Shown here: in pieces, positions 1-64,000 of the stretch
Numbering within the stretch: position 1 is the first letter of the stretch
Layout: every line of letters starts with the position of its first letter
DNA from: Wenxinia saemankumensis
GTDB lineage: Bacteria > Pseudomonadota > Alphaproteobacteria > Rhodobacterales > Rhodobacteraceae
NCBI RefSeq assembly: GCF_900141735.1
Contig: NZ_FQYO01000007.1
Coordinates: 62,001-126,000, forward strand
DNA length: 64,000 nt
Direction of reading: 5' to 3'
The notes under the pieces: model-generated
What the model saw: only the letters and a program-made list of their open reading frames with translations
Databases searched by the model: none
What the model was told of the DNA's origin: nothing
Translations under genes and position numbers: made by a program

Positions 1-335
1 AGCGCCTCGACCCCCGCGATGTCCTCGGCGCCGGCAGGCAGGGCGATCTTGAGCGCCGCCTGCCGGGTCAGCATCTCGCGCACGTCGTAGAGCTGGCGCA
101 CCTCCTCCGAGGAATAGGCGCGGACCTGGGCGCCCTTGTTGCGCTCGCGCGTGACGATGCCGGCCCGTTCGAGGATCATCAGCGCCGAGCGGACGTGGTG
201 GCGCGAGGCCGCCTTGTCGCGGGCGATGGTCTCCTCCGTCAGGCGCTCGCCGGGGCCGAGCCGGCCGAAGATGATGTCCATCTCGATGGCGCGGGCGACC
301 GCCTCTTCCTCGTTCGTCAGATCCTTGGCGCTCAT
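1..335 (-). CDS. GntR-family transcriptional regulator, N-terminal part (cut by window edge)
   Basis: The first 111 codons are present; the C-terminal effector domain lies outside the window. The translation starts MSAKDLTNEEEAVARAIEMD and carries a winged-helix GntR domain at about residues 10-75 (GRLGPGERLTEETIARD, then RSALMILERAGIVTRERNKG). The following VRQLYDVREMLTRQAALKIA is the typical start of an FCD-type (FadR/VanR) effector domain, so a small acid or sugar acid is a likely ligand (inference). ATG at 335 is preceded by GGGAGGA. It lies 98 bp downstream of, and on the same strand as, the GH39 hydrolase. It probably represses that gene and the divergent importer through the TTGT-CA-ACAA palindrome at 2135-2146. 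Confidence 0.85.
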   Translation of the reverse strand, partial: MSAKDLTNEEEAVARAIEMDIIFGRLGPGERLTEETIARDKAASRHHVRSALMILERAGIVTRERNKGAQVRAYSSEEVRQLYDVREMLTRQAALKIALPAGAEDIAGVEA

Positions 336-433
336 TCCATCCTCCCGGGGGCGCGATGTGGGGCATGGCGCGCGTCCGCGCAAGCGGACAACGTGCCCGG
401 CCGGCGCCCGTCGCGCCGACCGGGCCGGTCGCC

Positions 434-2041
434 TCAGAAGTCGATCCGGAACAGGCCGACCCCCTGCCGGGGCAGGGTCGTCGTCAGGCGCAGCGTGCCG
501 TCCGCCGCGTCCATCGACCGCTCCTCGATGCAGGGCAGTCGCGAGGCGGCCTCCAGCTCGGCGATCTGGGCGGGGGAGGGATCCTGCGGCGATCCCATCG
601 CCTGCCACGCGCCGAAGGAATTGCCGTGATCGGCATCCATCCGGAACTCGCTGACGGTGAGCGCGCCGTCCGGCAGGCCGGTGACGGTCAGCTCGATAGC
701 AGCCGCGTGGTCGGGCGTCACCACGTTGTCGTCGTGGTAGTTCCAGACCAGTACGCTGATCCCGCCCGCATCGCGGGTGGCCACGCAATTGACGTCCGGC
801 GCCTGCCGCACCCCCTGATCGAGGATCCGGTCGAGGGGGAGGGCGCCGTCGCTCGTCGCCTCGATCCACTCGCCGTCCAGCTTTCCCAGCAGGCGGAAGG
901 CGTTCAGCACCGCCTTGCCGACGCCGTTGGTCGCGAGGTCGCGGAAGCCGTCGTACCAGGGCTGGCCGTCGAACATGAAGGCCCAGGTCACCGCGCCCTC
1001 GATATGGATGCCGGCATTGCGCGACAGCTCGTAGGTGCGGACCATGTTCTCGACCACGTAGGAGCCGTAGAGCGGGCCGTTGCGATAGGCGTTCTGCGGA
1101 TGGACGCGGGCCGAGCAGGCGGCGCAGCCCTCGGGATCGCTCTCGCCGATGATGACGGGCAGGTGAGTCAGCGACGGGTATTCGGCGATGATCTCGAGAT
1201 TGCCCCTGATGTCGAGCAGGTGCTTGGCCAGCCCCATGCAGACCTCGCCGTTCTTCAGCTTGGGCTGACCCTTGGCGTGGAAGGCGATGAAGTCGATCGG
1301 CAGTTCGTGCTCGACCACGTAGTCGAGCACGCCGCGCAGGAAGGTCTGCGCCTTGGGGTTGTCATGCGCACCGCAGGTATGGGGGCCGCCGACCCGCCCC
1401 TCGGGGAGGACGGCCTTCACCGCGCGGACGGTCGCCGCGAACATCTCGCAGTATTGCGGGATCGAGCCGGTCCAGTAGTGGCCGTCGGGCTCGTTCCAGC
1501 ATTCCCAGGGCCAGGTCGCCACGGTCTCGCGGCCGTAGCGCTCCACCAGGTGCTCGGCCCAGGCCTTCACCAGGTCGTGCCATTTGCGCAGGTCGTTCGG
1601 CGGGGCGGCCCAGCCGGTCATGATGGTGGAATAGGTGTCGTCCAGCGACCAGCTGTGGCGGTAGGGGCCGGGATCGTCGGACAGCGCCTCGGGGGTGAAG
1701 CCGACCTGCACGAAGGGCACCGTCCCCGTCTGCACGTAGGCGTCGAAGATGCGGTCCATGATCGTCCAGTCGTAGACCGGATTGCCGTCCGCATCCTCGG
1801 TATAGGCATTGGTCGAGCCCCATTTCAGCGCCGCCTCGCCGTCGCCGGAGGTCAGCAGGTTGTGGGTGCGGATATGCGGCGGCGTGCCGGAGGCGGCGGC
1901 GAGGTCGCCCAGCAGTTTCACGCCGTCCTTGGTATAGGTGTAGTTCGGCTCGTCGTAGCCGAACCAGTTCCACATCGGGTGGTAGGCCCCCGTGCTGCGG
2001 CTGCCGTCGACCCGCATGGCGACCCTTGCCTGTCCGGACAT
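434..2041 (-). CDS. GH39-family glycoside hydrolase (beta-xylosidase-like)
   Basis: A 535-aa protein with no signal peptide, so probably cytoplasmic, acting on imported oligosaccharide. The (beta/alpha)8 barrel shows the clan GH-A acid/base motif WECWNEPDG, with NEP giving the catalytic Glu, and a later VIIGESDPEG segment with the likely nucleophile Glu. Length and motif spacing fit GH39 (beta-xylosidase / alpha-iduronidase family); the sugar specificity cannot be read from sequence. ATG at 2041 has GGAGGAA seven bases upstream. An in-frame extension back to 2209 has no ribosome site and runs into the divergent promoter, so I reject it. It is divergent to the family-5 importer at 2334-8018 and next to a GntR regulator, which suggests one sugar-utilisation locus. 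Confidence 0.8.
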   Translation of the reverse strand: MSGQARVAMRVDGSRSTGAYHPMWNWFGYDEPNYTYTKDGVKLLGDLAAASGTPPHIRTHNLLTSGDGEAALKWGSTNAYTEDADGNPVYDWTIMDRIFDAYVQTGTVPFVQVGFTPEALSDDPGPYRHSWSLDDTYSTIMTGWAAPPNDLRKWHDLVKAWAEHLVERYGRETVATWPWECWNEPDGHYWTGSIPQYCEMFAATVRAVKAVLPEGRVGGPHTCGAHDNPKAQTFLRGVLDYVVEHELPIDFIAFHAKGQPKLKNGEVCMGLAKHLLDIRGNLEIIAEYPSLTHLPVIIGESDPEGCAACSARVHPQNAYRNGPLYGSYVVENMVRTYELSRNAGIHIEGAVTWAFMFDGQPWYDGFRDLATNGVGKAVLNAFRLLGKLDGEWIEATSDGALPLDRILDQGVRQAPDVNCVATRDAGGISVLVWNYHDDNVVTPDHAAAIELTVTGLPDGALTVSEFRMDADHGNSFGAWQAMGSPQDPSPAQIAELEAASRLPCIEERSMDAADGTLRLTTTLPRQGVGLFRIDF

Positions 2042-2134
2042 TTCGCTTCCTCCCCCGGCGGCTCGGCCGGCCCCTGATGATGTCGTGCCGGGGGACATCC
2101 CCGGGCCCTGGCCGACACTACGGGGACGGCATTC

Positions 2135-2146
2135 ATTGTCAACAAT
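2135..2146. promoter_or_regulatory. Palindrome ATTGT-CA-ACAAT, probable GntR operator
   Basis: A perfect 12-base inverted repeat in the divergent region between the GH39 gene and the importer. It fits the GT-N2-AC core known for FadR-subfamily GntR regulators. The half-sequence ATTGTCAA recurs at 2242-2249. Assignment to the GntR gene at 1-335 is inference from position. Confidence 0.5.
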
Positions 2147-2241
2147 CAAGGTAGGATCGTCGACTAGACAGCGGAGATCGAAGCGGCAAACAAGGGAAAT
2201 AACCGGCAAGATCGGGATTTTTTGTTGCCATGCCCAATTGA

Positions 2242-2250
2242 ATTGTCAAT
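2242..2250. promoter_or_regulatory. Second ATTG-T-CAAT palindrome
   Basis: A nine-base inverted repeat sharing ATTGTCAA with the site at 2135-2142, 84 bases before the binding-protein start. It could be a second operator copy for the same regulator. The short length makes a chance match possible. Confidence 0.35.
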
Positions 2251-2333
2251 AGTTTGGGGGCGAGTCCCGTTCCGGCGGGGCGGCATCGGCAAGGGCGCGC
2301 CCGGAGGACATGCCGCGCTCGAGGGAGGACACA

Positions 2334-4226
2334 ATGAAGATCAGGACCTTGTTTCTGACGGCGATCGGCGCGACGGCCTTGGCCGCTCCGCTCGCCGCGC
2401 AGGATTTCATCGCGGGGCTCCCGCGGGAGGACACGCTCATCATCCAGGGGCCCGCGGCGCAGAACGCCGACTGGTTCAACCTCTGGGCCCCGGGCGGGGG
2501 CGCCAGCCCGAACGGCAACCAGCAGCTGTCGGCCGACACGCTGTGGTTCATCAATCCCGAGGGCTCGGGCGACGACGCCTGGCAGAACGCCCTCGCCGCG
2601 TCGCGCCCGATCTACAACGACGACTTCACGCAGATGACGGTGGAGCTGAAGGACGGCATCTTCTGGAGCGATGGCGAACCCTTCACCGCCGAGGACGTGG
2701 TCTACACGGTCGAGACCCAGATGGCGAACCCGGGCATGAACTGGTCGGCGCCGTTCACGATCAACGTCGAAAGTGTCGAGGCTCCGGACGACCATACCGT
2801 CGTCTTCAACCTCAACGCGCCGAACTCGCGCTTCCACACGCTGTTCACGGTGCGCTGGAACGCCGCCTGGATCATGCCCGAGCATGTGTTCAGCCAGGTC
2901 GAGGATCCGCTCACGGCGACCTTCAACCCGCCGGTCTCGCTGTCGGCCTACGTGCTCGAGAACTACGACGCGAACGGGCAATGGGCGATCTGGCGGCTGC
3001 GCGACGACTGGGAGCGGACCTCGATCGGCATGACGCTCGACGAGGCGCCGGAGGTCGAATACGTCGTCTACCGGACCGCCGGGAACCCCGACGCGCGGGT
3101 GATCGAGCAGCTGAACCACAATCTCGACGTGATCAACGACATCGCCCCCGAGGGCATGTTCACCATCGTCGAGCAGGCCGGCGACACCACCGCCCAGTGG
3201 CTGCCGGGCTTTCCCTTCGCCCATCCCGACCCGACGCTGCCCTCGGTGCTGCTGAACAACCAGCTCGACAAGCTGTCCGATCCGCGTGTGCGCTGGGCGC
3301 TCGCGCTGCTGATCGACATCCGCGCGGTCAGCATGGGCTCCTACCGGGGCGCGGCCAACATCGCGGCGCTGTCGGTGCCGCCGACCGGGTCGGCAATCCC
3401 TGATTACTACGTCCCGATGCAGGACTGGCTGATCGACTACGAGCTCGATACCGGCGAGGGCACGATCCAGCCCTACAACCCGGACATCGCCGAGCAGATC
3501 GCGCAGCTGGTCACGCCGCAATGGGGCGACTCGATCCCCGAGGATCCCGAGCTCCGCAAGGAGATGTTCGGCTTCGGCTGGTGGCAGCAGGATGCCGAGG
3601 CAGCCGCCGCGCTGCTGCGCTCCGCCGGGTTCACCGAGCAGGGCGACGGCTGGCTGACGCCCGAGGGAGAGCCCTTCGAGATGACCCTGCAGGTCGAGGG
3701 CGACAACATCCCGACGCTTGCCCGGGCCGGCACGATCATCGCCCAGCAATGGAGCCTGAACGGCATCCCGACCGAGGTCGTGGTCGCCGGCCCCACCCAT
3801 ACCCAGCGGCTCGATGTCGGCGATTACGAGGCGGCGATCTTCTGGACGGTGGAGACCTGGGGCGGGCATCCCGATCTCAGCTTCTTCCTCGAGAGCTACC
3901 ATTCCGACTTCCTGGTGCCGCTGGGCGAGAGCCAGCCGCCGCGGAACCTGAACCGGTGGCAGAACGACGAGCTGGACGCGATCATCGAGGAGAACCGCAC
4001 GGTGCCCTTCGACAGCCCGCGCGTGGCCGAGCTGGGGATGGAGTACCTGCAGCTCGCGGTCGAGGAGATGCCGTTCATCCCGCTGATGGCGTACAACAAG
4101 TTCGCGCCCTTCGACACGACCTACTGGACCGGCTACCCGAGCATCGAGAACCCGTACTCGGCCTCCGGCCCGTTCTGGTCGAACATCCGCTACATGGTCG
4201 TCGAACTCGAAAAGACCGGCGGCTAG
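2334..4226 (+). CDS. ABC transporter substrate-binding protein, family 5 (SBP_bac_5)
   Basis: A 630-aa periplasmic binding protein, longer than the usual 500-560 aa, with a Sec signal peptide (MKIRTLFLTAIGATALAAP, cleavage near AAQ-DF). It shows family-5 features: ELKDGIFWSDGEPFTAEDVV near the N-terminus and YLQLAVEEMPFIPLM near the C-terminus. The family binds peptides, nickel or, often in alphaproteobacteria, oligosaccharides; the neighbouring GH39 hydrolase favours an oligosaccharide (inference). ATG at 2334 is chosen because GGGAGGA precedes it and the signal peptide begins there; the upstream TTG/ATG starts have neither. It is first in a five-gene importer operon and is followed by a hairpin at 4227-4257. 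Confidence 0.9.
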   Translation: MKIRTLFLTAIGATALAAPLAAQDFIAGLPREDTLIIQGPAAQNADWFNLWAPGGGASPNGNQQLSADTLWFINPEGSGDDAWQNALAASRPIYNDDFTQMTVELKDGIFWSDGEPFTAEDVVYTVETQMANPGMNWSAPFTINVESVEAPDDHTVVFNLNAPNSRFHTLFTVRWNAAWIMPEHVFSQVEDPLTATFNPPVSLSAYVLENYDANGQWAIWRLRDDWERTSIGMTLDEAPEVEYVVYRTAGNPDARVIEQLNHNLDVINDIAPEGMFTIVEQAGDTTAQWLPGFPFAHPDPTLPSVLLNNQLDKLSDPRVRWALALLIDIRAVSMGSYRGAANIAALSVPPTGSAIPDYYVPMQDWLIDYELDTGEGTIQPYNPDIAEQIAQLVTPQWGDSIPEDPELRKEMFGFGWWQQDAEAAAALLRSAGFTEQGDGWLTPEGEPFEMTLQVEGDNIPTLARAGTIIAQQWSLNGIPTEVVVAGPTHTQRLDVGDYEAAIFWTVETWGGHPDLSFFLESYHSDFLVPLGESQPPRNLNRWQNDELDAIIEENRTVPFDSPRVAELGMEYLQLAVEEMPFIPLMAYNKFAPFDTTYWTGYPSIENPYSASGPFWSNIRYMVVELEKTGG

Positions 4227-4257
4227 GCCGCGCGCCCTCGACCCTTCCGGGCGCGGC
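4227..4257 (+). other. Hairpin after the binding-protein gene
   Basis: GCCGCGC-g-CCC pairs with GGGCGCGGC across an 11-base loop, starting directly after the stop codon. There is no T-tract. Hairpins after binding-protein genes are known to stabilise the upstream mRNA and make the binding protein more abundant than the membrane subunits. The same layout recurs after the binding proteins at 15182 and 50448. Confidence 0.55.
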
Positions 4258-4305
4258 CGCCGGGTCGCGCCCGCCCCTCCACGGCCCCCCGGGGCGGAGC
4301 CTTCG

Positions 4306-5310
4306 ATGAACACCCTGACCGCCTACATCCTCCGACGCCTCGGACAGTTCGTCTTCGTGATCTTCACCGGCGTCACGCTGGCCTTCCTGATCACGAACCT
4401 CTCGCCGGTCGATCCGGTCGAGCAGTCCCTGACCCAGCTGACCAGCTTCGGCGCCAGCGATCCGCGCGCGGTCGAGCTGATGCGGGAATCCCTTGCCGAG
4501 CTCTACGGCCTGCAGGGCAATCTCTTCGAGCAATACGTCAATTTCTGGGGTCGCGTGCTGCGGGCCGATTTCGGCCCCTCGCTCTCGGCCTTCCCGACGC
4601 CGGTCATCACGCTGATCGCAAATGCCGCGCCCTGGACGATCGGGCTCCTGGTGACCTCGATCCTCATCACCTTCGTCCTCGGCAACCTGATCGGGGCGCT
4701 GGCCGGCTACTTCCGCCGCAGCCGCTTCCTCAAGGTGCTGGGCATGGTGATCATGACGATCAACCCGATCCCGCACTACTTCATCGGTCTGATCCTGCTG
4801 ATCTTCCTCGGCTTCGTCTTCCCGATCTTCCCGATCTCGGGCGGGGCGCAGATGAATCGGCCCTCGGGATTCGACCTCGGCTACGTGCTCTCGGTCCTCT
4901 ACCACGGCTTCCTGCCGGCGCTGTCGCTGGTCCTCGCCGGCCTCGGCGGCTGGTTCATCGGGATGCGCTCGCTCGTGTCGAACGTCGTCACCGACGATCA
5001 CGTCCTCTACGCCGAGCTCGCGGGCGTGAAGGGGCGCAAGATCTTCAGCCAGTACGTCGCGCGCAACGCGATGCTGCCGCAGATGACCGGCCTCGCCATG
5101 CAGCTGGGCCAGATCTTCGGCGGCACCGTGATCGTCGAGTTCCTGTTCAACTATCCCGGCATGGGCCGGCTGCTGATCCAGGGCATCTACCGGGGCGATT
5201 ACAGCCTCGTCCTCGGCGTCACCACGATCTCGATCTTCGCCGTCGCCTTCGCGGTGCTGCTGATCGACATCCTCTACCCGCTCATCGATCCGCGCGTGAA
5301 ACTGGGATAA
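4306..5310 (+). CDS. ABC transporter permease (DppB/OppB-like)
   Basis: A 334-aa inner-membrane permease of the binding-protein-dependent type. It begins LTAYILRRLGQFVFVIFTGV, a typical DppB first helix, and has about six membrane segments with the conserved cytoplasmic EAA-type loop (YAELAGVKGRKIFSQYVARNA). It should pair with the next gene to form the channel for the solute bound by the 2334-4226 product. A GGAG sits about ten bases before ATG 4306. The stop is only four bases from the next start, so the two permeases are translated together. Confidence 0.9.
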   Translation: MNTLTAYILRRLGQFVFVIFTGVTLAFLITNLSPVDPVEQSLTQLTSFGASDPRAVELMRESLAELYGLQGNLFEQYVNFWGRVLRADFGPSLSAFPTPVITLIANAAPWTIGLLVTSILITFVLGNLIGALAGYFRRSRFLKVLGMVIMTINPIPHYFIGLILLIFLGFVFPIFPISGGAQMNRPSGFDLGYVLSVLYHGFLPALSLVLAGLGGWFIGMRSLVSNVVTDDHVLYAELAGVKGRKIFSQYVARNAMLPQMTGLAMQLGQIFGGTVIVEFLFNYPGMGRLLIQGIYRGDYSLVLGVTTISIFAVAFAVLLIDILYPLIDPRVKLG

Positions 5311-5314
5311 GTCA

Positions 5315-6178
5315 ATGTTCAAGGTCATCCGCGATCTGCTGCGCTACAACCGCGAGTTCCTCGCCGGCTTCACCCTGACGGCGCTGGTCCTCGTCTTCGC
5401 CGCGCTGCATTTCTGGACGCCCTATCCGGGCTACAACCTCTACCTGCTGCCCCCCGACATGCCGCCCTCGTCCGAATACTGGTTCGGCACCACCTCGCGC
5501 GGGCAGGACGTGGTCTGGCAGCTATCGGAGGCGGTCTGGAACACGATGTCCTTCGGCCTGACGGTGACGATCCTGAGCCGGGTGATCGCGATCTCGGTCG
5601 GGATGGTCTCGGGCTACTTGGGCGGCCGGACCGACCGCGTGCTGATGAGCATCAACGACACCTTCATCGCCCTGCCGAACATCCCGATCCTGCTGCTGGT
5701 CTACTTCGTCCTGCGCGAGCAGATGACCTGGCCGCTGCTCGCCGTCTGCGCCGCGCTGCTGGGCTGGACCTACGACAGCCGGCTGATCCGGTCGGTCTCG
5801 CTCAGCCTGCGGACGCGGGAATTCACCCGGCACGGCGTCTTCTCGGGGATGAGCACCTGGCGCATCCTGTGGAAGGAGCATCTGCCCTACGTGCTGCCGA
5901 TCATCTTCTTCACCGCGATGAACAACCTCATCTGGGCGATCAGCCTCGAGGTGACGCTCTCGGTCCTGGGCTTCACCGACATCAACCGGCCCACCATCGG
6001 CGGGATGATCTACTGGGCCAACCAGCACCAGGCGATCATCTCGGGGATCTGGTGGTGGATCGCCTTCCCGATCCTCTCGATCGTCATCCTCTTCCTGGGA
6101 CTCTTCATGCTCGCAATGTCGGTCAACGAATACGTCGATCCCCGGTCGCGCCTCGACCGGATGGGAGGTGCCGCATGA
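5315..6178 (+). CDS. ABC transporter permease (DppC/OppC-like)
   Basis: A 287-aa permease with an N-terminal helix (EFLAGFTLTALVLVFAALHF), a periplasmic segment with the DppC-typical FGTTSRGQDVVWQL, and a C-terminal permease domain with the EAA-like loop (RTREFTRHGVFSGMSTWRIL). It is the second half of the transmembrane channel. It follows the DppB-like gene by four bases and overlaps the ATP-binding gene by an ATGA junction, which indicates translational coupling. Confidence 0.9.
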   Translation: MFKVIRDLLRYNREFLAGFTLTALVLVFAALHFWTPYPGYNLYLLPPDMPPSSEYWFGTTSRGQDVVWQLSEAVWNTMSFGLTVTILSRVIAISVGMVSGYLGGRTDRVLMSINDTFIALPNIPILLLVYFVLREQMTWPLLAVCAALLGWTYDSRLIRSVSLSLRTREFTRHGVFSGMSTWRILWKEHLPYVLPIIFFTAMNNLIWAISLEVTLSVLGFTDINRPTIGGMIYWANQHQAIISGIWWWIAFPILSIVILFLGLFMLAMSVNEYVDPRSRLDRMGGAA

Positions 6179-7197
6179 TCGAGAGCCCCGAACGCCCCGT
6201 CGCCGCGTCCGAGGACGTGCTGCGCGTCGACGACCTGCGCGCCTATTTCATCGTCGGCAGCTACGGCGTTTCGCGCGAGGTGCGGGCCGTCGACGGCGCG
6301 ACGCTGCGTGTCCGACGGGGCGAAGTCTACGGGCTGGCCGGGGAATCCGGCTCGGGCAAGACCACGCTGGTCAAGACGCTGGCCGGTGCGGTGCGCCCCC
6401 CGCTGCAGGTCGTCGGCGGATCCGTCCGTTACGAGTTCGGGGGCCGCGAGGTCGACATTTACGACCCCGCCACCGACCTGTCCCGGCTGCGCTGGCGGCA
6501 TCTGAGCTACATCATGCAGGGCTCGATGTCGGTGCTGAACCCGGTCCGCAAGGTGCGCCACTCGTTCTACGACTTCGCCTTCCCGCACATGGATCTGGGC
6601 CGGGCGGCCTTCTGGCGCGCGGTCGAGGATCACCTGAGGAAGCTGCAGCTCGATCCGGCCATCCTCGACAGCTATCCACACCAGCTTTCGGGGGGCATGC
6701 GGCAGCGGACGACCATCGCGCTCGCCACCGTGTGCCATCCGGAGTTCATCATCGCGGACGAGCCGACGACGGCGCTCGACGTGATCGTGCAGCGCGACGT
6801 GCTCAAGATGATCAAGGAGGTGCAGCGCCAGCAGGGCTCTTCCATCGTCTTCGTCACCCACGACATGTCGGTTCATGCCACGATCGCCGACCGGATCGGC
6901 ATCGTCTATGCCGGCCGGCTGGTCGAGGAGGCGCCGGCCGAGCAGCTCTTCGAGGATCCGAAGCATCCCTACACGGTCCACCTCATCGGCAGCCTGCCGC
7001 GGATCGGCGACGACCGCCCGCGCGAGAGCCTGACGGGCCGGCCGCCCAACCTCGCCGATCCGCCGCCCGGCTGCCGGTTCCACCCGCGCTGCCCGCTGGC
7101 GATCGACAAGTGCAAGCGCGAGACGCCGCCCCTGGAGGGGCCGCATGGCGGCAGCCGGGTCGCCTGCTGGCGCGCGGGGGAGGCGCGGATCGGATGA
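6175..7197 (+). CDS. ABC transporter ATP-binding protein (OppD-like)
   Basis: A 340-aa ATPase with Walker A GESGSGKTT, signature LSGGMRQR, Walker B IIADEPTTALD and the switch His in FVTHDMS. The C-terminal oligopeptide-transporter extension contains PPGCRFHPRCPLAIDKC, a cysteine cluster seen in OppD/OppF proteins. It energises the importer together with the next gene. The start ATG at 6175 overlaps the permease stop, and its own stop overlaps the next start. Confidence 0.9.
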   Translation: MIESPERPVAASEDVLRVDDLRAYFIVGSYGVSREVRAVDGATLRVRRGEVYGLAGESGSGKTTLVKTLAGAVRPPLQVVGGSVRYEFGGREVDIYDPATDLSRLRWRHLSYIMQGSMSVLNPVRKVRHSFYDFAFPHMDLGRAAFWRAVEDHLRKLQLDPAILDSYPHQLSGGMRQRTTIALATVCHPEFIIADEPTTALDVIVQRDVLKMIKEVQRQQGSSIVFVTHDMSVHATIADRIGIVYAGRLVEEAPAEQLFEDPKHPYTVHLIGSLPRIGDDRPRESLTGRPPNLADPPPGCRFHPRCPLAIDKCKRETPPLEGPHGGSRVACWRAGEARIG

Positions 7198-8018
7198 GTG
7201 CGGTTCTCGAGATCGACGACGTCTCCAAGCGGTTCCGCAGCGGCGGGCTGCTCTCGGCCCGGACCGTCGAGGCGGTGAAGAACGTCAGCTTCACGCTCGA
7301 GGCCGACAGGCCCGAGGTGTTCGCCATCGTCGGCCAGTCGGGCAGCGGCAAGTCGACGCTCGCGAACATGATCCTCGGCAGCGAGATGCCGAGCGCGGGC
7401 CGCATCCGCGTGCACGGAGAGGACATCACCGACGCGCGGAGCGCGCGCCAGCGCATCGACTTCATGCGGCGCGTCCAGCCGATCTTCCAGAACCCGTTCG
7501 AGGCGTTCAATCCGCTGACACGGATCGATTCCTACCTCTTCTCGACCGCGCGGCGGTTCCGCGACGCGACGGGGGCCAAGGCGCAGGAGGCGCTGGCCGA
7601 CGAGGCGCTGCAGCTCGTCGGGCTGACGATCGAGGAGGTGCGCGGCCGCTATTCGCACGAGCTGTCGGGCGGACAGCTCCAGCGGATCGCGGTCGCCCGC
7701 GCGCTGATCCCGCAGCCGGACCTGATCGTCGCGGACGAGCCCGTCTCGATGGTCGATGCGAGCCTGCGGATGTCGATCGTGAACCTGTTCAAGGATCTGC
7801 GCGACCGGCTGGGTGTCACGATCGTCTACATCACCCACGACCTCGCCACGGCCTACTACATCGCCGACCGGCTGATCATCATGAAGTCGGGCGAGATCGT
7901 CGAACAGGGCCCGGCGAAGGCGGTGCTGGACGATCCGCAGCACCCATATTCCCGCGCCCTGCGGGACGCGATCCTGCCACCCGATCCCCGCCGCGCGCAC
8001 GAGATCATCGCGGGCTGA
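7194..8018 (+). CDS. ABC transporter ATP-binding protein (OppF-like)
   Basis: A 274-aa ATPase with Walker A GQSGSGKST, signature LSGGQLQR, Walker B LIVADEPVSMVD and switch His in YITHDLA. It is shorter than typical OppF (about 320 aa): the C-terminus ends soon after LPPDPRRAHEIIAG, so the cysteine-containing extension is absent. It forms the ATPase heterodimer with the preceding gene. It is last in the operon and is followed by a terminator-like hairpin at 8028-8052. Confidence 0.9.
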   Translation: MSAVLEIDDVSKRFRSGGLLSARTVEAVKNVSFTLEADRPEVFAIVGQSGSGKSTLANMILGSEMPSAGRIRVHGEDITDARSARQRIDFMRRVQPIFQNPFEAFNPLTRIDSYLFSTARRFRDATGAKAQEALADEALQLVGLTIEEVRGRYSHELSGGQLQRIAVARALIPQPDLIVADEPVSMVDASLRMSIVNLFKDLRDRLGVTIVYITHDLATAYYIADRLIIMKSGEIVEQGPAKAVLDDPQHPYSRALRDAILPPDPRRAHEIIAG

Positions 8019-8027
8019 GGAAAGGGC

Positions 8028-8052
8028 GGCGGGCCGGCTGTCCGGTCCCGCC
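8028..8052 (+). terminator. Terminator-like hairpin ending the importer operon
   Basis: GGCGGGCCGG pairs with CCGGtCCCGCC (one bulged T) around a CTGT tetraloop, ten bases after the last stop codon. It is followed by ATTCCCC rather than a T-run, as is common in very GC-rich genomes. Confidence 0.5.
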
Positions 8053-8234
8053 ATTCCCCTGCGGTCGATCCGCATCGGGGCCATTCAGTGGCGCGCACAC
8101 CGGATCCGCGTCCGAAATGGCCCCGGCCCCGCCCATTTGCCGCGCCGGTTGGTGAACAGACTGTCACCTGAAGACCGCTTCGCGGACCGGCCCCGGGATC
8201 ATTCCGCGGCCTCGTAGGGAAAAGGGTGGGCCCG

Positions 8235-9107
8235 ATGGCACGTGACGAGATCAAGGTCCTTGGCATCTGCCGGTTCTCGATGATCGGCCGAGGCGACTGG
8301 AAGGCCTATTCGGGCGTGCCGGATGACGAGCTCGGGCCCGTCTACAAGGCCAAGGCCCGCGAGCTCTTCGCCCCCGCGCGGATGGAGGCGCGCCTTGCCA
8401 GCTTCGAGCACCTGACGCTCGCCTCGCTGCGCAACCAGAGCGATCCGGACTTCACGCTCCTCGTCGTCTCCTCCGACCGGATGCCGGCCCCCTATCGCCG
8501 CCGGCTGAAGGAGATCTGCGACCCCGTCCCGCAGGTCGTGCTGAAATTCGTGCCCTCGATGCATGTCACCGAGGTGGTGAAGGCGCACGTGGCCGAGACG
8601 AAGCTCGCGCTCGCCGATTGCGTGCAGTTCCGGCTGGACGACGACGATTGCGTCGCGAGCGGTTACATCCGGCAGCTGAAGCGTCACGCCCGGGCGCTGT
8701 GGGGCAACCGCGCCTTCGGGATCAGCTTCTCGCGCAACTACTACTGCGTCACGGACGGTCCGACGGAGGGGATCTACGATTGGCCCTGCCCCTTCTTCAG
8801 TGCGGGTGCGGCGATCCGTCATCCGGCGAAGACCGTCTTCGAGTTCGGGCATTTCGCGATCCCCTCGCGCTTCGTCTCGGTCGTCGACCCGCACGTTCCC
8901 AACATCGTGACCCATCGCGGAGACAACGACACGCCGCGTCATTCGGCGCAGGTCCTCCGCCGGCGGGGGATGAAGCCCGCCAAGGAGGCGCGGATCCGGG
9001 CCGATATCGACGCCCATTTCGCCTTTCTGGGTCGCCGCGGCCTGGCCCTCTGCGGCTTTCCCACCGAGGCCCCGCCCCGGCGCTCCGCGGTCGCGAAGGC
9101 GGCCTGA
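8235..9107 (+). CDS. Putative rhamnosyltransferase-like glycosyltransferase
   Basis: A 290-aa protein resembling the putative rhamnosyl transferase family (Rhamno_transf). Conserved blocks include FEHLTLASLRNQSDPDFTLL, the metal/nucleotide-sugar DDDD motif in VQFRLDDDDC, and GDNDTPRH near the end. There is no signal peptide or membrane helix. It probably transfers a sugar to a surface polysaccharide or lipid (family-based inference). I chose ATG 8235; GTG 8226 in the same frame sits three bases after AGGGAAAAGG and is an alternative. It is a single gene, separated from the upstream importer by a terminator and convergent with the EamA gene. Confidence 0.75.
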   Translation: MARDEIKVLGICRFSMIGRGDWKAYSGVPDDELGPVYKAKARELFAPARMEARLASFEHLTLASLRNQSDPDFTLLVVSSDRMPAPYRRRLKEICDPVPQVVLKFVPSMHVTEVVKAHVAETKLALADCVQFRLDDDDCVASGYIRQLKRHARALWGNRAFGISFSRNYYCVTDGPTEGIYDWPCPFFSAGAAIRHPAKTVFEFGHFAIPSRFVSVVDPHVPNIVTHRGDNDTPRHSAQVLRRRGMKPAKEARIRADIDAHFAFLGRRGLALCGFPTEAPPRRSAVAKAA

Positions 9108-9173
9108 TCCGGCCCGCCCCGCGTCGCCGCAACCTGCCGCGGGGTGTGGGAGCGCATACGGCCGTGGATCTCC

Positions 9174-9193
9174 GACCCCGTCGCGGCGGGGTC
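9174..9193. terminator. Hairpin between convergent genes
   Basis: GACCCCG pairs with CGGGGTC around a six-base loop in the 94-base space between the rhamnosyltransferase-like gene (plus) and the EamA gene (minus). This is a plausible bidirectional terminator without a T-tract. Confidence 0.45.
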
Positions 9194-9201
9194 TGCGGCG
9201 C

Positions 9202-10143
9202 TCAGCGCCGGGGCGGCGATCCCCGCCCGGCCCGGCCCTTCGCCAGCCCGGCCGCCCTGGCCCCGACCAGCCCGCCGAGCAGCACCAGGCCCGCCCCGAG
9301 AGCGAAGGTCGGGCCGGGGCGTTCGGCGAAGACGACCCAGCCGGCCAGCGTGGCGAACAGGATGGAGACATGCGAGACCGGCGACAGGACCGTCGCCCGG
9401 GTCGCCCGGTAGGCCCGCAGGAAGCAGATCTGCGCCACCTGCGCCAGGATCCCGATGGCGAGGATGACCCCCCAGGCTCCCGGCGCGAGCGGGGTCCAGA
9501 CGACGGCCGCCGGGATCGCGGTGAAGGCCGTCAGGCCGCCCGTGTAGAACAGCATCAGGACCATCGTCGTCTCGCCCCTCAGGGCCCGGGTCTGGATCGC
9601 GGCCATCGCGCCGAAGCCGACCCCCGCGAAGGCCGCGATCAGGCCCGGGACGGGCACCGGACCGAACCCGGCGCCCGGGGCGACGATCACACCGACGCCC
9701 GCCAGCGTCACCGCGAGGCCCAGCCATTGCGCCCGCACCACCCGCTCGCCCAGCAGCGCGACCGCGAGGCCCATCGCGACGAGGGGCCGGGTGAATCCGA
9801 TGGCGTTGACGATGGCGAGGGGCAGCAGGGTCAGGGCGCTGAAGGTGAGGGTCAGCGCGGCCGCGTTGCAGGCCACGCGGGCCGCGTTCCGCCAGGGCGC
9901 CCCCATCCGGGACAGCTCCGCCCGGCGGCGCCAGACCAGCGGCGCGATCAGGACGAGCCCGATCGCCGCGCGCAGGAAGACCAGCTGAAGGGCAGGGACC
10001 TCCGTCCCCGTCGCCTTGACGAGGACGTTGACGACCGTGACCAGCGTCATGTCCGCCAGCAGCCAGCCGATCCCCGCTGCGGGGTCGTCGCCGGGATCGG
10101 CCCTGTCCGCGGCCCCGTCCGCCCCTCCCGCCCGGGCGGTCAC
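9202..10143 (-). CDS. EamA/DMT-family transporter
   Basis: A 313-aa inner-membrane protein with about ten hydrophobic segments in two EamA repeats (repeat 1 from WLLADMTLVTVVNVLVKATG, repeat 2 from PGLIAAFAGVGFGAMAAIQT). The family exports or imports small metabolites; the substrate is unknown. GTG at 10143 overlaps the stop of the upstream PIG-L gene as GTGA, so it is the third gene of the minus-strand operon ROK regulator - PIG-L - EamA. By context it may move a product of the deacetylase pathway. Confidence 0.85.
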   Translation of the reverse strand: MTARAGGADGAADRADPGDDPAAGIGWLLADMTLVTVVNVLVKATGTEVPALQLVFLRAAIGLVLIAPLVWRRRAELSRMGAPWRNAARVACNAAALTLTFSALTLLPLAIVNAIGFTRPLVAMGLAVALLGERVVRAQWLGLAVTLAGVGVIVAPGAGFGPVPVPGLIAAFAGVGFGAMAAIQTRALRGETTMVLMLFYTGGLTAFTAIPAAVVWTPLAPGAWGVILAIGILAQVAQICFLRAYRATRATVLSPVSHVSILFATLAGWVVFAERPGPTFALGAGLVLLGGLVGARAAGLAKGRAGRGSPPRR

Positions 10144-12494
10144 GCCTCCTGCGCGAGGAGATTGGCCATCAGGCGGAACGCCCCCGGCACCATCCGGTCG
10201 AGCTGGTGGTGCAGGTTCAGGGCGACATGGCTGTGCCGCCCCCGGCCGATCCTGGCGGAGACGAGGGCCCCCTCGAGCGGCGCCTCTCCGGCATCGGACA
10301 TGGCGAGGAGCGGGCGATAGGCGTCGTCCCAGCTCGAGGCGAAGTAGAGGCCGCGCTCCTTGTCCCATCCCTGCCAGTCCGCCGGACCGATGGGGTTGGG
10401 GCGGCGCAGGATCGGGTGATCGGGCTCGAGGATCGTGACCTCGGCCGTCTCGTCCGTCACGCGCCAGCGCAGCGAGGGGGTGCCGACCGTCAGCGGCGCC
10501 GGCGGGATGCGATCCGGGTCCCAGCCCTGGTCGGGCCGCTGGTAGAGCGTCACCAGCGTTCCGCCCTCGCGCACGAATGCGTGCAGCCGCCCGATGGCGA
10601 GGGTGACGTCGGGCCGATTGGCCAGCGCGACGACGCCGACGATGATGGCGGTGAGACCCGACAGGTCCGTATCCGGCTGCAGGCGGTCGATGTCGGTGAC
10701 GTCCAGCCCCATCCGCCGCAGCCACAGGTCCGTGCGGTCGCTGCCGCCGCCGATCCACCCGATGCGCGCGCCCTCGGGCAGCGCGACGTCGAGGTGCAGC
10801 ACCCGGATCCCGGCCGGTGCGCGGCTGCGGATCGGACCAACATGCGGATGCTCGGTCACGCTCTCGCGGATCGCTGGGTGGCCGTCGACGCGCGGGACGA
10901 TCCGTACGAGCCCCGGCTCCGGCGCGGCGGGCGGCACGATCCGTGCCTCGGCCGCCCCTGGGTCGAACGACCATCCCTCGGGCAGATCGGCGCCGAGCGT
11001 CCCCGCCGCGTCGTGGGCGAAGACGATGGGCGGCGCGTCCGCAGCGCCGATCCGGCGCACGAAGGCGTCGGGCGCGGGGTCCAGGCGTGCGATCGGGGCG
11101 AGCTGCCACGGCCGCTCGAGATCCAGCGAGGCCGTCATCTCGCGGCCGTGGGCCGCGAAGGTCAGCGACGCGGCGAGGGGACCGTTCCCGCCGAGCGGCG
11201 ACCATCCCCCGGCGAAGGCGGGGCCGGGCGCCGCGTCCGTCGCGGCCTCCAGCCTGACCGGGCCCTCGCCGTGCGCGGAGATCCCCTCGGGCAGGCGGAG
11301 GGCGAGCCTCGGGGAGAGCGTGCCGGAGGCGAGCGGCGGCGCGAGGTCGAGGCGCAGCTCGGCCGTTCCGCCGGGGCGCATCTCGGGGACCGAGAGGGTC
11401 AGGCGCGGGGCGAGCCCCGTCGCCTCCAGCGCGGCGGCGGCGACCTGCCGGCGCTTCATCGCGACGCGGTGCCGGTTCGCGCGCCCAGTCCTCGGCTCGG
11501 CGCGCTGCAGCGCGGCGTCGGCGGCGGCGAGGGCCACGAGGATCGCGTCGCGGTCGGGAAAGACCGTGCGCGCGGCCTCGCAGGCGGCGTCCGCGTCGCG
11601 CAGGTCGGCGGACGCGGCCGTCTCGACCGCCGCGAGATCGGCGAGCGTCGCGGGCAGCCCCTCGCCGATCCGGCTCTCGGCCCCGCCGCCGACCCGGTGC
11701 AGCGGCCAGTCGAGGGCGGGGTTGTCGTGCCAGCGTCCCATTCCCTGGCTGGCATGGCGGCGGCGCGACCATTCCCCGATGCGCGAGAAATCCGCGCCCG
11801 TCGCCGCCTCGCGCCCGGCGACCCGCTCGCGCAGGGTGGCCTCCGGCGGCGGCACCTCGTCGTCATAGGTCCCCCCGCCACCGCTCCAGGCCGGCAGGTA
11901 GTGCCGCGCGACGGTCCAGGGATCGGCCCCGGTCCGGTGATCCGGATCGGCGGCGAGGCGGATGGCGGTCTCCGCGGCGCGGGTCATGGCGCGGTGGTGG
12001 CCGTGCTGGCCCGGCACGTCGAGGAAGGTCGGCAGCACGATGTCCGGCCGCTCGCGCCGGATCGCGTCGACCAGCCGCCCGACGACGAGGTTCTCGCCCC
12101 ACCGCGCGAAGGTGTCGTCGCCGTCCTTAGAGAAGCCGAAATCGTGGACGGGATCGTCGGGGCCGAAGCCGAGCCAGGCGATGTCGCAATCGAGGACGCG
12201 CGCGGCCTCCTCCATCTCGCGGCTGCGCAGCAGGCCGAGGGCCCGGCCGCGTTCGGGGCCGATCACGTTCTGCCCGCCCTCGCCCCGGGTGGAGCAGGCG
12301 ACGACGACCCGCATCCCCCGGCCGAAGCGGAGCCAGGCCAGCAGGCCGCTATGCTCGTCGTCGGGATGGGCGCCGGTATTCATCATCGTCAGCACCGAGC
12401 CGAGGCGCGACAGCGCGCGATGCAGCCGCAGCAGCGCCGGATCCCCCTCGTCGCGGGCGAGGCGGCCTTGGGGGCTGTCCAAGCGGTCGGTCAT
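10140..12494 (-). CDS. Large cytoplasmic PIG-L family deacetylase
   Basis: A 784-aa protein without signal peptide. The N-terminal 250 residues are a PIG-L/LmbE domain with the zinc and catalytic motif AHPDDE at 42-47 and the second metal motif GQHGHHRA near 158. The family (MshB, BshB, PIG-L) removes acyl groups from N-acyl-glucosamine conjugates. After a helical and beta-sandwich middle, the last 240 residues form a glutamine-amidotransferase/ThuA-like fold (GWIGGGSDRTD, then HAFVREGGTLVTLYQRP). The same architecture is seen in the Tat-exported protein at 20704-23205. Its ATG overlaps the ROK regulator stop (ATGA). A divergent sugar importer lies on the other side. Confidence 0.85.
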   Translation of the reverse strand: MTDRLDSPQGRLARDEGDPALLRLHRALSRLGSVLTMMNTGAHPDDEHSGLLAWLRFGRGMRVVVACSTRGEGGQNVIGPERGRALGLLRSREMEEAARVLDCDIAWLGFGPDDPVHDFGFSKDGDDTFARWGENLVVGRLVDAIRRERPDIVLPTFLDVPGQHGHHRAMTRAAETAIRLAADPDHRTGADPWTVARHYLPAWSGGGGTYDDEVPPPEATLRERVAGREAATGADFSRIGEWSRRRHASQGMGRWHDNPALDWPLHRVGGGAESRIGEGLPATLADLAAVETAASADLRDADAACEAARTVFPDRDAILVALAAADAALQRAEPRTGRANRHRVAMKRRQVAAAALEATGLAPRLTLSVPEMRPGGTAELRLDLAPPLASGTLSPRLALRLPEGISAHGEGPVRLEAATDAAPGPAFAGGWSPLGGNGPLAASLTFAAHGREMTASLDLERPWQLAPIARLDPAPDAFVRRIGAADAPPIVFAHDAAGTLGADLPEGWSFDPGAAEARIVPPAAPEPGLVRIVPRVDGHPAIRESVTEHPHVGPIRSRAPAGIRVLHLDVALPEGARIGWIGGGSDRTDLWLRRMGLDVTDIDRLQPDTDLSGLTAIIVGVVALANRPDVTLAIGRLHAFVREGGTLVTLYQRPDQGWDPDRIPPAPLTVGTPSLRWRVTDETAEVTILEPDHPILRRPNPIGPADWQGWDKERGLYFASSWDDAYRPLLAMSDAGEAPLEGALVSARIGRGRHSHVALNLHHQLDRMVPGAFRLMANLLAQEA

Positions 12495-13648
12495 CTGGGC
12501 GGCTCCGTGGGTTCGGTCCGGGGGGGCGACACCTCGCTGAGTTCGAGGCGCGGGGTGATCGCGTCGTGCATGGGCAGGGCCGCCGCGCCGATGGCGGCGG
12601 CGAAGACGCCACTCTGCCCGCGCATCACCCTCGGCAGGGTCCGGTCGCTGCGCCGCGAGACGCTGGTGCCAAGCCGGAGACGCGAGATGATCGCGTCCAG
12701 CCAGTCCGGGGCGAGCCCGCCGGCCAGCACGATGGTCTGGGGGTCGAGCACGTTCTCGAGGATCGAGATGACGGGGCCGAGATGCGCCGCCGCCTCGTCG
12801 AGCCAGGCGGAGAGGACCGGATCGGCGTCCGGATGGGCGGTGTCGAGCTCTGCCAGGTCGCCCGACCGGCCGGCCGCCAGCAGGCTTTCGCGCAGCGCGT
12901 GGGTCGAGGCGTAGCGCTCGAGGCAGCCGTTCTGGCCGCAGGGGCAGGGCCGGCCCCCGGGGGCGGCGACGACGTGGCCGATCTCGCCGGCATTGCCGTA
13001 GGCCCCCCGCATCAGTGCCCCGGAGGAGATCACGCCGAGACCGATGCCGGTTCCGAAATAGATCACCCCGAACTGCGACAGGTGGAGGTGATCGCCGAGC
13101 AGCGTCTCGCCGATCGCGACGGCGTTCGCGTCGTTCTCGACCACGACCGGGGCGCCGAGGCGCGCGGTCAGCTCGGCGGCCGCGTCCAGCCCGGCCCAGC
13201 CGGGCAGCGTCGTGGGGCCGACGCTGGAGAAGCCCTCGATCTCGAACGGGCCGGGCATGACCACGCCGATCCCCATCAGCCGGCCCTGCTGGTCGGTCGA
13301 GAGCTCTCTCACCAGCGTCTCGATCCGGGGCAGGGCGGCCCCGGGGGACATGTCCGCGACGTCGACCGAGCTCTGCCGCCGGATCTGCCCGGCGAGGTCG
13401 ACGACGACGGCGGTCATCCGGGTCACCGCCAGCTCCATGCCGATGGTGAAGGCACCGTCGGGATTGATCTCGTAGTCGAGGGGCGGCTGGCCGCGTCCCG
13501 CGGCGCTGCGGCGCCCGGCGGCGCGGATCAGCCCCTCTCCGATGAGCTCGTCGAGGATGTTGGTCACCGATTGCGGCGTCAGCTGGCAGAGCCGCGCGAT
13601 CTCGAGCCGGCCGGTCCGCCCGTGCCGGCGCATGAGGTCGAGCACCAC
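12491..13648 (-). CDS. ROK-family transcriptional regulator
   Basis: A 385-aa protein with an N-terminal winged helix (RTGRLEIARLCQLTPQSVTN) and a ROK sugar-binding/kinase-like domain: ENDANAVAIGE, the GAYGNAGEIGHVV histidine motif and zinc motif CPCGQNGCLE. It probably senses the sugar taken up by the divergent importer and represses both directions. The listed start is the first conventional one (GTG 13648), but this removes the conserved helix NREHNRR that precedes the HTH in ROK regulators. The frame is open back to a TAA with no ATG, GTG or TTG. CTG at 13723, with GAGG eight bases upstream, is the likely true start, giving 410 aa. Confidence 0.85.
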   Translation of the reverse strand: MVLDLMRRHGRTGRLEIARLCQLTPQSVTNILDELIGEGLIRAAGRRSAAGRGQPPLDYEINPDGAFTIGMELAVTRMTAVVVDLAGQIRRQSSVDVADMSPGAALPRIETLVRELSTDQQGRLMGIGVVMPGPFEIEGFSSVGPTTLPGWAGLDAAAELTARLGAPVVVENDANAVAIGETLLGDHLHLSQFGVIYFGTGIGLGVISSGALMRGAYGNAGEIGHVVAAPGGRPCPCGQNGCLERYASTHALRESLLAAGRSGDLAELDTAHPDADPVLSAWLDEAAAHLGPVISILENVLDPQTIVLAGGLAPDWLDAIISRLRLGTSVSRRSDRTLPRVMRGQSGVFAAAIGAAALPMHDAITPRLELSEVSPPRTEPTEPPR

Positions 13649-13783
13649 GCGCCGGTTGTGCTCGCGGTTGCGGCCCGGGTTCTTGCCCCGGGGAGTCGGG
13701 CGGGAGGTGTCCTTGGGGGTCAGGATCTGATCCTCGGCAGGCAGGCGTCGTGCATGTCCCCGGAAGGGTGGAACGCGGAAAAG

Positions 13784-13803
13784 AATAAAACAAGATATTT
13801 ATT
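13784..13803. promoter_or_regulatory. AT-rich palindrome in divergent ROK/importer region, probable operator
   Basis: AATAAA-N8-TTTATT lies in a short AT-rich island between the ROK regulator and the divergent binding-protein gene. ROK repressors such as NagC and XylR bind AT-rich inverted repeats of this kind. Its position suits control of both operons. Confidence 0.5.
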
Positions 13804-13923
13804 GTATTGACTCGAATCGACCTCTTCTTCCATGCTTGGCGAACGACGGACCGCCCCCCGAATGGCGGCGACGCTTCCAGCCGGCACCTGCAAGAAGTGC
13901 CGCTTTTCCCAACGGAGGACCCC

Positions 13924-15165
13924 ATGACCAGATTGCACCTGTTGGCCGGTGCCTCGGCCCTCGCCTGCTTCGCCGGATCGGCGCAGGCCGTCGAGATCGA
14001 TTACTGGCAGTACATCTACGACACCCGCGTCGAGGCGATGGACCAGCTCATCGCCGCCTTCGAGGAGGCGAACCCGGACATCACCGTCAACCAGGTGACG
14101 TTCCCCTATGCCGACTACCAGACCCGGATCGTCGCCGCGAACATGGCGGGGCAGGGCCCCGACGTGATGCAGCTCTTCTACGGCTGGGCCGACAAGTTCA
14201 TCGAGGGCGGGCTGATCCAGCCGCTCCCCGAGGACGTGTTCCCGCCCGAGCAGATCGAGGAAGAGTTCTTTCCCATCGTCTCGGCGATGAGCCGCGACGG
14301 CCAGTATTACGGCCTGCCGACGGCCGTCCGCTCGCTCGCGCTGTTCTGGAACAAGGACCTCTTCGCCGAGGCCGGCATCGAGGGTCCGCCCGAGACGCTG
14401 GACGAACTGGTCGAGATCGGCCAGCAGCTGACCCAGACGAACGACGCCGGCAATTTCGAGGTCGTCGGCATGACGCTCGACATGGCCGGGCAGGACCACC
14501 AGTGGTGGCGCGAGGTGCTGGTGCGGCAGATGGGCGGCGAGCCCTATTCCGAGGATTATTCCGAGGTCACCTACGACGACGAGGCCGGGACCGAGGCGCT
14601 GCAGTTCTACACCGACCTCGCCACGGTCCACGGTATCGGCACGCCCGGCTTCATGGACGAGGGGCAGGCCGCGTTCCGCGCCGGCCGCGCCGCGATGACG
14701 ATCGACGGCACTTTCCGCCTCGGCTCGTTCTCGTCGATCGAGGATTTCGAATGGGGCGTGGCCGAGCTTCCGGCCAATGCCGAGGGCGTCCAGTCGAACT
14801 ATGCCAGCTATTTCGCAAACGCGATCGGCTCCGGCGCCGAGGGCGAGGAATACGACGCGGCGGTGAAGTTCCTCGAATACATCTCCTCGGAGGAGGCTAT
14901 GGCCGTCTGGCTGGACGTGGTGGGCGAGCTGCCCGCCCGCCGGGCCGCCGCGATGACGGACGAGAACATGGCCGACCCGATCTACGGGCCCTTCCTCGCC
15001 GCGCTGCCCTACGCCCACACGACGCTCTTCGTCGACGAGGCCGCCCAGCGGCAGGTCGCGATCGACATGACGAACCGTGTCCTGCTCGAGGGGCAGTCCC
15101 CCGAGGACTCGATCGCCGAGGCGGCCGAGGAGGAGCAGGAGATCATCGACGACGCCCGCGACTGA
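13924..15165 (+). CDS. Sugar ABC transporter substrate-binding protein, family 1
   Basis: A 413-aa periplasmic protein with signal peptide MTRLHLLAGASALACFAGSA (cleavage near AQA-VE). It is a typical SBP_bac_1 protein, with a sugar-facing WADKFIEGGLIQPL region, LFWNKDLFAEAGIEGPPETL and AFRAGRAAMTIDGTFRLG. ATG 13924 has CGGAGGA upstream; the longer frame from TTG 13807 overlaps the promoter region. It is first in a seven-gene operon with permeases, lyase, ATPase, ROK kinase and deacetylase, so the ligand is probably the conjugate that those enzymes process (inference). A strong hairpin follows at 15182. Confidence 0.9.
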   Translation: MTRLHLLAGASALACFAGSAQAVEIDYWQYIYDTRVEAMDQLIAAFEEANPDITVNQVTFPYADYQTRIVAANMAGQGPDVMQLFYGWADKFIEGGLIQPLPEDVFPPEQIEEEFFPIVSAMSRDGQYYGLPTAVRSLALFWNKDLFAEAGIEGPPETLDELVEIGQQLTQTNDAGNFEVVGMTLDMAGQDHQWWREVLVRQMGGEPYSEDYSEVTYDDEAGTEALQFYTDLATVHGIGTPGFMDEGQAAFRAGRAAMTIDGTFRLGSFSSIEDFEWGVAELPANAEGVQSNYASYFANAIGSGAEGEEYDAAVKFLEYISSEEAMAVWLDVVGELPARRAAAMTDENMADPIYGPFLAALPYAHTTLFVDEAAQRQVAIDMTNRVLLEGQSPEDSIAEAAEEEQEIIDDARD

Positions 15166-15181
15166 CGCGCACGTCCGAGAT

Positions 15182-15213
15182 GGCGCCGCCCCGCAACTCC
15201 CCGGGGCGGCGCC
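15182..15213 (+). other. Strong hairpin after the binding-protein gene
   Basis: A perfect 12-bp stem, GGCGCCGCCCCG with CGGGGCGGCGCC, around an eight-base loop, 16 bases after the stop. It sits inside the operon rather than at its end, so it is probably an mRNA-stability or attenuation element that raises binding-protein levels. Confidence 0.6.
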
Positions 15214-15270
15214 GCGTCCAACCGGTCGGGCCGGCCCGGGCGGGCACGACCGATCAAGCCGAGAGGGGCG

Positions 15271-16209
15271 ATGACCCATCCGACCGACCATGACACGGTG
15301 CCGACCCGGCCGCTGATGAACCAGCCTCGGCTGTCGATGCGCATGCGCAGCGCGGTCTGGGTCTGGACCTTCCTCGCGGTGCCGCTCGTCTTCTACGTCG
15401 TCATCCGCTTCTACCCGACCTTCAACGCGTTCTGGCTGTCGCTGACGGACTGGGACCTGATGTCGGATGCCGAGTTCATCGGCCTCGAGAACTACCGCGA
15501 CATGTTCGCGGACGACGATTTCTGGAAGACCTTCTGGAACACGTTCGAATACCTGATCTACGGCACGCCCACGTCGCTCGTGATCGCGTTCGTCATCGCC
15601 TACTACCTCGACAAGGTCCGCTTCGCGCACAACTTCCTGCGCGCGCTCTACTTCATGCCCTACATCACGACCGCTGCGGCGATGGCCTGGGTCTGGCGCT
15701 GGTTCTACCAGCCCGCGCCGACCGGCCTCATCAACGGCGTGCTGGGCGAGGCGGGGATCGGCCAGATCGAGTTCCTGAAATCGACCACCTGGGCGCTGCC
15801 CTCGATCATGGTCACCGCGATCTGGGCGGGCCTCGGCTTTCAGATCATCATCTTCATGGCGGGGCTGCGCGCCATTCCCGACACCTATTACGAGGCGGCC
15901 CGGATGGACGGCCTCGGCGAATGGGCGATCCTGCGCAAGATCACGCTTCCGCTGCTCAAGCCGACGATGGTCTTCCTCGTCGTCTTCATCTCCATCGCGT
16001 TCCTGCGGATCTTCGACCAGGTCTACAACATGACGACCAACGATCCCGGAGGGCCGCTCGGATCGACCGAGCCGCTGGTGCTGATGATCTACCAGACGGC
16101 CTTCTCGTCCTACGACATGGGCCAGGCGGCGGCACAGACGGTGGTGCTGTTCACCATCCTGCTCGTCGTGTCGCTGCTGCAGCTCTGGGTGCTGAGGGAG
16201 CGGACATGA
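15271..16209 (+). CDS. Sugar ABC transporter permease (MalF/UgpA-like)
   Basis: A 312-aa permease with about six membrane helices (first WVWTFLAVPLVFYVVIRF) and the MalF-type EAA loop YEAARMDGLGEWAILRKITL. GAGAGGGG precedes ATG 15271. It forms the channel with the next gene, whose start overlaps this stop (ATGA). Confidence 0.9.
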   Translation: MTHPTDHDTVPTRPLMNQPRLSMRMRSAVWVWTFLAVPLVFYVVIRFYPTFNAFWLSLTDWDLMSDAEFIGLENYRDMFADDDFWKTFWNTFEYLIYGTPTSLVIAFVIAYYLDKVRFAHNFLRALYFMPYITTAAAMAWVWRWFYQPAPTGLINGVLGEAGIGQIEFLKSTTWALPSIMVTAIWAGLGFQIIIFMAGLRAIPDTYYEAARMDGLGEWAILRKITLPLLKPTMVFLVVFISIAFLRIFDQVYNMTTNDPGGPLGSTEPLVLMIYQTAFSSYDMGQAAAQTVVLFTILLVVSLLQLWVLRERT

Positions 16210-17057
16210 CCGCCACTGCCGACATCCGCGAGCGCCGGATGCGCGACATCCGCCCGGGCCGGATCATCCGCTGGACAATCCTGTTCATCGGCGGTGTGCT
16301 GATGGTGACGCCGCTGCTCTACATGTTCTCGACCTCGCTCAAGACGCCGGGCCAGATCTACGACCTGCGGCTGATCCCGGCGGCGCCTACGCTGGCGAAC
16401 TACGTCGAGGTGCTGTCGGAGGGCGAGTTCCCGCGCTGGTTCCTCAACTCCTCCATCGTGGCGATCGTGGTGACGGCGTCGAACCTCTTCTTCGACAGCC
16501 TCGTCGGCTACACTCTGGCCAAGTTCCGCTTCCGCGGGCGGCGGCTGATCTTCATCGCGATCCTGTCGACGCTGATGATCCCGACCGAGATGCTGGTGAT
16601 CCCGTGGTACCTGATGAGCGCCCAGTTCGGCTGGCTCGACACCTACTGGGGCATCATGTTCCCCGGCATGACGACCGCCTTCGGCACCTTCCTGATGAAG
16701 CAGTTCTTCGAGACGGTGCCCGACGACTTCCTCGAGGCGGCGCGGATCGACGGCATGAACGAGTTCACCATCTGGTGGAAGATCGCGATGCCGCTGGTGA
16801 CGCCCGCGCTGTCCGCCCTCGCCATCTTCACCTTCCTCGGCAACTGGACGGCGTTCTTCTGGCCGCTGATCGTGACCACCTCGAAGGAGCTCTACACCCT
16901 GCCCATCGGCCTCACGAGCTTCGCCGTCGAGCAGGCGATCCGGTGGGAGATGATCATGACCGGCGCGGCGCTGGCGACGATCCCGACGCTGCTCGTGTTC
17001 CTCGCCCTGCAGCGCTACATCGTGCGCGGCGTCATGCTGGCGGGGCTGAAGGGATGA
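16206..17057 (+). CDS. Sugar ABC transporter permease (MalG/UgpE-like)
   Basis: A 283-aa permease with the EAA loop LEAARIDGMNEFTIWWKIAM followed by PLVTPALSALAIFTFL and a typical C-terminus (FLALQRYIVRGVMLAGLKG). It pairs with the preceding permease. Both of its ends overlap neighbouring genes by four bases (ATGA), so the whole stretch is translationally coupled. Confidence 0.9.
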   Translation: MTATADIRERRMRDIRPGRIIRWTILFIGGVLMVTPLLYMFSTSLKTPGQIYDLRLIPAAPTLANYVEVLSEGEFPRWFLNSSIVAIVVTASNLFFDSLVGYTLAKFRFRGRRLIFIAILSTLMIPTEMLVIPWYLMSAQFGWLDTYWGIMFPGMTTAFGTFLMKQFFETVPDDFLEAARIDGMNEFTIWWKIAMPLVTPALSALAIFTFLGNWTAFFWPLIVTTSKELYTLPIGLTSFAVEQAIRWEMIMTGAALATIPTLLVFLALQRYIVRGVMLAGLKG

Positions 17058-18565
17058 GCCTTTCCGATCCCCGCGCGACAGACGAGACGCGCTTTCCCGA
17101 CCCGGTCTACCGCGACACGGTGCTGGCGCCGCTCTTCGACGGGGCGCGCGCGCACCATGTCGACGGCTTCCGCCGCATCGACCGGGCGCATCTGGTGATG
17201 CTGGCCGAGACGGGCATCGTGACGCCCGGAACCGCCGCCGCCATCGCCGGCGCACTGGAGGCGATCGACAGCGAGGTGGACCCGGCCGGCCTGACCTATA
17301 CCGGCGAGGTCGAGGACTGGTTCTTCCTCGTCGAGGCCGAGCTGAAGAAGCGCGTCGGTCCCGACACGGGCGGCTGGCTGCATACCGGCCGCTCGCGCAA
17401 CGACATCGACCACACGCTCTTCAAGATGTCGCTGAAGGCGCATCTGGACCGCCTGATGGCGCAGGCGCGCGCCGTTCTGGCCGCGCTGATCGGCACCGCC
17501 CGGCGCGAGCGCGGCACGATCATCGTCGCCTATACCCACGGCCAGCCCGCGCAGCCGACGACCCTCGGACATTACCTCGGCGCCGCCATCGAGGTGCTGA
17601 TCCGCGACATCGAACGGCTGGAGACGGCGCGCGCGACCTGCGACCTCTGCTCGATGGGCGCAGCGGCGATCACGACGACCGGCTTTCCCATCGACCGGGC
17701 CCGGATGGCGCATCTGCTCGGCTTCGCGGCGCCGCAGCGGAACTCCTATTCCTGCATCGCCGCCGTCGACTACACGACGGGCGCCTATTCCGCCGTCGAG
17801 CTGCTGTTCCTGCATCTCGGGCGGCTGATCCAGGACTTCCAGACCTGGTCGTCCTTCGAGGTCGGGCAGCTCTACGTGCCGAACGCCTTCGTCCAGATCT
17901 CGTCGATCATGCCGCAGAAGCGCAATCCCGTGCCCATCGAGCACATGCGCCACCTCGCCAGCCAGACGATGGGCCGGGCCCGGACGATGCGGGACATCAT
18001 GCACAACACGCCGTTCACCGACATGAACGACAGCGAGGGCGAGAGCCATTCGGCGGGCTACGAGGCCTTTGCCAGCGGGGGCCGGGTGCTGGAACTGCTC
18101 GCCGCCTTCGTCGCCGCCATGCGGATCGACCCCGCGAAGGTCGACCGCAACATCCGCCGGTCCTGCATCACGATCACCGAACTCGCCGATACCGTGGTCC
18201 GGCGCGAGGGCCTGTCCTTCCGGCAGGCGCACGAGATCGCCGCCGCCACCGCCCGCGCCGTGGTGGCGGAGGAGTCGGACCTGCCCTCGGGCTACGCCGC
18301 CTTCACCGCCGCCTTCGAGCAGGCGACGGGCCGCGCGCCCGGCATGGACGAGGCCGCGTTCCGCGAGGCGGCCTCGCCCGAGCATTTCGTCGCCGTGCGG
18401 GACCGCTTCGGCGGCCCGGCGACCGGACCGATGGACGAGGCGCTGGGCGCCTACGACGCCGCGCTCGCCGGCTTCTCGGCCCGCGCAGACGCCATCGCCG
18501 CCCGCGAGGCGGACGCGGCGGCCGAGCTCGACACAACCTTTCGCGCCCTTTCGGAGGCCCGCTGA
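17054..18565 (+). CDS. Argininosuccinate-lyase-like enzyme of the fumarase/aspartase superfamily
   Basis: A 503-aa protein with the three superfamily regions: TGRSRNDID (ASL-type S-R-N substrate contact), YTHGQPAQPTTLG (Thr-His) and the signature SSIMPQKRNP with the catalytic-loop serine. True argininosuccinate lyases usually have a TGRSRNDQ-like motif, KKNPD after the signature and about 460 aa. Here the Asp after NP is Val and about 40 residues are added, so arginine synthesis is unlikely. The superfamily beta-eliminates fumarate from C-N or C-O linked succinyl groups. It is coupled between permease and ATPase genes of a sugar importer, so it probably cleaves the imported compound into fumarate plus an amine or alcohol (inference). 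Confidence 0.75.
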   Translation: MSLSDPRATDETRFPDPVYRDTVLAPLFDGARAHHVDGFRRIDRAHLVMLAETGIVTPGTAAAIAGALEAIDSEVDPAGLTYTGEVEDWFFLVEAELKKRVGPDTGGWLHTGRSRNDIDHTLFKMSLKAHLDRLMAQARAVLAALIGTARRERGTIIVAYTHGQPAQPTTLGHYLGAAIEVLIRDIERLETARATCDLCSMGAAAITTTGFPIDRARMAHLLGFAAPQRNSYSCIAAVDYTTGAYSAVELLFLHLGRLIQDFQTWSSFEVGQLYVPNAFVQISSIMPQKRNPVPIEHMRHLASQTMGRARTMRDIMHNTPFTDMNDSEGESHSAGYEAFASGGRVLELLAAFVAAMRIDPAKVDRNIRRSCITITELADTVVRREGLSFRQAHEIAAATARAVVAEESDLPSGYAAFTAAFEQATGRAPGMDEAAFREAASPEHFVAVRDRFGGPATGPMDEALGAYDAALAGFSARADAIAAREADAAAELDTTFRALSEAR

Positions 18566-19602
18566 TGGCGACCATCACGCTCGACAAGCTGACCAAGCGC
18601 TTCGGAAAGACGGAGGTCATCCACGGCATCGACCTCGACGTGAAGGACGGCGAGTTCGTCGTCTTCGTCGGCCCGTCCGGCTGCGGCAAGTCGACGACGC
18701 TGCGGATGATCGCGGGGCTGGAAGAGGTGTCGGGCGGCGAGATCCGGATCGGCGGCCGCGTCGTCAACGAGCTCGACCCCAAGAGCCGCAACATCGCGAT
18801 GGTGTTCCAGAACTACGCCATCTACCCGCACATGACGGTGCGCCAGAACATCGGCATCGGCCTCTACACCTCCAAGCTGGAGAAGGGCGAGAAGGCCCGC
18901 CGCGTCGAGGAGGCGGCCCGCATCCTCGGCCTCGATCCCTATCTTGACCGTCGCCCCGCCGCCCTGTCGGGCGGCCAGCGCCAGCGCGTCGCGATGGGCC
19001 GCGCGATGGTGCGCGACCCGGTCGCCTTCCTCTTCGACGAGCCTCTGTCAAATCTCGACGCGCAGCTGCGCGCGCAGATGCGGATCGAGATCAAGGCCCT
19101 GCACCAGCGTCTCGGCGCGACCATCGCCTACGTCACCCACGACCAGGTCGAGGCGATGACGATGGCCGACCGGATCGTCGTCATGCGCGACGGGTACATC
19201 CTGCAGCAGGGCCGGCCGATGGAACTGTACTCGAACCCCGTAGACGTCTTCACCGCGCGGTTCATCGGCACGCCCTCGATGAACGTCCTCCCCGGCCGGA
19301 TGGAGGGCGGCGCCCCCGTCGCCGGAGCGGGCGGGCCGATCCTGATCGGGGTGCGCCCGCAGGATCTGCAGGTCGGCAGGCGCGCGGGCGAGGGCGGGCT
19401 GACCCTGTCCGGCCCCGTCACGGCGGTCGAGCCGCTCGGCCCCGAGACGCTCGTCCATTTCGACGTGGACGGAGAGACCGTGATCGGCAGCGCGCCGGGA
19501 TCCGAGATCCCCGAGGTCGGCAGCCGGATCGAGGCGCATGCCCCCGACTCGGTGATCCACCGCTTCGACGCGGAGACGGAGAAAGCCCTGGGGCCGTCCT
19601 GA
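18565..19602 (+). CDS. Sugar ABC transporter ATP-binding protein (UgpC/MsmK-like)
   Basis: A 345-aa CUT1-type ATPase: Walker [10 protein letters not shown], signature [19 protein letters not shown], Walker [13 protein letters not shown], switch [15 protein letters not shown], then a C-terminal TOBE/regulatory domain from about residue 240. It energises the importer at 13924-17057. TGATG junctions join it to the lyase upstream and the ROK kinase downstream. Confidence 0.9.
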   Translation: MATITLDKLTKRFGKTEVIHGIDLDVKDGEFVVFVGPSGCGKSTTLRMIAGLEEVSGGEIRIGGRVVNELDPKSRNIAMVFQNYAIYPHMTVRQNIGIGLYTSKLEKGEKARRVEEAARILGLDPYLDRRPAALSGGQRQRVAMGRAMVRDPVAFLFDEPLSNLDAQLRAQMRIEIKALHQRLGATIAYVTHDQVEAMTMADRIVVMRDGYILQQGRPMELYSNPVDVFTARFIGTPSMNVLPGRMEGGAPVAGAGGPILIGVRPQDLQVGRRAGEGGLTLSGPVTAVEPLGPETLVHFDVDGETVIGSAPGSEIPEVGSRIEAHAPDSVIHRFDAETEKALGPS

Positions 19603-20654
19603 TGGACGGGGACGCCCCCCCGGTCGGCCTGACCGACCCGGCCTCGGCCGCGCTCGCGAACCTGCTGCGGGGCAGGGCCCTGCGGGATCCGCACCGCAGG
19701 CTGAGGGAAGAGGGCTGGACCGATGGCGAGGGGCGTCTGCGCGCCGATCGCGCGCTGCTCCTCGTCAGCGACATCGGCGGCACGAAGATGCTGACCGCGC
19801 TCTGCGACCTGCGCGGCGGGGTGCTGGCCGAGACGACCGACCCGACCCCGGATGCCGGGGCGCCGGCCCTCGTCGACCGGGTGATCGCCCAGCGGGACGC
19901 GCTGCTGGGACAGATCGGCCGGCCGTGCGCAGACATCGCGGCGGCGGGCCTCGGCGTTCCCGCCTCGATCGACCCCGCGACGGGGCGGCTGCACCGCGGT
20001 CCCAACATCCCCGGGCTCGAGGAAGGGGATCTCGCGGGCGGCTTCGCCGCCGCGCTCGGCCGGCCGGTGGCCATCGAGAACGACGTGAACATGGCCGCGC
20101 TCGGCGAACACTGGCGGGGGGGCACGCGCCGCGCCGACCTCACCGTCTTCATCGCCATCGGAACCGGCATCGGGATGGGCGTGGTCATCGGCGACCGGCT
20201 GCTGCGCGGCGCGACGGGCGCCGCCGGCGAGATCGCGTTCCTCCCGCTCGGCGCCGATCCCGAGGATCCAGCGACGCACGCGATGGGCCCGCTCGAACAC
20301 GCCATCTCCAGCGAGGCGCTGATGCGCGTCTACCGGGCCGCCGGGGGCCGCGCGGACAGCCTGCGCGACGCCTTCGCCCGGCCGGACCCTGCGCTCGACG
20401 AGGTGCTGGACCAGCTGGCGCTCTGGGTCGCGCGGTCCTGCCAGGCCGTCGCGGCCATCCTCGATCCCGAGGCCATCGTCTTCGGCGGCAGCCTCGGCTT
20501 CCGCCCGGAAGTGCTGGGCCGCGTCGAGGCCGTCCTCGCCCGCAGCATGGCCCGGCCCCCGGCCTGCCGCGTCACCGCCCTCGGACCGCGGGCCGCCCTC
20601 GTCGGCGCCGCCCGCGCCGCCCGCACCGCCCTTGCCGCGTCGATACAAGGATAG
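19602..20654 (+). CDS. ROK-family sugar kinase without the zinc motif
   Basis: A 350-aa protein with no DNA-binding domain. The phosphate motif DIGGTK is at 57-62, followed by GLGVPASIDPATGRLH, the catalytic-Asp segment AIENDVNMAALGEH and the second glycine motif AIGTGIGMGVVIG. At the place of the usual GEIGH the sequence is GEIAFLPLG, and no CxCGxxGC zinc motif follows. Both are normally needed for hexosamine/glucose-type ROK kinases, so the substrate may differ or the protein may be a sensor. The first 50 residues are an unusual extension. It overlaps the ATPase gene by TGATG. A role in phosphorylating the released sugar is inferred from context. Confidence 0.75.
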   Translation: MDGDAPPVGLTDPASAALANLLRGRALRDPHRRLREEGWTDGEGRLRADRALLLVSDIGGTKMLTALCDLRGGVLAETTDPTPDAGAPALVDRVIAQRDALLGQIGRPCADIAAAGLGVPASIDPATGRLHRGPNIPGLEEGDLAGGFAAALGRPVAIENDVNMAALGEHWRGGTRRADLTVFIAIGTGIGMGVVIGDRLLRGATGAAGEIAFLPLGADPEDPATHAMGPLEHAISSEALMRVYRAAGGRADSLRDAFARPDPALDEVLDQLALWVARSCQAVAAILDPEAIVFGGSLGFRPEVLGRVEAVLARSMARPPACRVTALGPRAALVGAARAARTALAASIQG

Positions 20655-20703
20655 GCGCCCCGCAACGACCACGACCACGACCCCCCCACAAGGAGACCAG
20701 ACC

Positions 20704-23205
20704 ATGCCCACCATGACACGTCGAACCTTCGTGGCGTCCCTTCCGGCGCTCGCCGCCGCGAAGGGGTCGATCGCCTTCGCCGAACCGATGTCCGCGCTCG
20801 ATCTCATCGCGCAGCAGCGGCGGCAGCCCAGGATCGTCGAGTTGCGCCGCGCGCTCGAACGGCTGACCTCCACGATGACGCTGATGATCACCGGCGCCCA
20901 TCCCGACGACGAGCCGAGCGCGCTGCTCGCCGCGCTGCGCTACCATTACGGCATCCACCCGGTCCTCTTCGTCATCACGCGGGGCGAGGGAGGCCAGAAC
21001 AGCATCGGGCCCGAGCGCAACGCCGCACTCGGCGTGCTGCGGACCCGCGAGATGGAGGAAGCGTCCCGCGCCCTCGACGCCTCGATGATGGTCGGCAGCG
21101 TCGGCCCCGACGATCCGATGCGCGATTTCGGCTTCTCCAAGGATCCGAATGCCACCATTGACCAATGGGGCCGCGAGCGGACGCTGGAGCGGATGGTGCT
21201 CGGCATCCGCATGCACCGCCCCGACGCGATCATGACGCCCTTCCTCGATGTCGGCGGGCAGCACGGCCATCACCGCGCCGTCAACGTCGCCACGTTCGAG
21301 GCGGTCGAGATGGCCGCGGATCCCGAGGCCTATCCCGATCAGCTGACGGGCGACATCACGGTCTGGAACGTGCCGAAGGTCTACCAGCCGGCCTATGGAG
21401 GCGGCGGCGGCGTCTACGACGACGAGACCCCGCCGCCCCCCGCGACGCTGGTCGTGCAGGTGCCCGCGCGCGATCCGGTCACCGGCGCGACCTGGCCGCA
21501 GATCGGGGAATGGTCCCGGTCCTTCCACCTCACGCAAGGCATGGGCAGCTGGCGCGAGGAGCCGCAGACCGAGTGGGAGCTGAACCTCGCCCGGACAGCG
21601 GAGGGCAGCCCGCATGAGGAAGCCGACATCCGGCAGGGCACGCTCTATTCCCTCGGCGCGATCTCCGAGATGGACGGCCTGCCGCCCGGCGCGGCTGACG
21701 CGCTGCGGCGCGCGCAGACGATGGCCGACGAGGCGGTGGAGAGCTACACCGACACCGCCCTCGTGATCGACCGGGTCGCCGCGTTGGCTGATGCAGTCGA
21801 GCTGGCCCTGTCGGCGATGCCAGACGACATGCGCGCCCAGGTCGGCCACCGGCTGGAGCGCAAGCTGCGCGAGGCGGACCAGGCGCTGGCTGTGGCCGTC
21901 GGCCTGTCGGTCCGGGCCTGGACCGAGGGGGACGACATCACCCCGGGCGAAACCGCGACGGTCACCACCGTGATCGACGCGCCCGGCGACGTGACCGTCG
22001 AGGGGGTCGAGGTGATCGCCCGCAGCGGCCTCGCCGTCGAACCGGCGGAGGGCGGCGGAACCGTGTCGGCCCCGGCGGGCGCGGCGCTGACCGATCCGCT
22101 CACGACCGCGTTCGACGTGCTGGGCGGCAACGGGGACGCCTTCGTCCGGGTCAGCGCCACCGTCGCGGGGCGGGATGTGACGCTCGACGTCGATCTGGAG
22201 GACGACCTGCGCGTGCTGCCCGCGGCCTCGGTCCAGGTCTCGCCGGAGGGGGTGCTCTTCAACACCGCGCAGCCCATCGAGCCGGCAGAGATGACGGTCA
22301 CGGTCCAGAACGCGGCGCCGGACGATCTCGACTTCGACCTGCCGGCGGGCTGGTCGATCTCTCCCGCCGGGGAGGGCACGCCGGAATCGCGGACCTATCT
22401 GCTCGCCCCGCCGGAGGATGTGGGGCGCACGCGCATCGTCCTGCAGCCGATGCTGGACGGCGAGCCGGCCTATCAGGTGGACCGGTTCAGCTATCCCCAT
22501 ATCGGCACCTCGGTCGTGCCGAACCGGGTCTCGATCCCCGTCGTCGCGGTCGAGGCGACCCTGCCGGAGGTCCGCCGCGTCGGCTACATCAGCGGCGGCA
22601 ACGACAATGTCGGCACGTGGATGAGCCGGATGGGTCTCGACGTGGTCGACCTGACGCCCGAGCAGGTGGAGCGGGGCGAGTATCGCGATCTGCAGACAAT
22701 CGTGGTGGGCATCTACGCCTTCGGGCGCCGGCCCGACCTCGCCGCCGCGGTGCCGCAGCTCCATGACTGGGTCCGGGGCGGGGGGCACCTCGTGACGCTC
22801 TACCACCGCCCCCGCGACGGCTGGGACCCCGAGACGGTGCCGCCGGAGATGCTGACGATCGGCTCTCCGTCGATCCGCTGGCGAGTCACCGATCCCGATG
22901 CCGAGGTGACGGTCCTCGCCCCCGACCACCCGCTCCTCACCACGCCGAACGCGATCGGTCCCGAGGACTGGGCGAACTGGGACAAGGAGCGGGGCCTCTA
23001 CTTCGCCTCGGACTGGGCACCGGCCTATACGCCGCTGCTCGCGATGAGCGATCCGGGGGAGGAACCGCTGGAGGGCTCTCTGCTGTCGGCGGAGATCGGG
23101 GAGGGGCGGCACACCCATACCTCGCTCATCCTGCATCACCAGCTGGACCAGCTGGTCCCGGGCGCCTTCCGGCTGCTGGCGAACCTCGTCCAGCCGGCAA
23201 GCTGA
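20704..23205 (+). CDS. Tat-exported large PIG-L family deacetylase
   Basis: An 833-aa protein starting MPTMTRRTFVASLPALAAAK, a twin-arginine signal, so a folded, metal-loaded periplasmic enzyme is expected. The PIG-L domain has AHPDDE at 65-70, ITRGEGGQNSIGPERN, and GQHGHHRA. The middle contains beta-sandwich modules, and the C-terminal 240 residues form the same amidotransferase-like domain as the cytoplasmic paralogue at 10140-12494, with long shared blocks such as WDKERGLYFAS. AAGGAGA precedes ATG 20704. It is last in the importer operon. It may deacylate the conjugate before uptake, with the cytoplasmic copy acting afterwards (inference). Confidence 0.85.
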   Translation: MPTMTRRTFVASLPALAAAKGSIAFAEPMSALDLIAQQRRQPRIVELRRALERLTSTMTLMITGAHPDDEPSALLAALRYHYGIHPVLFVITRGEGGQNSIGPERNAALGVLRTREMEEASRALDASMMVGSVGPDDPMRDFGFSKDPNATIDQWGRERTLERMVLGIRMHRPDAIMTPFLDVGGQHGHHRAVNVATFEAVEMAADPEAYPDQLTGDITVWNVPKVYQPAYGGGGGVYDDETPPPPATLVVQVPARDPVTGATWPQIGEWSRSFHLTQGMGSWREEPQTEWELNLARTAEGSPHEEADIRQGTLYSLGAISEMDGLPPGAADALRRAQTMADEAVESYTDTALVIDRVAALADAVELALSAMPDDMRAQVGHRLERKLREADQALAVAVGLSVRAWTEGDDITPGETATVTTVIDAPGDVTVEGVEVIARSGLAVEPAEGGGTVSAPAGAALTDPLTTAFDVLGGNGDAFVRVSATVAGRDVTLDVDLEDDLRVLPAASVQVSPEGVLFNTAQPIEPAEMTVTVQNAAPDDLDFDLPAGWSISPAGEGTPESRTYLLAPPEDVGRTRIVLQPMLDGEPAYQVDRFSYPHIGTSVVPNRVSIPVVAVEATLPEVRRVGYISGGNDNVGTWMSRMGLDVVDLTPEQVERGEYRDLQTIVVGIYAFGRRPDLAAAVPQLHDWVRGGGHLVTLYHRPRDGWDPETVPPEMLTIGSPSIRWRVTDPDAEVTVLAPDHPLLTTPNAIGPEDWANWDKERGLYFASDWAPAYTPLLAMSDPGEEPLEGSLLSAEIGEGRHTHTSLILHHQLDQLVPGAFRLLANLVQPAS

Positions 23206-23215
23206 CCCTCCCGGA

Positions 23216-23250
23216 CGGGCCGGCCTCCCAGAGAGAGAGGGGCCGGCCCG
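23216..23250 (+). terminator. Terminator-like hairpin after the PIG-L gene
   Basis: A perfect 10-bp stem CGGGCCGGCC / GGCCGGCCCG around a 15-base AG-rich loop, 11 bases after the last stop of the operon. No T-run follows. Confidence 0.5.
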
Positions 23251-23757
23251 GTCCACCGGCGATCCCGGGTCCCTGCCTGCCCGAAATAGCCCTGTCCGGC
23301 GCGGCCGTTCCCGCCCGTGGCAGGAGCGCGTTGCCGGCGCCGACCATCGCTCCTCCCGGTTCGGAGTCGCAGGCGGAGCCCGGACCGCCGGTCGGCCGGG
23401 GGGCCTTCGGCCTTTCCCGGGAAGAGGGGGGCTCTCTCACCCGCACGACACCTGCCCGGATCGCCCCGGCAATGGGGCGGTTCATCCCGCCGCCCGCCGG
23501 CAGGGAGGGGTCGACGCTCGCCCCTCGACACGGCTGGCGGCCGGGTCTCCGCTTCGGGTGCCCCCACGCCGTTGGCCCTCCGAAGGAGATGCGCGCTCGA
23601 GCACGACAGCCGCGAATGGGCCGACCGGCGTAGGGCGCGGCTCTGGCGCGACGGTGCAACGCATGTCGGGACCGGAGACCGCGCCGGGCCCCGTAGATTC
23701 CCCCTCACCGGCCCGGTGATGCGAGCCCCCCGGGGGCCGATGCCGACCGGCAGGTCG
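23251..23757. other. Non-coding stretch between operons
   Basis: Apart from the hairpin before it and the stress-type promoter after it, I see no supported gene or RNA in this 500-base stretch. Open frames here lack ribosome sites and recognisable protein sequence. Confidence 0.5.
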
Positions 23758-23782
23758 GGAACATTTGCCGGCCCGCCCGATT
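23758..23782 (+). promoter_or_regulatory. EcfG-like promoter (weaker match): GGAAC-N16-GATT
   Basis: GGAACAT starts at 23758 with GATT after 16 bases. This fits the broader GGAAC-N18-TT form described for EcfG-type sigma factors. It lies 85 bases before the SRPBCC gene. Confidence 0.45.
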
Positions 23783-23866
23783 TGGACCTCGGACCGGGTC
23801 CGGACCGGGGCGGCGCATCGCCGGATCCCGGCCGGCCTCGCGCCGCGGAGGCAGAAAGGAGCCGAC

Positions 23867-24508
23867 ATGACGGGACGACACCACCGGGGGTCCGGATCGA
23901 GAGGGGCCCTGCTGCTTCTGGGCGCGGGCCTCGTCGCCGGCTATGCCGGGGTGAGCCTCTGGCACCAGCGGGACCGGAACGCGGTCGATCGCCGGCCGCC
24001 GGACAGCGCGCCAGGCCGGACCTCGCGCCGGTCCCGCGGGGACGACTACGCGGTCACCGGGCGGACGGTGACCATCGCCGCGCCCCGCCAGGAGATCTAC
24101 GCCTTCTGGCGCGACTTCACGAACCTGCCCGCCTTCATGCGGAACGTGCGGGACGTGACCGTCGCGGGCGACATCACGCGCTGGGTCATCCCCGCCCCGA
24201 CCGGCGCGGTGACGGTCGAGACGCGGGTCGTCCACGATATCGAGGGCGAGCAGATCGCCTGGGCCTCCACCGAGGAGTCCCGGATCGAGACGCGCGGCAA
24301 GGTCCGCTTCCGCGACGCGCCCGCCGGGCGCGGCACCGAGGTCGAGGCGCTGATCGCCTACGTTCCGCCGATGGGGGAACTCGGCCGATGGATCGCCAAG
24401 ACCCTCGGAACCGAGCCCGCCATCCAGAGCCGCCGCGACCTCAAGCGGCTCAAGATGCTCTTCGAGACGGGCGAGATCGCCACGAACCGCAATCGCAAGA
24501 CCGACTGA
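23867..24508 (+). CDS. Membrane-anchored SRPBCC (polyketide cyclase/dehydrase-like) protein
   Basis: A 213-aa protein with one N-terminal membrane segment ([20 protein letters not shown]) and an SRPBCC/START-like hydrophobic-ligand fold from about residue 63 ([20 protein letters not shown] through [14 protein letters not shown]). The ligand is unknown. AAAGGAG precedes ATG 23867. It stands 11 bases before a zinc alcohol dehydrogenase. This gene pair is common in alphaproteobacterial stress regions, and an EcfG-like promoter lies upstream. Confidence 0.75.
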
Positions 24509-24519
24509 AGGAAAATCCC

Positions 24520-25692
24520 ATGCGCGCCCTTACCTGGCACGGCAAGCACGACGTGCGGGTCGACACGGTCCCCGATCCCGAGATCGTCAATCCCCGCGAC
24601 GCCATCCTCAAGGTCACCTCGACCGCCATCTGCGGCTCGGACCTCCATCTCTACGACGCCGTCATCCCCGGCCTGCAATCGGGCGACATCCTCGGCCACG
24701 AATTCATGGGCGAGGTGGTCGAGACCGGGCCGGACAGCACCCTGCGGAAGGGCCAGCGCGTCGTCGTGCCCTTTACCATCTCCTGCGGGGCCTGCTTCTT
24801 CTGCCAGCGGCAGCAATACTCGGCCTGCGACAATTCCAATCCCGTGGACAACCAGGACCTGACCGAGCCGCTCTACGGTCACGCCATGTCCGGCCTGTTC
24901 GGCTACACGCACCTCACCGGGGGCTATCCCGGCGGGCAGGCGGAATACGTCCGCGTGCCCTACAGCGATGTCGGCCCGATCGTGGTCCCGGACGGGCTGG
25001 AGGACGACAAGGTGCTGTTCCTGTCGGACATCCTGCCGACGGGCTGGATGGCGGCCGAGAATGCCGACATCGAGGAGGGCGACGTGGTCGCGGTCTGGGG
25101 CTGCGGTCCGGTCGGCCTCTTCGCCGTGCAATCGGCGCTGGCGATGGGGGCCGGCAAGGTCATCGCGATCGATGAATGGCCGAACCGGCTCGACCTTGCC
25201 CGGAAGCTCGGCGCCGAGGTGATCGACTTCAAGCGGACCCATGTGCTCGAGGCGCTAATGGAGATGTCGGGCGGGATCGGCCCCGACGCCGTGATCGACG
25301 CCGTGGGGATGGAGGCGCACGGCTTCGCCCCCGACACGCTGCTCGACAACCTCAAGCAGCGGATCGGTGTCGGCGCCGACAGCGCGCATGCCCTGCGCGA
25401 GGCGATCCTGGCGGTGCGCAAGGGCGGCCGGATCTCGATCCCCGGCGTCTATGGCGGCTTTCTCGACAAGTTCCCGCTCGGCGCGGTGATGGAGAAGGGC
25501 GTCCAGATCCGCACCGGGCAGACCCACGTGCAGCGCTACCTGAAGGAGTTGCTGCACAAGATCGGCGAGGGCGAGCTGGACACGACGTTCCTCATCTCCC
25601 ACCGCCTCCCGCTGGAAGAGGCCGCCCGCGGCTATGAGAACTTCCGCTTCAACCAGAACGACTGGACGAAGGTGGTCCTGAAGACCGGTTAG
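24520..25692 (+). CDS. Zinc-dependent alcohol dehydrogenase (formaldehyde-dehydrogenase-like)
   Basis: A 390-aa medium-chain dehydrogenase. The catalytic-zinc region is [11 protein letters not shown] with GHEFMGEV, the four-cysteine structural zinc loop is [16 protein letters not shown], and the NAD(P) Rossmann motif is VWGCGPVG. Length and the insertion around the structural zinc resemble glutathione-independent formaldehyde dehydrogenases, but the substrate is not determined by these features. GAAGGAAAA precedes the ATG. It is cotranscribed with the SRPBCC gene and probably stress-induced. Confidence 0.85.
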
Positions 25693-25855
25693 GCCGGTGT
25701 CGCCTGGCGGTCCCGGTCGGCCGGGCGGCGCGCGATGGGCGGGTCATGCGCGCGAAGAGGCCCCCGGGGTTGCCCCGCCCCCCCCGGGGAGGTTCGTGGC
25801 CCGCGCCCCGGCCCCTCCGGGCCAAGGGGGGCGGCCGGACCTGACGGGCGCCGGA

Positions 25856-28831
25856 TCAGTCCGGGCCCGTCCCGGTCCTGCCCTGCTGCGAGGCCGGCAC
25901 GGCGATGGAGCACCGGACGCCGCCGCGCGAGAGGACGAAGCTGGTCCGCGCCCCGAGCTGATAGGGCAGGCCCTCCTCGATCAGACGGCGTCCTGCCCCT
26001 CTCGGACGCTGCCGGTCCGCCTCGTCGCCGAGGGGCACCCCCGTCTCGTGCCAGTCGACGCGCAGCCAGGGCCGCCCCTCGATCTCCTCTAGACGCCAGA
26101 AGACGTCGAGCCGCCCCTGCGGATGCGCCAGCGCGCCATATTTCAGGGCGTTCGTCGCCAGCTCGTGCAGGGCGAGGGCGAAGGTCTGCAGACCGCTGGA
26201 CCGCAGGGCGATGCCCGGCGGGCCGTCCAGCCGCACCTTTCCCGCCCGCAGGGATACCTCGTCGAGCGCGTCGATCTCGGCACCGATCACCTCGTCGAAG
26301 GTGACGCGCTGTCCCACGTCGAGCCGGGAGAGCAGCGTGTTGACCCGGGCCAGCGCGTCCATGCGCCGGCGGAACCGCACCGCGAAGTCCGGCAGCGACG
26401 CGCTGGTTCCGAGGGTCTGCTCGCCGATGGACAGCACGACGCCCATCAGGTTCTTCGTCCGGTGCTGCAGCTCGGCGACGAGCAGTTCCAGGCGGTCGCG
26501 CATCCGGATCTCGTCGGTCGCGTCGTGACCCACCCCGCCGATCCAGGCGACCTCTCCAGCGACGGTGCGGATCGGGAAGTCGGTGTTCCTGAGCCAGCGG
26601 ATTTCGCCGTCGGAGGGGCGGCGGATCTTGTATTCGAACGTGACCCGCTCCCCTTCCAGGACGCGCTGCAGGTTCCGGCGCGCCAGGTCGCGGTCCTCCT
26701 CCACGACGAGCGAGAGCCAGTTGCCCAGCGTGTCGCCCGCCAACGCGGATTGGCGCGGCATCCCGTAGATCCGCTCGAAGGCGGGGCTGAGATAGGTCCA
26801 GCCCAAGGTCTCGGCATCGCGGATCCACAGCACGTCCGAACTCGCCTCGCCGAAGCCCTGCAGCTGCGCCTCCCGCTCGCGGAGGGCCCGTGCGGCGCGG
26901 CGCTGCTCGATCAGGTCGGCGGCCTGCCGGGCGAGAAGGTCGATGAAGTGCAGGTCGCGCTGGTCGGGCGAATGGTCGGCGGCGCGCCACTGGGTCGAGA
27001 GCACGCCGAGGATCGCCCCGGACCGCGAGATCAGCGGCGTGGCCTGGACCGAACGGTAGCCCGCGGCGACATTGATCCGGCCGATCTCGCCGGCCTCGGA
27101 CTCGTCCAGCCGCGCGATCACCCGCGCGCCGGAGCGGATCGCCCGCGCGCAGGCGGTCGGGCCGTCCACGTCGACCCGGGCGAGGTGCCGCGTGAGCCTC
27201 TCGTCGAAGCCGCGGGTCGTGAGCAGATAAAGGGATCGGGACCCGGGGTCGTGGAGTTGCACCGACCCCGCATCGGCCGACAGGATGGCGAGGGCGGCGT
27301 CCAGCACCTCCTCGTGGATGGCGCCGATGCTTTCCTCCGTCACGAGCCGCTCGCCCAGATCGCGGAGCCGGCTCGTCGCGGCGAGGTCCGAGGCGAGTCG
27401 GGCCTCGCTCCGCGACCGGGCCGCGTCGGCACGCCCCGCCAGAATGGCCGCATAGGTGCGGTCTGCGACTTCGCGCAGGAGCTGCAGGTCGTGAGCTGTC
27501 CAGTTGCGCGGCTGCCCGTTCGTCACGCACAGCGCCCCGACCAACTCGCCCCCCTTGATCAGCGGCGCCCCGGCGCAGGCGATGATATCCAGCGCGGCTG
27601 CCGCCTGCCGGTCGGCCTCCGGCACGAGGTCCGAGACCCGGGTGTCCCGGATGACATGCCGGTCCGCGCGGAGCAGATCGACGGACCAGGCGAAGTCGGC
27701 GATCCGATGCATCCCGGCCAGCGACATGACGCCCGGTTCGACATGGTCCCGCGCGACACTGGCGCGGCCCGCCGCATGGTCGAGCTCGACATAGTAGACC
27801 CGGTCGACCGACAGCTCTTCGGCGAGGTGCCGGCAGGCGGTGGCCTGGATTTCGGCCGGGTCCACCAGGGGCCGCAACGCGTCGGAGAGATTCAGCAGAA
27901 GGGCATGCTGTTCCTCGTTCTCGCGGAGATGAAGCTCGGCCTCCTTCTGACCCGTGATGTCCCGCGCGGTGCCCATCCATTCGACGATGGCGTTCTCGGA
28001 GTCGCGCAGCGGCACGATCCGGGTGAGCAGCCATTTGGTGCCGTCTGCGGAGCGATGCTCCGTCTCGAAGGGCGCACCGGTCCGGATCGCCGCCTCCATC
28101 GCCTCCCGCAGGGCGGGGCGATCCTCGTCATGCGCGAAGTGATCGAGCCAGTTCGCCGGGGTTCCCTGCAGGGCGACGAGCCGGCCCCGCTCGTCGAGGT
28201 CGCGCAGGTCGCCGAAGTCGAGGCTCAGCCGGAAGACCTGGTCGGCGCTGGCATTCACGAAGGCGCGGTAGCGCGCCTCGGTGGAGCGCTGGTCGCGCAG
28301 GGCGAAGAGCCGGTCGATCACGGGCCCCAGGATCGTCGCATAGGTCCGCAGGAACTCGGAATCGTCGCCGTCGAAGTCGCGCGCCTCGGTATCGTCGACC
28401 TGGAGCAGCCCGTAGGGGCGGCCGCCGGGGAGGAAGATCGGGACATTCGCCAGCGCGGCGACCCCCTCGTCCCGCATGAAGGGCGGCACGCTGAACCGGC
28501 CATCGGTCGTGATGTCGCGACTGATGACCGGCGCCCCCTCGCGGATCGAGTAGGATTCGGACGAGGTCTCGTCCATCGGGATGCGGGTATGGCCGACGAC
28601 CTCCGCACTCCAGCCGGTCCCGGCCCTGACGAGAAGGGTGCGCCCATCCTCCTCGATCTCGAGGATCTTGGCCCGGCGGGTCTGCATCGCCTCTGCGACG
28701 AGGCGGCAGGCCTCTGTCAGCACCGCGTCCAGATCCTCGGATTGCAGGGCAAAGTCGCCGAAATCGGCGAGGATGCGCTGTCTCTCGAGAAGGCGGTCGC
28801 GGTCGTTGGCGTCGGCGTGGCGCTCGGGCAT
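25856..28831 (-). CDS. Multi-sensor HWE-family histidine kinase (GAF-PAS-GAF-GAF-PAS)
   Basis: A 991-aa protein with no membrane segment, so a soluble sensor. Domains: GAF (about 30-175), PAS (about 190-300), GAF (about 325-475), GAF (about 505-650), PAS (about 665-780), then the HWE/HisKA_2 dimerisation box AELQHRTKNLMGVVLSI with phospho-acceptor His790, and an HWE-type ATPase domain (ALHELATNALKYGAL). The HWE/HisKA_2 class includes the kinases that feed PhyR in the general stress response. A GGAAC-N17-CGTT promoter lies 42 bases before ATG 28831, so it is itself under stress control. The ribosome site is weak. Nearby receivers at 37202 and 37625 are possible partners. Confidence 0.85.
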   Translation of the reverse strand: MPERHADANDRDRLLERQRILADFGDFALQSEDLDAVLTEACRLVAEAMQTRRAKILEIEEDGRTLLVRAGTGWSAEVVGHTRIPMDETSSESYSIREGAPVISRDITTDGRFSVPPFMRDEGVAALANVPIFLPGGRPYGLLQVDDTEARDFDGDDSEFLRTYATILGPVIDRLFALRDQRSTEARYRAFVNASADQVFRLSLDFGDLRDLDERGRLVALQGTPANWLDHFAHDEDRPALREAMEAAIRTGAPFETEHRSADGTKWLLTRIVPLRDSENAIVEWMGTARDITGQKEAELHLRENEEQHALLLNLSDALRPLVDPAEIQATACRHLAEELSVDRVYYVELDHAAGRASVARDHVEPGVMSLAGMHRIADFAWSVDLLRADRHVIRDTRVSDLVPEADRQAAAALDIIACAGAPLIKGGELVGALCVTNGQPRNWTAHDLQLLREVADRTYAAILAGRADAARSRSEARLASDLAATSRLRDLGERLVTEESIGAIHEEVLDAALAILSADAGSVQLHDPGSRSLYLLTTRGFDERLTRHLARVDVDGPTACARAIRSGARVIARLDESEAGEIGRINVAAGYRSVQATPLISRSGAILGVLSTQWRAADHSPDQRDLHFIDLLARQAADLIEQRRAARALREREAQLQGFGEASSDVLWIRDAETLGWTYLSPAFERIYGMPRQSALAGDTLGNWLSLVVEEDRDLARRNLQRVLEGERVTFEYKIRRPSDGEIRWLRNTDFPIRTVAGEVAWIGGVGHDATDEIRMRDRLELLVAELQHRTKNLMGVVLSIGEQTLGTSASLPDFAVRFRRRMDALARVNTLLSRLDVGQRVTFDEVIGAEIDALDEVSLRAGKVRLDGPPGIALRSSGLQTFALALHELATNALKYGALAHPQGRLDVFWRLEEIEGRPWLRVDWHETGVPLGDEADRQRPRGAGRRLIEEGLPYQLGARTSFVLSRGGVRCSIAVPASQQGRTGTGPD

Positions 28832-28872
28832 GTCGCTCGGTTCCGGCTCGGGACACGGACGTTGCGGTGGAC

Positions 28873-28898
28873 AACGCGCGGGGAAGGGCGCGCGTTCC
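28873..28898 (-). promoter_or_regulatory. EcfG-type promoter of the histidine kinase: GGAAC-N17-CGTT
   Basis: On the minus strand GGAAC (28898-28894) and CGTT (28876-28873) are separated by 17 bases, an exact match to the published EcfG consensus GGAAC-N16/17-CGTT. The -10 lies about 41 bases before the kinase ATG. Confidence 0.65.
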
Positions 28899-28934
28899 GG
28901 TGGCGGGCGGAGGGGGCCGATCCCCGGGCGGGCG

Positions 28935-28959
28935 GGAACATCGACGCCCCGGCCTTGTT
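28935..28959 (+). promoter_or_regulatory. EcfG-type promoter: GGAAC-N16-TGTT
   Basis: GGAACATC at 28935 with TGTT after 16 bases. It is 30 bases before the ATG of the small disordered-protein gene and has the same spacing as the sites at 33806, 33878, 36950, 36952 and 44470. Confidence 0.65.
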
Positions 28960-28988
28960 CGTGGGGGCCAGACCAGGAGGTTGACGTC

Positions 28989-29390
28989 ATGGACAGACGA
29001 CATTCCCGCGAGGATGCATGGCTCCGGGCCGGCGGCCCGGACGCCGTGGAGGGCGGCCCCGGACCCGGCGAAGGGATCGACCGCGACGGGGACCGGGTGG
29101 CGAAGGGCCGGCACGGCCCGCGCCCCGATCGGGCGCCCCGCCCGGACAGCTACGCCGACCGCTACGGCATGCCCCCCGGACCCTCTTCCGATCCCGGGCG
29201 CCCGTTGGCCGAGACGCCCGATTTCAGGGCTGCCGAACGCGATTACGGGCCGGGCGGCTGGCCGCGCCGCTCCGGGCGCGAGGCGCCGGGCGCCGGCGCG
29301 CGCGGGAGGGCGACGGACGAAGGCGGTTCCCGGTCCGAGGGCCGGGATCGCAGCGGACGCGGACGGGGCGGCGACGCGCCGAAGGGCTGA
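28989..29390 (+). CDS. Small disordered Arg/Gly/Asp-rich protein
   Basis: A 133-aa hydrophilic protein beginning MDRRHSREDAWLRAGGPDAV. It is very rich in Gly, Arg, Asp and Pro, with no hydrophobic core, no cysteine and no recognised domain, so it is predicted to be intrinsically disordered. The perfect AGGAGG eight bases before ATG 28989 and the EcfG-type promoter 30 bases upstream argue that it is real. Such proteins are often stress-induced hydrophilins, but that function is only a guess. It is divergent to the histidine kinase and convergent with pcm. Confidence 0.6.
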   Translation: MDRRHSREDAWLRAGGPDAVEGGPGPGEGIDRDGDRVAKGRHGPRPDRAPRPDSYADRYGMPPGPSSDPGRPLAETPDFRAAERDYGPGGWPRRSGREAPGAGARGRATDEGGSRSEGRDRSGRGRGGDAPKG

Positions 29391-29455
29391 GCCCGGACGG
29401 ATGCGCGGCGCGGCGGGCCGGCCTCCCCCTCCGCCAGGACCGACGCCGGCCCGCG

Positions 29456-29497
29456 GACGATCCGCCGAAGGCGCCGATAGACCCCCGGCGGATCGTC
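29456..29497. terminator. Perfect 12-bp hairpin between convergent genes
   Basis: GACGATCCGCCG pairs with CGGCGGATCGTC around an 18-base loop, in the 275-base space between the disordered-protein gene and pcm. This is a likely bidirectional terminator. Confidence 0.5.
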
Positions 29498-29594
29498 GCG
29501 TCCCGGCGCCGGATCCCGCACAGGGCGGGCTCGCTCCGGGGGCCGGTCTGCCCGATCCCCGGGCCGGTCCCGGCTGCGCCCGGCCCCACCGGTC

Positions 29595-29621
29595 GATCCC
29601 GGACAGCGACGGCCCGGGATC
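29595..29621. terminator. Second hairpin before the end of pcm
   Basis: GATCCCGG pairs with CCGGGATC around an 11-base loop, 45 bases beyond the pcm stop codon. It is a probable terminator of the minus-strand ackA-xfp-pcm operon. Confidence 0.4.
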
Positions 29622-29665
29622 ACGGGACGGGCCCGGAAATGCCCTCACCCGGTGTCTTCGCCGGC

Positions 29666-30307
29666 CTATTCCCCGATCAGCGGCACGAACCGCACCGAGC
29701 CGATCCGCTTCTCGTCCCAGCTCGACGGTCCGACGAGGGTCAGCCGCGTCAGCGCCTGACCCCCGGGCGAATCGGGATCGCCCAGGGGCATGACGATCCG
29801 CCCCCCCGGCACGAGCTGGCTGCACAGCGCCTTCGGAACGTGCGGGGCACTGGCCGCGACGAGGATCGCGTCGTAGGGGGCCTCCATCGGCCAGCCCCGC
29901 GTTCCGTCGCCGTGATGGACATGGACGTTGCGCACGCCCTCTTCCCGCAGCCGCTCGGCCGCCTCCTCGGCCAGCCTGCCGATCCTCTCGACGGAATGCA
30001 CCTCCATCGCGATCCGGCCGATCACGGCGGCGGCGTAGCCGGACCCCGTCCCGATCTCGAGCACGCGCGCGTCCTGCCGCAGCTCCGCCGCCTCGATCAT
30101 CGCCGCGACGATGCAGGGCTGCGAGATCGTCTGCTCCTCGCCGATGGGCAGGGCCGCGTCCTCGTAGGCCTGCTGGGCCCGCGATTCGGGCACGAAACGG
30201 TGGCGCGGCACCGCGCGCATCGCCTCGAGGACCGAGGGGTCCGTGATGCCGCGCGCGGCGATCTGCTGCTCCACCATGCGCGCGCGCCTGTCGTCATGCG
30301 TCGTCAT
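29666..30307 (-). CDS. pcm: Protein-L-isoaspartate O-methyltransferase
   Basis: A 213-aa cytosolic SAM-dependent enzyme that methylates isoaspartyl residues in damaged proteins to start their repair. Family marks: MVEQQIAARGITDPSVLEAM, PRHRFVP, the PIGEEQTISQPCIVA segment and SAM motif VLEIGTGSGYAAAV. ATG 30307 is preceded by GGAGGCGACG; the longer frame to 30472 lies inside xfp. It overlaps the xfp end by 14 bases, so it is the last gene of ackA-xfp-pcm. A repair enzyme fits with the stress-type promoter upstream of ackA. Confidence 0.9.
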   Translation of the reverse strand: MTTHDDRRARMVEQQIAARGITDPSVLEAMRAVPRHRFVPESRAQQAYEDAALPIGEEQTISQPCIVAAMIEAAELRQDARVLEIGTGSGYAAAVIGRIAMEVHSVERIGRLAEEAAERLREEGVRNVHVHHGDGTRGWPMEAPYDAILVAASAPHVPKALCSQLVPGGRIVMPLGDPDSPGGQALTRLTLVGPSSWDEKRIGSVRFVPLIGE

Positions 30308-32636
30308 CGTCGCCTCCTGGGCCGGTGGGAAGGGGGGCTGCGGGCCAGGACCAGTCCCGGATCTCGGGCAGGTCGGTGCCGGTCTCGCGGCTATGGGCGT
30401 GCTGCCGGTCCCGCAGATCCGCGCAGACCGCGCGCAGACGGGGCGCGGGATGGCCGGCCCTGTCGGCCGCATCGAGGGCGAGCGTGAAGCGGTCGAGCCC
30501 GTTCATCGCCACCATCTCGAACGGCGTCGTGGTCGTCCCCTTCTCCCCGTAGCCGTGGACGTGAAGCCTGGCGTGAGCCGCGCGGCGATACGCCAGTTCG
30601 TGAACCAGCCCCGGATAGCCGTGGAAGGCGAAGATCACGGGGATGTCCGTGCCGAAGGCTGCGTCGAAGGCGGCATCCGGCGCTCCGTCCGGATTGAGGT
30701 CCGGCGGCTGGAGGGCCATGAGGTCGACCACGTTGACGAAGCGCAGGCGCAGGTCCGGCGCCTCCCGGCGGAGGAGGTCGACCGCCGCCAGAGCCTCTAG
30801 CGTCGGCACGTCCCCGGCGGCGGCGATGACCACCTGCGGATCCGGATCGTCCGCCGCCCAGTCCCAGATGCCGAACCCGGAACCCAGATGGGCGCGGGCG
30901 GCGTCCAGGCTCAGCCATTGCGGCTCGGGCTGCTTGCCCGCCACGATGCAATTCGCGCGGTCGGTCGAGGCCAGAACCTGCTCGGCCACCGCGAGCAGGG
31001 TGTTGGCATCGGGCGGCAGGTAGAGCCGCACCATCTCCGCCCCCTTGGCGGCGAGATGGTCGAGGAACCCCGGATCCTGGTGCGTGAAGCCGTTATGGTC
31101 CTGTCGCCAGACATGGCTGGAGAGCAGCCAGTTGAGCGAGGGTATGGGCGCCCGCCACCCGGTCTCCTTCGCTTCGCGCATCCACTTGACGTGCTGCGTC
31201 GCCATCGAAGCGACGATGGGGATGAAGGCCTCGTAGGAGTTGAACAGCCCGTGCCGCCCGGTCAGCAGATAGCCCTCGAGCCAGCCCTCGCAGAGATGCT
31301 CGGACAGCACCTCCATCACCCGGCCGTCCGGGGCGAGGTCGGTATCGGTCTCCTCCACCCGGCCGGGCGCGTAGCGGGGCGAGGCGTCGAAGACGGCGTC
31401 GAGCCTGTTCGAGGCGGTCTCGTCCGGGCCGAACAGCCGGAAGGTGCGGGGATTGCGCCGGATCACGTCGGCCAGCCAGTGCCCCAGCACCTTCGTCGCG
31501 CTGTCCGTCACCGCGCCGGGGGCGGAGATGTCGAGCGCGGCCGCCTCCGCCGGCGGCAGGTCCAGCGGGCGCGTCAGCCGCCCGCCATCGGCATGGGGCG
31601 TCGCGCCGAGCCGGCGGTCGCCCTCCGGGACCAGCGACAGGACGAGGTCGGAGGGACGCCCGTCCGGGAACAGCTCGTCCGGCCGGTAGCCGCGGAGCCA
31701 GTCCTCGAGCTGGCGCAGTTGCGGGCCGTCCTCGCGTGGTACGTCCAGCGGCACCTGATGCGCGCGGAACGTGCCCTCGACCGGATCGCCGTCCACCTCG
31801 CGCGGGCCGGTCCAGCCCTTGGGGCTGCGCAGGACGATCATCGGCGGGCGGCCCGTTCCCGTGCGCCGGATCCGCGCGTGTGCGTCGAGACAGGTATCCA
31901 TCGCCGCGGCCATGCCGGAATGCATCTTCGCCGGATCGTCGCCCTCGACGAAGATCGGGTTCCAGCCGAAGCCGGCGAATAGCGCGGCGATCTCGTGCTT
32001 CGGCATCCGGCCGAGGATCGTCGGCGCGGCGATCCGATAGCCGTTGAGGTGCAGGACCGGCAGCACCATCCCGTCGCGTTCGGGCCGCAGGAAGCGGTGC
32101 GAATGCCAGCTCGTCGCGAGCGCGCCCGTTTCCGCCTCGCCGTCCCCGACAACGCAGAGGACCGTCAGCTCCGGATTGTCGAAGGCCGCGCCGGTCGCGT
32201 GAGCGAGCGAATAGCCGAGCTCGCCCCCCTCGTGGATCGAGCCGGGGGTGGGGGCGGCGGCGTGGGAGGGGACGCCGCCGGGAAAGGAGAACTGGCGGAA
32301 GAGCTCTGCCATGCCGCGCGCGTCGCGCGTCACCTCCGGATGCCGTTCGCTGTAGGACCCGTCCAGCCACGACCCGGCCAGCATCGCGGGCCCGCCATGG
32401 CCCGGGCCGGCGACGAACAGCATGTCGATGCCGCGCGCGACGATTGCGCGCATCGCATGGGCCTGCAGGAAGGTCAGGCCCGGCGTCGTGCCCCAATGGC
32501 CGAGCTGCCGCGCCTTGATGTCCCGCGGCTCCAGCGGGCGGGAGAAAAGTGGATTGCCCGTCAGGTAGATCTGCCCCGCGGACAGGTAGTTTGCGGCGCG
32601 CCACCAGGCGTCGACGGCGTCGAGGTCGGGAGTCAT
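30294..32636 (-). CDS. xfp: Xylulose-5-phosphate/fructose-6-phosphate phosphoketolase
   Basis: A 780-aa thiamine-diphosphate enzyme of normal family length. It splits xylulose-5-P (or fructose-6-P) with phosphate to acetyl-phosphate plus glyceraldehyde-3-P (or erythrose-4-P). Visible marks: N-terminal WWRAANYLSAGQIYL, RPLEPRDIKARQLGHWGTTP, the ThDP-binding GDGEAETGALATSWH near residue 160, and GFTHQDPGFLDHLAAK. GGGAGGAGGC precedes the ATG, which overlaps the ackA stop (ATGA). With acetate kinase it forms an ATP-yielding acetyl-phosphate branch. Confidence 0.95.
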   Translation of the reverse strand: MTPDLDAVDAWWRAANYLSAGQIYLTGNPLFSRPLEPRDIKARQLGHWGTTPGLTFLQAHAMRAIVARGIDMLFVAGPGHGGPAMLAGSWLDGSYSERHPEVTRDARGMAELFRQFSFPGGVPSHAAAPTPGSIHEGGELGYSLAHATGAAFDNPELTVLCVVGDGEAETGALATSWHSHRFLRPERDGMVLPVLHLNGYRIAAPTILGRMPKHEIAALFAGFGWNPIFVEGDDPAKMHSGMAAAMDTCLDAHARIRRTGTGRPPMIVLRSPKGWTGPREVDGDPVEGTFRAHQVPLDVPREDGPQLRQLEDWLRGYRPDELFPDGRPSDLVLSLVPEGDRRLGATPHADGGRLTRPLDLPPAEAAALDISAPGAVTDSATKVLGHWLADVIRRNPRTFRLFGPDETASNRLDAVFDASPRYAPGRVEETDTDLAPDGRVMEVLSEHLCEGWLEGYLLTGRHGLFNSYEAFIPIVASMATQHVKWMREAKETGWRAPIPSLNWLLSSHVWRQDHNGFTHQDPGFLDHLAAKGAEMVRLYLPPDANTLLAVAEQVLASTDRANCIVAGKQPEPQWLSLDAARAHLGSGFGIWDWAADDPDPQVVIAAAGDVPTLEALAAVDLLRREAPDLRLRFVNVVDLMALQPPDLNPDGAPDAAFDAAFGTDIPVIFAFHGYPGLVHELAYRRAAHARLHVHGYGEKGTTTTPFEMVAMNGLDRFTLALDAADRAGHPAPRLRAVCADLRDRQHAHSRETGTDLPEIRDWSWPAAPLPTGPGGDDDDA

Positions 32637-33784
32637 GCCTCCTCCCTTGCGATGAGATATCGGGCGTGGCGGGCCATGACGCGCTCCTCCTCCGGGGGGA
32701 CGAGGCGCAGCTCGACCGCGCTGTCCGCAGGGCTGACGACCGGCGCGTGCCGGTCATTCGCCTCCGGATCGAGCACGACCCCCATCCAGCCGAGATCGCC
32801 TGCGATGCGCGCGCGGATGCCCGCCTGCTCCACCCCCGCGCCGCCGGTGAAGACGAGCGCGTCGATCCCGCCGATGGAGACGGCCATCCGCGCGACGGCC
32901 TGTGCCGCCCGGCGGCAATAGAGCGCGATCGCCGCCTCCGCCTCCACGCCGCCGGCCGACGTGATGTCGCGCGGATCGGACGAGAGGCCTGACAGGCCCT
33001 TCAGGCCCGCCCCTGTCCAGAGCAGCTCGGACAGGGCCTCCACCTCCATCCCCTGGCCGAGGGCGTAGAGCATCAGGCCCGGATCGAGAGATCCCGAGCG
33101 CGAGCCCATCATCAGCCCGTCCAGCGGTGTCGCGCCCATCGTCGTGTCGACGCTGACGCCGCCCCGGATCGCGCAGGCGCTTGCCCCGCCGCTGAGGTGG
33201 AGCGAGACGATGCGGTCGGGCGCGGTGTCGGACCGCGCCATGACATGCGCGACCCATTCATGCGACAGCCCGTGGAAGCCGTAGCGGCGCAGCCCCGCGA
33301 ACGGCCCCTCGGCCGGGACCGGCAGTGCGCGGGCAAGAGGCGGCATCGTCCGGTGGAAGGCCGTGTCGAACACTCCGATCTGCCGCCGGCGCGGCCGCTC
33401 CTCTGCCAGAGCCCGCACGAGGGAGAGGTTCACCGGCTGGTGGATCGGCGCCAGCGGGGACAGCGCGCCGAGCCGGGTCATCTCCGGCGCGTCCAGCCAG
33501 ACCGCGTCGGTGGTGGCGCCGCCCCCGTGGACGATGCGGTGCACCGGGACCGCCCCCTCCGCCCGGCCCAGCAGCGACTTCGCCACGGCGGGGAAATCGG
33601 CGGGATCGGGGCCGTCCAGCGTCTCGCACGTGCCGTCCGCGGCACGGATCACGGGGCCCGTTCCGGCGGTCAGGTCGATCTCGGCCGTCCAGCGGGCCTC
33701 GTCCCCTCCGTCGAAGAACGCGGCGGAGAGGCTGGAAGAGCCGGCATTGAGGCAGAGCAGCGGCTGGTGACTCTCATGGGGCAT
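32633..33784 (-). CDS. ackA: Acetate kinase
   Basis: A 383-aa ASKHA-fold kinase converting acetyl-phosphate and ADP to acetate and ATP. Marks: CLNAGSSSLSAAFF at the N-terminus, FDTAFHRTMPP, YGFHGLSHEWV and DTTMGATPLDGLMMGSRSG. The phosphate loop usually written HLGNGAS is HLSGGAS here, and the protein is slightly shorter than the usual 395-400 aa. GGAAAGGA precedes ATG 33784. It is first in ackA-xfp-pcm, with an EcfG-type promoter 22 bases upstream. Confidence 0.9.
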   Translation of the reverse strand: MPHESHQPLLCLNAGSSSLSAAFFDGGDEARWTAEIDLTAGTGPVIRAADGTCETLDGPDPADFPAVAKSLLGRAEGAVPVHRIVHGGGATTDAVWLDAPEMTRLGALSPLAPIHQPVNLSLVRALAEERPRRRQIGVFDTAFHRTMPPLARALPVPAEGPFAGLRRYGFHGLSHEWVAHVMARSDTAPDRIVSLHLSGGASACAIRGGVSVDTTMGATPLDGLMMGSRSGSLDPGLMLYALGQGMEVEALSELLWTGAGLKGLSGLSSDPRDITSAGGVEAEAAIALYCRRAAQAVARMAVSIGGIDALVFTGGAGVEQAGIRARIAGDLGWMGVVLDPEANDRHAPVVSPADSAVELRLVPPEEERVMARHARYLIAREEA

Positions 33785-33805
33785 CGCGATCCTTTCCTAG
33801 GCCCC

Positions 33806-33830
33806 AACAGAAGAGGCCCGGCGATGTTCC
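33806..33830 (-). promoter_or_regulatory. EcfG-type promoter of ackA-xfp-pcm: GGAAC-N16-TGTT
   Basis: On the minus strand GGAACATC starts at 33830 and TGTT ends at 33806 after a 16-base spacer. The -10 is 22 bases before the ackA ATG, leaving a short leader that contains the ribosome site. Confidence 0.7.
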
Positions 33831-33877
33831 AGGCGGGCCCGTCCTGGGGGGACCGCCGGTCCGGTGCCCGATAGCCG

Positions 33878-33902
33878 GGAACATCGCCGCATCGCCCGTG
33901 TT
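33878..33902 (+). promoter_or_regulatory. EcfG-type promoter facing right: GGAAC-N16-TGTT
   Basis: GGAACATCGCCGC begins at 33878 and TGTT follows after 16 bases. It is divergent to the ackA promoter but no convincing protein gene follows, so it may drive a small RNA. Confidence 0.6.
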
Positions 33903-33907
33903 CGAGG

Positions 33908-34031
33908 ACACCCGAAGTCGGGCAGTCGATGCCCTGCGAGTACTGCGCCTCTCCTCCCGCCCTCGCTTCGCGGTCGGCGGGGAAGATGCGCGATCCGGAT
34001 GCCCCGCCCCTGTTTCCCCTTCGGGCGGGGC
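33908..34031 (+). ncRNA. Possible stress-induced small RNA
   Basis: The stretch just after the right-facing EcfG-type promoter has structured, non-coding character. A CCCGAagTCGGG hairpin is followed by a C/T-rich single-stranded run containing CTCCTCCC (complementary to a Shine-Dalgarno sequence) and a strong 9-bp hairpin GCCCCGCCC/GGGCGGGGC at 34001-34031. Caulobacter GsrN is a known EcfG-dependent sRNA with a C-rich loop, so the layout is plausible. The exact ends are guesses. An ORF from 33929 has no ribosome site and low-complexity sequence. Confidence 0.3.
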
Positions 34032-34194
34032 CGGCGGCAGTCGGTGGCCTGTGCTTCCCTTCGCGACATGGCAACCGGCTGCCGTCCCGTTCAAGCATAT
34101 CGGGGCCTGCACATTCGGGGCCCGCTTTTCGAGGGCCCGCAGTCGGAGGGTTGCCGGGGCAAGCCCCATGCGGCGCGGCGTTCGGACCGACGGC

Positions 34195-34217
34195 CCACGG
34201 CCGGCGGCCGGCCGTGG
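34195..34217. other. Perfect 10-bp hairpin in intergenic region
   Basis: CCACGGCCGG pairs with CCGGCCGTGG around a three-base loop. It lies 180 bases downstream of the quinoprotein dehydrogenase stop (minus strand) and could end that transcript or a right-going one. I see no gene in the rest of 34032-34398. Confidence 0.4.
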
Positions 34218-34398
34218 CGGCGCGATGCGGGTGGACGGAACAGGACGGGCCAGGGCGGCAGGGCGCGGCGGGGCGCCGCCGCCGGCGGGCCGGAGCGCGC
34301 CCCGCCTCCTTCCGGTTCCGGCCCGGTCCATCTGCGGCCGCCGGGCCGGCTTCAGCCCCCGGGCGGAAACGGCCATTCCCGCGCGTTCGCCCGCCCCG

Positions 34399-36519
34399 TC
34401 ATTCCGGCAGCGCGTAGGCGATCACGGAATCGCCGACGAGCGTCTCCATGAAATGATGCCCCATCGCGGTGACGAGCACGTATTGCCGGCCGTTCGCCTC
34501 GTAGGCGATCGGGTTCGCCTGGCCGCCGGCCGGCAGCACGTCGCTCCACAGCGTCTCGCCCGTCTCGATGTCGATGGCGCGGAACAGGTTGTCCGTCGCC
34601 GCGGCGATGAAGACGAGCCCGCTCGCGGTGACGACCGAGCCGCCGTTGTTCGGCGTGCCGATGTCGATCGGCAGGTAGGACGGGATGCCGAACGGGCCGT
34701 TGCGGCGCGCCGTGCCGAGGGGGCGGTCCCAGAGCGTCTCGCCGGTATCGAGGTCGATGGCGCGGATGCCGCCATAGGGCGGAGCGACGCAGGGCATGCC
34801 GGTCACCGGATTGCGCCAGCCGGCATTGACGTTGATGCCGTAGGGCGCGCCGACCTGCGGGTCCGCCGCGCCTTCGGGCCCGGTCCCCCGCTCGTCCTGC
34901 TCGTCGATCGGCACCCCCTCCACCTCGTCCCGCGGGACGAGCCGGTTGTAGTTCGGCACGTCGTTGTAATTGGCGACGATGATCCCGCGAGCGGTGTCCA
35001 CCGCGACGGATCCCCAGTCGGACCCCCCGTTGTAGCCCGGATACTGGATCCAGGGCTCGTCCGACGAGGGCGGCGTGAAATAGCCGTCGTAATTCGCCCG
35101 GTGGAACTGGATCCGGCACCAGAGCTGGTCGAGCGGCGTGGCCCCCCAGCTGTCCTTCGCCTCCAGCGGCTCCATCCGCAGCGTGTGCCATTCCGAATAG
35201 GGCTGGCTGGGCGAGATGTAGTCCGGCTCGATCTCGCCCTGCGGCAGGTCGGTCAGCTCGCCGACCGGCGTCAGCGGCTCGCCCGTGCGGCGGTCGAGGA
35301 TGTAGAGATCGCCCTGCTTGGAGGGCAGCAGGATCGCGGGCGTGCCCAGCCAGTCGAGCAGCGTCGCCTGGCTGCCGAGATCGTAGTCCCAGACGTCGTG
35401 GCGCACGGTCTGGAAGTGCCAGACCTCCTCGCCTGTCGTCGCGTCGAGCGCGACCAGGGAGGTGGCGTACTCGTTCTCGGCCTCGCTGCGGTTCGAGCCG
35501 TAATAGTCGACCGCCGAATTGCCCATCGGCAGGTAGACCTGGCCCAGCTCCTCGTCCGCCGTCGCGGTGGTCCACATGTTCGGCGTGCCGCGCGTATAGA
35601 CCTCGCCCTCGGGCGGGCCGCTCCGGTTCTGCTCGGGCGCGGCGAGATCCCAGGCCCAGGCCAGCTCGCCCGTGCGGGCGTCGAAGCCGCGCACGACGCC
35701 GGAGGGGGCCTCCTCCGCCTGGCCGTCCAGCACCTGCGCGCCTGTGACGACGACGCCGCGCACGATCGCGGGCGGGGCGGTCACGGCATACCAGCCGGGC
35801 ACCCGCTCGCCGATGTCCTGCCAGAGATCGACCGTGCCGTTCTCGCCGAATTCCTCGCAGGGGGAGCCGTCCGCGATGTCGACGGCGACGAGCTTGGCGT
35901 CGAGCGTCGCCTCGATCACGCGCGTCGCGCAGGGATCGCCCTCCGCCGCCTCGGGATCGGTCCAGAGCGCGACCCCCCGGCAGGTCGCGCCATAGGGGAT
36001 GGCCTCGTTCGGCACGCCGGGATCGAAGCGCCAGTTCTCCTCTCCGGTCGCGGCGTTCACCGAAATCAGCACGTTCATCGCCGAGCAGAGCAGCAGGTCG
36101 TCCCCGACCTTCAGCGGCGTGGTCTCGGGCGAATAGGTCCCCTCGGCGGTGCCCTCGGGCAGGTCGCCCGTATGGTAGACGAAGGCTCGTTCGAGCCGGT
36201 CCACGTTGGCGGGCGTGATCTGGTCGAGCGGGGTGTAGCGCGTCGCGGCGGCGTCGCCGCCCCAGAACGGCCAGTCCGCGCCGACTTCGCGCTGCGGCTG
36301 CGCCGCTCGGGCCCCGGGGACGGGTGCGGCACCGGCCTCCGAAGCGGGTTCGGCGGCGATCCCGGCTGCGGAATTTTCGGATCGGTCTTCGCCTGCGGGG
36401 CTGTCGGCTGCTTCGGCTTCGACGGCCTGGTCCCCCGGCTCCGCGGCGGGCGCGGCCTCCTGCGCGCTCAGCGGAGCGGCGAGCGCCAGCAGGAGGAGGG
36501 TCGGAAGGGATCTGGTCAT
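34399..36519 (-). CDS. PQQ-dependent dehydrogenase, catalytic subunit (glucose/quinate family, membrane part split off)
   Basis: A 706-aa secreted quinoprotein: signal peptide MTRSLPTLLLLALAAPLSA, an Ala/Glu/Pro-rich linker to about residue 75, then an eight-bladed PQQ propeller. Blocks match membrane glucose dehydrogenases: WPFWGGDAAATRYTPLDQIT, RFDPGVPNEAIPYGATCRG, DIGTPNNGGSVVTASGLVFI and YVLVTAMGHHFMET. It would oxidise a polyol or sugar in the periplasm and pass electrons to ubiquinone. In Gcd-type enzymes the propeller follows membrane helices in one chain; here those helices are the preceding gene, joined by an ATGA overlap. The substrate is not determined. No PQQ-synthesis genes are in the window. 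Confidence 0.85.
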   Translation of the reverse strand: MTRSLPTLLLLALAAPLSAQEAAPAAEPGDQAVEAEAADSPAGEDRSENSAAGIAAEPASEAGAAPVPGARAAQPQREVGADWPFWGGDAAATRYTPLDQITPANVDRLERAFVYHTGDLPEGTAEGTYSPETTPLKVGDDLLLCSAMNVLISVNAATGEENWRFDPGVPNEAIPYGATCRGVALWTDPEAAEGDPCATRVIEATLDAKLVAVDIADGSPCEEFGENGTVDLWQDIGERVPGWYAVTAPPAIVRGVVVTGAQVLDGQAEEAPSGVVRGFDARTGELAWAWDLAAPEQNRSGPPEGEVYTRGTPNMWTTATADEELGQVYLPMGNSAVDYYGSNRSEAENEYATSLVALDATTGEEVWHFQTVRHDVWDYDLGSQATLLDWLGTPAILLPSKQGDLYILDRRTGEPLTPVGELTDLPQGEIEPDYISPSQPYSEWHTLRMEPLEAKDSWGATPLDQLWCRIQFHRANYDGYFTPPSSDEPWIQYPGYNGGSDWGSVAVDTARGIIVANYNDVPNYNRLVPRDEVEGVPIDEQDERGTGPEGAADPQVGAPYGINVNAGWRNPVTGMPCVAPPYGGIRAIDLDTGETLWDRPLGTARRNGPFGIPSYLPIDIGTPNNGGSVVTASGLVFIAAATDNLFRAIDIETGETLWSDVLPAGGQANPIAYEANGRQYVLVTAMGHHFMETLVGDSVIAYALPE

Positions 36520-36893
36520 GACGGGACTCCGGGGTGCCGGGCCCTGCGGGCGCCGAGCGCGGGCAGGCAGAGAAGAACGAGGACGAGGATCAGGGTCGGG
36601 GCGAGCAGCCGGGGCACCTGCTGCCACCAATCGGACCCGACCTCCCACCAGGCCCAGGCGAGCGTGCCCAGCCAGGTGACGAGGTAGACCCAGATCGCGG
36701 CGCGATTCCCCCGCGTCAGCAGCAATCCGGTGGCGCAGAGGCCGATCCCGGCGAGGGCGTAGTACCACGATCCCCCGAGCACGATGAGCCACAGCCCCCC
36801 CGCCAGCAGCAGGAGGCCGAGAAGCACGCAGATCCAGCCCAGGACGGCGACGGCCGGATGGACGCGTGGGCGGGGTGGGGTCTTGTCTCTCAT
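36516..36893 (-). CDS. Membrane-anchor subunit corresponding to the N-terminal helices of PQQ glucose dehydrogenase
   Basis: A 125-aa protein with four hydrophobic segments (AVAVLGWICVLLGLLLLAGG, YYALAGIGLCATGLLL, AIWVYLVTWLGTLAWAWW, LLAPTLILVLVLLCLPAL). LIVLGGSWYYALAGIGL and WEVGSDWWQQVPRLLAP correspond closely to the N-terminal membrane domain of Gcd-type quinoprotein dehydrogenases (LGGSWYY, WEVG-W-PR). It should anchor the propeller protein and provide the quinone side. ATG 36893 has GGAAGG upstream. The stop overlaps the next start (ATGA). An EcfG-type promoter lies 59 bases upstream. Confidence 0.75.
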   Translation of the reverse strand: MRDKTPPRPRVHPAVAVLGWICVLLGLLLLAGGLWLIVLGGSWYYALAGIGLCATGLLLTRGNRAAIWVYLVTWLGTLAWAWWEVGSDWWQQVPRLLAPTLILVLVLLCLPALGARRARHPGVPS

Positions 36894-36949
36894 CGGAACC
36901 TTCCGTCGATCCTGTCGATCCGGCTCGCGCGGGGGGCCGGGCAAGTCCC

Positions 36950-36974
36950 GGAACAGGCAGCGGCATCCGATGTT
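36950..36974 (+). promoter_or_regulatory. EcfG-type promoter, rightward half of a two-way site
   Basis: GGAACAGG at 36950, TGTT after 16 bases. It overlaps almost exactly with a leftward promoter, the two forming GGAACA-N15-TGTTCC. The rightward transcript would carry a leader of over 200 bases before the receiver gene at 37202. Confidence 0.55.
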
Positions 36975-36976
36975 CC
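36952..36976 (-). promoter_or_regulatory. EcfG-type promoter, leftward half of a two-way site
   Basis: On the minus strand GGAACATC begins at 36976 and TGTT follows after 16 bases, 59 bases before the ATG of the dehydrogenase membrane subunit. Its -35 is the complement of the rightward -10 and vice versa. Confidence 0.65.
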
Positions 36977-37201
36977 AGCCCGTCCGCCCGCTGGACGAAA
37001 GGCCGGGGATCGTGCGGCGTCGGCCCCGGGCAGGCGACGGCAGGTTCAGAGCGGCGGCCCGGCAGGCCCCGGAAAAGCCGTCGCGCGGCGCCGGATCAAT
37101 TCCCGCCCGATTTTGTTCGGGGAAACGACCCGCCCGCGGCGCCGGCCGGTATCGGATCGGTCCGCGCCTTCGTCCGGCGGCAAGCCACCACGGGAGACCC
37201 G
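36977..37201 (+). other. Long leader before the receiver gene
   Basis: No separate gene is seen here. A reading frame in phase with the receiver runs through it but lacks a ribosome site and protein-like composition, so I treat it as untranslated leader. Confidence 0.4.
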
Positions 37202-37588
37202 ATGTCCGAACCCGATCTCACCGGTCGACGCATCCTCGTCGTCGAGGACGAATACGTCATAGCCGACGCGTTCCGCGCCGAGCTCGAGCTGCGCGGCGCC
37301 GTCGTGGTCGGTCCGGCCCCGGACATCCGGCAGGGCATGGCCATGATGCAGGCCGAACCGATGCTCGACGCCGCCCTGCTCGACATCAACTTGCAGGGGG
37401 AGATGGCCTTCGACCTGGCCGACGCGCTGATCGAGCGCGGCGTGCCGCTGCTGATCGCCAGCGGATACGACGCGCGGGTGATTCCGGACCGGTTCTCGGA
37501 AGTCTGCCGGTACGAGAAGCCGGTCGCCGTGTCGGAACTCGTCCAGACGCTTGGCACCCTGATCGGGCGCGACCCGGCGAAGCTCTAG
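37202..37588 (+). CDS. Single-domain response regulator (receiver only)
   Basis: A 128-aa CheY-like receiver with no output domain: acidic pair ED at 16-17, phospho-acceptor Asp61 in ALLDINLQGE, Ser88 in LIASGYD, and Lys107 in YEKPV. Single-domain receivers in alphaproteobacteria often accept or drain phosphate in HWE-kinase networks such as the general stress response. ATG 37202 has GGGAGA six bases upstream. It is convergent with the second response regulator and separated from it by a hairpin. Confidence 0.85.
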   Translation: MSEPDLTGRRILVVEDEYVIADAFRAELELRGAVVVGPAPDIRQGMAMMQAEPMLDAALLDINLQGEMAFDLADALIERGVPLLIASGYDARVIPDRFSEVCRYEKPVAVSELVQTLGTLIGRDPAKL

Positions 37589-37601
37589 CGCCGAGCCGAC
37601 C

Positions 37602-37619
37602 CCCGTCCGCCGGGACGGG
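37602..37619. terminator. Hairpin between two convergent response-regulator genes
   Basis: CCCGTCC pairs with GGACGGG around a GCCG tetraloop in the 36-base gap. It probably ends both transcripts. Confidence 0.5.
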
Positions 37620-37624
37620 CCCGG

Positions 37625-38200
37625 TCAGCTCAGGTGCCGACCGGGATGCCGCCGATGTTCGCGCGCCAGCAGGTCCAGCAGCCATTTCGCCGTGTCCGGC
37701 GGGAACGAACGCTCCTCCAAGGACGCGACGGCCCGCATGAGCGTCGCCTCGACGAGGCGGTCCGATGCCTGCTCGTCCATGAGCAGCTGCCGCGCGCGCA
37801 GTCTCAGCAGCGGCAGGAGATCCTCGATATCCGTATCCGTCCCGGCCGGGCGGGCGTCCATCCGGTGCAGCAGGTCGATCAGGGTCGTCGGTCGGCAGGG
37901 TTTCGAGACGTAGCGCGCATGGTTGAGATGGGGCGGCAGGCGCGCGCGAGAGATCCCGGAATAGAAGATGAACGGAGTCCCGTGCCGGGCCAGCAGGTCG
38001 GCGATGGCGAAGGAGGTGCGCTCGCCCACCCTGATATCGAGGATCGCGGCGCGCGCCTCGCCGAGATGCTGCAGGGCCAGATCGACGTCGGGAAAGGGTC
38101 CGACGACCTGATCGCCGTGCGCGCGCACGGCCTTGGCGATGTCCTGGGCGATGAAGTAATCGTCCTCGACGATCAGGATCGGCAGTCCTCTGCGGCCCAT
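37625..38200 (-). CDS. Response regulator with C-terminal sigma-region-2-like segment
   Basis: A 191-aa protein. Residues 5-118 are a receiver: acidic VEDD at 11-14, phospho-acceptor Asp55 in AILDIRVGE, Lys100 in YVSKP. Residues 127-184 (LPLLRLRARQLLMDEQASDR, then LVEATLMRAVASLEE and AKWLLDLLARE) follow the pattern of ECF sigma region 2, including the LVxxTLxRA helix and the WL-LL end that reads AWLFTILRN in sigma factors. PhyR, the anti-anti-sigma factor of the stress response, has the same parts in the opposite order. It may therefore sequester an anti-sigma factor when phosphorylated (inference). GAGG precedes ATG 38200. Confidence 0.7.
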   Translation of the reverse strand: MGRRGLPILIVEDDYFIAQDIAKAVRAHGDQVVGPFPDVDLALQHLGEARAAILDIRVGERTSFAIADLLARHGTPFIFYSGISRARLPPHLNHARYVSKPCRPTTLIDLLHRMDARPAGTDTDIEDLLPLLRLRARQLLMDEQASDRLVEATLMRAVASLEERSFPPDTAKWLLDLLAREHRRHPGRHLS

Positions 38201-38363
38201 CGAGCACCTCGCGTCTGCCGGACCGGAAACGACTGCGGCGGCCCTTCCGCTTTCAGGGATCAGTTTGTCACGATCATGTTCCGATGGCGAGTGGAAGCCT
38301 GCCCCGGGTTGGATTTCCTGCGCCGCGGGGCCTAGATCGAGGTCAGGTAGGCGGAATGACGAT

Positions 38364-38528
38364 ATGGAACAGGACAGCCAGGATCCGACCCGCGTCGGGG
38401 ATCAGGTCGACGAGGAATTGCAGCGCAAGCTTCGGGAGATCACGGCCGAGGAAACGCCGGAGCGACTGAGGTTGCTGGCGCGTCATCTCCAGCGGCTGAT
38501 CGACGAGGCGGACCGGACGGACGGCTGA
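38364..38528 (+). CDS. 54-aa protein, possibly NepR-like
   Basis: A tiny protein, MEQDSQDPTRVGDQVDEELQ onwards, with two predicted helices and no membrane segment. ELQRKLREI followed by ETPERLRLLARHLQRLIDEA recalls NepR anti-sigma factors, whose core reads approximately IGRKLR-Y---V-EPVPDRFLDLL, but about four residues between the two blocks are missing. NepR genes normally sit beside phyR, and this gene is divergent to a receiver/sigma-like gene. The ribosome site (GGCGGA) is weak and distant. I regard the NepR relation as a hypothesis; a general small helical protein is the alternative. Confidence 0.5.
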   Translation: MEQDSQDPTRVGDQVDEELQRKLREITAEETPERLRLLARHLQRLIDEADRTDG

Positions 38529-38960
38529 CGCCGCCCGGTCCTCGGCCGATTCCCGCCGTCGACGGGCCGGGGCGCCCGGATCCCGACAGGCAAGGCGGGA
38601 GAGGGCCGTGCTCTCCGGCGGATGATTCGTGTCCGCACCGGGTCCTTCGGCCGATCCGGCACGTGGTCGGGCACGGCCGGATGCCGGTGGCGTTCGTAGC
38701 GCCGCATTGATGAGGCGCCGGGATCCAGTCCTTCGGAGGGAGCTCGCCGGACGGACCGGCTGATCGGCCGGGGCCCCCCGGACCGGGCCGGAGCGCGGCG
38801 CTTTCCGGTGTCGCTGCCGGGGCACGCCGACGGGCGGCGCCTCATCGGGACGAGACCCGGGCGCCCGGACATACGATCACATGAGAGGCGCAACGTCCTC
38901 GATCGCGTAAGGGGTGCCGGCGAGGCGACCCGGCGGACCCGCCGGGATCGCCTGCGCTGC
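38529..38960. other. Non-coding stretch
   Basis: In these 430 bases I see no ORF with a ribosome site or protein-like sequence, no clear promoter and no RNA gene. Antisense frames are Arg/Pro/Ala-rich, as expected by chance at this G+C. Confidence 0.45.
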
Positions 38961-39257
38961 TCAGGCGGGCGCGAGCCAGACGCCCGCGCCGAGGATCACC
39001 GCCAGGGCGAGCAGCATGACGAGCCAGTTGCGCAGGGTCGTCCAGTCCGTTCCGGTCGCCGGCGCCTGCACGCGCAGGCAGATCGGGCAGAGGGGTTCGT
39101 TCGCCGGGACTGAGGTGCCGCAGCCGCGGCAGGTCGGACCCTCTTCGGCAGGGCTGGCGGTCGCCTGACGCGAGGCGCCCTCGCTTGCGGGAGGCGGAAC
39201 CGGGATCGGCAAGGGGAGCGTGAGGGACGGGGACGGGGAGGTGGAGCGATGCCACAT
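38961..39257 (-). CDS. Small zinc-ribbon protein with C-terminal membrane anchor
   Basis: A 98-aa protein: a Pro/Ser-rich N-terminus, a zinc ribbon CRGCGTSVPANEPLCPIC (two CxxC pairs) at about 43-60, and a single C-terminal membrane helix NWLVMLLALAVILGAGVWLA. The ribbon should face the cytoplasm. The function is unknown; such ribbon-plus-anchor proteins often assist membrane complexes. There is no good ribosome site before ATG 39257, so the start is uncertain. It is on the same strand as, and downstream of, the glycosyltransferase/deacetylase cluster. Confidence 0.65.
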   Translation of the reverse strand: MWHRSTSPSPSLTLPLPIPVPPPASEGASRQATASPAEEGPTCRGCGTSVPANEPLCPICLRVQAPATGTDWTTLRNWLVMLLALAVILGAGVWLAPA

Positions 39258-39395
39258 GGGAGGGGATCCGGGACAGGGCCAGGGGCGCGCGCACGCGGCG
39301 GGCGGCCCTCGGGGCCAAGGGGGGAATGGAGGATGGAGGACGAAGGCGGCGCTTCGGCGGCCGGGCAGCGCCCTTGCCCCGGCGGGGCGGGCGCG

Positions 39396-39788
39396 TCAGG
39401 CCGGGGGCGGCGGGGCCTGCGACGGCGGGCGCGCGGGGCGGAAGCTCCGCAGCGGGACCGCCTGCCGCGCAGGGGGGCCCAGTCCGCAGGGCGAGCCGGA
39501 ACGATTGGAAAGGACGGATCGGCCCGCGCAGGGGGCCGGTCCCGGTGGACCAGCGGGGCGGGGCTCGACGCGGCACTCGCCTCGCTGGAGCGCCGCCGGG
39601 CCCTGGATGACGGCCAGGGCGGCGGCGCCGCCGGGCAGGTCGAGGCCCGAGGGGGATACCGTCAGCCGCGCCGTCCCGTGCGCCCCGGAAGCAGGCAAGG
39701 CGAGAAGGCCGAGCGCAAGGCAGAGCGCGGCCATCACGCGCAGCCAGCGCAGGATCAGCCCGTCATCGCGATGGCGCCCGTCGATCAT
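39396..39788 (-). CDS. Putative small secreted protein
   Basis: A 130-aa frame with a convincing signal peptide (LRVMAALCLALGLLALPASG, cleavage near SGA-HG), a short domain TARLTVSPSGLDLPGGAAAL and a Pro/Arg-rich tail ending QAPPPPA with two Cys pairs. No family is recognised. The ribosome site is poor, and an internal ATG at the signal peptide is an alternative start. It lies between the methyltransferase and the zinc-ribbon gene, all on the minus strand. The evidence is the signal peptide and high third-position G+C only, so it could be a chance frame. Confidence 0.4.
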   Translation of the reverse strand: MIDGRHRDDGLILRWLRVMAALCLALGLLALPASGAHGTARLTVSPSGLDLPGGAAALAVIQGPAALQRGECRVEPRPAGPPGPAPCAGRSVLSNRSGSPCGLGPPARQAVPLRSFRPARPPSQAPPPPA

Positions 39789-39937
39789 CCCGGCAAGATC
39801 GGAGGGGCCGCGATCCCCCGCAAGGGGCGGCGCGGAGCGCCCGGAAATAATCCTTTCCCCGGCCCCTCGCGAATGGCCGTTCCGGCATCGTCCCGTCCCG
39901 CGCTGCCGGCGCGGCCGCCCCTCCCGGTCGGTCCGGC

Positions 39938-40507
39938 CTACCGCAAGCGCCAGATCGACGCGGCATAGGCGTCGGTCTCGTGCCCGTCCGTCATGTCGAA
40001 GGGCGCGATCCCGTTCAGGCGATCGACGAACAGCGACTGCGCGGCCCTGCCATCGAGTTCGGTCTCCGTTGGACCGAGCCAGCAGCACAGGAGGAGGGTG
40101 CCCCCGGGGGCGAGGGACGACGCGACGCGCGACGCGGTGAGGGCGATATCCTCCGCGTCGAGGAAGTAGAGGAATTCCGACAGCACGATGAGGTCCCAGC
40201 CGCCGTCCGGCCAGTCGCGGGGCAGATGCGCGACGCGGAACTCCGCGTTGGCGATCCGGCGGGCCCGGGCGCGGTCGATGGCGGCCCGGGCCGTGTCCAG
40301 GCCGAGGAACCGCCCGCACCGCGCTGCCAGCGCCTCGCTCATCACCCCGATGGAGCAGCCGAGTTCCAGCCCGCGCGCGAAGCGCTCCTCCGGCAGGAGG
40401 TCCAGGCAGGCGCGCAGCTTCGCGGCCTCGTAGGCGCTGGTCTCGAAGCCCCAGGGATCGGGGTCGGCGGCGTAGAGCCTGTCGAAATGGGCGGGATCGG
40501 TGCTCAT
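39938..40507 (-). CDS. NodS-like SAM-dependent methyltransferase
   Basis: A 189-aa class I methyltransferase: DRLYAADPDPWGFETSAYEA at the start is typical of NodS-like enzymes, with SAM motif GLELGCSIGVMSEAL and WDLIVLSEFLYFL. NodS methylates an amino group on a deacetylated chitooligosaccharide. Here the gene directly follows a PIG-L deacetylase (ATGA overlap), so it may N-methylate the amine that the deacetylase exposes (inference). It is the fifth gene of the stress-promoter cluster starting at 44324. Confidence 0.8.
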   Translation of the reverse strand: MSTDPAHFDRLYAADPDPWGFETSAYEAAKLRACLDLLPEERFARGLELGCSIGVMSEALAARCGRFLGLDTARAAIDRARARRIANAEFRVAHLPRDWPDGGWDLIVLSEFLYFLDAEDIALTASRVASSLAPGGTLLLCCWLGPTETELDGRAAQSLFVDRLNGIAPFDMTDGHETDAYAASIWRLR

Positions 40508-41226
40508 GCCGGGATGAAGATCTCGTCGGTGTCGACGAAGTGGCGCTGGACCTCCTCCGGCATGACGAAGCCGCCGCCATCGTCGTCGATCAGCGCGGTC
40601 ATCTGCGACAGATGCGCCGCCACGGCGGCGCGCTTCCTCTCGCGCCAGGGGGTCGTTCCGAACCGGACCACGCGGTCCGGGATGTCCCATGACGTCTCGA
40701 ACCGGCCCCAGACCGGGCAGCCCCAGACCCGCGCCCCGATCCGGGGGGCGAGCCAGCGGGCAAGGCGCCAGACCCGCTGGTGGTCGGGGTGGGGATCGCC
40801 GCCCCATGTCGTCCAGATCGAGGTGATCCCCCGCAGCGGCGCCAGCCGCCCCTCGATCTCCTCGAACGCGGCCGGACCATCCGGCGCGGCGTCGTCGGGA
40901 TAGCCGAGCCAGTCGGGGACGAGCCGCCCCTCGCTCAGGATCGCGACGGCCCTGTCGACCTCGCCATGACGGAGTTCGGCCAGGATTCCGGGCGGATCGC
41001 TCGTCGAGGAGGGGTGCGAACGGGAGCCGTCCGTCACGATCACGACGCGGACCCGTCGTCCCGTCTCCATCGCCGCCGCGATCGCGCCGCCGCAGGCGAG
41101 GCTCTCGTCGTCGGGATGCGGGGCGAGGACGAGGACATCCCCCTCGCCGGTCAGCTCTTCGAGTTCCGGCTCGGGGGCCGTGGCCGCGGCCCTCAGCAGG
41201 GCGGTATCCTCACGGAAGGGCGTCAT
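40504..41226 (-). CDS. PIG-L family deacetylase (short form)
   Basis: A 240-aa single-domain PIG-L/LmbE zinc hydrolase with APHPDDES at 35-42 and the second metal motif HPDHQRVW near 150. It would remove an N-acyl group from a glucosamine-type glycoconjugate. It is only distantly like the two large PIG-L proteins of the 10-23 kb region and lacks their C-terminal domains. ATG 41226 lies 17 bases inside the acyl-CoA dehydrogenase end; the stop overlaps the methyltransferase start. Confidence 0.85.
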   Translation of the reverse strand: MTPFREDTALLRAAATAPEPELEELTGEGDVLVLAPHPDDESLACGGAIAAAMETGRRVRVVIVTDGSRSHPSSTSDPPGILAELRHGEVDRAVAILSEGRLVPDWLGYPDDAAPDGPAAFEEIEGRLAPLRGITSIWTTWGGDPHPDHQRVWRLARWLAPRIGARVWGCPVWGRFETSWDIPDRVVRFGTTPWRERKRAAVAAHLSQMTALIDDDGGGFVMPEEVQRHFVDTDEIFIPA

Positions 41227-42286
41227 CGGCCCCCCAGGTCTCGCCGATGGCGCCGCCGGCGCAGACGGCCTGCCCGGCACGCGTGAGCTTTCCGTCCAGA
41301 TCCGCCTGCCGGAGGAAGAAGGCGAGGTCGCGGCGCACCCGCTCCACCTCTGTTCCCTCGACGAAGGCGCGCGTGCCGAGCAGGCGCTCGACCTCGCCCA
41401 TGCCGGTGAGGCAGGCCTCCTCCACGCTCTCGCGGGCGAGCAGGGCCAGCGAGACCTCGGCCTCACCGGCCCGTGGTCCGGCCGTGGCGCGGGCGGCCGC
41501 CTCCACCATCAACCGGGCGGCATGGGTGCGGGCGGCGAGCCGGGCCAGGCGGTGCAGCCGCGCCTCGGTCGGGTCGCGCCGGACGGCCTGCCGGGCCGCC
41601 TCGACCAGCGCCTCGAGCCCGCCCACCTGCAGGGCGGCGTAGCGCCAGACGCCCCCCTGGAAGTGCGGCTCGCGCTCGTAATCGCCCGCGCGGCCGAGCT
41701 CCTCGCCCTCCAGCCCGTCGAGGCCGAACGTCCCCGAGGCCGTCGCCCGCATTCCGGGCACGGCCCATCCCGAGATGTCGGCCCGGCTGGGATCGCTCGC
41801 CGGGACCAGCGCGAGCCGCGTTCCATCCGCCCCGCCGACGGTGACGATCGCGGTGCCGACGAGGCCGAGGCCCGAGGCGAAGCTCTTGGTCCCCGATAGG
41901 GTGAGGCGCCCGTCGAACGCCTCCCGAATGGTGGCCGGATCCTCGCGCTCGGCGCCCCAGACGCCATGCAGCGCCCAGCGGCACTGGGCGAGCAGGGCGT
42001 GCTTGCGGGGGCAGGAGGCGTAGAGGCGGATCAGCGCCACCGCATTCATGTGCCCCTCGACCAGCCGCCCGACGGACAGGCTGGCCCGCCCGATCCGGCG
42101 CAGCCATGTCGCCTGCCAGAGCGGGTCGCCCGGCTCGGCCAGCGCATCGAGAAGCCCGCAGGCCCGCAGGTCCGAGATGTCCTGTGACAGGTCGGCCCGG
42201 CCCTCGTCCGCGGCAAGCGCCCGCGCCCGGATGTTGTCCAGCGCCTCGGCCGGGGCCGGGCAGGTCGGCGGGATATCCAGCGTCAT
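41210..42286 (-). CDS. Acyl-CoA dehydrogenase-like flavoprotein
   Basis: A 358-aa protein with acyl-CoA dehydrogenase character: an N-terminal helical domain, a middle FAD/substrate segment (LTLSGTKSFASGLGLVGTAI) and a C-terminal helical bundle (LLARESVEEACLTGMGEVER). It is shorter than typical ACADs (380-400 aa), and the usual catalytic Glu cannot be confidently placed. In a cluster with glycosyltransferases and a deacetylase it may oxidise a carrier- or sugar-bound acyl group or an amine. Its start overlaps the upstream glycosyltransferase stop (ATGA). Confidence 0.75.
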   Translation of the reverse strand: MTLDIPPTCPAPAEALDNIRARALAADEGRADLSQDISDLRACGLLDALAEPGDPLWQATWLRRIGRASLSVGRLVEGHMNAVALIRLYASCPRKHALLAQCRWALHGVWGAEREDPATIREAFDGRLTLSGTKSFASGLGLVGTAIVTVGGADGTRLALVPASDPSRADISGWAVPGMRATASGTFGLDGLEGEELGRAGDYEREPHFQGGVWRYAALQVGGLEALVEAARQAVRRDPTEARLHRLARLAARTHAARLMVEAAARATAGPRAGEAEVSLALLARESVEEACLTGMGEVERLLGTRAFVEGTEVERVRRDLAFFLRQADLDGKLTRAGQAVCAGGAIGETWGADDALP

Positions 42287-43281
42287 GCCGGGACCTCCGG
42301 CTCCGTCAGGCGCGCGGCCTCCACCCGCAGGCGGGGCAGCTCGCGGCACAGGTCCGACAGGCGCATCCGGGGCGCGCGCAGCGCGGGATCGGCTGTCTCG
42401 CGCGCCGCCCAGAGCGGACCGTAGGCCCGCTGGTCCCGCCCCGCCCGCAGCTCGGCCGAGGTCCGGGCCCGCCGCAGCAGCACCTCCACCGGCATCAGCA
42501 TCTCGTCCACCCATGGGTCCTCCTCCGTGATGCGGCGGCGCAGCGCCCCGGCCATGCCGCCGTCCGCCCGGCCGTCTAGCCGGCACGACGTCGTGACCCG
42601 CACCCGCCAGGAATGGCGCACCCGCAGGCCGGCGGCACCGGCGGCGCGGACGAAGGCGCGGTCCTCCCCGGTGGCCAGCAGCGGCATCTCGATCAGGTCC
42701 AGCACACCGCGCCGGAAGGCGAGGCTGGCCCCCGCCGCGTTCAGATGGGCGGGATGGGGATCGTGCGGAACCGGGTCGATCAGGGCCCCGATCCGGCGGG
42801 ACAGCGCCTCGTATTCGCCCTCGACCCGGCCCTTGCCGGCGATGACGGGGGGCAGGGCGGCCGCCTCCTCCGGGTCGGGGAGGATCGTGCCGCAGATCAC
42901 GTCGGCCCGGTCCAGCTCGAAGAGGTTCGCGCGGACCCAGTCCGGCGCGACGCGGCTGTCGGCGTCGGTCGTCATGACGGCCCCGCCCGGGGCGAGCCGG
43001 TCCAGCGCCGCCCGGATCGCGAGCCGCCTTGCCCAGCCGACGCCCCCGCCGGCGGGGGGAAAGCGCTGCTCCAGCACCAGCCCCGGGCAGCCCAGGGCCG
43101 AGAGCCGGTCCCGGGCGATGTCGGCCGTCGCGTCCGCCGCGCCGTTCACCATGACGACCACCCCGCCCCGTCCCTCCAGCGCCGCGGCTACGGAGTCGAG
43201 GCATGCGCCGATGCGCTCGGCCTCGTCCCGGGCGGGGATCGTCACGGCGACGGTCCAGGGACAAGGCGCCGCGCCCCTCAT
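42283..43281 (-). CDS. Family 2 glycosyltransferase
   Basis: A 332-aa GT-A fold enzyme: VAVTIPARDEAERIGACLDS at the N-terminus, the metal motif TTDADSRVAPDWV (DxD) near residue 105, and HLNAAGASLAFRR with a following GEDRAF acceptor/catalytic region. There is no membrane helix. It should add a sugar from a nucleotide-sugar donor. ATGA overlaps on both sides couple it to the GT4 gene and the acyl-CoA dehydrogenase. Confidence 0.85.
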   Translation of the reverse strand: MRGAAPCPWTVAVTIPARDEAERIGACLDSVAAALEGRGGVVVMVNGAADATADIARDRLSALGCPGLVLEQRFPPAGGGVGWARRLAIRAALDRLAPGGAVMTTDADSRVAPDWVRANLFELDRADVICGTILPDPEEAAALPPVIAGKGRVEGEYEALSRRIGALIDPVPHDPHPAHLNAAGASLAFRRGVLDLIEMPLLATGEDRAFVRAAGAAGLRVRHSWRVRVTTSCRLDGRADGGMAGALRRRITEEDPWVDEMLMPVEVLLRRARTSAELRAGRDQRAYGPLWAARETADPALRAPRMRLSDLCRELPRLRVEAARLTEPEVPA

Positions 43282-44324
43282 TCGGCGGCCGCCATCGCCG
43301 GCCGGGCGCCGAGGCCCAGACGATCCAGCCAGGCCAGCCGGACCCGCGAGAGGCGGAACTCGTCACGCCCCGCGACATCCGGCGGATGGTCCCGCCACGC
43401 GCGAAGCCGCTCCAGGATCTGCGCCGGGTCGCGCACGTCGACCAGCTGCGACGGATCGCTCGCCACGGCATCGTTCGCGCCGAGACGGCGATGCAGCAGG
43501 GCCGGGCAGCCGAGCGCGTTCGCCTCGGCCACGACGAGGCCGAAGGTCTCGGCGAACATCGTCTGCGGATAGAAGAGGCAGAGCGCGCGGCGCATCAGGG
43601 CGTGCAGCCGCGGCGGCTCCAGCCGGCCCAGCATCTCCACCCCGTCCGGGACCGGCCCGGTCCGCCAGCGCAGGTAGCCCGGATCCGCCACCGCGAGCCG
43701 CAGGTCCGGCAACTCGGCCCGCGCCGCGGCGAAGGCGGTAAAGACCTGGTCCAGCCCCTTGTGCGGCGAGGAGGCGAAGAGCAGCAGGTCCGGGTCGCGC
43801 GGCGTGGCGTCGGGGACGAGGTCGTCGGGAATGGGATTGGGCACGACGTCGATCCGCGGCGTCGGCGCCCCCGCCCGGCGGACCAGATGGTCGGCCAGCG
43901 CAGCCGAGACGCAGACCACCCCGATGCCCGCCTGCGCGAGCGCCGGCCCCATGCCGCGATTGTGGCGGCCGGGAAAGACGTGAAGCCAGACCGCGATCTC
44001 CGCCTCGGGGTGGAGACGCCGCAGCTTCAGCGCGACCTTCCACGAATTGATGACGACGATGCGGGCCGGATCGCCCGGCAGGGGCCGCGCAAGGTCGAGC
44101 GGGGCGAAACGGACGGGGCCCCGCCGGTCGGTGTCCTGCCGGGCCGCCTGCCGGACGTCGACCTCGATGCCGAGCGCCATGACGACGGCGATCACCGTCG
44201 CCTCGGTCCCGCCGAGGCCGATCAGGCTGTCGTTCCGGTCGGAATAGGGGTGCGGCGCCAACGTGTCGACGATGGCCAGGGGGACCTGCCCTGCAGGGTG
44301 TCGCCTCTCGATCGGGGCCGCCAT
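43278..44324 (-). CDS. Family 4 glycosyltransferase (glycosyl transferase group 1)
   Basis: A 348-aa GT-B fold enzyme with an N-terminal acceptor domain (APHPYSDRNDSLIGLGGTEA) and C-terminal nucleotide-sugar domain (LLFASSPHKGLDQVFTAF, then ETFGLVVAEANALGCPAL, the EX7E motif). It is first in the five-gene cluster. AAAGGA lies six bases before ATG 44324, and an EcfG-type promoter is at 44470-44494. The donor sugar and acceptor are unknown. Confidence 0.85.
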   Translation of the reverse strand: MAAPIERRHPAGQVPLAIVDTLAPHPYSDRNDSLIGLGGTEATVIAVVMALGIEVDVRQAARQDTDRRGPVRFAPLDLARPLPGDPARIVVINSWKVALKLRRLHPEAEIAVWLHVFPGRHNRGMGPALAQAGIGVVCVSAALADHLVRRAGAPTPRIDVVPNPIPDDLVPDATPRDPDLLLFASSPHKGLDQVFTAFAAARAELPDLRLAVADPGYLRWRTGPVPDGVEMLGRLEPPRLHALMRRALCLFYPQTMFAETFGLVVAEANALGCPALLHRRLGANDAVASDPSQLVDVRDPAQILERLRAWRDHPPDVAGRDEFRLSRVRLAWLDRLGLGARPAMAAAE

Positions 44325-44469
44325 CTCGTGTCCTTTTCGCCTATCACGACCCGGCCGTCTCGCCGGGCCGCGCGGATCGGTCGGCGGGGGCGGGGGCCGC
44401 ATCGCCCCGGCCCCCGCCGTGGTCGGAATGTCCCGCGGCGGCGGCGTTCCCAAGGCAGGGCTGGCCCCC

Positions 44470-44494
44470 AACAAGCCGGGAGGTCCGATGTTCC
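44470..44494 (-). promoter_or_regulatory. EcfG-type promoter of the glycosyltransferase cluster: GGAAC-N16-TGTT
   Basis: On the minus strand GGAACATC begins at 44494 and TGTT ends at 44470 after 16 bases. The leader to ATG 44324 would be about 140 bases. Confidence 0.65.
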
Positions 44495-44532
44495 CGGCGG
44501 GGGAGGCCGTCGAGCGTCGCGGGAAAGCGTCC

Positions 44533-45360
44533 CTACATCTGTTCCTTCTGGGCGCCGGACCCCTCGCGCGCCTTGCCGAGATCGGGCTTCTGGCCCTGCG
44601 GCTCGGGCTTCTCCTTCGCCATGTAGGTGCCGCGGCCGTCCATCGTCGGCCCGCCATTCGTCCACACGCCCTGGGGCGTCGGCTCGTCGAGCGAGGTGTT
44701 GAGGAAGTAGTAGCTGTGCTCCATCGCCTCGTGACTCTCGGGCGTGGAATTGGGGATCGGGGTGCAGGCCTCGATCCCGCCCAGCTCCTCGATCACGGCC
44801 ATCCATTGCTGCTGGTGCATCGTGTCGCGGGCGATCAGGAAGGACAGCATGTCCTTCATCCCGGCATCGTCGGTCATGTTGTAGAGCCGGCTGGCCAGAA
44901 CCCGGCCCGACGATTCCGCCATCGCGTTGGCCAGCATGTCGGCGGCGATGTTGCCGGTGGCGTAGACATGGCTCATGTCGAAGGGCACGCCGTTCGAGTT
45001 CACGGGCATCGCCGACAGGCCCGAGGACAGGACGTGGCGTGGGTTCATCCCGCCCATGATCGCGCCGACGACGCTGTCCTGCGCCGCCGCCTCCTGCTGG
45101 CTCAGCGGCGCGGTCTGCAGGTTGAGCGCGACGGCATGGCCGAGGAACTCGATATGGCTCAGCTCCTCGGTCGCGGTCATCATCAGCATGTCGCGGAACT
45201 TGCTGTCGCCGCGCGCGCCCATCGCCTGGAAGAGATACTGCATCGCGACGCGGATCTCGCCCTCGACGCCGCCGATCGCCTGCTGGAGGTATTTCGCGAA
45301 GACTGGATCGGGCGTGTCGACCCGGACTTCGTATTGCAGCTTGCTGGAATGGTGGAACAT
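44533..45360 (-). CDS. Manganese catalase family protein
   Basis: A 275-aa di-manganese catalase that breaks hydrogen peroxide to water and oxygen. The ligands all align with known enzymes: Glu35 (GVEGEIRVAM), Glu66 and His69 (TATEELSHIEF), Glu149 (NAMAESSGR) and His182 (IARDTMHQQQW). The C-terminus is a Gln/Lys-rich tail. AAAGGG precedes ATG 45360; the extension to 45414 has no signal. No EcfG-type site was found upstream; the 217-base space to the Crp/Fnr gene contains an AT-rich island around 45522-45548 that may hold its promoter or a regulator site. Confidence 0.9.
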   Translation of the reverse strand: MFHHSSKLQYEVRVDTPDPVFAKYLQQAIGGVEGEIRVAMQYLFQAMGARGDSKFRDMLMMTATEELSHIEFLGHAVALNLQTAPLSQQEAAAQDSVVGAIMGGMNPRHVLSSGLSAMPVNSNGVPFDMSHVYATGNIAADMLANAMAESSGRVLASRLYNMTDDAGMKDMLSFLIARDTMHQQQWMAVIEELGGIEACTPIPNSTPESHEAMEHSYYFLNTSLDEPTPQGVWTNGGPTMDGRGTYMAKEKPEPQGQKPDLGKAREGSGAQKEQM

Positions 45361-45577
45361 CGGTCTGGACCCTTTGCTGAAAGGCGCCCGCGCCCCACCC
45401 GGCGGAACCGGCACGGGACATGCCGGGCCGCAGGGGGGGACGTGCGGGTCATCTGCACGCGCGCCGGCGGGCCGGTCGGTCCCCGGGCGCAGGGGTCAGG
45501 TAGAGGCCGCCGGGGGTCCGGACACAAAAGTTAACAAATGTAAAGCCCGGCGTGAGGTCGGCCGGCCGGCCGGGCGG

Positions 45578-46303
45578 TCACGCAGGCAAATCGCCCAGCT
45601 CGAGATAGGCCGGGTCGAAGCCGCAGATCCGGGCGAGACGGTCCGGATCGGGCAGGTGGATCCGTCCGTTCTGCCAGGTCAGCAGACCTTCCTCGCGCAG
45701 GTCGCGGATTGCGCGGTTCATGTGGACGGCGGAATAGCCGAGGATCTCCGCCAGCGTGCGCTGGTCGAAGGGCACGTCGAACGCCTCCGGCGCCGGTCCG
45801 GTCCCCGTCGATATCCGCGCCCGCAATTCGCAGAAGAAATGCCCGGTCCGTCGTGCCGCGGGCAGGGCGCTGCGGACCGCGATCCAGACCCTGTGGATCT
45901 TGGCGTCGATCAGCGTGGCGAGCCAGAGGTGCCGGGCGAGGGTCGGATGGCTCTCGGTCAGGGCGCGCAGCGCCTCGGCCGGAACGAACTCGACTTCGGC
46001 GGGGCCGATGGTCGTCACGTCGTGGTCCAGATGGTGCAGAAGGGCCGCGTGCAGGTCGAGGAACTCCCCCGTGACCTGGATCGCCGAGACGACGGGCCGG
46101 CGCCCCGGGATCCGGTGCTGGCGCATCGTCATGCCCCGGACGAGCAGGCAGCTTTCATCGGGCGCCGGGCCGGCCTCGATCAGCCGGGTCGCGGGCCCGA
46201 TCCGCACCGGGCGGGAGGGCAGGGCGGCGAGCGCCGCGCGATCCCTGTCCGACACGGGTCCGCGGCGGGCGAGGTCGCGGGCGAGCAGTTCGTGAGCTTG
46301 CAT
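45578..46303 (-). CDS. Crp/Fnr-family transcriptional regulator
   Basis: A 241-aa protein with an N-terminal cyclic-nucleotide-binding-like beta barrel (about 20-140) and a C-terminal HTH (RTLAEILGYSAVHMNRAIRD). No Fnr-type N-terminal cysteine cluster is present, and the cNMP phosphate-cassette arginine is not obvious, so the signal is unknown. No Shine-Dalgarno precedes ATG 46303. It is on the same strand as, and directly upstream of, the manganese catalase and may regulate it. Confidence 0.8.
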   Translation of the reverse strand: MQAHELLARDLARRGPVSDRDRAALAALPSRPVRIGPATRLIEAGPAPDESCLLVRGMTMRQHRIPGRRPVVSAIQVTGEFLDLHAALLHHLDHDVTTIGPAEVEFVPAEALRALTESHPTLARHLWLATLIDAKIHRVWIAVRSALPAARRTGHFFCELRARISTGTGPAPEAFDVPFDQRTLAEILGYSAVHMNRAIRDLREEGLLTWQNGRIHLPDPDRLARICGFDPAYLELGDLPA

Positions 46304-46635
46304 GACATCTGCGTATTGGCAAAGCCGGAACCCGGCAAGCCGGGTTCGGGCCCGATCCGAAAGTTGCGGAACAGCTTCGCGGCGGCGCGCCCGTCCGTCC
46401 CCCCTGGGGGGCCTCCGGCCAGACGGGGCGGTCGGTCCCCGGGTCGTCGCCCGCCCGAAGGTCCGTCGCCTGGAGGAGCGGCGCCGCCCCGGGGGCGGCG
46501 GACCGGGCCGGATCCGGGCCGGATCCGGGGCGGGTCCGGGGCGGGTGCCCCCGCGAGGCAAAGGGGCGGGTCACGTGGTCCCGGGCGGCCGGTGGAGCGG
46601 CGCCCGCGCGGCGCCGCTCCCGTCGATCCCGGACC
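46304..46635. other. Intergenic stretch with short tandem repeats
   Basis: No gene is seen. It contains four 11-base tandem units at 46505-46548 and a run of GC-rich sequence between the esterase-like gene end and the Crp/Fnr start. The promoter of the Crp/Fnr gene must lie here but is not recognisable. Confidence 0.45.
46505..46548. repeat. Four tandem 11-base repeats
   Basis: GGGCCGGATCC occurs twice in perfect tandem, followed by two related units GGGGCGGGTCC and GGGGCGGGTGC. The function is unknown; it may be replication slippage or a variable spacer. Confidence 0.7.
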
Positions 46636-48780
46636 CTAGAGCGACAGACGGAAGAACAGCGTCTCGCCGGAGCTGTCGTCGACACCGTCGTTGTCGGTCA
46701 CCACGTAGGCCGTGCCGTCCGCGCTGAAGGCCATGCCCTCGACCTTGTCCACCGCGTAGCCGCCGGTGGCGGTCAGGTCGGGCAGCAGGTCGCGGACGAT
46801 CTCCTTCTCCACCACCGGCAACTCGCCGCCGAGCGGGGCGGGGGTGACGCCGTCGAGGGACACGCGAGTGATCAGCTTCACCCGCGCCGCCGCGCCGATC
46901 TGGTTGTCGCGCTCGATGAGGTAGAGGGCGCCGTCATGGGCGACGATCTCGGAGAGGCCGATCCAGCCGGTCTCGGTGGCTTCGAGCGGGTAGGCGACGG
47001 CGGTCCACTCGCCGGTCTCCGGCGCGTAGTTCAGCAGCTTCACGGTGCCGTCCTCGTCGTCCGCCCAGGCGCGCTGGACGGCCATCCAGAGCGTGCCGTC
47101 CTCGGCCAGCGTGATGCCCTCGAGACCGTTGGTCGTCGCGCCCGCCACCAGGTCCGCCGGCAGGTCCACCGTCTCGATGATCGCGCCGTCGGCGCCGACA
47201 TGCCAGATCACCTGGGGGCGGCCGTTCTCGGCGTGGCCCTCGTTGGCGATCCAGAACCCGCCCGCCCCGTCGGAGGTGATCCCCTCCATGTCGATGCCCT
47301 CGGGCGCCGCTCCGTCCAGCGTGACGGGCGTGGCCGACACGATACGGGCCGGCTCGGCGGACGGATCGATGGCGAAGAGCGTGGGAGAGCCGGCATAGAA
47401 GCTGTCGTTCACCGCGTAGAGCATCCCGTCCTCGCCCGCCGCGAGGCCGGAGAGGGCGCCCCAGCCGATCAGCTCGTCCGCACCGGCGGAGGTCAGCATG
47501 GGATAGGAGGGCGCGCCCTGTCCGTAGTCGAACAGCAACACATGCGCCCGGGCGCCGCCATCGGCGCCGAGGTCGGTCTCGTTGGCCGAGATCAGGAGGT
47601 TCCGCTCGGGGATCGCCACGTAGCCCTCGGGGCCGATGCCGGAGGGCAGGATCTGCGTCAGCACGGGATCGGCCGGATCCGTCACGTCGTAGACCCCGAC
47701 GGCCGAGCCGCGCTCGGACCCGACGAACACCATCGGCACGCCGCCGAAGGTCGCGACCTCGATCGACTCTGGCTCGACGCCCTTGTTCTCGGACCGGCCC
47801 TCCGGGTAGTGGCCGATCTCGACCAGCGCATGCTCGAACGTGTTGCCGGAGTCCCAGACGACGGTGCCGTCCTGGGCGAAGATCGTCCAGCCGCGGCTGC
47901 CGCCGTCCATGTCGCCCTCGTTGGCGGTGGCGAAGTGGTCGGCGTCGATCCAGCCCACGGCGTCGGGCTCGCGCACCACGCCGGCGAGACCTTCGGTGAA
48001 GGACAGGGCGTCGTCCTCGGTCGCGTCGACGCCCTCGAGATCGACCGCCCCGGCGGAGAAGCTGGAGAGGATGTCGCCCTCCGGCGAGACGACCACGATC
48101 CAGTTGTTCTCCTGCAGGGTCAGCACGATCTCGCCTTCGGCGTTGATGTCGACGAATTCGGGCTCGGGATCCTCGGGGGCGATGTCGGCGAGGCCGGTGA
48201 GGTCGACCTGCACGATGCCCGCGCAATCGGGGGTGCCGCCATCGACGGGCACGATGGAGAGCCAGCCGGCCGGAAGCTGACCGACCCGGCCGTCGTCCAG
48301 GTCCTCGTCCCGTTCGTTCTCGATCGCGACGGCGACGAAGCTGCCGTCCGGCGCCGCGGCGACGCTGTCGGGCTGGCCGCCGAGGTCGCAGGAATAGGCC
48401 TCGACCCGGGTCTGCAGGTCGATGACGGCAAGGCGGCCGGACGGGGCCGTGTAGCTCTCGGAGGTGTTGACGCCGACGAAGGCGGCGGTGTCGATCACCG
48501 CGACCGCGGTTGGCTCGCCGCCGAGGTCGAGCTCGCCGGCGGGCTGCGGGTTCGCGGGATCGGCGATGTCGATCATGCCGATGACGCCCGCGGGGCTGTT
48601 GGAATAGACCAGCGTCATGCCGTCGCCCGTGGCGTCGATGATCTCGGCCGAGGTTTCTTCGGCCTCGCCGTTCGCGGCGACCGGAAAGCTCGCGATCCGG
48701 TTGAAGGACATGTCCTGGGCCGAGGCCGTGCCGGCGACGAGCGCGAGCAGCGAAACGAGCGGAAGGGTGGGTCTGTGCAT
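46636..48780 (-). CDS. Secreted esterase-like/phytase-like beta-propeller protein
   Basis: A 714-aa protein with signal peptide MHRPTLPLVSLLALVAGTAS. The first 430 residues form a propeller resembling choice-of-anchor/YVTN-type repeats (EPTAVAVIDTAAFVGVNTSE). The C-terminal 280 residues match the esterase-like activity of phytase family (EGIDMEGITSDGAGGFWIAN, TNGLEGITLAEDGTLWMAVQ, YAVDKVEGMAFSADGTAYVV). It is acidic, periplasmic or secreted, with likely calcium sites. The substrate could be a phosphoester. GGGGGAA precedes ATG 48780. It is divergent to the ugp-like importer, which fits phosphoester scavenging (inference). Confidence 0.75.
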   Translation of the reverse strand: MHRPTLPLVSLLALVAGTASAQDMSFNRIASFPVAANGEAEETSAEIIDATGDGMTLVYSNSPAGVIGMIDIADPANPQPAGELDLGGEPTAVAVIDTAAFVGVNTSESYTAPSGRLAVIDLQTRVEAYSCDLGGQPDSVAAAPDGSFVAVAIENERDEDLDDGRVGQLPAGWLSIVPVDGGTPDCAGIVQVDLTGLADIAPEDPEPEFVDINAEGEIVLTLQENNWIVVVSPEGDILSSFSAGAVDLEGVDATEDDALSFTEGLAGVVREPDAVGWIDADHFATANEGDMDGGSRGWTIFAQDGTVVWDSGNTFEHALVEIGHYPEGRSENKGVEPESIEVATFGGVPMVFVGSERGSAVGVYDVTDPADPVLTQILPSGIGPEGYVAIPERNLLISANETDLGADGGARAHVLLFDYGQGAPSYPMLTSAGADELIGWGALSGLAAGEDGMLYAVNDSFYAGSPTLFAIDPSAEPARIVSATPVTLDGAAPEGIDMEGITSDGAGGFWIANEGHAENGRPQVIWHVGADGAIIETVDLPADLVAGATTNGLEGITLAEDGTLWMAVQRAWADDEDGTVKLLNYAPETGEWTAVAYPLEATETGWIGLSEIVAHDGALYLIERDNQIGAAARVKLITRVSLDGVTPAPLGGELPVVEKEIVRDLLPDLTATGGYAVDKVEGMAFSADGTAYVVTDNDGVDDSSGETLFFRLSL

Positions 48781-49119
48781 GGTTCCCCCGGAAGTGATTG
48801 GTGACTTGGCGGAAGCGCCCATCGCACGCGTTTGCGACAGTCGCGCGACAGCCGGTCCTCGCGCGGGGCGCCGTGACGGGGATGGAGGGGGAGGGACCGG
48901 TCCCGACCATCCACCCTCGAGACCCTGGCCGGGGTCTCGGGACGCGATTGTCGTCAAACCGACATCCCCGCTTCACAGACCTGTATCCTACGGTGCCTAG
49001 GGACGCCGCGTGGACGGGGGGGACGTGACCGCGCGGTGAATCCGCATGGCGCAGGCCCTCGTCCGGTCCGCCGGTCCGGCAGATGCCGGGCGCGGCCCGA
49101 ATTGCATCGAGGGGAACAC
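48781..49119. other. Divergent regulatory region without genes
   Basis: The 339 bases between the esterase-like gene and the importer contain one inverted repeat (48918-48939) but no recognisable gene. No consensus sigma-70 promoter with correct spacing was found by eye. Confidence 0.45.
48918..48939. promoter_or_regulatory. Inverted repeat CGAGACCC / GGGTCTCG
   Basis: A perfect 8-base inverted repeat with a six-base centre, in the divergent region between the esterase-like gene and ugpB-like gene. Since neither gene ends here, it is more likely an operator than a terminator. Confidence 0.35.
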
Positions 49120-50427
49120 ATGCAGCGACACTTCATCCTTCCGGCGGCCGCGACCTTCGCGCTGCTCGGCTCCACCGCCATGGCACAGGTCGAGATCACC
49201 TGGTGGCACGGCATGGGCGGCCAGCTCGGCGAGGTCGTCAACGAGATCGCGACCGGCTTCAACGAGAGCCAGGACGAGTACACGATCACCCCGGTCTTCC
49301 GCGGCTCCTACGAAGAGACGCTGACCGCCGCCATCGCCGCCTTCCGCGCGGGCGAGCAGCCCAACGTCGTGCAGGTCTTCGACGCCGGCGCCGCCACCGT
49401 GATCGGCGCGCAGGGCGCCACGATCCCGGTGCAGGACCTGCTGGAGCAGAACGGCGCCGGGTTCGACATCGAGGCCTATATTCCCGGTGTGCGCTACTTC
49501 TACGCCGACACGGACGGCAAGATGATCGGCATGCCGTTCAACTCGTCCTCGCCGGTGCTCTACTACAACGAGACCGCGCTCGAGGAGGCCGGCGTCGAGG
49601 TGCCGCAGACCTACGAGGACTTCGAGCAGATCGCCCCGGCGCTGCGCGATGCGGGCTACATCCCGCTCGTCCAGACGCACCTGCCCTGGGAGATGGTCGA
49701 GAACTTCCACTCGCGCCACGACCTGCCCTTCGCCACCAACGACAACGGCTACGAGGGCGCCGAGGGGACCGAGATCCTGATCGACTCGCCCGAGATGGCG
49801 ATGCACTTCACCAAGCTGAAGGAATGGCTCGATGCCGGGCTGTTCGGCTTCTACGGCACCAGCTGGGACGACAACCAGGCACGCTTCAACGACGGCGAGG
49901 CGGCGATGTATATCGGCTCGTCCGGCGATTTCGGCGGGCTGACGGCGATGGACCTGCCCTTCGAGTTCGGCTCGTCCTTCCTGCCCTACTGGGAGAGCAT
50001 CACGCCCGAGGGCTACCAGACCTTCATCGGCGGCGCCTCGCTCTTCGCGATGTCCGGCCATTCGGAGGAGGAGAACGCCGCCACGGCCGCCTTCTTCGAG
50101 TACCTGACCTCGCCCGAGGTGCAGTACATGTGGCACCGCGAGACCGGCTACGTGCCGATCACCGAGGCCGCCTACGAGATGGCGCGCGAGGACGGCCATT
50201 ACGACCGCTTCCCGGCCGCCGAGACCGCGATCCGCCAGCTGTCGCTGCAATCGGGCGAGAACACCGCCGGCTACCGGATGGGGTTCTACGTGCAGATCCG
50301 CGACGTGATGAACCGCGAGCTGTCGCGCTTCCTGAACGGCGAGACCGACATCGAGGCCGCGCTCGCGACGATCGAGACCGAGGGCAACGAGCTGCTCGGC
50401 CGCTTCTCGCAGACGCTCTCGAACTGA
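49120..50427 (+). CDS. ABC transporter substrate-binding protein, UgpB-like
   Basis: A 435-aa periplasmic protein with signal peptide MQRHFILPAAATFALLGSTA. Features are shared with UgpB: VEITWWHGMGGQLGEVVNEI, the PFNSSSPVLYYNETALEEAG region and MWHRETGYVPITEAAYE. UgpB binds glycerol-3-phosphate and glycerophosphodiesters; the gene order ugpB-A-E-C plus a phosphodiesterase-type enzyme matches the ugp operon. GAGGGGAA precedes ATG 49120. A strong hairpin follows the stop. Confidence 0.9.
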   Translation: MQRHFILPAAATFALLGSTAMAQVEITWWHGMGGQLGEVVNEIATGFNESQDEYTITPVFRGSYEETLTAAIAAFRAGEQPNVVQVFDAGAATVIGAQGATIPVQDLLEQNGAGFDIEAYIPGVRYFYADTDGKMIGMPFNSSSPVLYYNETALEEAGVEVPQTYEDFEQIAPALRDAGYIPLVQTHLPWEMVENFHSRHDLPFATNDNGYEGAEGTEILIDSPEMAMHFTKLKEWLDAGLFGFYGTSWDDNQARFNDGEAAMYIGSSGDFGGLTAMDLPFEFGSSFLPYWESITPEGYQTFIGGASLFAMSGHSEEENAATAAFFEYLTSPEVQYMWHRETGYVPITEAAYEMAREDGHYDRFPAAETAIRQLSLQSGENTAGYRMGFYVQIRDVMNRELSRFLNGETDIEAALATIETEGNELLGRFSQTLSN

Positions 50428-50447
50428 TCCGGGCTGCGTGACCCGGG

Positions 50448-50498
<51 letters not shown>

Positions 50499-50500
50499 AT

Positions 50501-50518
50501 ACCCCGACCCCGACCCCG
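50501..50518 (+). repeat. Three ACCCCG hexamers
   Basis: A second, adjacent hexamer array of three perfect copies, ending just before the AAGGAGAG ribosome site of the first permease. Confidence 0.7.
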
Positions 50519-50531
50519 AAGGAGAGCCGCG

Positions 50532-51413
50532 ATGAAGCGTGCCGCATTCGACCAGAAGTGGTTCCCGGTCCTGCTGCTCCTGCCGCAGCTGAGCATCATC
50601 TGCCTCTTCTTCTACTGGCCGGCCTGGCAGGCGCTGCGCTCGTCCTTCTATCTCGAGGATCCGTTCGGCTTCGGCTCCACCTTCGTGGGCTTCGAGAACT
50701 ACCTGCGCCTCTTCCGCAGCGGCGAATACATGCAGACCGCGTGGTTCACGCTGGTCTTCTCGCTCAGCGTCACCTTCCTCTCGCTCGCCATCGCGCTGCT
50801 GCTGGCGGTGAAGGCGGACGGCGTGCTGCGCGGGGCGAAGACCTACCGCACGCTCCTGATGTGGGTCTATGCCGTGGCGCCGCCCGTCGCGGGCTTCCTG
50901 GCGCTCATCCTGTTCAACCAGCGCTGGGGGCCGCTGACCGAGTTCTTCCGCGCCTTCGGCTGGGACTTCCGGATCCGGCTGGACTATTTCGACACCGCCT
51001 TCGCCATGATCGCCGTGTCGGTGTGGAAGCAGATCCCGGTCAACTTCATCTTCTTCCTCTCGGGGTTGCAGTCGATCCCGAAGGCGGTGCGCGAGGCCGC
51101 GCTGATCGACAACCGCTCGGCCGTGTCGCGGTTCTGGACGGTGACCTTTCCGCTGCTCGCGCCGACCGGCTTCTTCCTGCTGATCATCAACATCACCTAT
51201 TCGCTCTTCGACACGTTCGGCACGATCGACACGATCCTGCGCAACAACCCGGGCGACCAGCCGATCACGCTGACCTACCAGGTCTATCTCGACGGCTTCC
51301 GCGGACAGGACATCGGGGGCTCCTCCGCCCAGTCCGTGGTGCTGATGGTCGTCGTCCTCGCCCTCACCATCGTGCAGTTCCGCATGGTCGAGCGGCGGAT
51401 CCACTACACCTGA
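50532..51413 (+). CDS. ABC transporter permease, UgpA-like
   Basis: A 293-aa inner-membrane permease with about six helices (first WFPVLLLLPQLSIICLFFYW) and EAA loop REAALIDNRSAVSRFWTVTF. AAGGAGAG lies six bases before ATG 50532. With the next permease it forms the channel for the UgpB-like protein. Confidence 0.9.
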   Translation: MKRAAFDQKWFPVLLLLPQLSIICLFFYWPAWQALRSSFYLEDPFGFGSTFVGFENYLRLFRSGEYMQTAWFTLVFSLSVTFLSLAIALLLAVKADGVLRGAKTYRTLLMWVYAVAPPVAGFLALILFNQRWGPLTEFFRAFGWDFRIRLDYFDTAFAMIAVSVWKQIPVNFIFFLSGLQSIPKAVREAALIDNRSAVSRFWTVTFPLLAPTGFFLLIINITYSLFDTFGTIDTILRNNPGDQPITLTYQVYLDGFRGQDIGGSSAQSVVLMVVVLALTIVQFRMVERRIHYT

Positions 51414-51427
51414 AGGGCGCGCGACGC

Positions 51428-52333
51428 ATGGCCGACATGACCCACGACACCCTCGCCGCCGCCGGTCCGGCGCGGCCGGCCCGGCGCAGGCTGCGCCTCT
51501 CGACGATCGGGGATCATGCGATCCTGATCGCCGGGGCGCTCCTGATGGTCGCCCCGCTCCTGATGCTGGTGCAGATGAGCACGGTGCCCGATGCCGAGAT
51601 CATGCGGACCGGCCCGTCGCTCGCCATCGGCGACCGGCTCTGGCCGAACGTCCGCGCGGCCCTGACCGAGAGCATGAGCTTCTCTGGCCGGAACACCGGG
51701 CTGGCCATGTTCCGCAACTCGATGATCCTGGGGCTCGGCTTCGCCGTGGGCAAGATCGTCGTGGCGATGATGGCCGCCTATGCCATCGTCTACTTCCGCC
51801 TGCGCTTCGCCACGCTGGCCTTCTGGGCGATCTTCACCACGCTCTTGCTGCCGCTCGAGGTGCGGATCGTGCCGTCCTACGAGATCACGCAGCGGCTCGG
51901 CCTGCTGAACACGTGGACCGGCCTCATCGTGCCGCTGATCGCCTCGGCCACCGCGACCTTCTTCTTCCGTCAGTTCTTCATGTCCGTCCCGGAGGAACTG
52001 GTGGAGGCGGCGCGGATCGACGGCGCGGGGCCGGTGAAGTTCTTCGTCGACATCCTCGTGCCGCTCAGCCGCACGATGATCGCGGCGATGTTCATCATCA
52101 TGTTCGTCTACGGCTGGAACCAGTATCTCTGGCCCACGATGATCGTCACCGAGGACGACCGGATCACGCTGGTGCAGGGCATCAAGCAGATCACCCAGGG
52201 CCTCGAAGGGGGCCAGATCCCCGAATACGGCCGATCGAACATCCTCGCGATCCTGGCGGTCCTGCCCCCCGTCCTGGTGGTGCTGTTCTTCCAGCGCTGG
52301 TTCGTGAAGGGCCTCACCGAAACCGACAAGTAA
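51428..52333 (+). CDS. ABC transporter permease, UgpE-like
   Basis: A 301-aa permease; EAA loop VEAARIDGAGPVKFFVDILV, then FIIMFVYGWNQYLWPTMIVT and the C-terminal FQRWFVKGLTETDK typical of UgpE. It has a longer N-terminus than usual, with the Ala/Arg-rich stretch PARPARRRLRLSTIGDHAIL before the first helix. Confidence 0.9.
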   Translation: MADMTHDTLAAAGPARPARRRLRLSTIGDHAILIAGALLMVAPLLMLVQMSTVPDAEIMRTGPSLAIGDRLWPNVRAALTESMSFSGRNTGLAMFRNSMILGLGFAVGKIVVAMMAAYAIVYFRLRFATLAFWAIFTTLLLPLEVRIVPSYEITQRLGLLNTWTGLIVPLIASATATFFFRQFFMSVPEELVEAARIDGAGPVKFFVDILVPLSRTMIAAMFIIMFVYGWNQYLWPTMIVTEDDRITLVQGIKQITQGLEGGQIPEYGRSNILAILAVLPPVLVVLFFQRWFVKGLTETDK

Positions 52334-52345
52334 GGAGAGCCGCGA

Positions 52346-53389
52346 ATGGCATCCGTGACCCTCGACGCCGTCCGCAAGGTCTATCCCGGTGGGACGGAGG
52401 CGGTGACGCCCACCACCCTGACCATCCGGGACGGCGAGTTCCTCGTCCTCGTCGGGCCCTCGGGCTGCGGCAAGTCCACCCTCCTGCGGATGATCGCGGG
52501 GCTGGAGGACATCACCGAAGGCGAGTTGCGGATCGGGGACCGCATCGTCAACGATGTCGACCCCGCCGACCGGGACATCGCGATGGTGTTCCAGAACTAC
52601 GCGCTCTACCCGCACATGACCGTCCGGCGGAACATCGGCTACGGGCTGCGCAACCGTGGCGCCTCGGCGGGCGAGATCGCCCGCAAGGTGGACGAGGCGG
52701 CCGCCATGCTGAACCTTCGCGACTATCTCGACCGAAAGCCGTCGCAGCTGTCGGGCGGGCAGCGCCAGCGGATCGCGATGGGCCGCGCCATCGTCCGCGA
52801 TCCCGCGCTCTTCCTCTTCGACGAGCCGCTGTCCAACCTCGACGCCAAGCTGCGCGGCCAGATGCGGATCGAGATCCGCGCCCTGCAGCGCCGGCTCGGC
52901 ACGACGTCGATCTACGTGACCCACGACCAGGTCGAGGCGATGACGATGGCCGACCGGATCGTCGTCCTGAACGGCGGCCGGGTGGAGCAGGTCGGCACCC
53001 CGGCCGAGATCTACCATGCGCCCGCCTCCACCTTCGTCGCCTCGTTCATGGGGGCGCCGCCGATGAACCTGCTGACGGGCCGCTTCGAGTCCGGCGCGAT
53101 CCGCCTCGATCACGGCCCGGCCCTGCGGGCCGCGCCCGGCGGCCGGTCCGGTCCGATCACCATCGGCATCCGTCCCGAGGATGTCCGTCTGGGCGAGGGG
53201 GATCACGTCTTCGACGTCGACCTGGTCGAGGAGCTGGGCGCCCACCGTCTGTTGCACGGCCGTCTCGGCGACCAGCACTTCACCGCCCACGTGCTCAAGG
53301 ACATGCCGGTGCGCGAGGGGCGCCAGCCGATCGCCCTGCCGGACGCGGCCCTCGCGTTGTTCGATGCGCAGAGCGGGCAGCGGCTGTGA
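52346..53389 (+). CDS. ABC transporter ATP-binding protein, UgpC-like
   Basis: A 347-aa CUT1 ATPase: Walker [10 protein letters not shown], signature [19 protein letters not shown], Walker [13 protein letters not shown], switch [15 protein letters not shown], then a TOBE domain. AAGGAGAG precedes ATG 52346. The stop overlaps the next gene (GTGA). Confidence 0.9.
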
Positions 53390-54390
53390 CGCGGGTCGTT
53401 GCCGCGCTGCCGCCCGTCACCGCAGGGCAGCGGGCGGCCATCCTGGCCGCTCCTCGCGACGCCGGGTCCCACCGGGCCCTGCTGGCCGACCTGCCGGCGA
53501 TGCATCTCGTCCAGGCGGGGGGCGCGCCGTCCGCGGACAGGCTGGGGGACCGGGTCAAGATGGTCGCCTGGAACGTGGAGCGCTGCCTCTTCCCGGAGGA
53601 GAGCGCGCGTCATCTCGCGGCGCTTTCCCCCGATGTCGTCCTGCTGTCCGAGATGGATCACGGCATGGCCCGCACCGCGCAGCGCCATACCACCGAGGAG
53701 GTCGCGAAAGCCCTCGGCATGACCTATGCCTTCGCGGTGGAGTTCCACGAGCTCGGCCTCGGCGGCGCGACCGAGCGGGCCTATTGCACGGACGCGGCCA
53801 ACGCGCTCGGCTGGCACGGCAATGCGGTGCTGTCGCGCGTGCCGATGAGCGGCGTCCGCCTGATCCGGCTGGACGATCACGGGCACTGGTTCGACCCGGC
53901 CGGCGGCGCGGATCCCGACCAGCCGCGTGTGGGCGGACGGCTCGCCCTCGCCGCGATCCTGCCCTCCGTGCGCGGCGGGGTCTGCGTCGTCTCGACCCAT
54001 CTCGAAAGCAATTCGGGCGCGGCGCATCGCGACGGGCAGATGTCCCGGCTGCTCGGCGCGGTGGATGAGTTCGCCCCCGGCCTGCCGGTCCTGATCGGCG
54101 GCGATCTCAATACCGGCAACCATCTTCCGGACGGGCGGGACTGGCGGGACGAGACCCTCTTCGCGCGGGCCGAACGGCGGGGCTACGACTGGTCCTTCAG
54201 CGCCGAGGGCCCGACCACCCGGCCGAGCCTGCTGACGCCGCATCCGGACCGGGTGATGCGCCTCGACTGGATCGCGGGCCGGGGCCTGACCTGCCTCGAC
54301 CGCGGGACGCTGGCCTCCCTGGATCCGGGAGGTCGCCCCCTGTCCGATCACGACGCCGTCTGGTGCGCCGCGGAACCCGCGCCCCGCTGA
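53386..54390 (+). CDS. Endonuclease/exonuclease/phosphatase-family hydrolase
   Basis: A 334-aa metal-dependent phosphoesterase with all EEP motifs: MVAWNVERC, the catalytic Glu in [25 protein letters not shown] and the final LSDHDAVW. There is no signal peptide, so it is cytoplasmic. It is coupled by GTGA to the ugpC-like gene, where classical ugp operons carry the glycerophosphodiesterase UgpQ. It may therefore hydrolyse the imported phosphodiester (inference); members of the family also cut DNA, inositol phosphates or sphingomyelin. Confidence 0.8.
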
Positions 54391-54396
54391 CGGGGC
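54381..54396 (+). terminator. Hairpin overlapping the stop codon
   Basis: GCCCCG pairs with CGGGGC around the tetraloop CTGA, which contains the TGA stop of the EEP gene. It is a possible operon terminator with no T-run. Confidence 0.35.
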
Positions 54397-54562
54397 CCCG
54401 AAGACGGCGAGAAGCGGGCACCTGCCCCCGCGCCCCTGACGCGCCGCGCCGGTTCCCCCCGGGCAGGGTCCGGTCGGGATCGCCTTGACCGTCCTTCCCC
54501 GCAGCGGGACAACTTTGGCCGGCAGAGGGCGCCGCCCGGCGGCGCGGCGAAGGGGGGGGATC

Positions 54563-56116
54563 ATGACATACAGGATGACGATCGCCGACGTGCCGCTGGC
54601 GGAGCGGCTCGGTGTTGTTCCTCTCCTCGGCGACATCCACAACCATTGCGACCTGTCCTACGGACACGGCCGCCTGGAGGACGCGCTGGCCCGCGCGGCG
54701 ATCCAGCTGGACTTCGTGTCCGTCACGGGACACGCGCACTGGCCCGACATGCCGGTCGACGACCCCGAGGTGGCCCATATCGTGGCCTTTCACGTCGAGG
54801 GATTCGCGCGCCTCGCCGATCGCTGGCCCGGCCATTACGAGGCGCTCCGCGCGGCGGACCGCGCCGGTTTCACGGTCTTCCCCGGCTACGAGATCCATTC
54901 CGCCGGGCATGGTGACTACACCATCGTCTACCGCGACCTCGACGATGCGCCGATGCACCTCGCCGACAGCCCGGCGGAGCTGCGCGACTTGCTGGACCGC
55001 CATCTGCCGGGCCAGGCCTTCGCCTTTCCCCATCACATCGGCTATCGCCACGGCGCCCGCGGCATCAGCTGGAGCACCTTCGATCCCGCGCTCTCGCCGG
55101 TGGTCGAGATGATGTCGATGCATGGCTGCGCCGAGGAGAGCGATACGGCTCTGCCCTATCTGCATTCCATGGGGCCATCGGACGGGGCGGGGACGATGCG
55201 GCACGGACTGGCGCAGGGCCACGTCTTCGGCGTCGTCGGCAACACCGATCATCACAGCGCCTTTCCCGGATCCTACGGGCACGGACGGATGGTCGCCTAT
55301 GCGCGGCGCCCCGGGCGCGAGGCGATCTGGGAGGCGATCACCGCGCGGCGAACCACGGCCCTGACGGGGGCGAACGTCCATCTCCTCGCCGCGATCGGGG
55401 ACGAGATCCAGGGCGGGATCGTCGCCCCGGCCGCCGAGGCGTTCCTCGACATCGAGGCCGTCGCCGGCGGCCCGATCGACTCGATCGACGTGATCCGGAA
55501 CGGCCGTCTGGTCCACCGTGTCACGCCCGCCCTGCAACCCGCGCCCGCGGCGCAGCCCGGCCGGACGATCCTCTTCCTGGAAATGGGGTGGGGCCCCCGG
55601 GGCCGCGCCCATCGCTGGGAGGGAGAGATCTCGGTGGATGGTGCACGCCTCCTCGGGGTCGAACCGCGCTTCCGGGGGCGGGTGGAACTTGCCCTGCCGG
55701 AGGAGGAGGGGCGGGACGATCCGGTTCCGAGGATCGAGACCGAAGGGGAAGCGGTCGGGTTCGATCTCCTCGCCCGCGGCAATCCGACGACGACGACCAG
55801 TGCGACGCAGGGGGTGGCCCTGCACCTCGACGCCGAGCCCGGGGGGCATGCCCGCCTCAGGCTCTGCGGGCGAGAGATCGACGTGTCCTTCGAGAGGCTG
55901 CGGGCCGGCGCGCTCTCCGGCAATCTCGGGCCGATCGACAGTCCGGCCTGGCGACTGCATCGCATGCCGGCAGCGGAGGAGCTGCGATGGAGCGGCCGCC
56001 TCCCGCTCGGGACGCTGGCGGAGGGCGAGACGGTCTATCTGCGGCTGCGCCAGTCCTGCGGGCAGATGGCGTGGACATCGCCGATCTTCTGCCGCGCGGC
56101 CCGGAGGTCGGGCTGA
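54563..56116 (+). CDS. PHP-domain-like metal-dependent protein
   Basis: A 517-aa protein. The first 300 residues show PHP (polymerase-histidinol phosphatase) metal motifs in order: LGDIHNHCDLS (His26, His28), VTGHAHWPD, FPGYEIHSAG, AFPHHIGYRHG and VVGNTDHHS. The C-terminal 200 residues are beta-rich (EAFLDIEAVAGGPIDSIDVI) and may bind carbohydrate. There is no signal peptide. It is probably a metallo-hydrolase of phosphoesters or sugars; related sequences are annotated as PHP or DUF3604. A run of G (AGGGGGGGGA) serves as ribosome site. It lies 172 bases after the EEP gene and may be read through from it. Confidence 0.65.
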   Translation: MTYRMTIADVPLAERLGVVPLLGDIHNHCDLSYGHGRLEDALARAAIQLDFVSVTGHAHWPDMPVDDPEVAHIVAFHVEGFARLADRWPGHYEALRAADRAGFTVFPGYEIHSAGHGDYTIVYRDLDDAPMHLADSPAELRDLLDRHLPGQAFAFPHHIGYRHGARGISWSTFDPALSPVVEMMSMHGCAEESDTALPYLHSMGPSDGAGTMRHGLAQGHVFGVVGNTDHHSAFPGSYGHGRMVAYARRPGREAIWEAITARRTTALTGANVHLLAAIGDEIQGGIVAPAAEAFLDIEAVAGGPIDSIDVIRNGRLVHRVTPALQPAPAAQPGRTILFLEMGWGPRGRAHRWEGEISVDGARLLGVEPRFRGRVELALPEEEGRDDPVPRIETEGEAVGFDLLARGNPTTTTSATQGVALHLDAEPGGHARLRLCGREIDVSFERLRAGALSGNLGPIDSPAWRLHRMPAAEELRWSGRLPLGTLAEGETVYLRLRQSCGQMAWTSPIFCRAARRSG

Positions 56117-56147
56117 TCCCGCCCGTCACGTGCGGGGGCGGAAGCGG

Positions 56148-57971
56148 TCACTCGACCGCCGGTGGATCCTCCGGCAGGATATGGGGAAATCCGGGCCCCA
56201 GCAGGTCGAACCGGAACAGCGCCATGTCGGGCGTGTAGGTACCGTCCAGCCGCCGCTCGAGATAGGCCGCCGCGCCGCGTACGTATTCGTCGGGATCGAC
56301 GGCCAGCCGGCTGGCGAGGGACTGCGTGACCTGCGGCATCAACGGCAGGGAGGTCAGTGCCTCGATCGCGAGGAGGGTGTGGATCTTGTTGCCCGAAGCG
56401 CCCGCCGCCCCGGTCAGCCACCGGACCGCCGCCTCGGCCTCTCCGGCATGGCCCCATGCCTCGGCGAGGGCGATCCGCACGACGGGATCGGTCTCGGCCT
56501 CCAGTGCCGCCTCGATGTCGGCGGGCAGGGACGCACCGTCGATCGCCAGGATCAGCAGTCCCTGCGCCGCCCAGTAGCGCCGCGCCGCGCAATCCGAGCC
56601 GAGTGCCTTCACCAGGTCCGGCGCCGCTTCGGGATCCCGGCGGATCGCGAGCGCCGCGAGATCCATGAGATCCTTCAGCCGGGCCTCGGGCCAGTCCGCC
56701 GCCTCCGCCGACGCGCCGCTCCCCTCCGGCACGAGGCCGAGGTCGCGGGTGGCCAGCATGTGCCCGTCCAGCGCCCCGCGCATCCGTCGCAGCGTATCGG
56801 CATGCCCGCGATCCCCGGCGAGGTCGTTCACCGCGTCCGGATCGGCCTCCATGTCGTAGAGTTCCTCGGCCGGCTTGGGGCCCCAGAACCGGCCTTGCGC
56901 AGGCTCCAGCTCTCCGGCGAGGTGGGCGGCCTCGTAATCCTGGTAATGCGCGCCCAGCCAGGCAAAGGCGTAGTGCTGGCCCCAGGGGCGATGCGGGGCA
57001 TAGTTGCGGATGTAGCGGTAACGCCGGCCCCGGGCGGTGCGCGTCAGGTCGTGCCGCTCGTCCATGCGGCCGCGGCCGGAAAAGGCGCAGGCGCGGGGTG
57101 CGGCGCCCGCCCCGAGGAACGGCTGGCCGTGGATGCCCCCCGGGGGCGGCGTTCCGACGATCGCGGCGAGGGTCGGCAGGATGTCGACCAGCGACACGGG
57201 ATCACCGACATGGCTGCCGGGGGCCGACGGCAGCAGGTGGCGCCACCGCTCCGGCACGCGCACGATCAGCGGCACCCGCACGCCGTCGTCGTAGCAGAAG
57301 CGCTTCGAGCGGGGCAGGGGCGAGGCGTGGTCGGAATGGTAGAGGACGATGGTATCCTCGGCGAGGCCCGCCTCCTCCATCTCGCGCAGGCGCGCGCCGA
57401 GGGCGGCGTCCACCTGCGCGATGCGGTTGTAGTAGCGCGCGAGGCTCTGCCGCATGCCCGGCGTGTCCGGCAGGTGCGGCGGCAGGGTCACGTCCCCGGG
57501 CCGGACCTGTCCTTCCTGCGGGCGGAAGACGCAGGACTCGTGCGTCAGCATGGAGTTGAAGACGGCGAGGAAGGGCGCGCCCTGCGGCCGGTTCTTCCAG
57601 TGGGCGTCGGTGCCGCACGCGTCCCAGATCGCGGCCGGATCGACGTCGCAATTGTAGTCCGTCTTCTCGTTGTTCGTGCAGTAATAGCCCGCGTCCCGCA
57701 TCATCTGCGGGTAGGTGACCGTTCCCGCGGGCAGGTGCGCGTCGGCGCGCATGTTCTCGGCCGGGGGCAGGCTCTCGGCGTGGCGGCCGGTCAGGATGGC
57801 GAAACGCGACGGTGCACAGACGGGCGAGGTGCTGCAGGCCGCGTCCCAGGTCACGCCTTCGGCCGCGAGCCGATCCAGATGGGGCGTCCGGGCCAGCGGA
57901 TCGCCGTAGGCGCCGAGCCGTGGCGGGCAATCCTCGCTCACCAGCCAGAGGATGTTGGGAAGGTCGGTCAC
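56148..57971 (-). CDS. Formylglycine-dependent sulfatase
   Basis: A 607-aa type I sulfatase: NILWLVSEDCPPRLGAYGD (metal-site start), CAPSRFAILTGRH with Cys52 as the residue converted to formylglycine, VLYHSDHASPLPRSKRFCYD (metal Asp-His) and a C-terminal HEAT-like helical tail from about residue 470. It has no signal peptide, so it would act on imported sulfate esters. GTG at 57971 overlaps the transporter ATPase stop (GTGA), making it the last gene of the family-5 importer operon. Maturation needs a formylglycine-generating enzyme, not present in this window. Confidence 0.85.
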   Translation of the reverse strand: MTDLPNILWLVSEDCPPRLGAYGDPLARTPHLDRLAAEGVTWDAACSTSPVCAPSRFAILTGRHAESLPPAENMRADAHLPAGTVTYPQMMRDAGYYCTNNEKTDYNCDVDPAAIWDACGTDAHWKNRPQGAPFLAVFNSMLTHESCVFRPQEGQVRPGDVTLPPHLPDTPGMRQSLARYYNRIAQVDAALGARLREMEEAGLAEDTIVLYHSDHASPLPRSKRFCYDDGVRVPLIVRVPERWRHLLPSAPGSHVGDPVSLVDILPTLAAIVGTPPPGGIHGQPFLGAGAAPRACAFSGRGRMDERHDLTRTARGRRYRYIRNYAPHRPWGQHYAFAWLGAHYQDYEAAHLAGELEPAQGRFWGPKPAEELYDMEADPDAVNDLAGDRGHADTLRRMRGALDGHMLATRDLGLVPEGSGASAEAADWPEARLKDLMDLAALAIRRDPEAAPDLVKALGSDCAARRYWAAQGLLILAIDGASLPADIEAALEAETDPVVRIALAEAWGHAGEAEAAVRWLTGAAGASGNKIHTLLAIEALTSLPLMPQVTQSLASRLAVDPDEYVRGAAAYLERRLDGTYTPDMALFRFDLLGPGFPHILPEDPPAVE

Positions 57972-60025
57972 GTCGTGCTCTCCTCGGCCGGTCGGGTAAC
58001 CTCGTCGCTGAAATGGCAGGCGGCGCGGTGGCGGCCCTCGCCGCGCAGCGCCGGATCGCTCTCGATGCAGATGCGGCGCTCGGGGTGGACCAGCGGTCCG
58101 ATCGGGCAGCGCGTGCGGAACCGGCAGCCCGAGGGCGGATTGCGCGGGTCGGGCGGGTCGCCCCGCAGGACGGACTTGCGGGCCATCGCGCCGGGATCGG
58201 GCTCGGGCCGCGGAGTCGAGGACATGAGCGCGGCGGTGTAGGGGTGGCGCGGGCGGGCATAGACCTCCTCCGCCGGCCCCTCCTCGACGATCCGGCCGAG
58301 ATACATGACCGCGACCCGGTCCGACAGGTGCCGGACGACGGCGAGATCGTGCGCGATGAAGAGCAGGGCGAGGTCCAGCCGGTCGCGCAGATCGGCGAGG
58401 ATGTTGATCACCTGCGCCTGGATCGACACGTCGAGGGCCGAGACCGGCTCGTCGCAGATTAGCACCCGCGGCTCCACCGCCAGCGCCCGGGCGATTCCGA
58501 TCCGCTGCCGCTGCCCGCCCGAGAAGGCACGGGGGTAGCGATCCAGATAACCGCGGTCGAGACCGACCATCTCCATCAGCCGAACGCATTCCGCCTCGCG
58601 CTCGCCCGCGGGCAGGCCCCGCTGCTCCAGCGCCTCGGACAGGATCTGGCGGATCGTCAGGCGGGGATTGAGCGAGGCGTAGGGATCCTGGAAGACATAC
58701 TGCACCGTCTGCCGTACGTGGCGGGTGGCCGCGGCGTCGAACGCGGTCACGTCCTGTCCGTCCACGCGGATGCGGCCGTCCGAAAGGGGATTCACGCCGA
58801 CGATGGCGCGCGAGACCGTCGTCTTGCCGCAGCCGGATTCGCCGACGAGGCCGATCGTCTCGCCGGGGAACAGCTGCAGCGACACGCCGTCGACGGCGTA
58901 GAAGGGCGGCTCGCGGCGCAGCAGCCGGCGGCGGGAGCCGAAATCGACGCGCAGGTCCTGGAGCTCGAGGATCGGGGCGGGGGACGGCCGGCGCGCCCGG
59001 GCCGCGTTCGCCTCGACCTCGCGCATCGGCTCCGGCGGCAGCCGTCCCTCGCGCTGCGCGACGTGGCAGGCGGCCTCGCTCTGCGGCCTGTCCGGGATCG
59101 GGGCCAAGGCCGGCACCGTCCGCCGGCAGACCTCCTCGGCGAGGCCGCATCGCGGATGGAAGGCGCAGCCCGGCGGAAGATGCGCGAGGTCCGGCGTCGC
59201 GCCGGGAATGGCCGGCAGTCGGGCGAGGCGGTCGCCGGCGACCTGCGGCATGGAGCGCAGGAGGGCGCGGGTATAGGGATGCTGCGGCGCCGCGAAGATG
59301 TCCCCCACCGCGCCGCGTTCCACCACGCGGCCGCCATACATGACGATGACGTCGTCGCAGAGCTCGGCCACGACGCCCATGTCGTGGGTGATCATCACAA
59401 CGGTCACGCCCAGCCGCTCGCGCAGCTCTACCAGAAGGCGCAGCACCTGCGCCTGGATCGTCACGTCGAGCGCGGTCGTCGGCTCGTCGGCGATGATGAG
59501 CGGCGCGGAATTGGCCAGCGCGATGGCGATCACCACCCGTTGTCGCATGCCGCCGGAGAACTGGTGCGGATATTCGTCGATGCGGGTCTCGGGGTCGGGG
59601 ATTCCCACCTGCCGCAGCAGATCCAGCGCGCGGCTCCGCGCGTCGCGGGCGGACATGCCGTGGACCGTCAGCGCCTCCTCGATCTGCCAGCCGATCGTCT
59701 TGACCGGGTTCAGCGCCGCCTGCGGGTCCTGGAACACCATGGCGAGGTCGCGCCCCCTCAGCCGGCGCAGTTGCGGCGCGTCGAGGCCGACGAGGTTCCT
59801 GTCGGCCAGACGGATCTCGCCTCCCGCGATGCGTCCCCCCTCGGGCAGCATGCCCATGACCGCCTTCGCCGTCATCGACTTGCCCGATCCGGATTCCCCG
59901 ACGATCCCCAGGATGCGCCCGCGCGCGACATCGAAGGAGATCTCGTGCAGGACGCGCAGCGGCGCGCGGTCGGGGCCGAACTCGACCGTGAGATCGCGGA
60001 CCGAGAGCAGGTCGTCCTTCGTCAT
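57968..60025 (-). CDS. Fused double ABC ATPase (DppD-DppF in one chain)
   Basis: A 685-aa protein joining two family-5 ATPases. Half 1: GESGSGKSM, FSGGMRQRVV, IIADEPTTALD and the cysteine tail PPGCAFHPRCGLAEEVC. Half 2 from about residue 355: [35 protein letters not shown] and PSGCRFRTRCPIGP. It forms both ATP sites of the importer by itself. TGATG joins it to the upstream permease; GTGA joins it to the sulfatase. Confidence 0.9.
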   Translation of the reverse strand: MTKDDLLSVRDLTVEFGPDRAPLRVLHEISFDVARGRILGIVGESGSGKSMTAKAVMGMLPEGGRIAGGEIRLADRNLVGLDAPQLRRLRGRDLAMVFQDPQAALNPVKTIGWQIEEALTVHGMSARDARSRALDLLRQVGIPDPETRIDEYPHQFSGGMRQRVVIAIALANSAPLIIADEPTTALDVTIQAQVLRLLVELRERLGVTVVMITHDMGVVAELCDDVIVMYGGRVVERGAVGDIFAAPQHPYTRALLRSMPQVAGDRLARLPAIPGATPDLAHLPPGCAFHPRCGLAEEVCRRTVPALAPIPDRPQSEAACHVAQREGRLPPEPMREVEANAARARRPSPAPILELQDLRVDFGSRRRLLRREPPFYAVDGVSLQLFPGETIGLVGESGCGKTTVSRAIVGVNPLSDGRIRVDGQDVTAFDAAATRHVRQTVQYVFQDPYASLNPRLTIRQILSEALEQRGLPAGEREAECVRLMEMVGLDRGYLDRYPRAFSGGQRQRIGIARALAVEPRVLICDEPVSALDVSIQAQVINILADLRDRLDLALLFIAHDLAVVRHLSDRVAVMYLGRIVEEGPAEEVYARPRHPYTAALMSSTPRPEPDPGAMARKSVLRGDPPDPRNPPSGCRFRTRCPIGPLVHPERRICIESDPALRGEGRHRAACHFSDEVTRPAEESTT

Positions 60026-60909
60026 CAGGCGCGCTTCGCCTTGAGGACGGCGGCGTTGAGGGCGTCGGCGATCAGGTTGAAGGCGAGGGCGAGGAGCAGC
60101 AGCATGATGATCGGTCCGGCGGTATACATGGGTTGGGCGTAGACGTAGCGGATGCCCACGTTGAGCAGCGTCCCCAGGGAGGGGGTCGGGGGCTGGATGC
60201 CGAGCCCGACGATGGACAGGGCGGCTTCGGCGAAGATCCCCGCAATCATCGACAGAGACGCCTGCACCAGCAGCGGATCGAGCGTGTTGGGCAGGATGTG
60301 GCGTGTCATGATCCTGCGTTTCGGCACGCCGAGGACACGCGCGGCGAGGACGTATTCGCGGTTCTGCTCGGTCAGCAAGGCGCCCCGGGCCAGCCGGCCG
60401 AACTGCGGCAGCGAGAAGACGAGGATGGTGATGGCGAGCGCCAGCCAGCCGGCGCCGATCGCGACGACGATGCAGATTCCCAGAACGAGGCTGGGAAAGC
60501 CGAGGATGATGTCGAAGATCCGCTGGCAGATTTCGCCCAGCCGGCGCGACACGGCGCCCGACAGGCCCATGAGGATGCCGAGGGCCATGGCGAAAGGCAC
60601 CGCGACGAGGACGAGACTCAGCGATACGCGCAGCGCGTAGATGCAGCGCACGAAGATGTCCCGCCCGTATTCGTCCGTTCCGAACGGATGGGCGAATGTG
60701 GGGGGCTGGAAGTTGTCTCGGGTCTGCAGGTCGACTCCGCCGGGAAAGAGAACGGGCGCGAGGAGCGCGGCGAACATCATGACGAGGAGGAGTCCCCCGC
60801 CGATCATGCCCCGGGGGCTGCGGAATGCGCCGAGATAGCGGGCCATGCCCGCGCCGACGCGGAGTTTGCGGCCGGCAGGGTGGGGCGGGTGGGTGTCGTT
60901 CGCGCTCAT
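60025..60909 (-). CDS. ABC transporter permease (DppC-like)
   Basis: A 294-aa permease with the N-terminal helix MIGGGLLLVMMFAALLAPVL, periplasmic HPFGTDEYGRDIFVRCIYAL (classical DppC motif), EAA loop YVLAARVLGVPKRRIMTRHI, and a final helix near AFNLIADALNAAVLK. It starts within the previous stop (TGATG) and likewise overlaps the fused ATPase. Confidence 0.9.
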   Translation of the reverse strand: MSANDTHPPHPAGRKLRVGAGMARYLGAFRSPRGMIGGGLLLVMMFAALLAPVLFPGGVDLQTRDNFQPPTFAHPFGTDEYGRDIFVRCIYALRVSLSLVLVAVPFAMALGILMGLSGAVSRRLGEICQRIFDIILGFPSLVLGICIVVAIGAGWLALAITILVFSLPQFGRLARGALLTEQNREYVLAARVLGVPKRRIMTRHILPNTLDPLLVQASLSMIAGIFAEAALSIVGLGIQPPTPSLGTLLNVGIRYVYAQPMYTAGPIIMLLLLALAFNLIADALNAAVLKAKRA

Positions 60910-61856
60910 CAGCCGTCCAGCCTTATGCGGGGATCGAGAGCGGCGAGCAGGATCTCGGACAGGAAGTGCACGAGCACCGCGATCACCACGGCGAAGAGGA
61001 CGATGATCTGCACCACCTCGTAGTCGCGGGCGGAGATCGAGCTGACGGCAAGCATGCCGAGGCCCTGCCGTGCGAAGATCGCCTCGATCACCACCGCGCC
61101 CGCGAGGATCTCGCCGATGCGGATACCGGTCGCGATGACCGCGGTGCCGAGCGAGTTGCGCAGGACGTGGCTGAGGAGGATGCGGCGGGGCGGAACGCCC
61201 TTCGCCGTCGCCAGATCGACGAACTCCTCCTGCCGGACCTGCGCCATCCGCGCGTCGACGAGGCGCGCGATCATGGCGGCCTGCGGCAGCGCCAGCGCGA
61301 AGGCCGGCATGATGAGGTAGGACAGACCGCGCATCGGATCGTCGAGGATCGAGACCTCGCCCGTGATCGGAATCAGTCGCCACGTGATGCCGAAGACCAG
61401 GATCAGGATGAGCCCGGTGACATGAGGGGGTGTCGCCAGCAGCACGCTGATCGCCCCGTCGAGCAGGGCGCGCGGCGCCCCCTTGCGGGTGATCCCGGCG
61501 AGGATGCCGAGGCCGAGGCCCATCACGATCATCAGGATCGTCGCCGCCCCGGCCAGCTCCAGCGTGCTGCCGAGGCGCGCTCCGATCAGCTGCGCGACGG
61601 GACGGTTCGAGATCAGCGACGTCCCGAGGTCGCCGCTCGCGACGCTGCCGGCCCAGTCGACGAACTGCACCGCGAGCGGTCGGTCGAGGCCCATCTGCTC
61701 GCGGATCGCCTGCACCTGCTCGGCCGTCGCGTCGGACCCGGCGACGACCTGCGCCGGGTCGCCTCCCCCCAGCCGGGGCAGGAGGAAGGCGATCACCGCG
61801 GTCACGACCAGCATCAGGACCACCGACGGCAGCCTCCTCGCCAGGAAGTGCAGCAT
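60909..61856 (-). CDS. ABC transporter permease (DppB-like)
   Basis: A 315-aa permease: LHFLARRLPSVVLMLVVTAV, then GLDRPLAVQFVDWAGSVASG and the EAA loop VDLATAKGVPPRRILLSHVL, with the C-terminal VHFLSEILLAALDPRIRLDG typical of DppB. It overlaps the binding-protein stop by one base (TGATG); unlike the other three importers here there is no hairpin between them. Confidence 0.9.
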   Translation of the reverse strand: MLHFLARRLPSVVLMLVVTAVIAFLLPRLGGGDPAQVVAGSDATAEQVQAIREQMGLDRPLAVQFVDWAGSVASGDLGTSLISNRPVAQLIGARLGSTLELAGAATILMIVMGLGLGILAGITRKGAPRALLDGAISVLLATPPHVTGLILILVFGITWRLIPITGEVSILDDPMRGLSYLIMPAFALALPQAAMIARLVDARMAQVRQEEFVDLATAKGVPPRRILLSHVLRNSLGTAVIATGIRIGEILAGAVVIEAIFARQGLGMLAVSSISARDYEVVQIIVLFAVVIAVLVHFLSEILLAALDPRIRLDG

Positions 61857-63403
61857 CAGCCGAGCCAGGCCTGGCCGAGCTGCAGATAGCCCACGTTGTA
61901 GAATTCGAGGCCGTGGACCTGCGGCGTCTTGAGGTGCAGCGGCGTCGTCTTGACGAGGACATGGCTGAACGCCTCGTCCAGCATGAACTCCGCCAGCTCG
62001 CCGAGGGCGGCGGCATAGGCCTCCTCGTCCTGCGCCGCCTGCAGCGCGTCCTTCAGCGCGCGGTATTCGGGCGGATCGAACTTCGAGGGGTTGTTCGGCC
62101 GCAGCGCCGGCAGCGCGTCGACCAGCGTCGCGGCCGAGAAGCCCTGAAGACCGTGGATCTGCATGAAGACGGGGCCGAGCTCGCCCGCCGTCTGGCCCTG
62201 GTCGAAGGCCGCGGTCTCCAGCACCTGCCCGACCGGGTTCAGCCCGACGTCGCGCAGGTTGTTCTGGACGATCTCGTAGACCGCCGGCACGGCGCCGAAG
62301 CCGATCACCTGCATCGGCACGTCGGCCCCCTCGGCGCCCGCCTCGGCGATCAGCTCGCGCGCGCGGTCGGGGTCGTAGGAATAATGGTGATTGATCTCGT
62401 CGGTGGAGCCGGGCTCGTTCGTGCGCCACCAGACGTCCGCAGTCTCGCCCGCGCCGTCGAAGACCTGGTCGATGATCCGCTCGCGGTCGATGGCGTAGCC
62501 GATCGCCTGCCGCAGCGCCTTGTTGTCGAACGGCGCGGCGGTGACGTCGATGCCGAGCGGGTAGAACGTGCCACCCGCACCCTCGAACACCTCGACGCTC
62601 GGATCGCCCTGGAACATGATCTGATCCCGCGGCGTGAGGTTCAGCACGAGATCCACCTGTCCGCGTATCGCGTTCGCCATCGCGGTCGGGTCGTTGATGA
62701 CGTTCAGCTCGACGGCGTCGAGATAGGGGCCCTCCCCCCAGTACTCCTCGTTCGCGACCATGCGGACGGACGCGCCCGGCACCCATTCCTCGAACCGGAA
62801 CGGGCCGGTGCCAATGACCTCGCTTCCGTCCTGCAGGCCGGCGAAGGTCTCCTGGTCGACGATCACGGCGAGCTGGAACACGTCGAAGACGCGCGGGGCC
62901 ACCGGCGAGTCCGAGGTGATGGTGACCTCGTGCTCGCCCGTTGCCTCGATCGAGGTCCATTGCTCGACAAGGGGGCGCATCTGCGAGGCGTTCTCGGGCA
63001 CCTTCATCTGCTCCAGCGTGAAGACCACGTCCTCCGCCGTCAGCGGCCGGCCGGAATGGAAGGTCACGTCGTCGCGGATGGTGACGGTGAAGGTCAGGCC
63101 GTCCTCACTGGAGCTCCAGTCGGTGGCGAGGATGCCCTTGGGCTGGCCGGTCTCGGAATCGAGCACGGTCAACGTGTCGAAGACGTTGTGGCGGAAGGCG
63201 TCGTTGCCGCCCCGGCCGGCGAGGATCGCCTGCGGCTGGATGTCGGCGGTCATCGCGATGCGCAGCGTGCCGCCCTCCTGCGGCGTCTCTTGCGCCCAGA
63301 GGGCGCCAGGCCCCGCGGCCACAAGCCCTGCCAGACCCGCACCCGATTTCAGCAGCGACCGGCGGCTCAGTCCGGGACCGCTCGTTCTCTCCCTCGTCCT
63401 CAT
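61856..63403 (-). CDS. ABC transporter substrate-binding protein, family 5, Tat-exported
   Basis: A 515-aa periplasmic protein with a twin-arginine signal (GLSRRSLLKSGAGLAGLVAA, cleavage near LWA-QE). Family-5 features: VTIRDDVTFHSGRPLTAEDV, ALRQAIGYAIDRERIIDQVF and the C-terminal LHLKTPQVHGLEFYNVGYLQ. ATG 63403 is chosen because GGAGAGGG precedes it; GTG 63406 is adjacent. It is first in a five-gene operon ending with a sulfatase, so a sulfated compound is the likely ligand (inference). It has a good sigma-70 promoter. Confidence 0.9.
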   Translation of the reverse strand: MRTRERTSGPGLSRRSLLKSGAGLAGLVAAGPGALWAQETPQEGGTLRIAMTADIQPQAILAGRGGNDAFRHNVFDTLTVLDSETGQPKGILATDWSSSEDGLTFTVTIRDDVTFHSGRPLTAEDVVFTLEQMKVPENASQMRPLVEQWTSIEATGEHEVTITSDSPVAPRVFDVFQLAVIVDQETFAGLQDGSEVIGTGPFRFEEWVPGASVRMVANEEYWGEGPYLDAVELNVINDPTAMANAIRGQVDLVLNLTPRDQIMFQGDPSVEVFEGAGGTFYPLGIDVTAAPFDNKALRQAIGYAIDRERIIDQVFDGAGETADVWWRTNEPGSTDEINHHYSYDPDRARELIAEAGAEGADVPMQVIGFGAVPAVYEIVQNNLRDVGLNPVGQVLETAAFDQGQTAGELGPVFMQIHGLQGFSAATLVDALPALRPNNPSKFDPPEYRALKDALQAAQDEEAYAAALGELAEFMLDEAFSHVLVKTTPLHLKTPQVHGLEFYNVGYLQLGQAWLG

Positions 63404-63444
63404 CACACCCTCTCCTCCCTCGGGGTTATTGATAAAGTAGCTTG

Positions 63445-63473
63445 ATCGTATTGGCCGAGCATGGATGCGTCAA
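63445..63473 (-). promoter_or_regulatory. Sigma-70-type promoter of the importer/sulfatase operon
   Basis: Minus strand TTGACG (63473-63468), 17-base spacer, TACGAT (63450-63445), about 40 bases before the ATG. A direct repeat of ATCAA flanks the start-site area and may be the operator for the adjacent ROK regulator. Confidence 0.6.
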
Positions 63474-63508
63474 TTGTCTTGCCATGACCCGGAGGTGCGG
63501 GAGCCGGA

Positions 63509-64000
63509 TCAGGCCATCACGCGACGGGCCGCGAGCATCGCCGGAAAGTCCGGATTGTTCGCCGATCCGAGGATGCCGACCGCGGCCCCGACGGGAATGG
63601 CGGACGCTCCCGCCCGCGCCCTGAAGATCCGCGGCAGGCGTCGCCGTGGATCGCCCTCGCGCATGACGACCGAATCCGCCAGGGGCAGAGACTGCGCGAT
63701 CAGAAGGTCGATGAGCCGATCAGGGAGAAACCCGCTGATCGCGATTCCGTCGGGCCAGATGGCTGCTTCGATGAAGTTCACGAGAAACCTCATGATCGGC
63801 GCCGCCTCTTCCAGCCACGGCCGGAAGTCCTGCGGACGCTGGTCGATCCGGCGGTCCAGCTCCGCCTCGATGTCGCCCTGGGGCAGATGAAGATCGAGGG
63901 CGCGCCGCACGGCGGACGCCGAGAGCGTGGCATTCACCGTCCGGCCGTCGAGGATGATATGGCCTATCTCGCCGCCATGCGGCCACACGTCCCGGCTCAG
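63509..64000 (-). CDS. ROK-family protein, C-terminal part (cut by window edge)
   Basis: About 163 C-terminal residues remain; the N-terminus lies beyond the window. WPHGGEIGHIILDGRTVNAT matches the GEIGH motif of ROK proteins and the rest fits the helical C-lobe (VNFIEAAIWPDGIAISGFLP). The CxCGxxGC zinc motif is missing, which is common in ROK repressors that no longer bind zinc. It is upstream of, and on the same strand as, the importer/sulfatase operon, so it is probably its regulator, but whether it has a DNA-binding domain cannot be seen. Confidence 0.7.
   Translation of the reverse strand: MSRDVWPHGGEIGHIILDGRTVNATLSASAVRRALDLHLPQGDIEAELDRRIDQRPQDFRPWLEEAAPIMRFLVNFIEAAIWPDGIAISGFLPDRLIDLLIAQSLPLADSVVMREGDPRRRLPRIFRARAGASAIPVGAAVGILGSANNPDFPAMLAARRVMA

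Follow-up and report, generated by a model that had tools for sequence, protein, structure and literature searches.

A recurrent alphaproteobacterial locus joining an argininosuccinate-lyase-like enzyme to PIG-L proteins, with a possible role in scavenging a glucosaminyl-malate-type compound

The window analyzed here is a 64,000-nucleotide stretch of the Wenxinia saemankumensis genome (contig NZ_FQYO01000007.1, positions 62,001 to 126,000), in which a leftward operon and a rightward series of genes contain the following features, given in window coordinates:

9202-10152, minus strand: EamA (DMT) family exporter (Pfam EamA 72.4 bits on the enclosing frame)
10143-12494, minus strand: PIG-L1, a large PIG-L amidohydrolase (Pfam PIG-L 65 bits)
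12491-13648, minus strand: ROK-family transcriptional regulator, winged helix plus ROK domain (Pfam ROK 166.7 bits)
13924-15165, plus strand: CUT1-type solute-binding protein (Pfam SBP_bac_8 126.4 bits, SBP_bac_1 125.5 bits)
15271-16209, plus strand: ABC permease A (Pfam BPD_transp_1 55 bits)
16194-17057, plus strand: ABC permease B (Pfam BPD_transp_1 73.3 bits)
17054-18565, plus strand: argininosuccinate-lyase-like lyase, predicted glucosaminyl-malate lyase (Pfam Lyase_1 137.9 bits)
18565-19602, plus strand: UgpC/MalK-type ABC ATPase (NF008653 453.6 bits, cut-off 432)
19602-20654, plus strand: ROK-family sugar kinase, predicted glucosamine kinase (Pfam ROK 140.6 bits)
20704-23205, plus strand: PIG-L2, a second large PIG-L paralogue (Pfam PIG-L 57.4 bits)

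The PIG-L1 gene overlaps the regulator gene by 4 bp, and the EamA gene is the last of the leftward operon, after PIG-L1. All parts named in a preliminary description of this DNA were found, but that description began the locus at the regulator, and one large PIG-L gene (10143-12494) lies to the left of this start. Dozens of alphaproteobacterial loci share this gene order, so the layout is not mere chance. In a search for the lyase across 398 genomes of the phylum, six reached at least 810 bits and the next best only 318; all six belong to the same class as Wenxinia, other phyla being outside the sample. Within the 102 loci compared, the lyase gene adjoins importer genes in most, and in three loci of one genus it still adjoins PIG-L without the CUT1 importer. 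Homology of the solute-binding protein is too general to name a ligand. The regulator is predicted to begin probably somewhat upstream of 13648: homology to the longer regulator of another locus (L021) extends upstream of this start. The start codon itself is uncertain, as no ATG, GTG or TTG lies 5' of it in the stretch examined up to 13798. The kinase motif DxGGTK occurs in none of the 82 members of the regulator cluster, a set that does not include the Wenxinia regulator, which was missed by clustering. The EamA protein scores 31.5 bits with TIGR00950, under the cut-off, and its cluster is present at 50 of the 102 loci (57 by profile); it possibly exports the released acyl or amino-acid part, although its role is unknown.

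The lyase belongs to the fumarase/aspartase superfamily, exceeding the Lyase_1 cut-off of 27 bits and carrying the conserved SSxMPxKxNP motif. It retains the superfamily motifs HTGRSRND, YTHGQPAQP and SSIMPQKRNP, and its fumarate-side residues T161, H162, S283, S284, K289 and N291 are invariant in 45 of 45 lyases. D323, D326 and E328 are invariant as well, and may contact the free amino group of the substrate. These motifs, like the fold, are common to ArgH, and the predicted structure (AF2 model, pLDDT 91.5) matches EDDS lyase (Z 38.1) and argininosuccinate lyase (ASL; Z 37.6, with substrate-bound structures) in what is effectively a tie. Where the ArgH of this genome has its loop PLAYSKDMQEDKE, the lyase has PFTDMNDSEGE instead; across the alignment, L(A/T)Y.KDMQ(E/D)DK is found in 5 of 5 ArgH rows and HNTP(F/Y)(T/A)DMND in 17 of 17 lyase-family rows. 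The Tyr, Lys and Gln of the ArgH loop bind the arginine part of the substrate. The 17 lyase-family rows stand apart from the 5 ArgH rows, each group with 100/100 support, in a midpoint-rooted tree of 24 rows from which rows shorter than 350 aa or with internal stops were left out; two distant lyases, both with long branches, lie on the side of ArgH. One distant lyase (L041, 36% identical) adjoins hydantoinase genes, and its neighborhood was discarded as a guide to lyase context.

Alternatively, the enzyme might be an additional argininosuccinate lyase, or a C-N lyase of the EDDS type acting on a non-sugar amine, that came to lie in a sugar operon by chance, and the score of 275.4 bits with the argH model TIGR00838, a narrow miss just 4 bits below the cut-off of 279.5, leaves room for such a reading, as does the name "argininosuccinate lyase" carried by 22 of 27 plasmid records. 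We consider it very improbable, given the recurrent importer neighbors, the lost loop and a separate ArgH elsewhere in the genome at 597 bits with the same model; duplication of ArgH was rejected on these last two features together with the score and the tree. On sequence grounds the lyase is not ArgH and forms its own clade within the superfamily. This agrees with the earlier claim that the enzyme keeps the superfamily motifs without ASL-specific residues. The pathway suggested in the preliminary description would have been undermined by a lyase confined to argininosuccinate, with no other argH in the genome; as far as could be tested, this does not apply. Since most plasmid records carry the ArgH name, public databases probably misname the whole lyase family.

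Both PIG-L proteins exceed the Pfam PIG-L cut-off of 28.2 bits and are 42% identical to each other. The metal site of the family (HxDD plus a distant His) is conserved, with H43, P44, D45 and D46 in at least 90% of 42 rows and H164, H166 and H167 in all 42. PIG-L1 has no obvious signal peptide; its middle is rich in beta structure, and its C-terminal domain is ThuA/GATase1-like. The N-terminus of PIG-L2, MTRRTFVASLPALAAAKG, is of the twin-arginine type, and PIG-L2 is predicted to be exported. In the AF2 model of PIG-L1 (pLDDT 91.2), the segment 33-283 is closest to MshB (Z 22.6, rmsd 3.1 over 233), tied with LnmX (21.8) and followed by BshB (20.3), and the segment 574-784 resembles GATase1/ThuA-like chains (Z 17.5-15.7); the fold search scarcely probed the middle, about 273-573. 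A PDB sequence search with PIG-L1 gave a single weak, irrelevant match. According to a review (PMC4101496), the LmbE-like enzymes known by 2014 all act on N-acetyl- or N-acylglucosamine cores; for the bacillithiol and mycothiol PIG-L enzymes, the N-acyl or N-acetyl glucosamine is linked to malate or inositol. The PIG-L fold and HPDD zinc motif are common to the locus proteins and to BshB/Bca and MshB/Mca, whereas the locus proteins differ in being mostly about 780-840 aa long, with two extra domains, and in residing at an import locus. PIG-L1 scores 24.9 bits with the BshB2 model, below the cut-off of 195.25, is also under the MshB and Mca cut-offs, and by motif spacing carries Q163 at the place of BshB Arg109; GalB, a relative with the PIG-L fold, is a hydratase. 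Any functional likeness to BshB/Bca is an inferred activity that rests on fold and context only. The fold matches to LnmX, chitobiose deacetylase and antibiotic deacetylases would suit a glucosamine conjugate of unknown structure that bears a succinyl-type group but is neither a malyl glycoside nor a Heyns compound, for instance a piece of a surface polysaccharide or of a natural product, and all of the genomic evidence fits any acylated glucosamine bearing a fumarate-yielding group. Such a reading requires an unnamed compound across many soil and marine habitats, and we regard it as unlikely, though not negligible; we know of no common natural example.

Association between the lyase and PIG-L was assessed in 61 related genomes, 11 with the lyase and 50 without. 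The PIG-L family is present in 10 of the 11 lyase-bearing genomes and in none of the 50 others (Fisher 1.2e-10, uncorrected for kinship), and at 91 of the 102 loci, in 90 of which it is divergent and upstream of the lyase operon. It is absent at 11 loci, 6 of which are short or cut records; L025, L058, L088, L089 and L130 have none despite at least 8 kb of upstream sequence examined. The locus-type PIG-L family was found nowhere in genomes G027, G267 and G262 (the last 70% complete), nor in four of seven plasmid regions examined, two of which, from Terrarubrum and Shinella, also have neither kinase type. Loci without PIG-L would be accounted for if the lyase cut a C-N bond, releasing fumarate and glucosamine directly from N-(2-deoxyglucos-2-yl)-aspartate (the fructose-aspartate Heyns compound) or another N-substituted glucosamine aspartate; in six of them the kinase is followed by a deaminase (L058, L088, L089, L130 and two plasmids), and a glucosamine product suits both genes. 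In addition, EDDS lyase and ASL, which are structurally closest to the lyase, cleave N-substituted aspartates. The top structural match (2.8 A over 462, 26-27% identity) is the EDDS lyase of Chelativorans sp. BNC1, which is homologous to ASL but has a role unrelated to arginine; its Asp290 corresponds to Val293 in the lyase and its Tyr320 to a non-tyrosine, in a pairwise alignment with a gap nearby. We nonetheless think C-N cleavage rather improbable, as it leaves unexplained the N-acylglucosamine hydrolase that usually accompanies the lyase.

The slot after the ATPase gene is occupied by a PfkB kinase at 67 of the 102 loci and by a ROK kinase at 13, never by both; a PfkB gene about 10.7 kb upstream at L047 was left out of this count. 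Three further ROK kinases were recognized by profile (L020, L051 and L125), and 19 loci have neither type. The ROK kinase is not general, PfkB holding the slot in most relatives. DxGGTK and the catalytic-Asp END motif are characteristic of ROK sugar kinases, and DxGGTK and ENDxN/S are found in 13 of 13 members of the kinase cluster, the Wenxinia copy included. Directly 3' of the kinase, 13 loci carry a glucosamine-6-phosphate deaminase (8 NagB, 5 NagB-II-like), and two more have one at the same distance with no kinase recognized there, so that an in-operon deaminase is present at only 15 of the 102 loci; the order of kinase and then nagB or SIS deaminase is repeated in two plasmid loci. Five of the nine companion NagB genes scanned exceed the TIGR00502 cut-off of 236.9, the other four scoring 218.7-228.9. 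All five companion SIS genes scanned fall under the NagB-II cut-off (NF046059, 266.7-317.2 against 430), although NagB-II is still the best family for each. In Wenxinia, NagB is encoded on the same contig but inside another sugar cluster. NagB over cut-off or a NagB-II-like gene occurs in 10 of the 11 lyase-bearing genomes and in 9 of the 50 others (Fisher 9.5e-6, uncorrected), the exception (G013) having the lyase and neither deaminase. A NagB-II-like gene is carried by 15 of the 61 genomes, 8 of which lack the lyase; such genes are not uncommon, and operon linkage therefore weighs more than presence alone. The exchange of kinase types, together with glucosamine-6-phosphate deaminases beside the kinase, indicates that the sugar set free is glucosamine.

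The preliminary description had named both GlcNAc-malate and an Amadori aspartate as candidate substrates; the first type is now favored over the second, because the deaminases are of the glucosamine-6-phosphate type and PIG-L enzymes act on N-acylglucosamine. From fructosyl-aspartate the lyase would release fumarate and 1-amino-1-deoxyfructose for phosphorylation by the kinase, and two scanned PfkB kinases do match fructoselysine-6-kinase weakly (51 and 62 bits; cut-off 247). Four SIS proteins, however, score 267-317 with NagB-II against 24-35 with fructoselysine-6-phosphate deglycase, and PIG-L would have no role, so that we attach scarcely any credence to this route. Nothing in the sequences singles out malate rather than aspartate.

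We propose, with a probability of about 0.5, that the locus encodes a pathway by which a glucosaminyl-malate-type compound is scavenged, the gene identities, conservation, linkage and motifs being observed and every substrate and reaction inferred. The substrate would be an N-acylated glucosamine with L-malate on its anomeric oxygen, the arrangement found in bacillithiol and in GlcNAc-malate, its precursor, and would be taken up by the ABC importer under control of the ROK regulator. A PIG-L hydrolase would strip off the acyl moiety (acetyl, or cysteine in the case of bacillithiol), the lyase would cut the malate-side C-O bond to give fumarate and free glucosamine, a ROK or PfkB kinase would form glucosamine-6-phosphate, and NagB or NagB-II, encoded in the operon or elsewhere, would convert this to fructose-6-phosphate and ammonia. 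The kinase, glucosamine-6-phosphate and deaminase end is shared with GlcNAc/GlcN catabolism (NagA-NagB, NagB-II), from which the proposed route differs in that deacylation precedes phosphorylation and the sugar is freed by a fumarate-releasing lyase. Deacylation, elimination and phosphorylation, in the order initially suggested, are supported by PIG-L co-occurrence, kinase slot exchange and the adjoining deaminases, although the substrate is inferred. The weak side of the model is that no activity, ligand or expression data stand behind it, and that some loci lack PIG-L. BshC was not found in the Wenxinia genome (3 of 14 control genomes were positive), which rules out bacillithiol synthesis of its own; the compound would thus come from outside and the organism would be a scavenger.

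Bacillithiol and N-methyl-bacillithiol have been proposed (PMC6282198) as perhaps the most widespread low-molecular-weight thiols. No microbial breakdown route for the glucosaminyl-malate core was seen in the open-access literature (titles and abstract openings), and the gene combination of the locus had no match in the literature searched. It is conceivable, and we suggest it only tentatively, that the locus encodes the first pathway for catabolism of bacillithiol-type compounds, one in which a glycosidic linkage is broken by a new means, malate-side fumarate elimination. The sugar would then leave as a free hemiacetal without need for a glycoside hydrolase; if bacillithiol itself were imported, PIG-L would be an amidase releasing cysteine, which the adjacent EamA protein would export. 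A compound with the glucosaminyl-malate core already exists as the bacillithiol precursor, and the deaminase linkage brings the substrate question within the reach of a test. If the proposal is true, these loci would represent an unrecognized means of breaking down bacillithiol-type molecules in many soil and marine bacteria.

The locus consists of two divergent operons with a promoter region between them, in a Wenxinia genome of 3.57 Mb. The left operon holds three genes:

12491-13648, minus strand: ROK regulator, the first gene from the divergent promoter region
10143-12494, minus strand: PIG-L1, the second gene, overlapping the ROK regulator by 4 bp
9202-10152, minus strand: EamA transporter, after PIG-L1

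The right operon runs from the binding protein through two permeases, the lyase (17054-18565, plus strand), the ATPase and the ROK kinase (19602-20654) to PIG-L2 (20704-23205), with neighboring genes abutting or overlapping from the first permease to the kinase. The locus finding is real, and the gene list of the preliminary description names the correct parts, but PIG-L1 falls outside the span assigned to them. PIG-L2 has a twin-arginine-type N-terminus and is possibly an exported version, as is seen for one of two PIG-L copies at a Devosia locus (L132, 138-2693); the same-genus genome G001 has a single copy only, of the PIG-L1 type.

Judged by sequence, the locus lyase is not ArgH. A typical ArgH is encoded elsewhere in the genome (597 bits), the locus lyase scores 275 bits against an argH cut-off of 279.5 in a profile search, and a 24-row tree separates 17 lyase-family rows from 5 ArgH rows with 100/100 support. 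Across 45 aligned orthologues, the fumarate-half residues R113-S114-R115-N116-D117, T161-H162, S283-S284, K289 and N291 are invariant, and the ArgH loop (A/T)Y.KDMQ is replaced by one with invariant D323, M324, N325, D326 and E328. In a fold comparison, the structure predicted for the locus lyase (pLDDT 91.5) is as close to EDDS lyase (Z 38.1) as to ASL (Z 37.6). Because the fumarate half is kept, the loop is replaced and the fold matches these enzymes, the enzyme probably works by eliminating fumarate, with a leaving group differing from that of ArgH, although no biochemistry is available; we infer that the invariant acids of the replaced loop hold a protonated amino group. Among the named matches listed, the lyases closest to that of the locus, with 80-82% identity, include those of Tropicimonas, Mesobaculum and an uncultured Rhodobacteraceae, which marks the genome as alphaproteobacterial. 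A more distant ASL-like gene (locus L053, around L041) has the related loop NTAFGDVND and adjoins hydantoinase/oxoprolinase A and B genes, and is perhaps part of another undescribed lyase pathway.

The lyase has orthologues in 11 of the 61 related genomes; among 385 class members, 13 reached the threshold set for the search (12 above 540 bits, one at only 235), and orthologues also occur in 27 plasmid records and in at least 80 named loci, the best of 489 relatives. Neighborhoods were compared at 102 loci, comprising the locus of the window, 21 from other genomes and these 80. Automatic clustering, which undercounts (the ATPase, second permease and regulator of the window itself were missed), recovered the binding protein at 96 loci, PIG-L at 90, the ROK regulator at 82 and EamA at 50; a profile-based count placed PIG-L at 91, divergent and upstream in 90. 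At three loci of one genus (L044, L048, L049) the lyase and PIG-L remain divergent neighbors without a recognised CUT1 importer; in L048 and L049, ABC components of Opp or other type were identified close by. L048 also carries an aromatic amino acid lyase-family gene (2549-4087, 630.6 bits) a few genes from the lyase. One record titled Bacillus subtilis (L063, JAHREI010000008.1), whose neighbors match those of Pseudochrobactrum and Brucellaceae loci, is probably mislabelled or contaminated.

The slot after the ATPase is occupied by a PfkB kinase at 67 of the 102 loci and by a ROK kinase at 13, never by both; profile matches added three ROK kinases, and 19 loci, some on short stretches, have neither type. 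DxGGTK and the END motif are kept in 13 of 13 ROK kinases, and DxGGTK occurs in none of 82 regulators. On the same strand, ~2.8-3.5 kb beyond the lyase, NagB is encoded at 10 loci and a NagB-II-like SIS protein at 5, with a recognised kinase just ahead of the deaminase in 13 of these 15 (not in L094 or L108). Three further deaminase genes lie nearby on the opposite strand, and most of the 102 loci lack an operon deaminase. The curated NagB cut-off was passed by 5 of 9 scanned NagB genes; NagB-II is the best family for all 5 scanned SIS genes, yet all score below its cut-off. Outside this set, a Paroceanicella plasmid locus has a ROK kinase followed by nagB, and a Roseomonas plasmid locus has a ROK kinase of another type (best model fructokinase, below cut-off) followed by a SIS deaminase. 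The recruitment of unrelated kinases and unrelated deaminases to one place points to a single chemical need, in which kinase and then deaminase would convert glucosamine to glucosamine-6-phosphate and fructose-6-phosphate. From these gene assignments, the sugar is probably glucosamine.

Genome-wide, 5 of 61 genomes encode a NagB above its cut-off, and 4 of these carry the lyase (Fisher 0.003); NagB-II-like genes, counted at E 1e-60 or better and never above the curated cut-off, occurred in 15, including 7 with the lyase. Taking both types together, 10 of 11 lyase-bearing genomes, all except G013, encode a deaminase, versus 9 of 50 others (Fisher 9.5e-6, uncorrected for kinship). The Wenxinia genome has a single NagB, which shares the contig of the locus and sits 54 kb away from PIG-L1 in a different sugar cluster that includes a GatZ-like gene. 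Phosphoketolase and acetate kinase genes (30294-33784, minus strand) overlap by 4 bp; the pair could consume fructose-6-phosphate, a link to the locus that was not tested.

The PIG-L family of the locus was found in 10 of the 61 genomes, every one lyase-bearing, and in none of the 50 lyase-free ones (Fisher 1.2e-10, uncorrected for kinship); G027 is the sole lyase genome among the 61 without it. In a second set of eight genomes, some picked for seemingly PIG-L-poor loci and again including G027, the family was present in five and not found in G027, G267 and G262 (70% complete). PIG-L is absent from 11 of the 102 loci; several of these are short, but in five at least 8 kb of upstream sequence was covered. 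PIG-L is also missing from 4 of the 7 plasmid regions read, those of Paroceanicella, Roseomonas, Terrarubrum and Shinella; in the Terrarubrum and Shinella regions neither kinase type is seen. A deaminase is present on two of these PIG-L-free plasmids and at four of the PIG-L-free loci, L058, L088, L089 and L130, where it is NagB-II-like and follows the kinase. Such loci may therefore take up either a conjugate that has already lost its acyl group or another conjugate, and deaminase and PIG-L may mark two pathway variants. Separate from the locus, a third PIG-L of ordinary size (40504-41466, minus strand, 68.6 bits) lies near glycosyltransferase ORFs at 42283-43281 and 43278-44657.

In a fold search MshB is the best match of the PIG-L1 domain, on a par with LnmX, and the matches also include BshB, chitobiose deacetylase, antibiotic deacetylases and the hydratase GalB; PIG-L1 scores below the BshB2, MshB and Mca cut-offs. 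According to a review, every LmbE-like enzyme known by 2014 has a substrate with an N-acetyl- or N-acylglucosamine core, GlcNAc-malate in the case of BshB and bacillithiol conjugates in that of Bca, and docking suggested Arg109 of BshB as a substrate contact (PMC4101496). The PIG-L family of the locus has Q163 at that place, as located by motif spacing without alignment to BshB. An N-acylglucosamine for PIG-L, a fumarate-leaving group for the lyase and a glucosamine product for kinase and deaminase together point to glucosaminyl-malate, the bacillithiol core, which we take to be the one familiar natural compound that fits all three demands. Its malate is the L form, O-linked at C2, which is the arrangement required by fumarase-type elimination; no sequence feature proves malate. 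A Heyns aspartate would likewise yield glucosamine, but leaves PIG-L without a job.

The order of reactions proposed in the preliminary description, namely deacetylation, cleavage of an aspartyl- or malyl-sugar to fumarate and sugar, and phosphorylation, is well supported in outline and is now narrowed to a glucosamine conjugate. In the absence of biochemistry, we assign a probability of about 0.85 jointly to three forms releasing fumarate and glucosamine, the Heyns aspartate among them; the glucosaminyl-malate form by itself stands at about even odds. As BshC was not found in the Wenxinia genome, glucosaminyl-malate would be scavenged by this organism.
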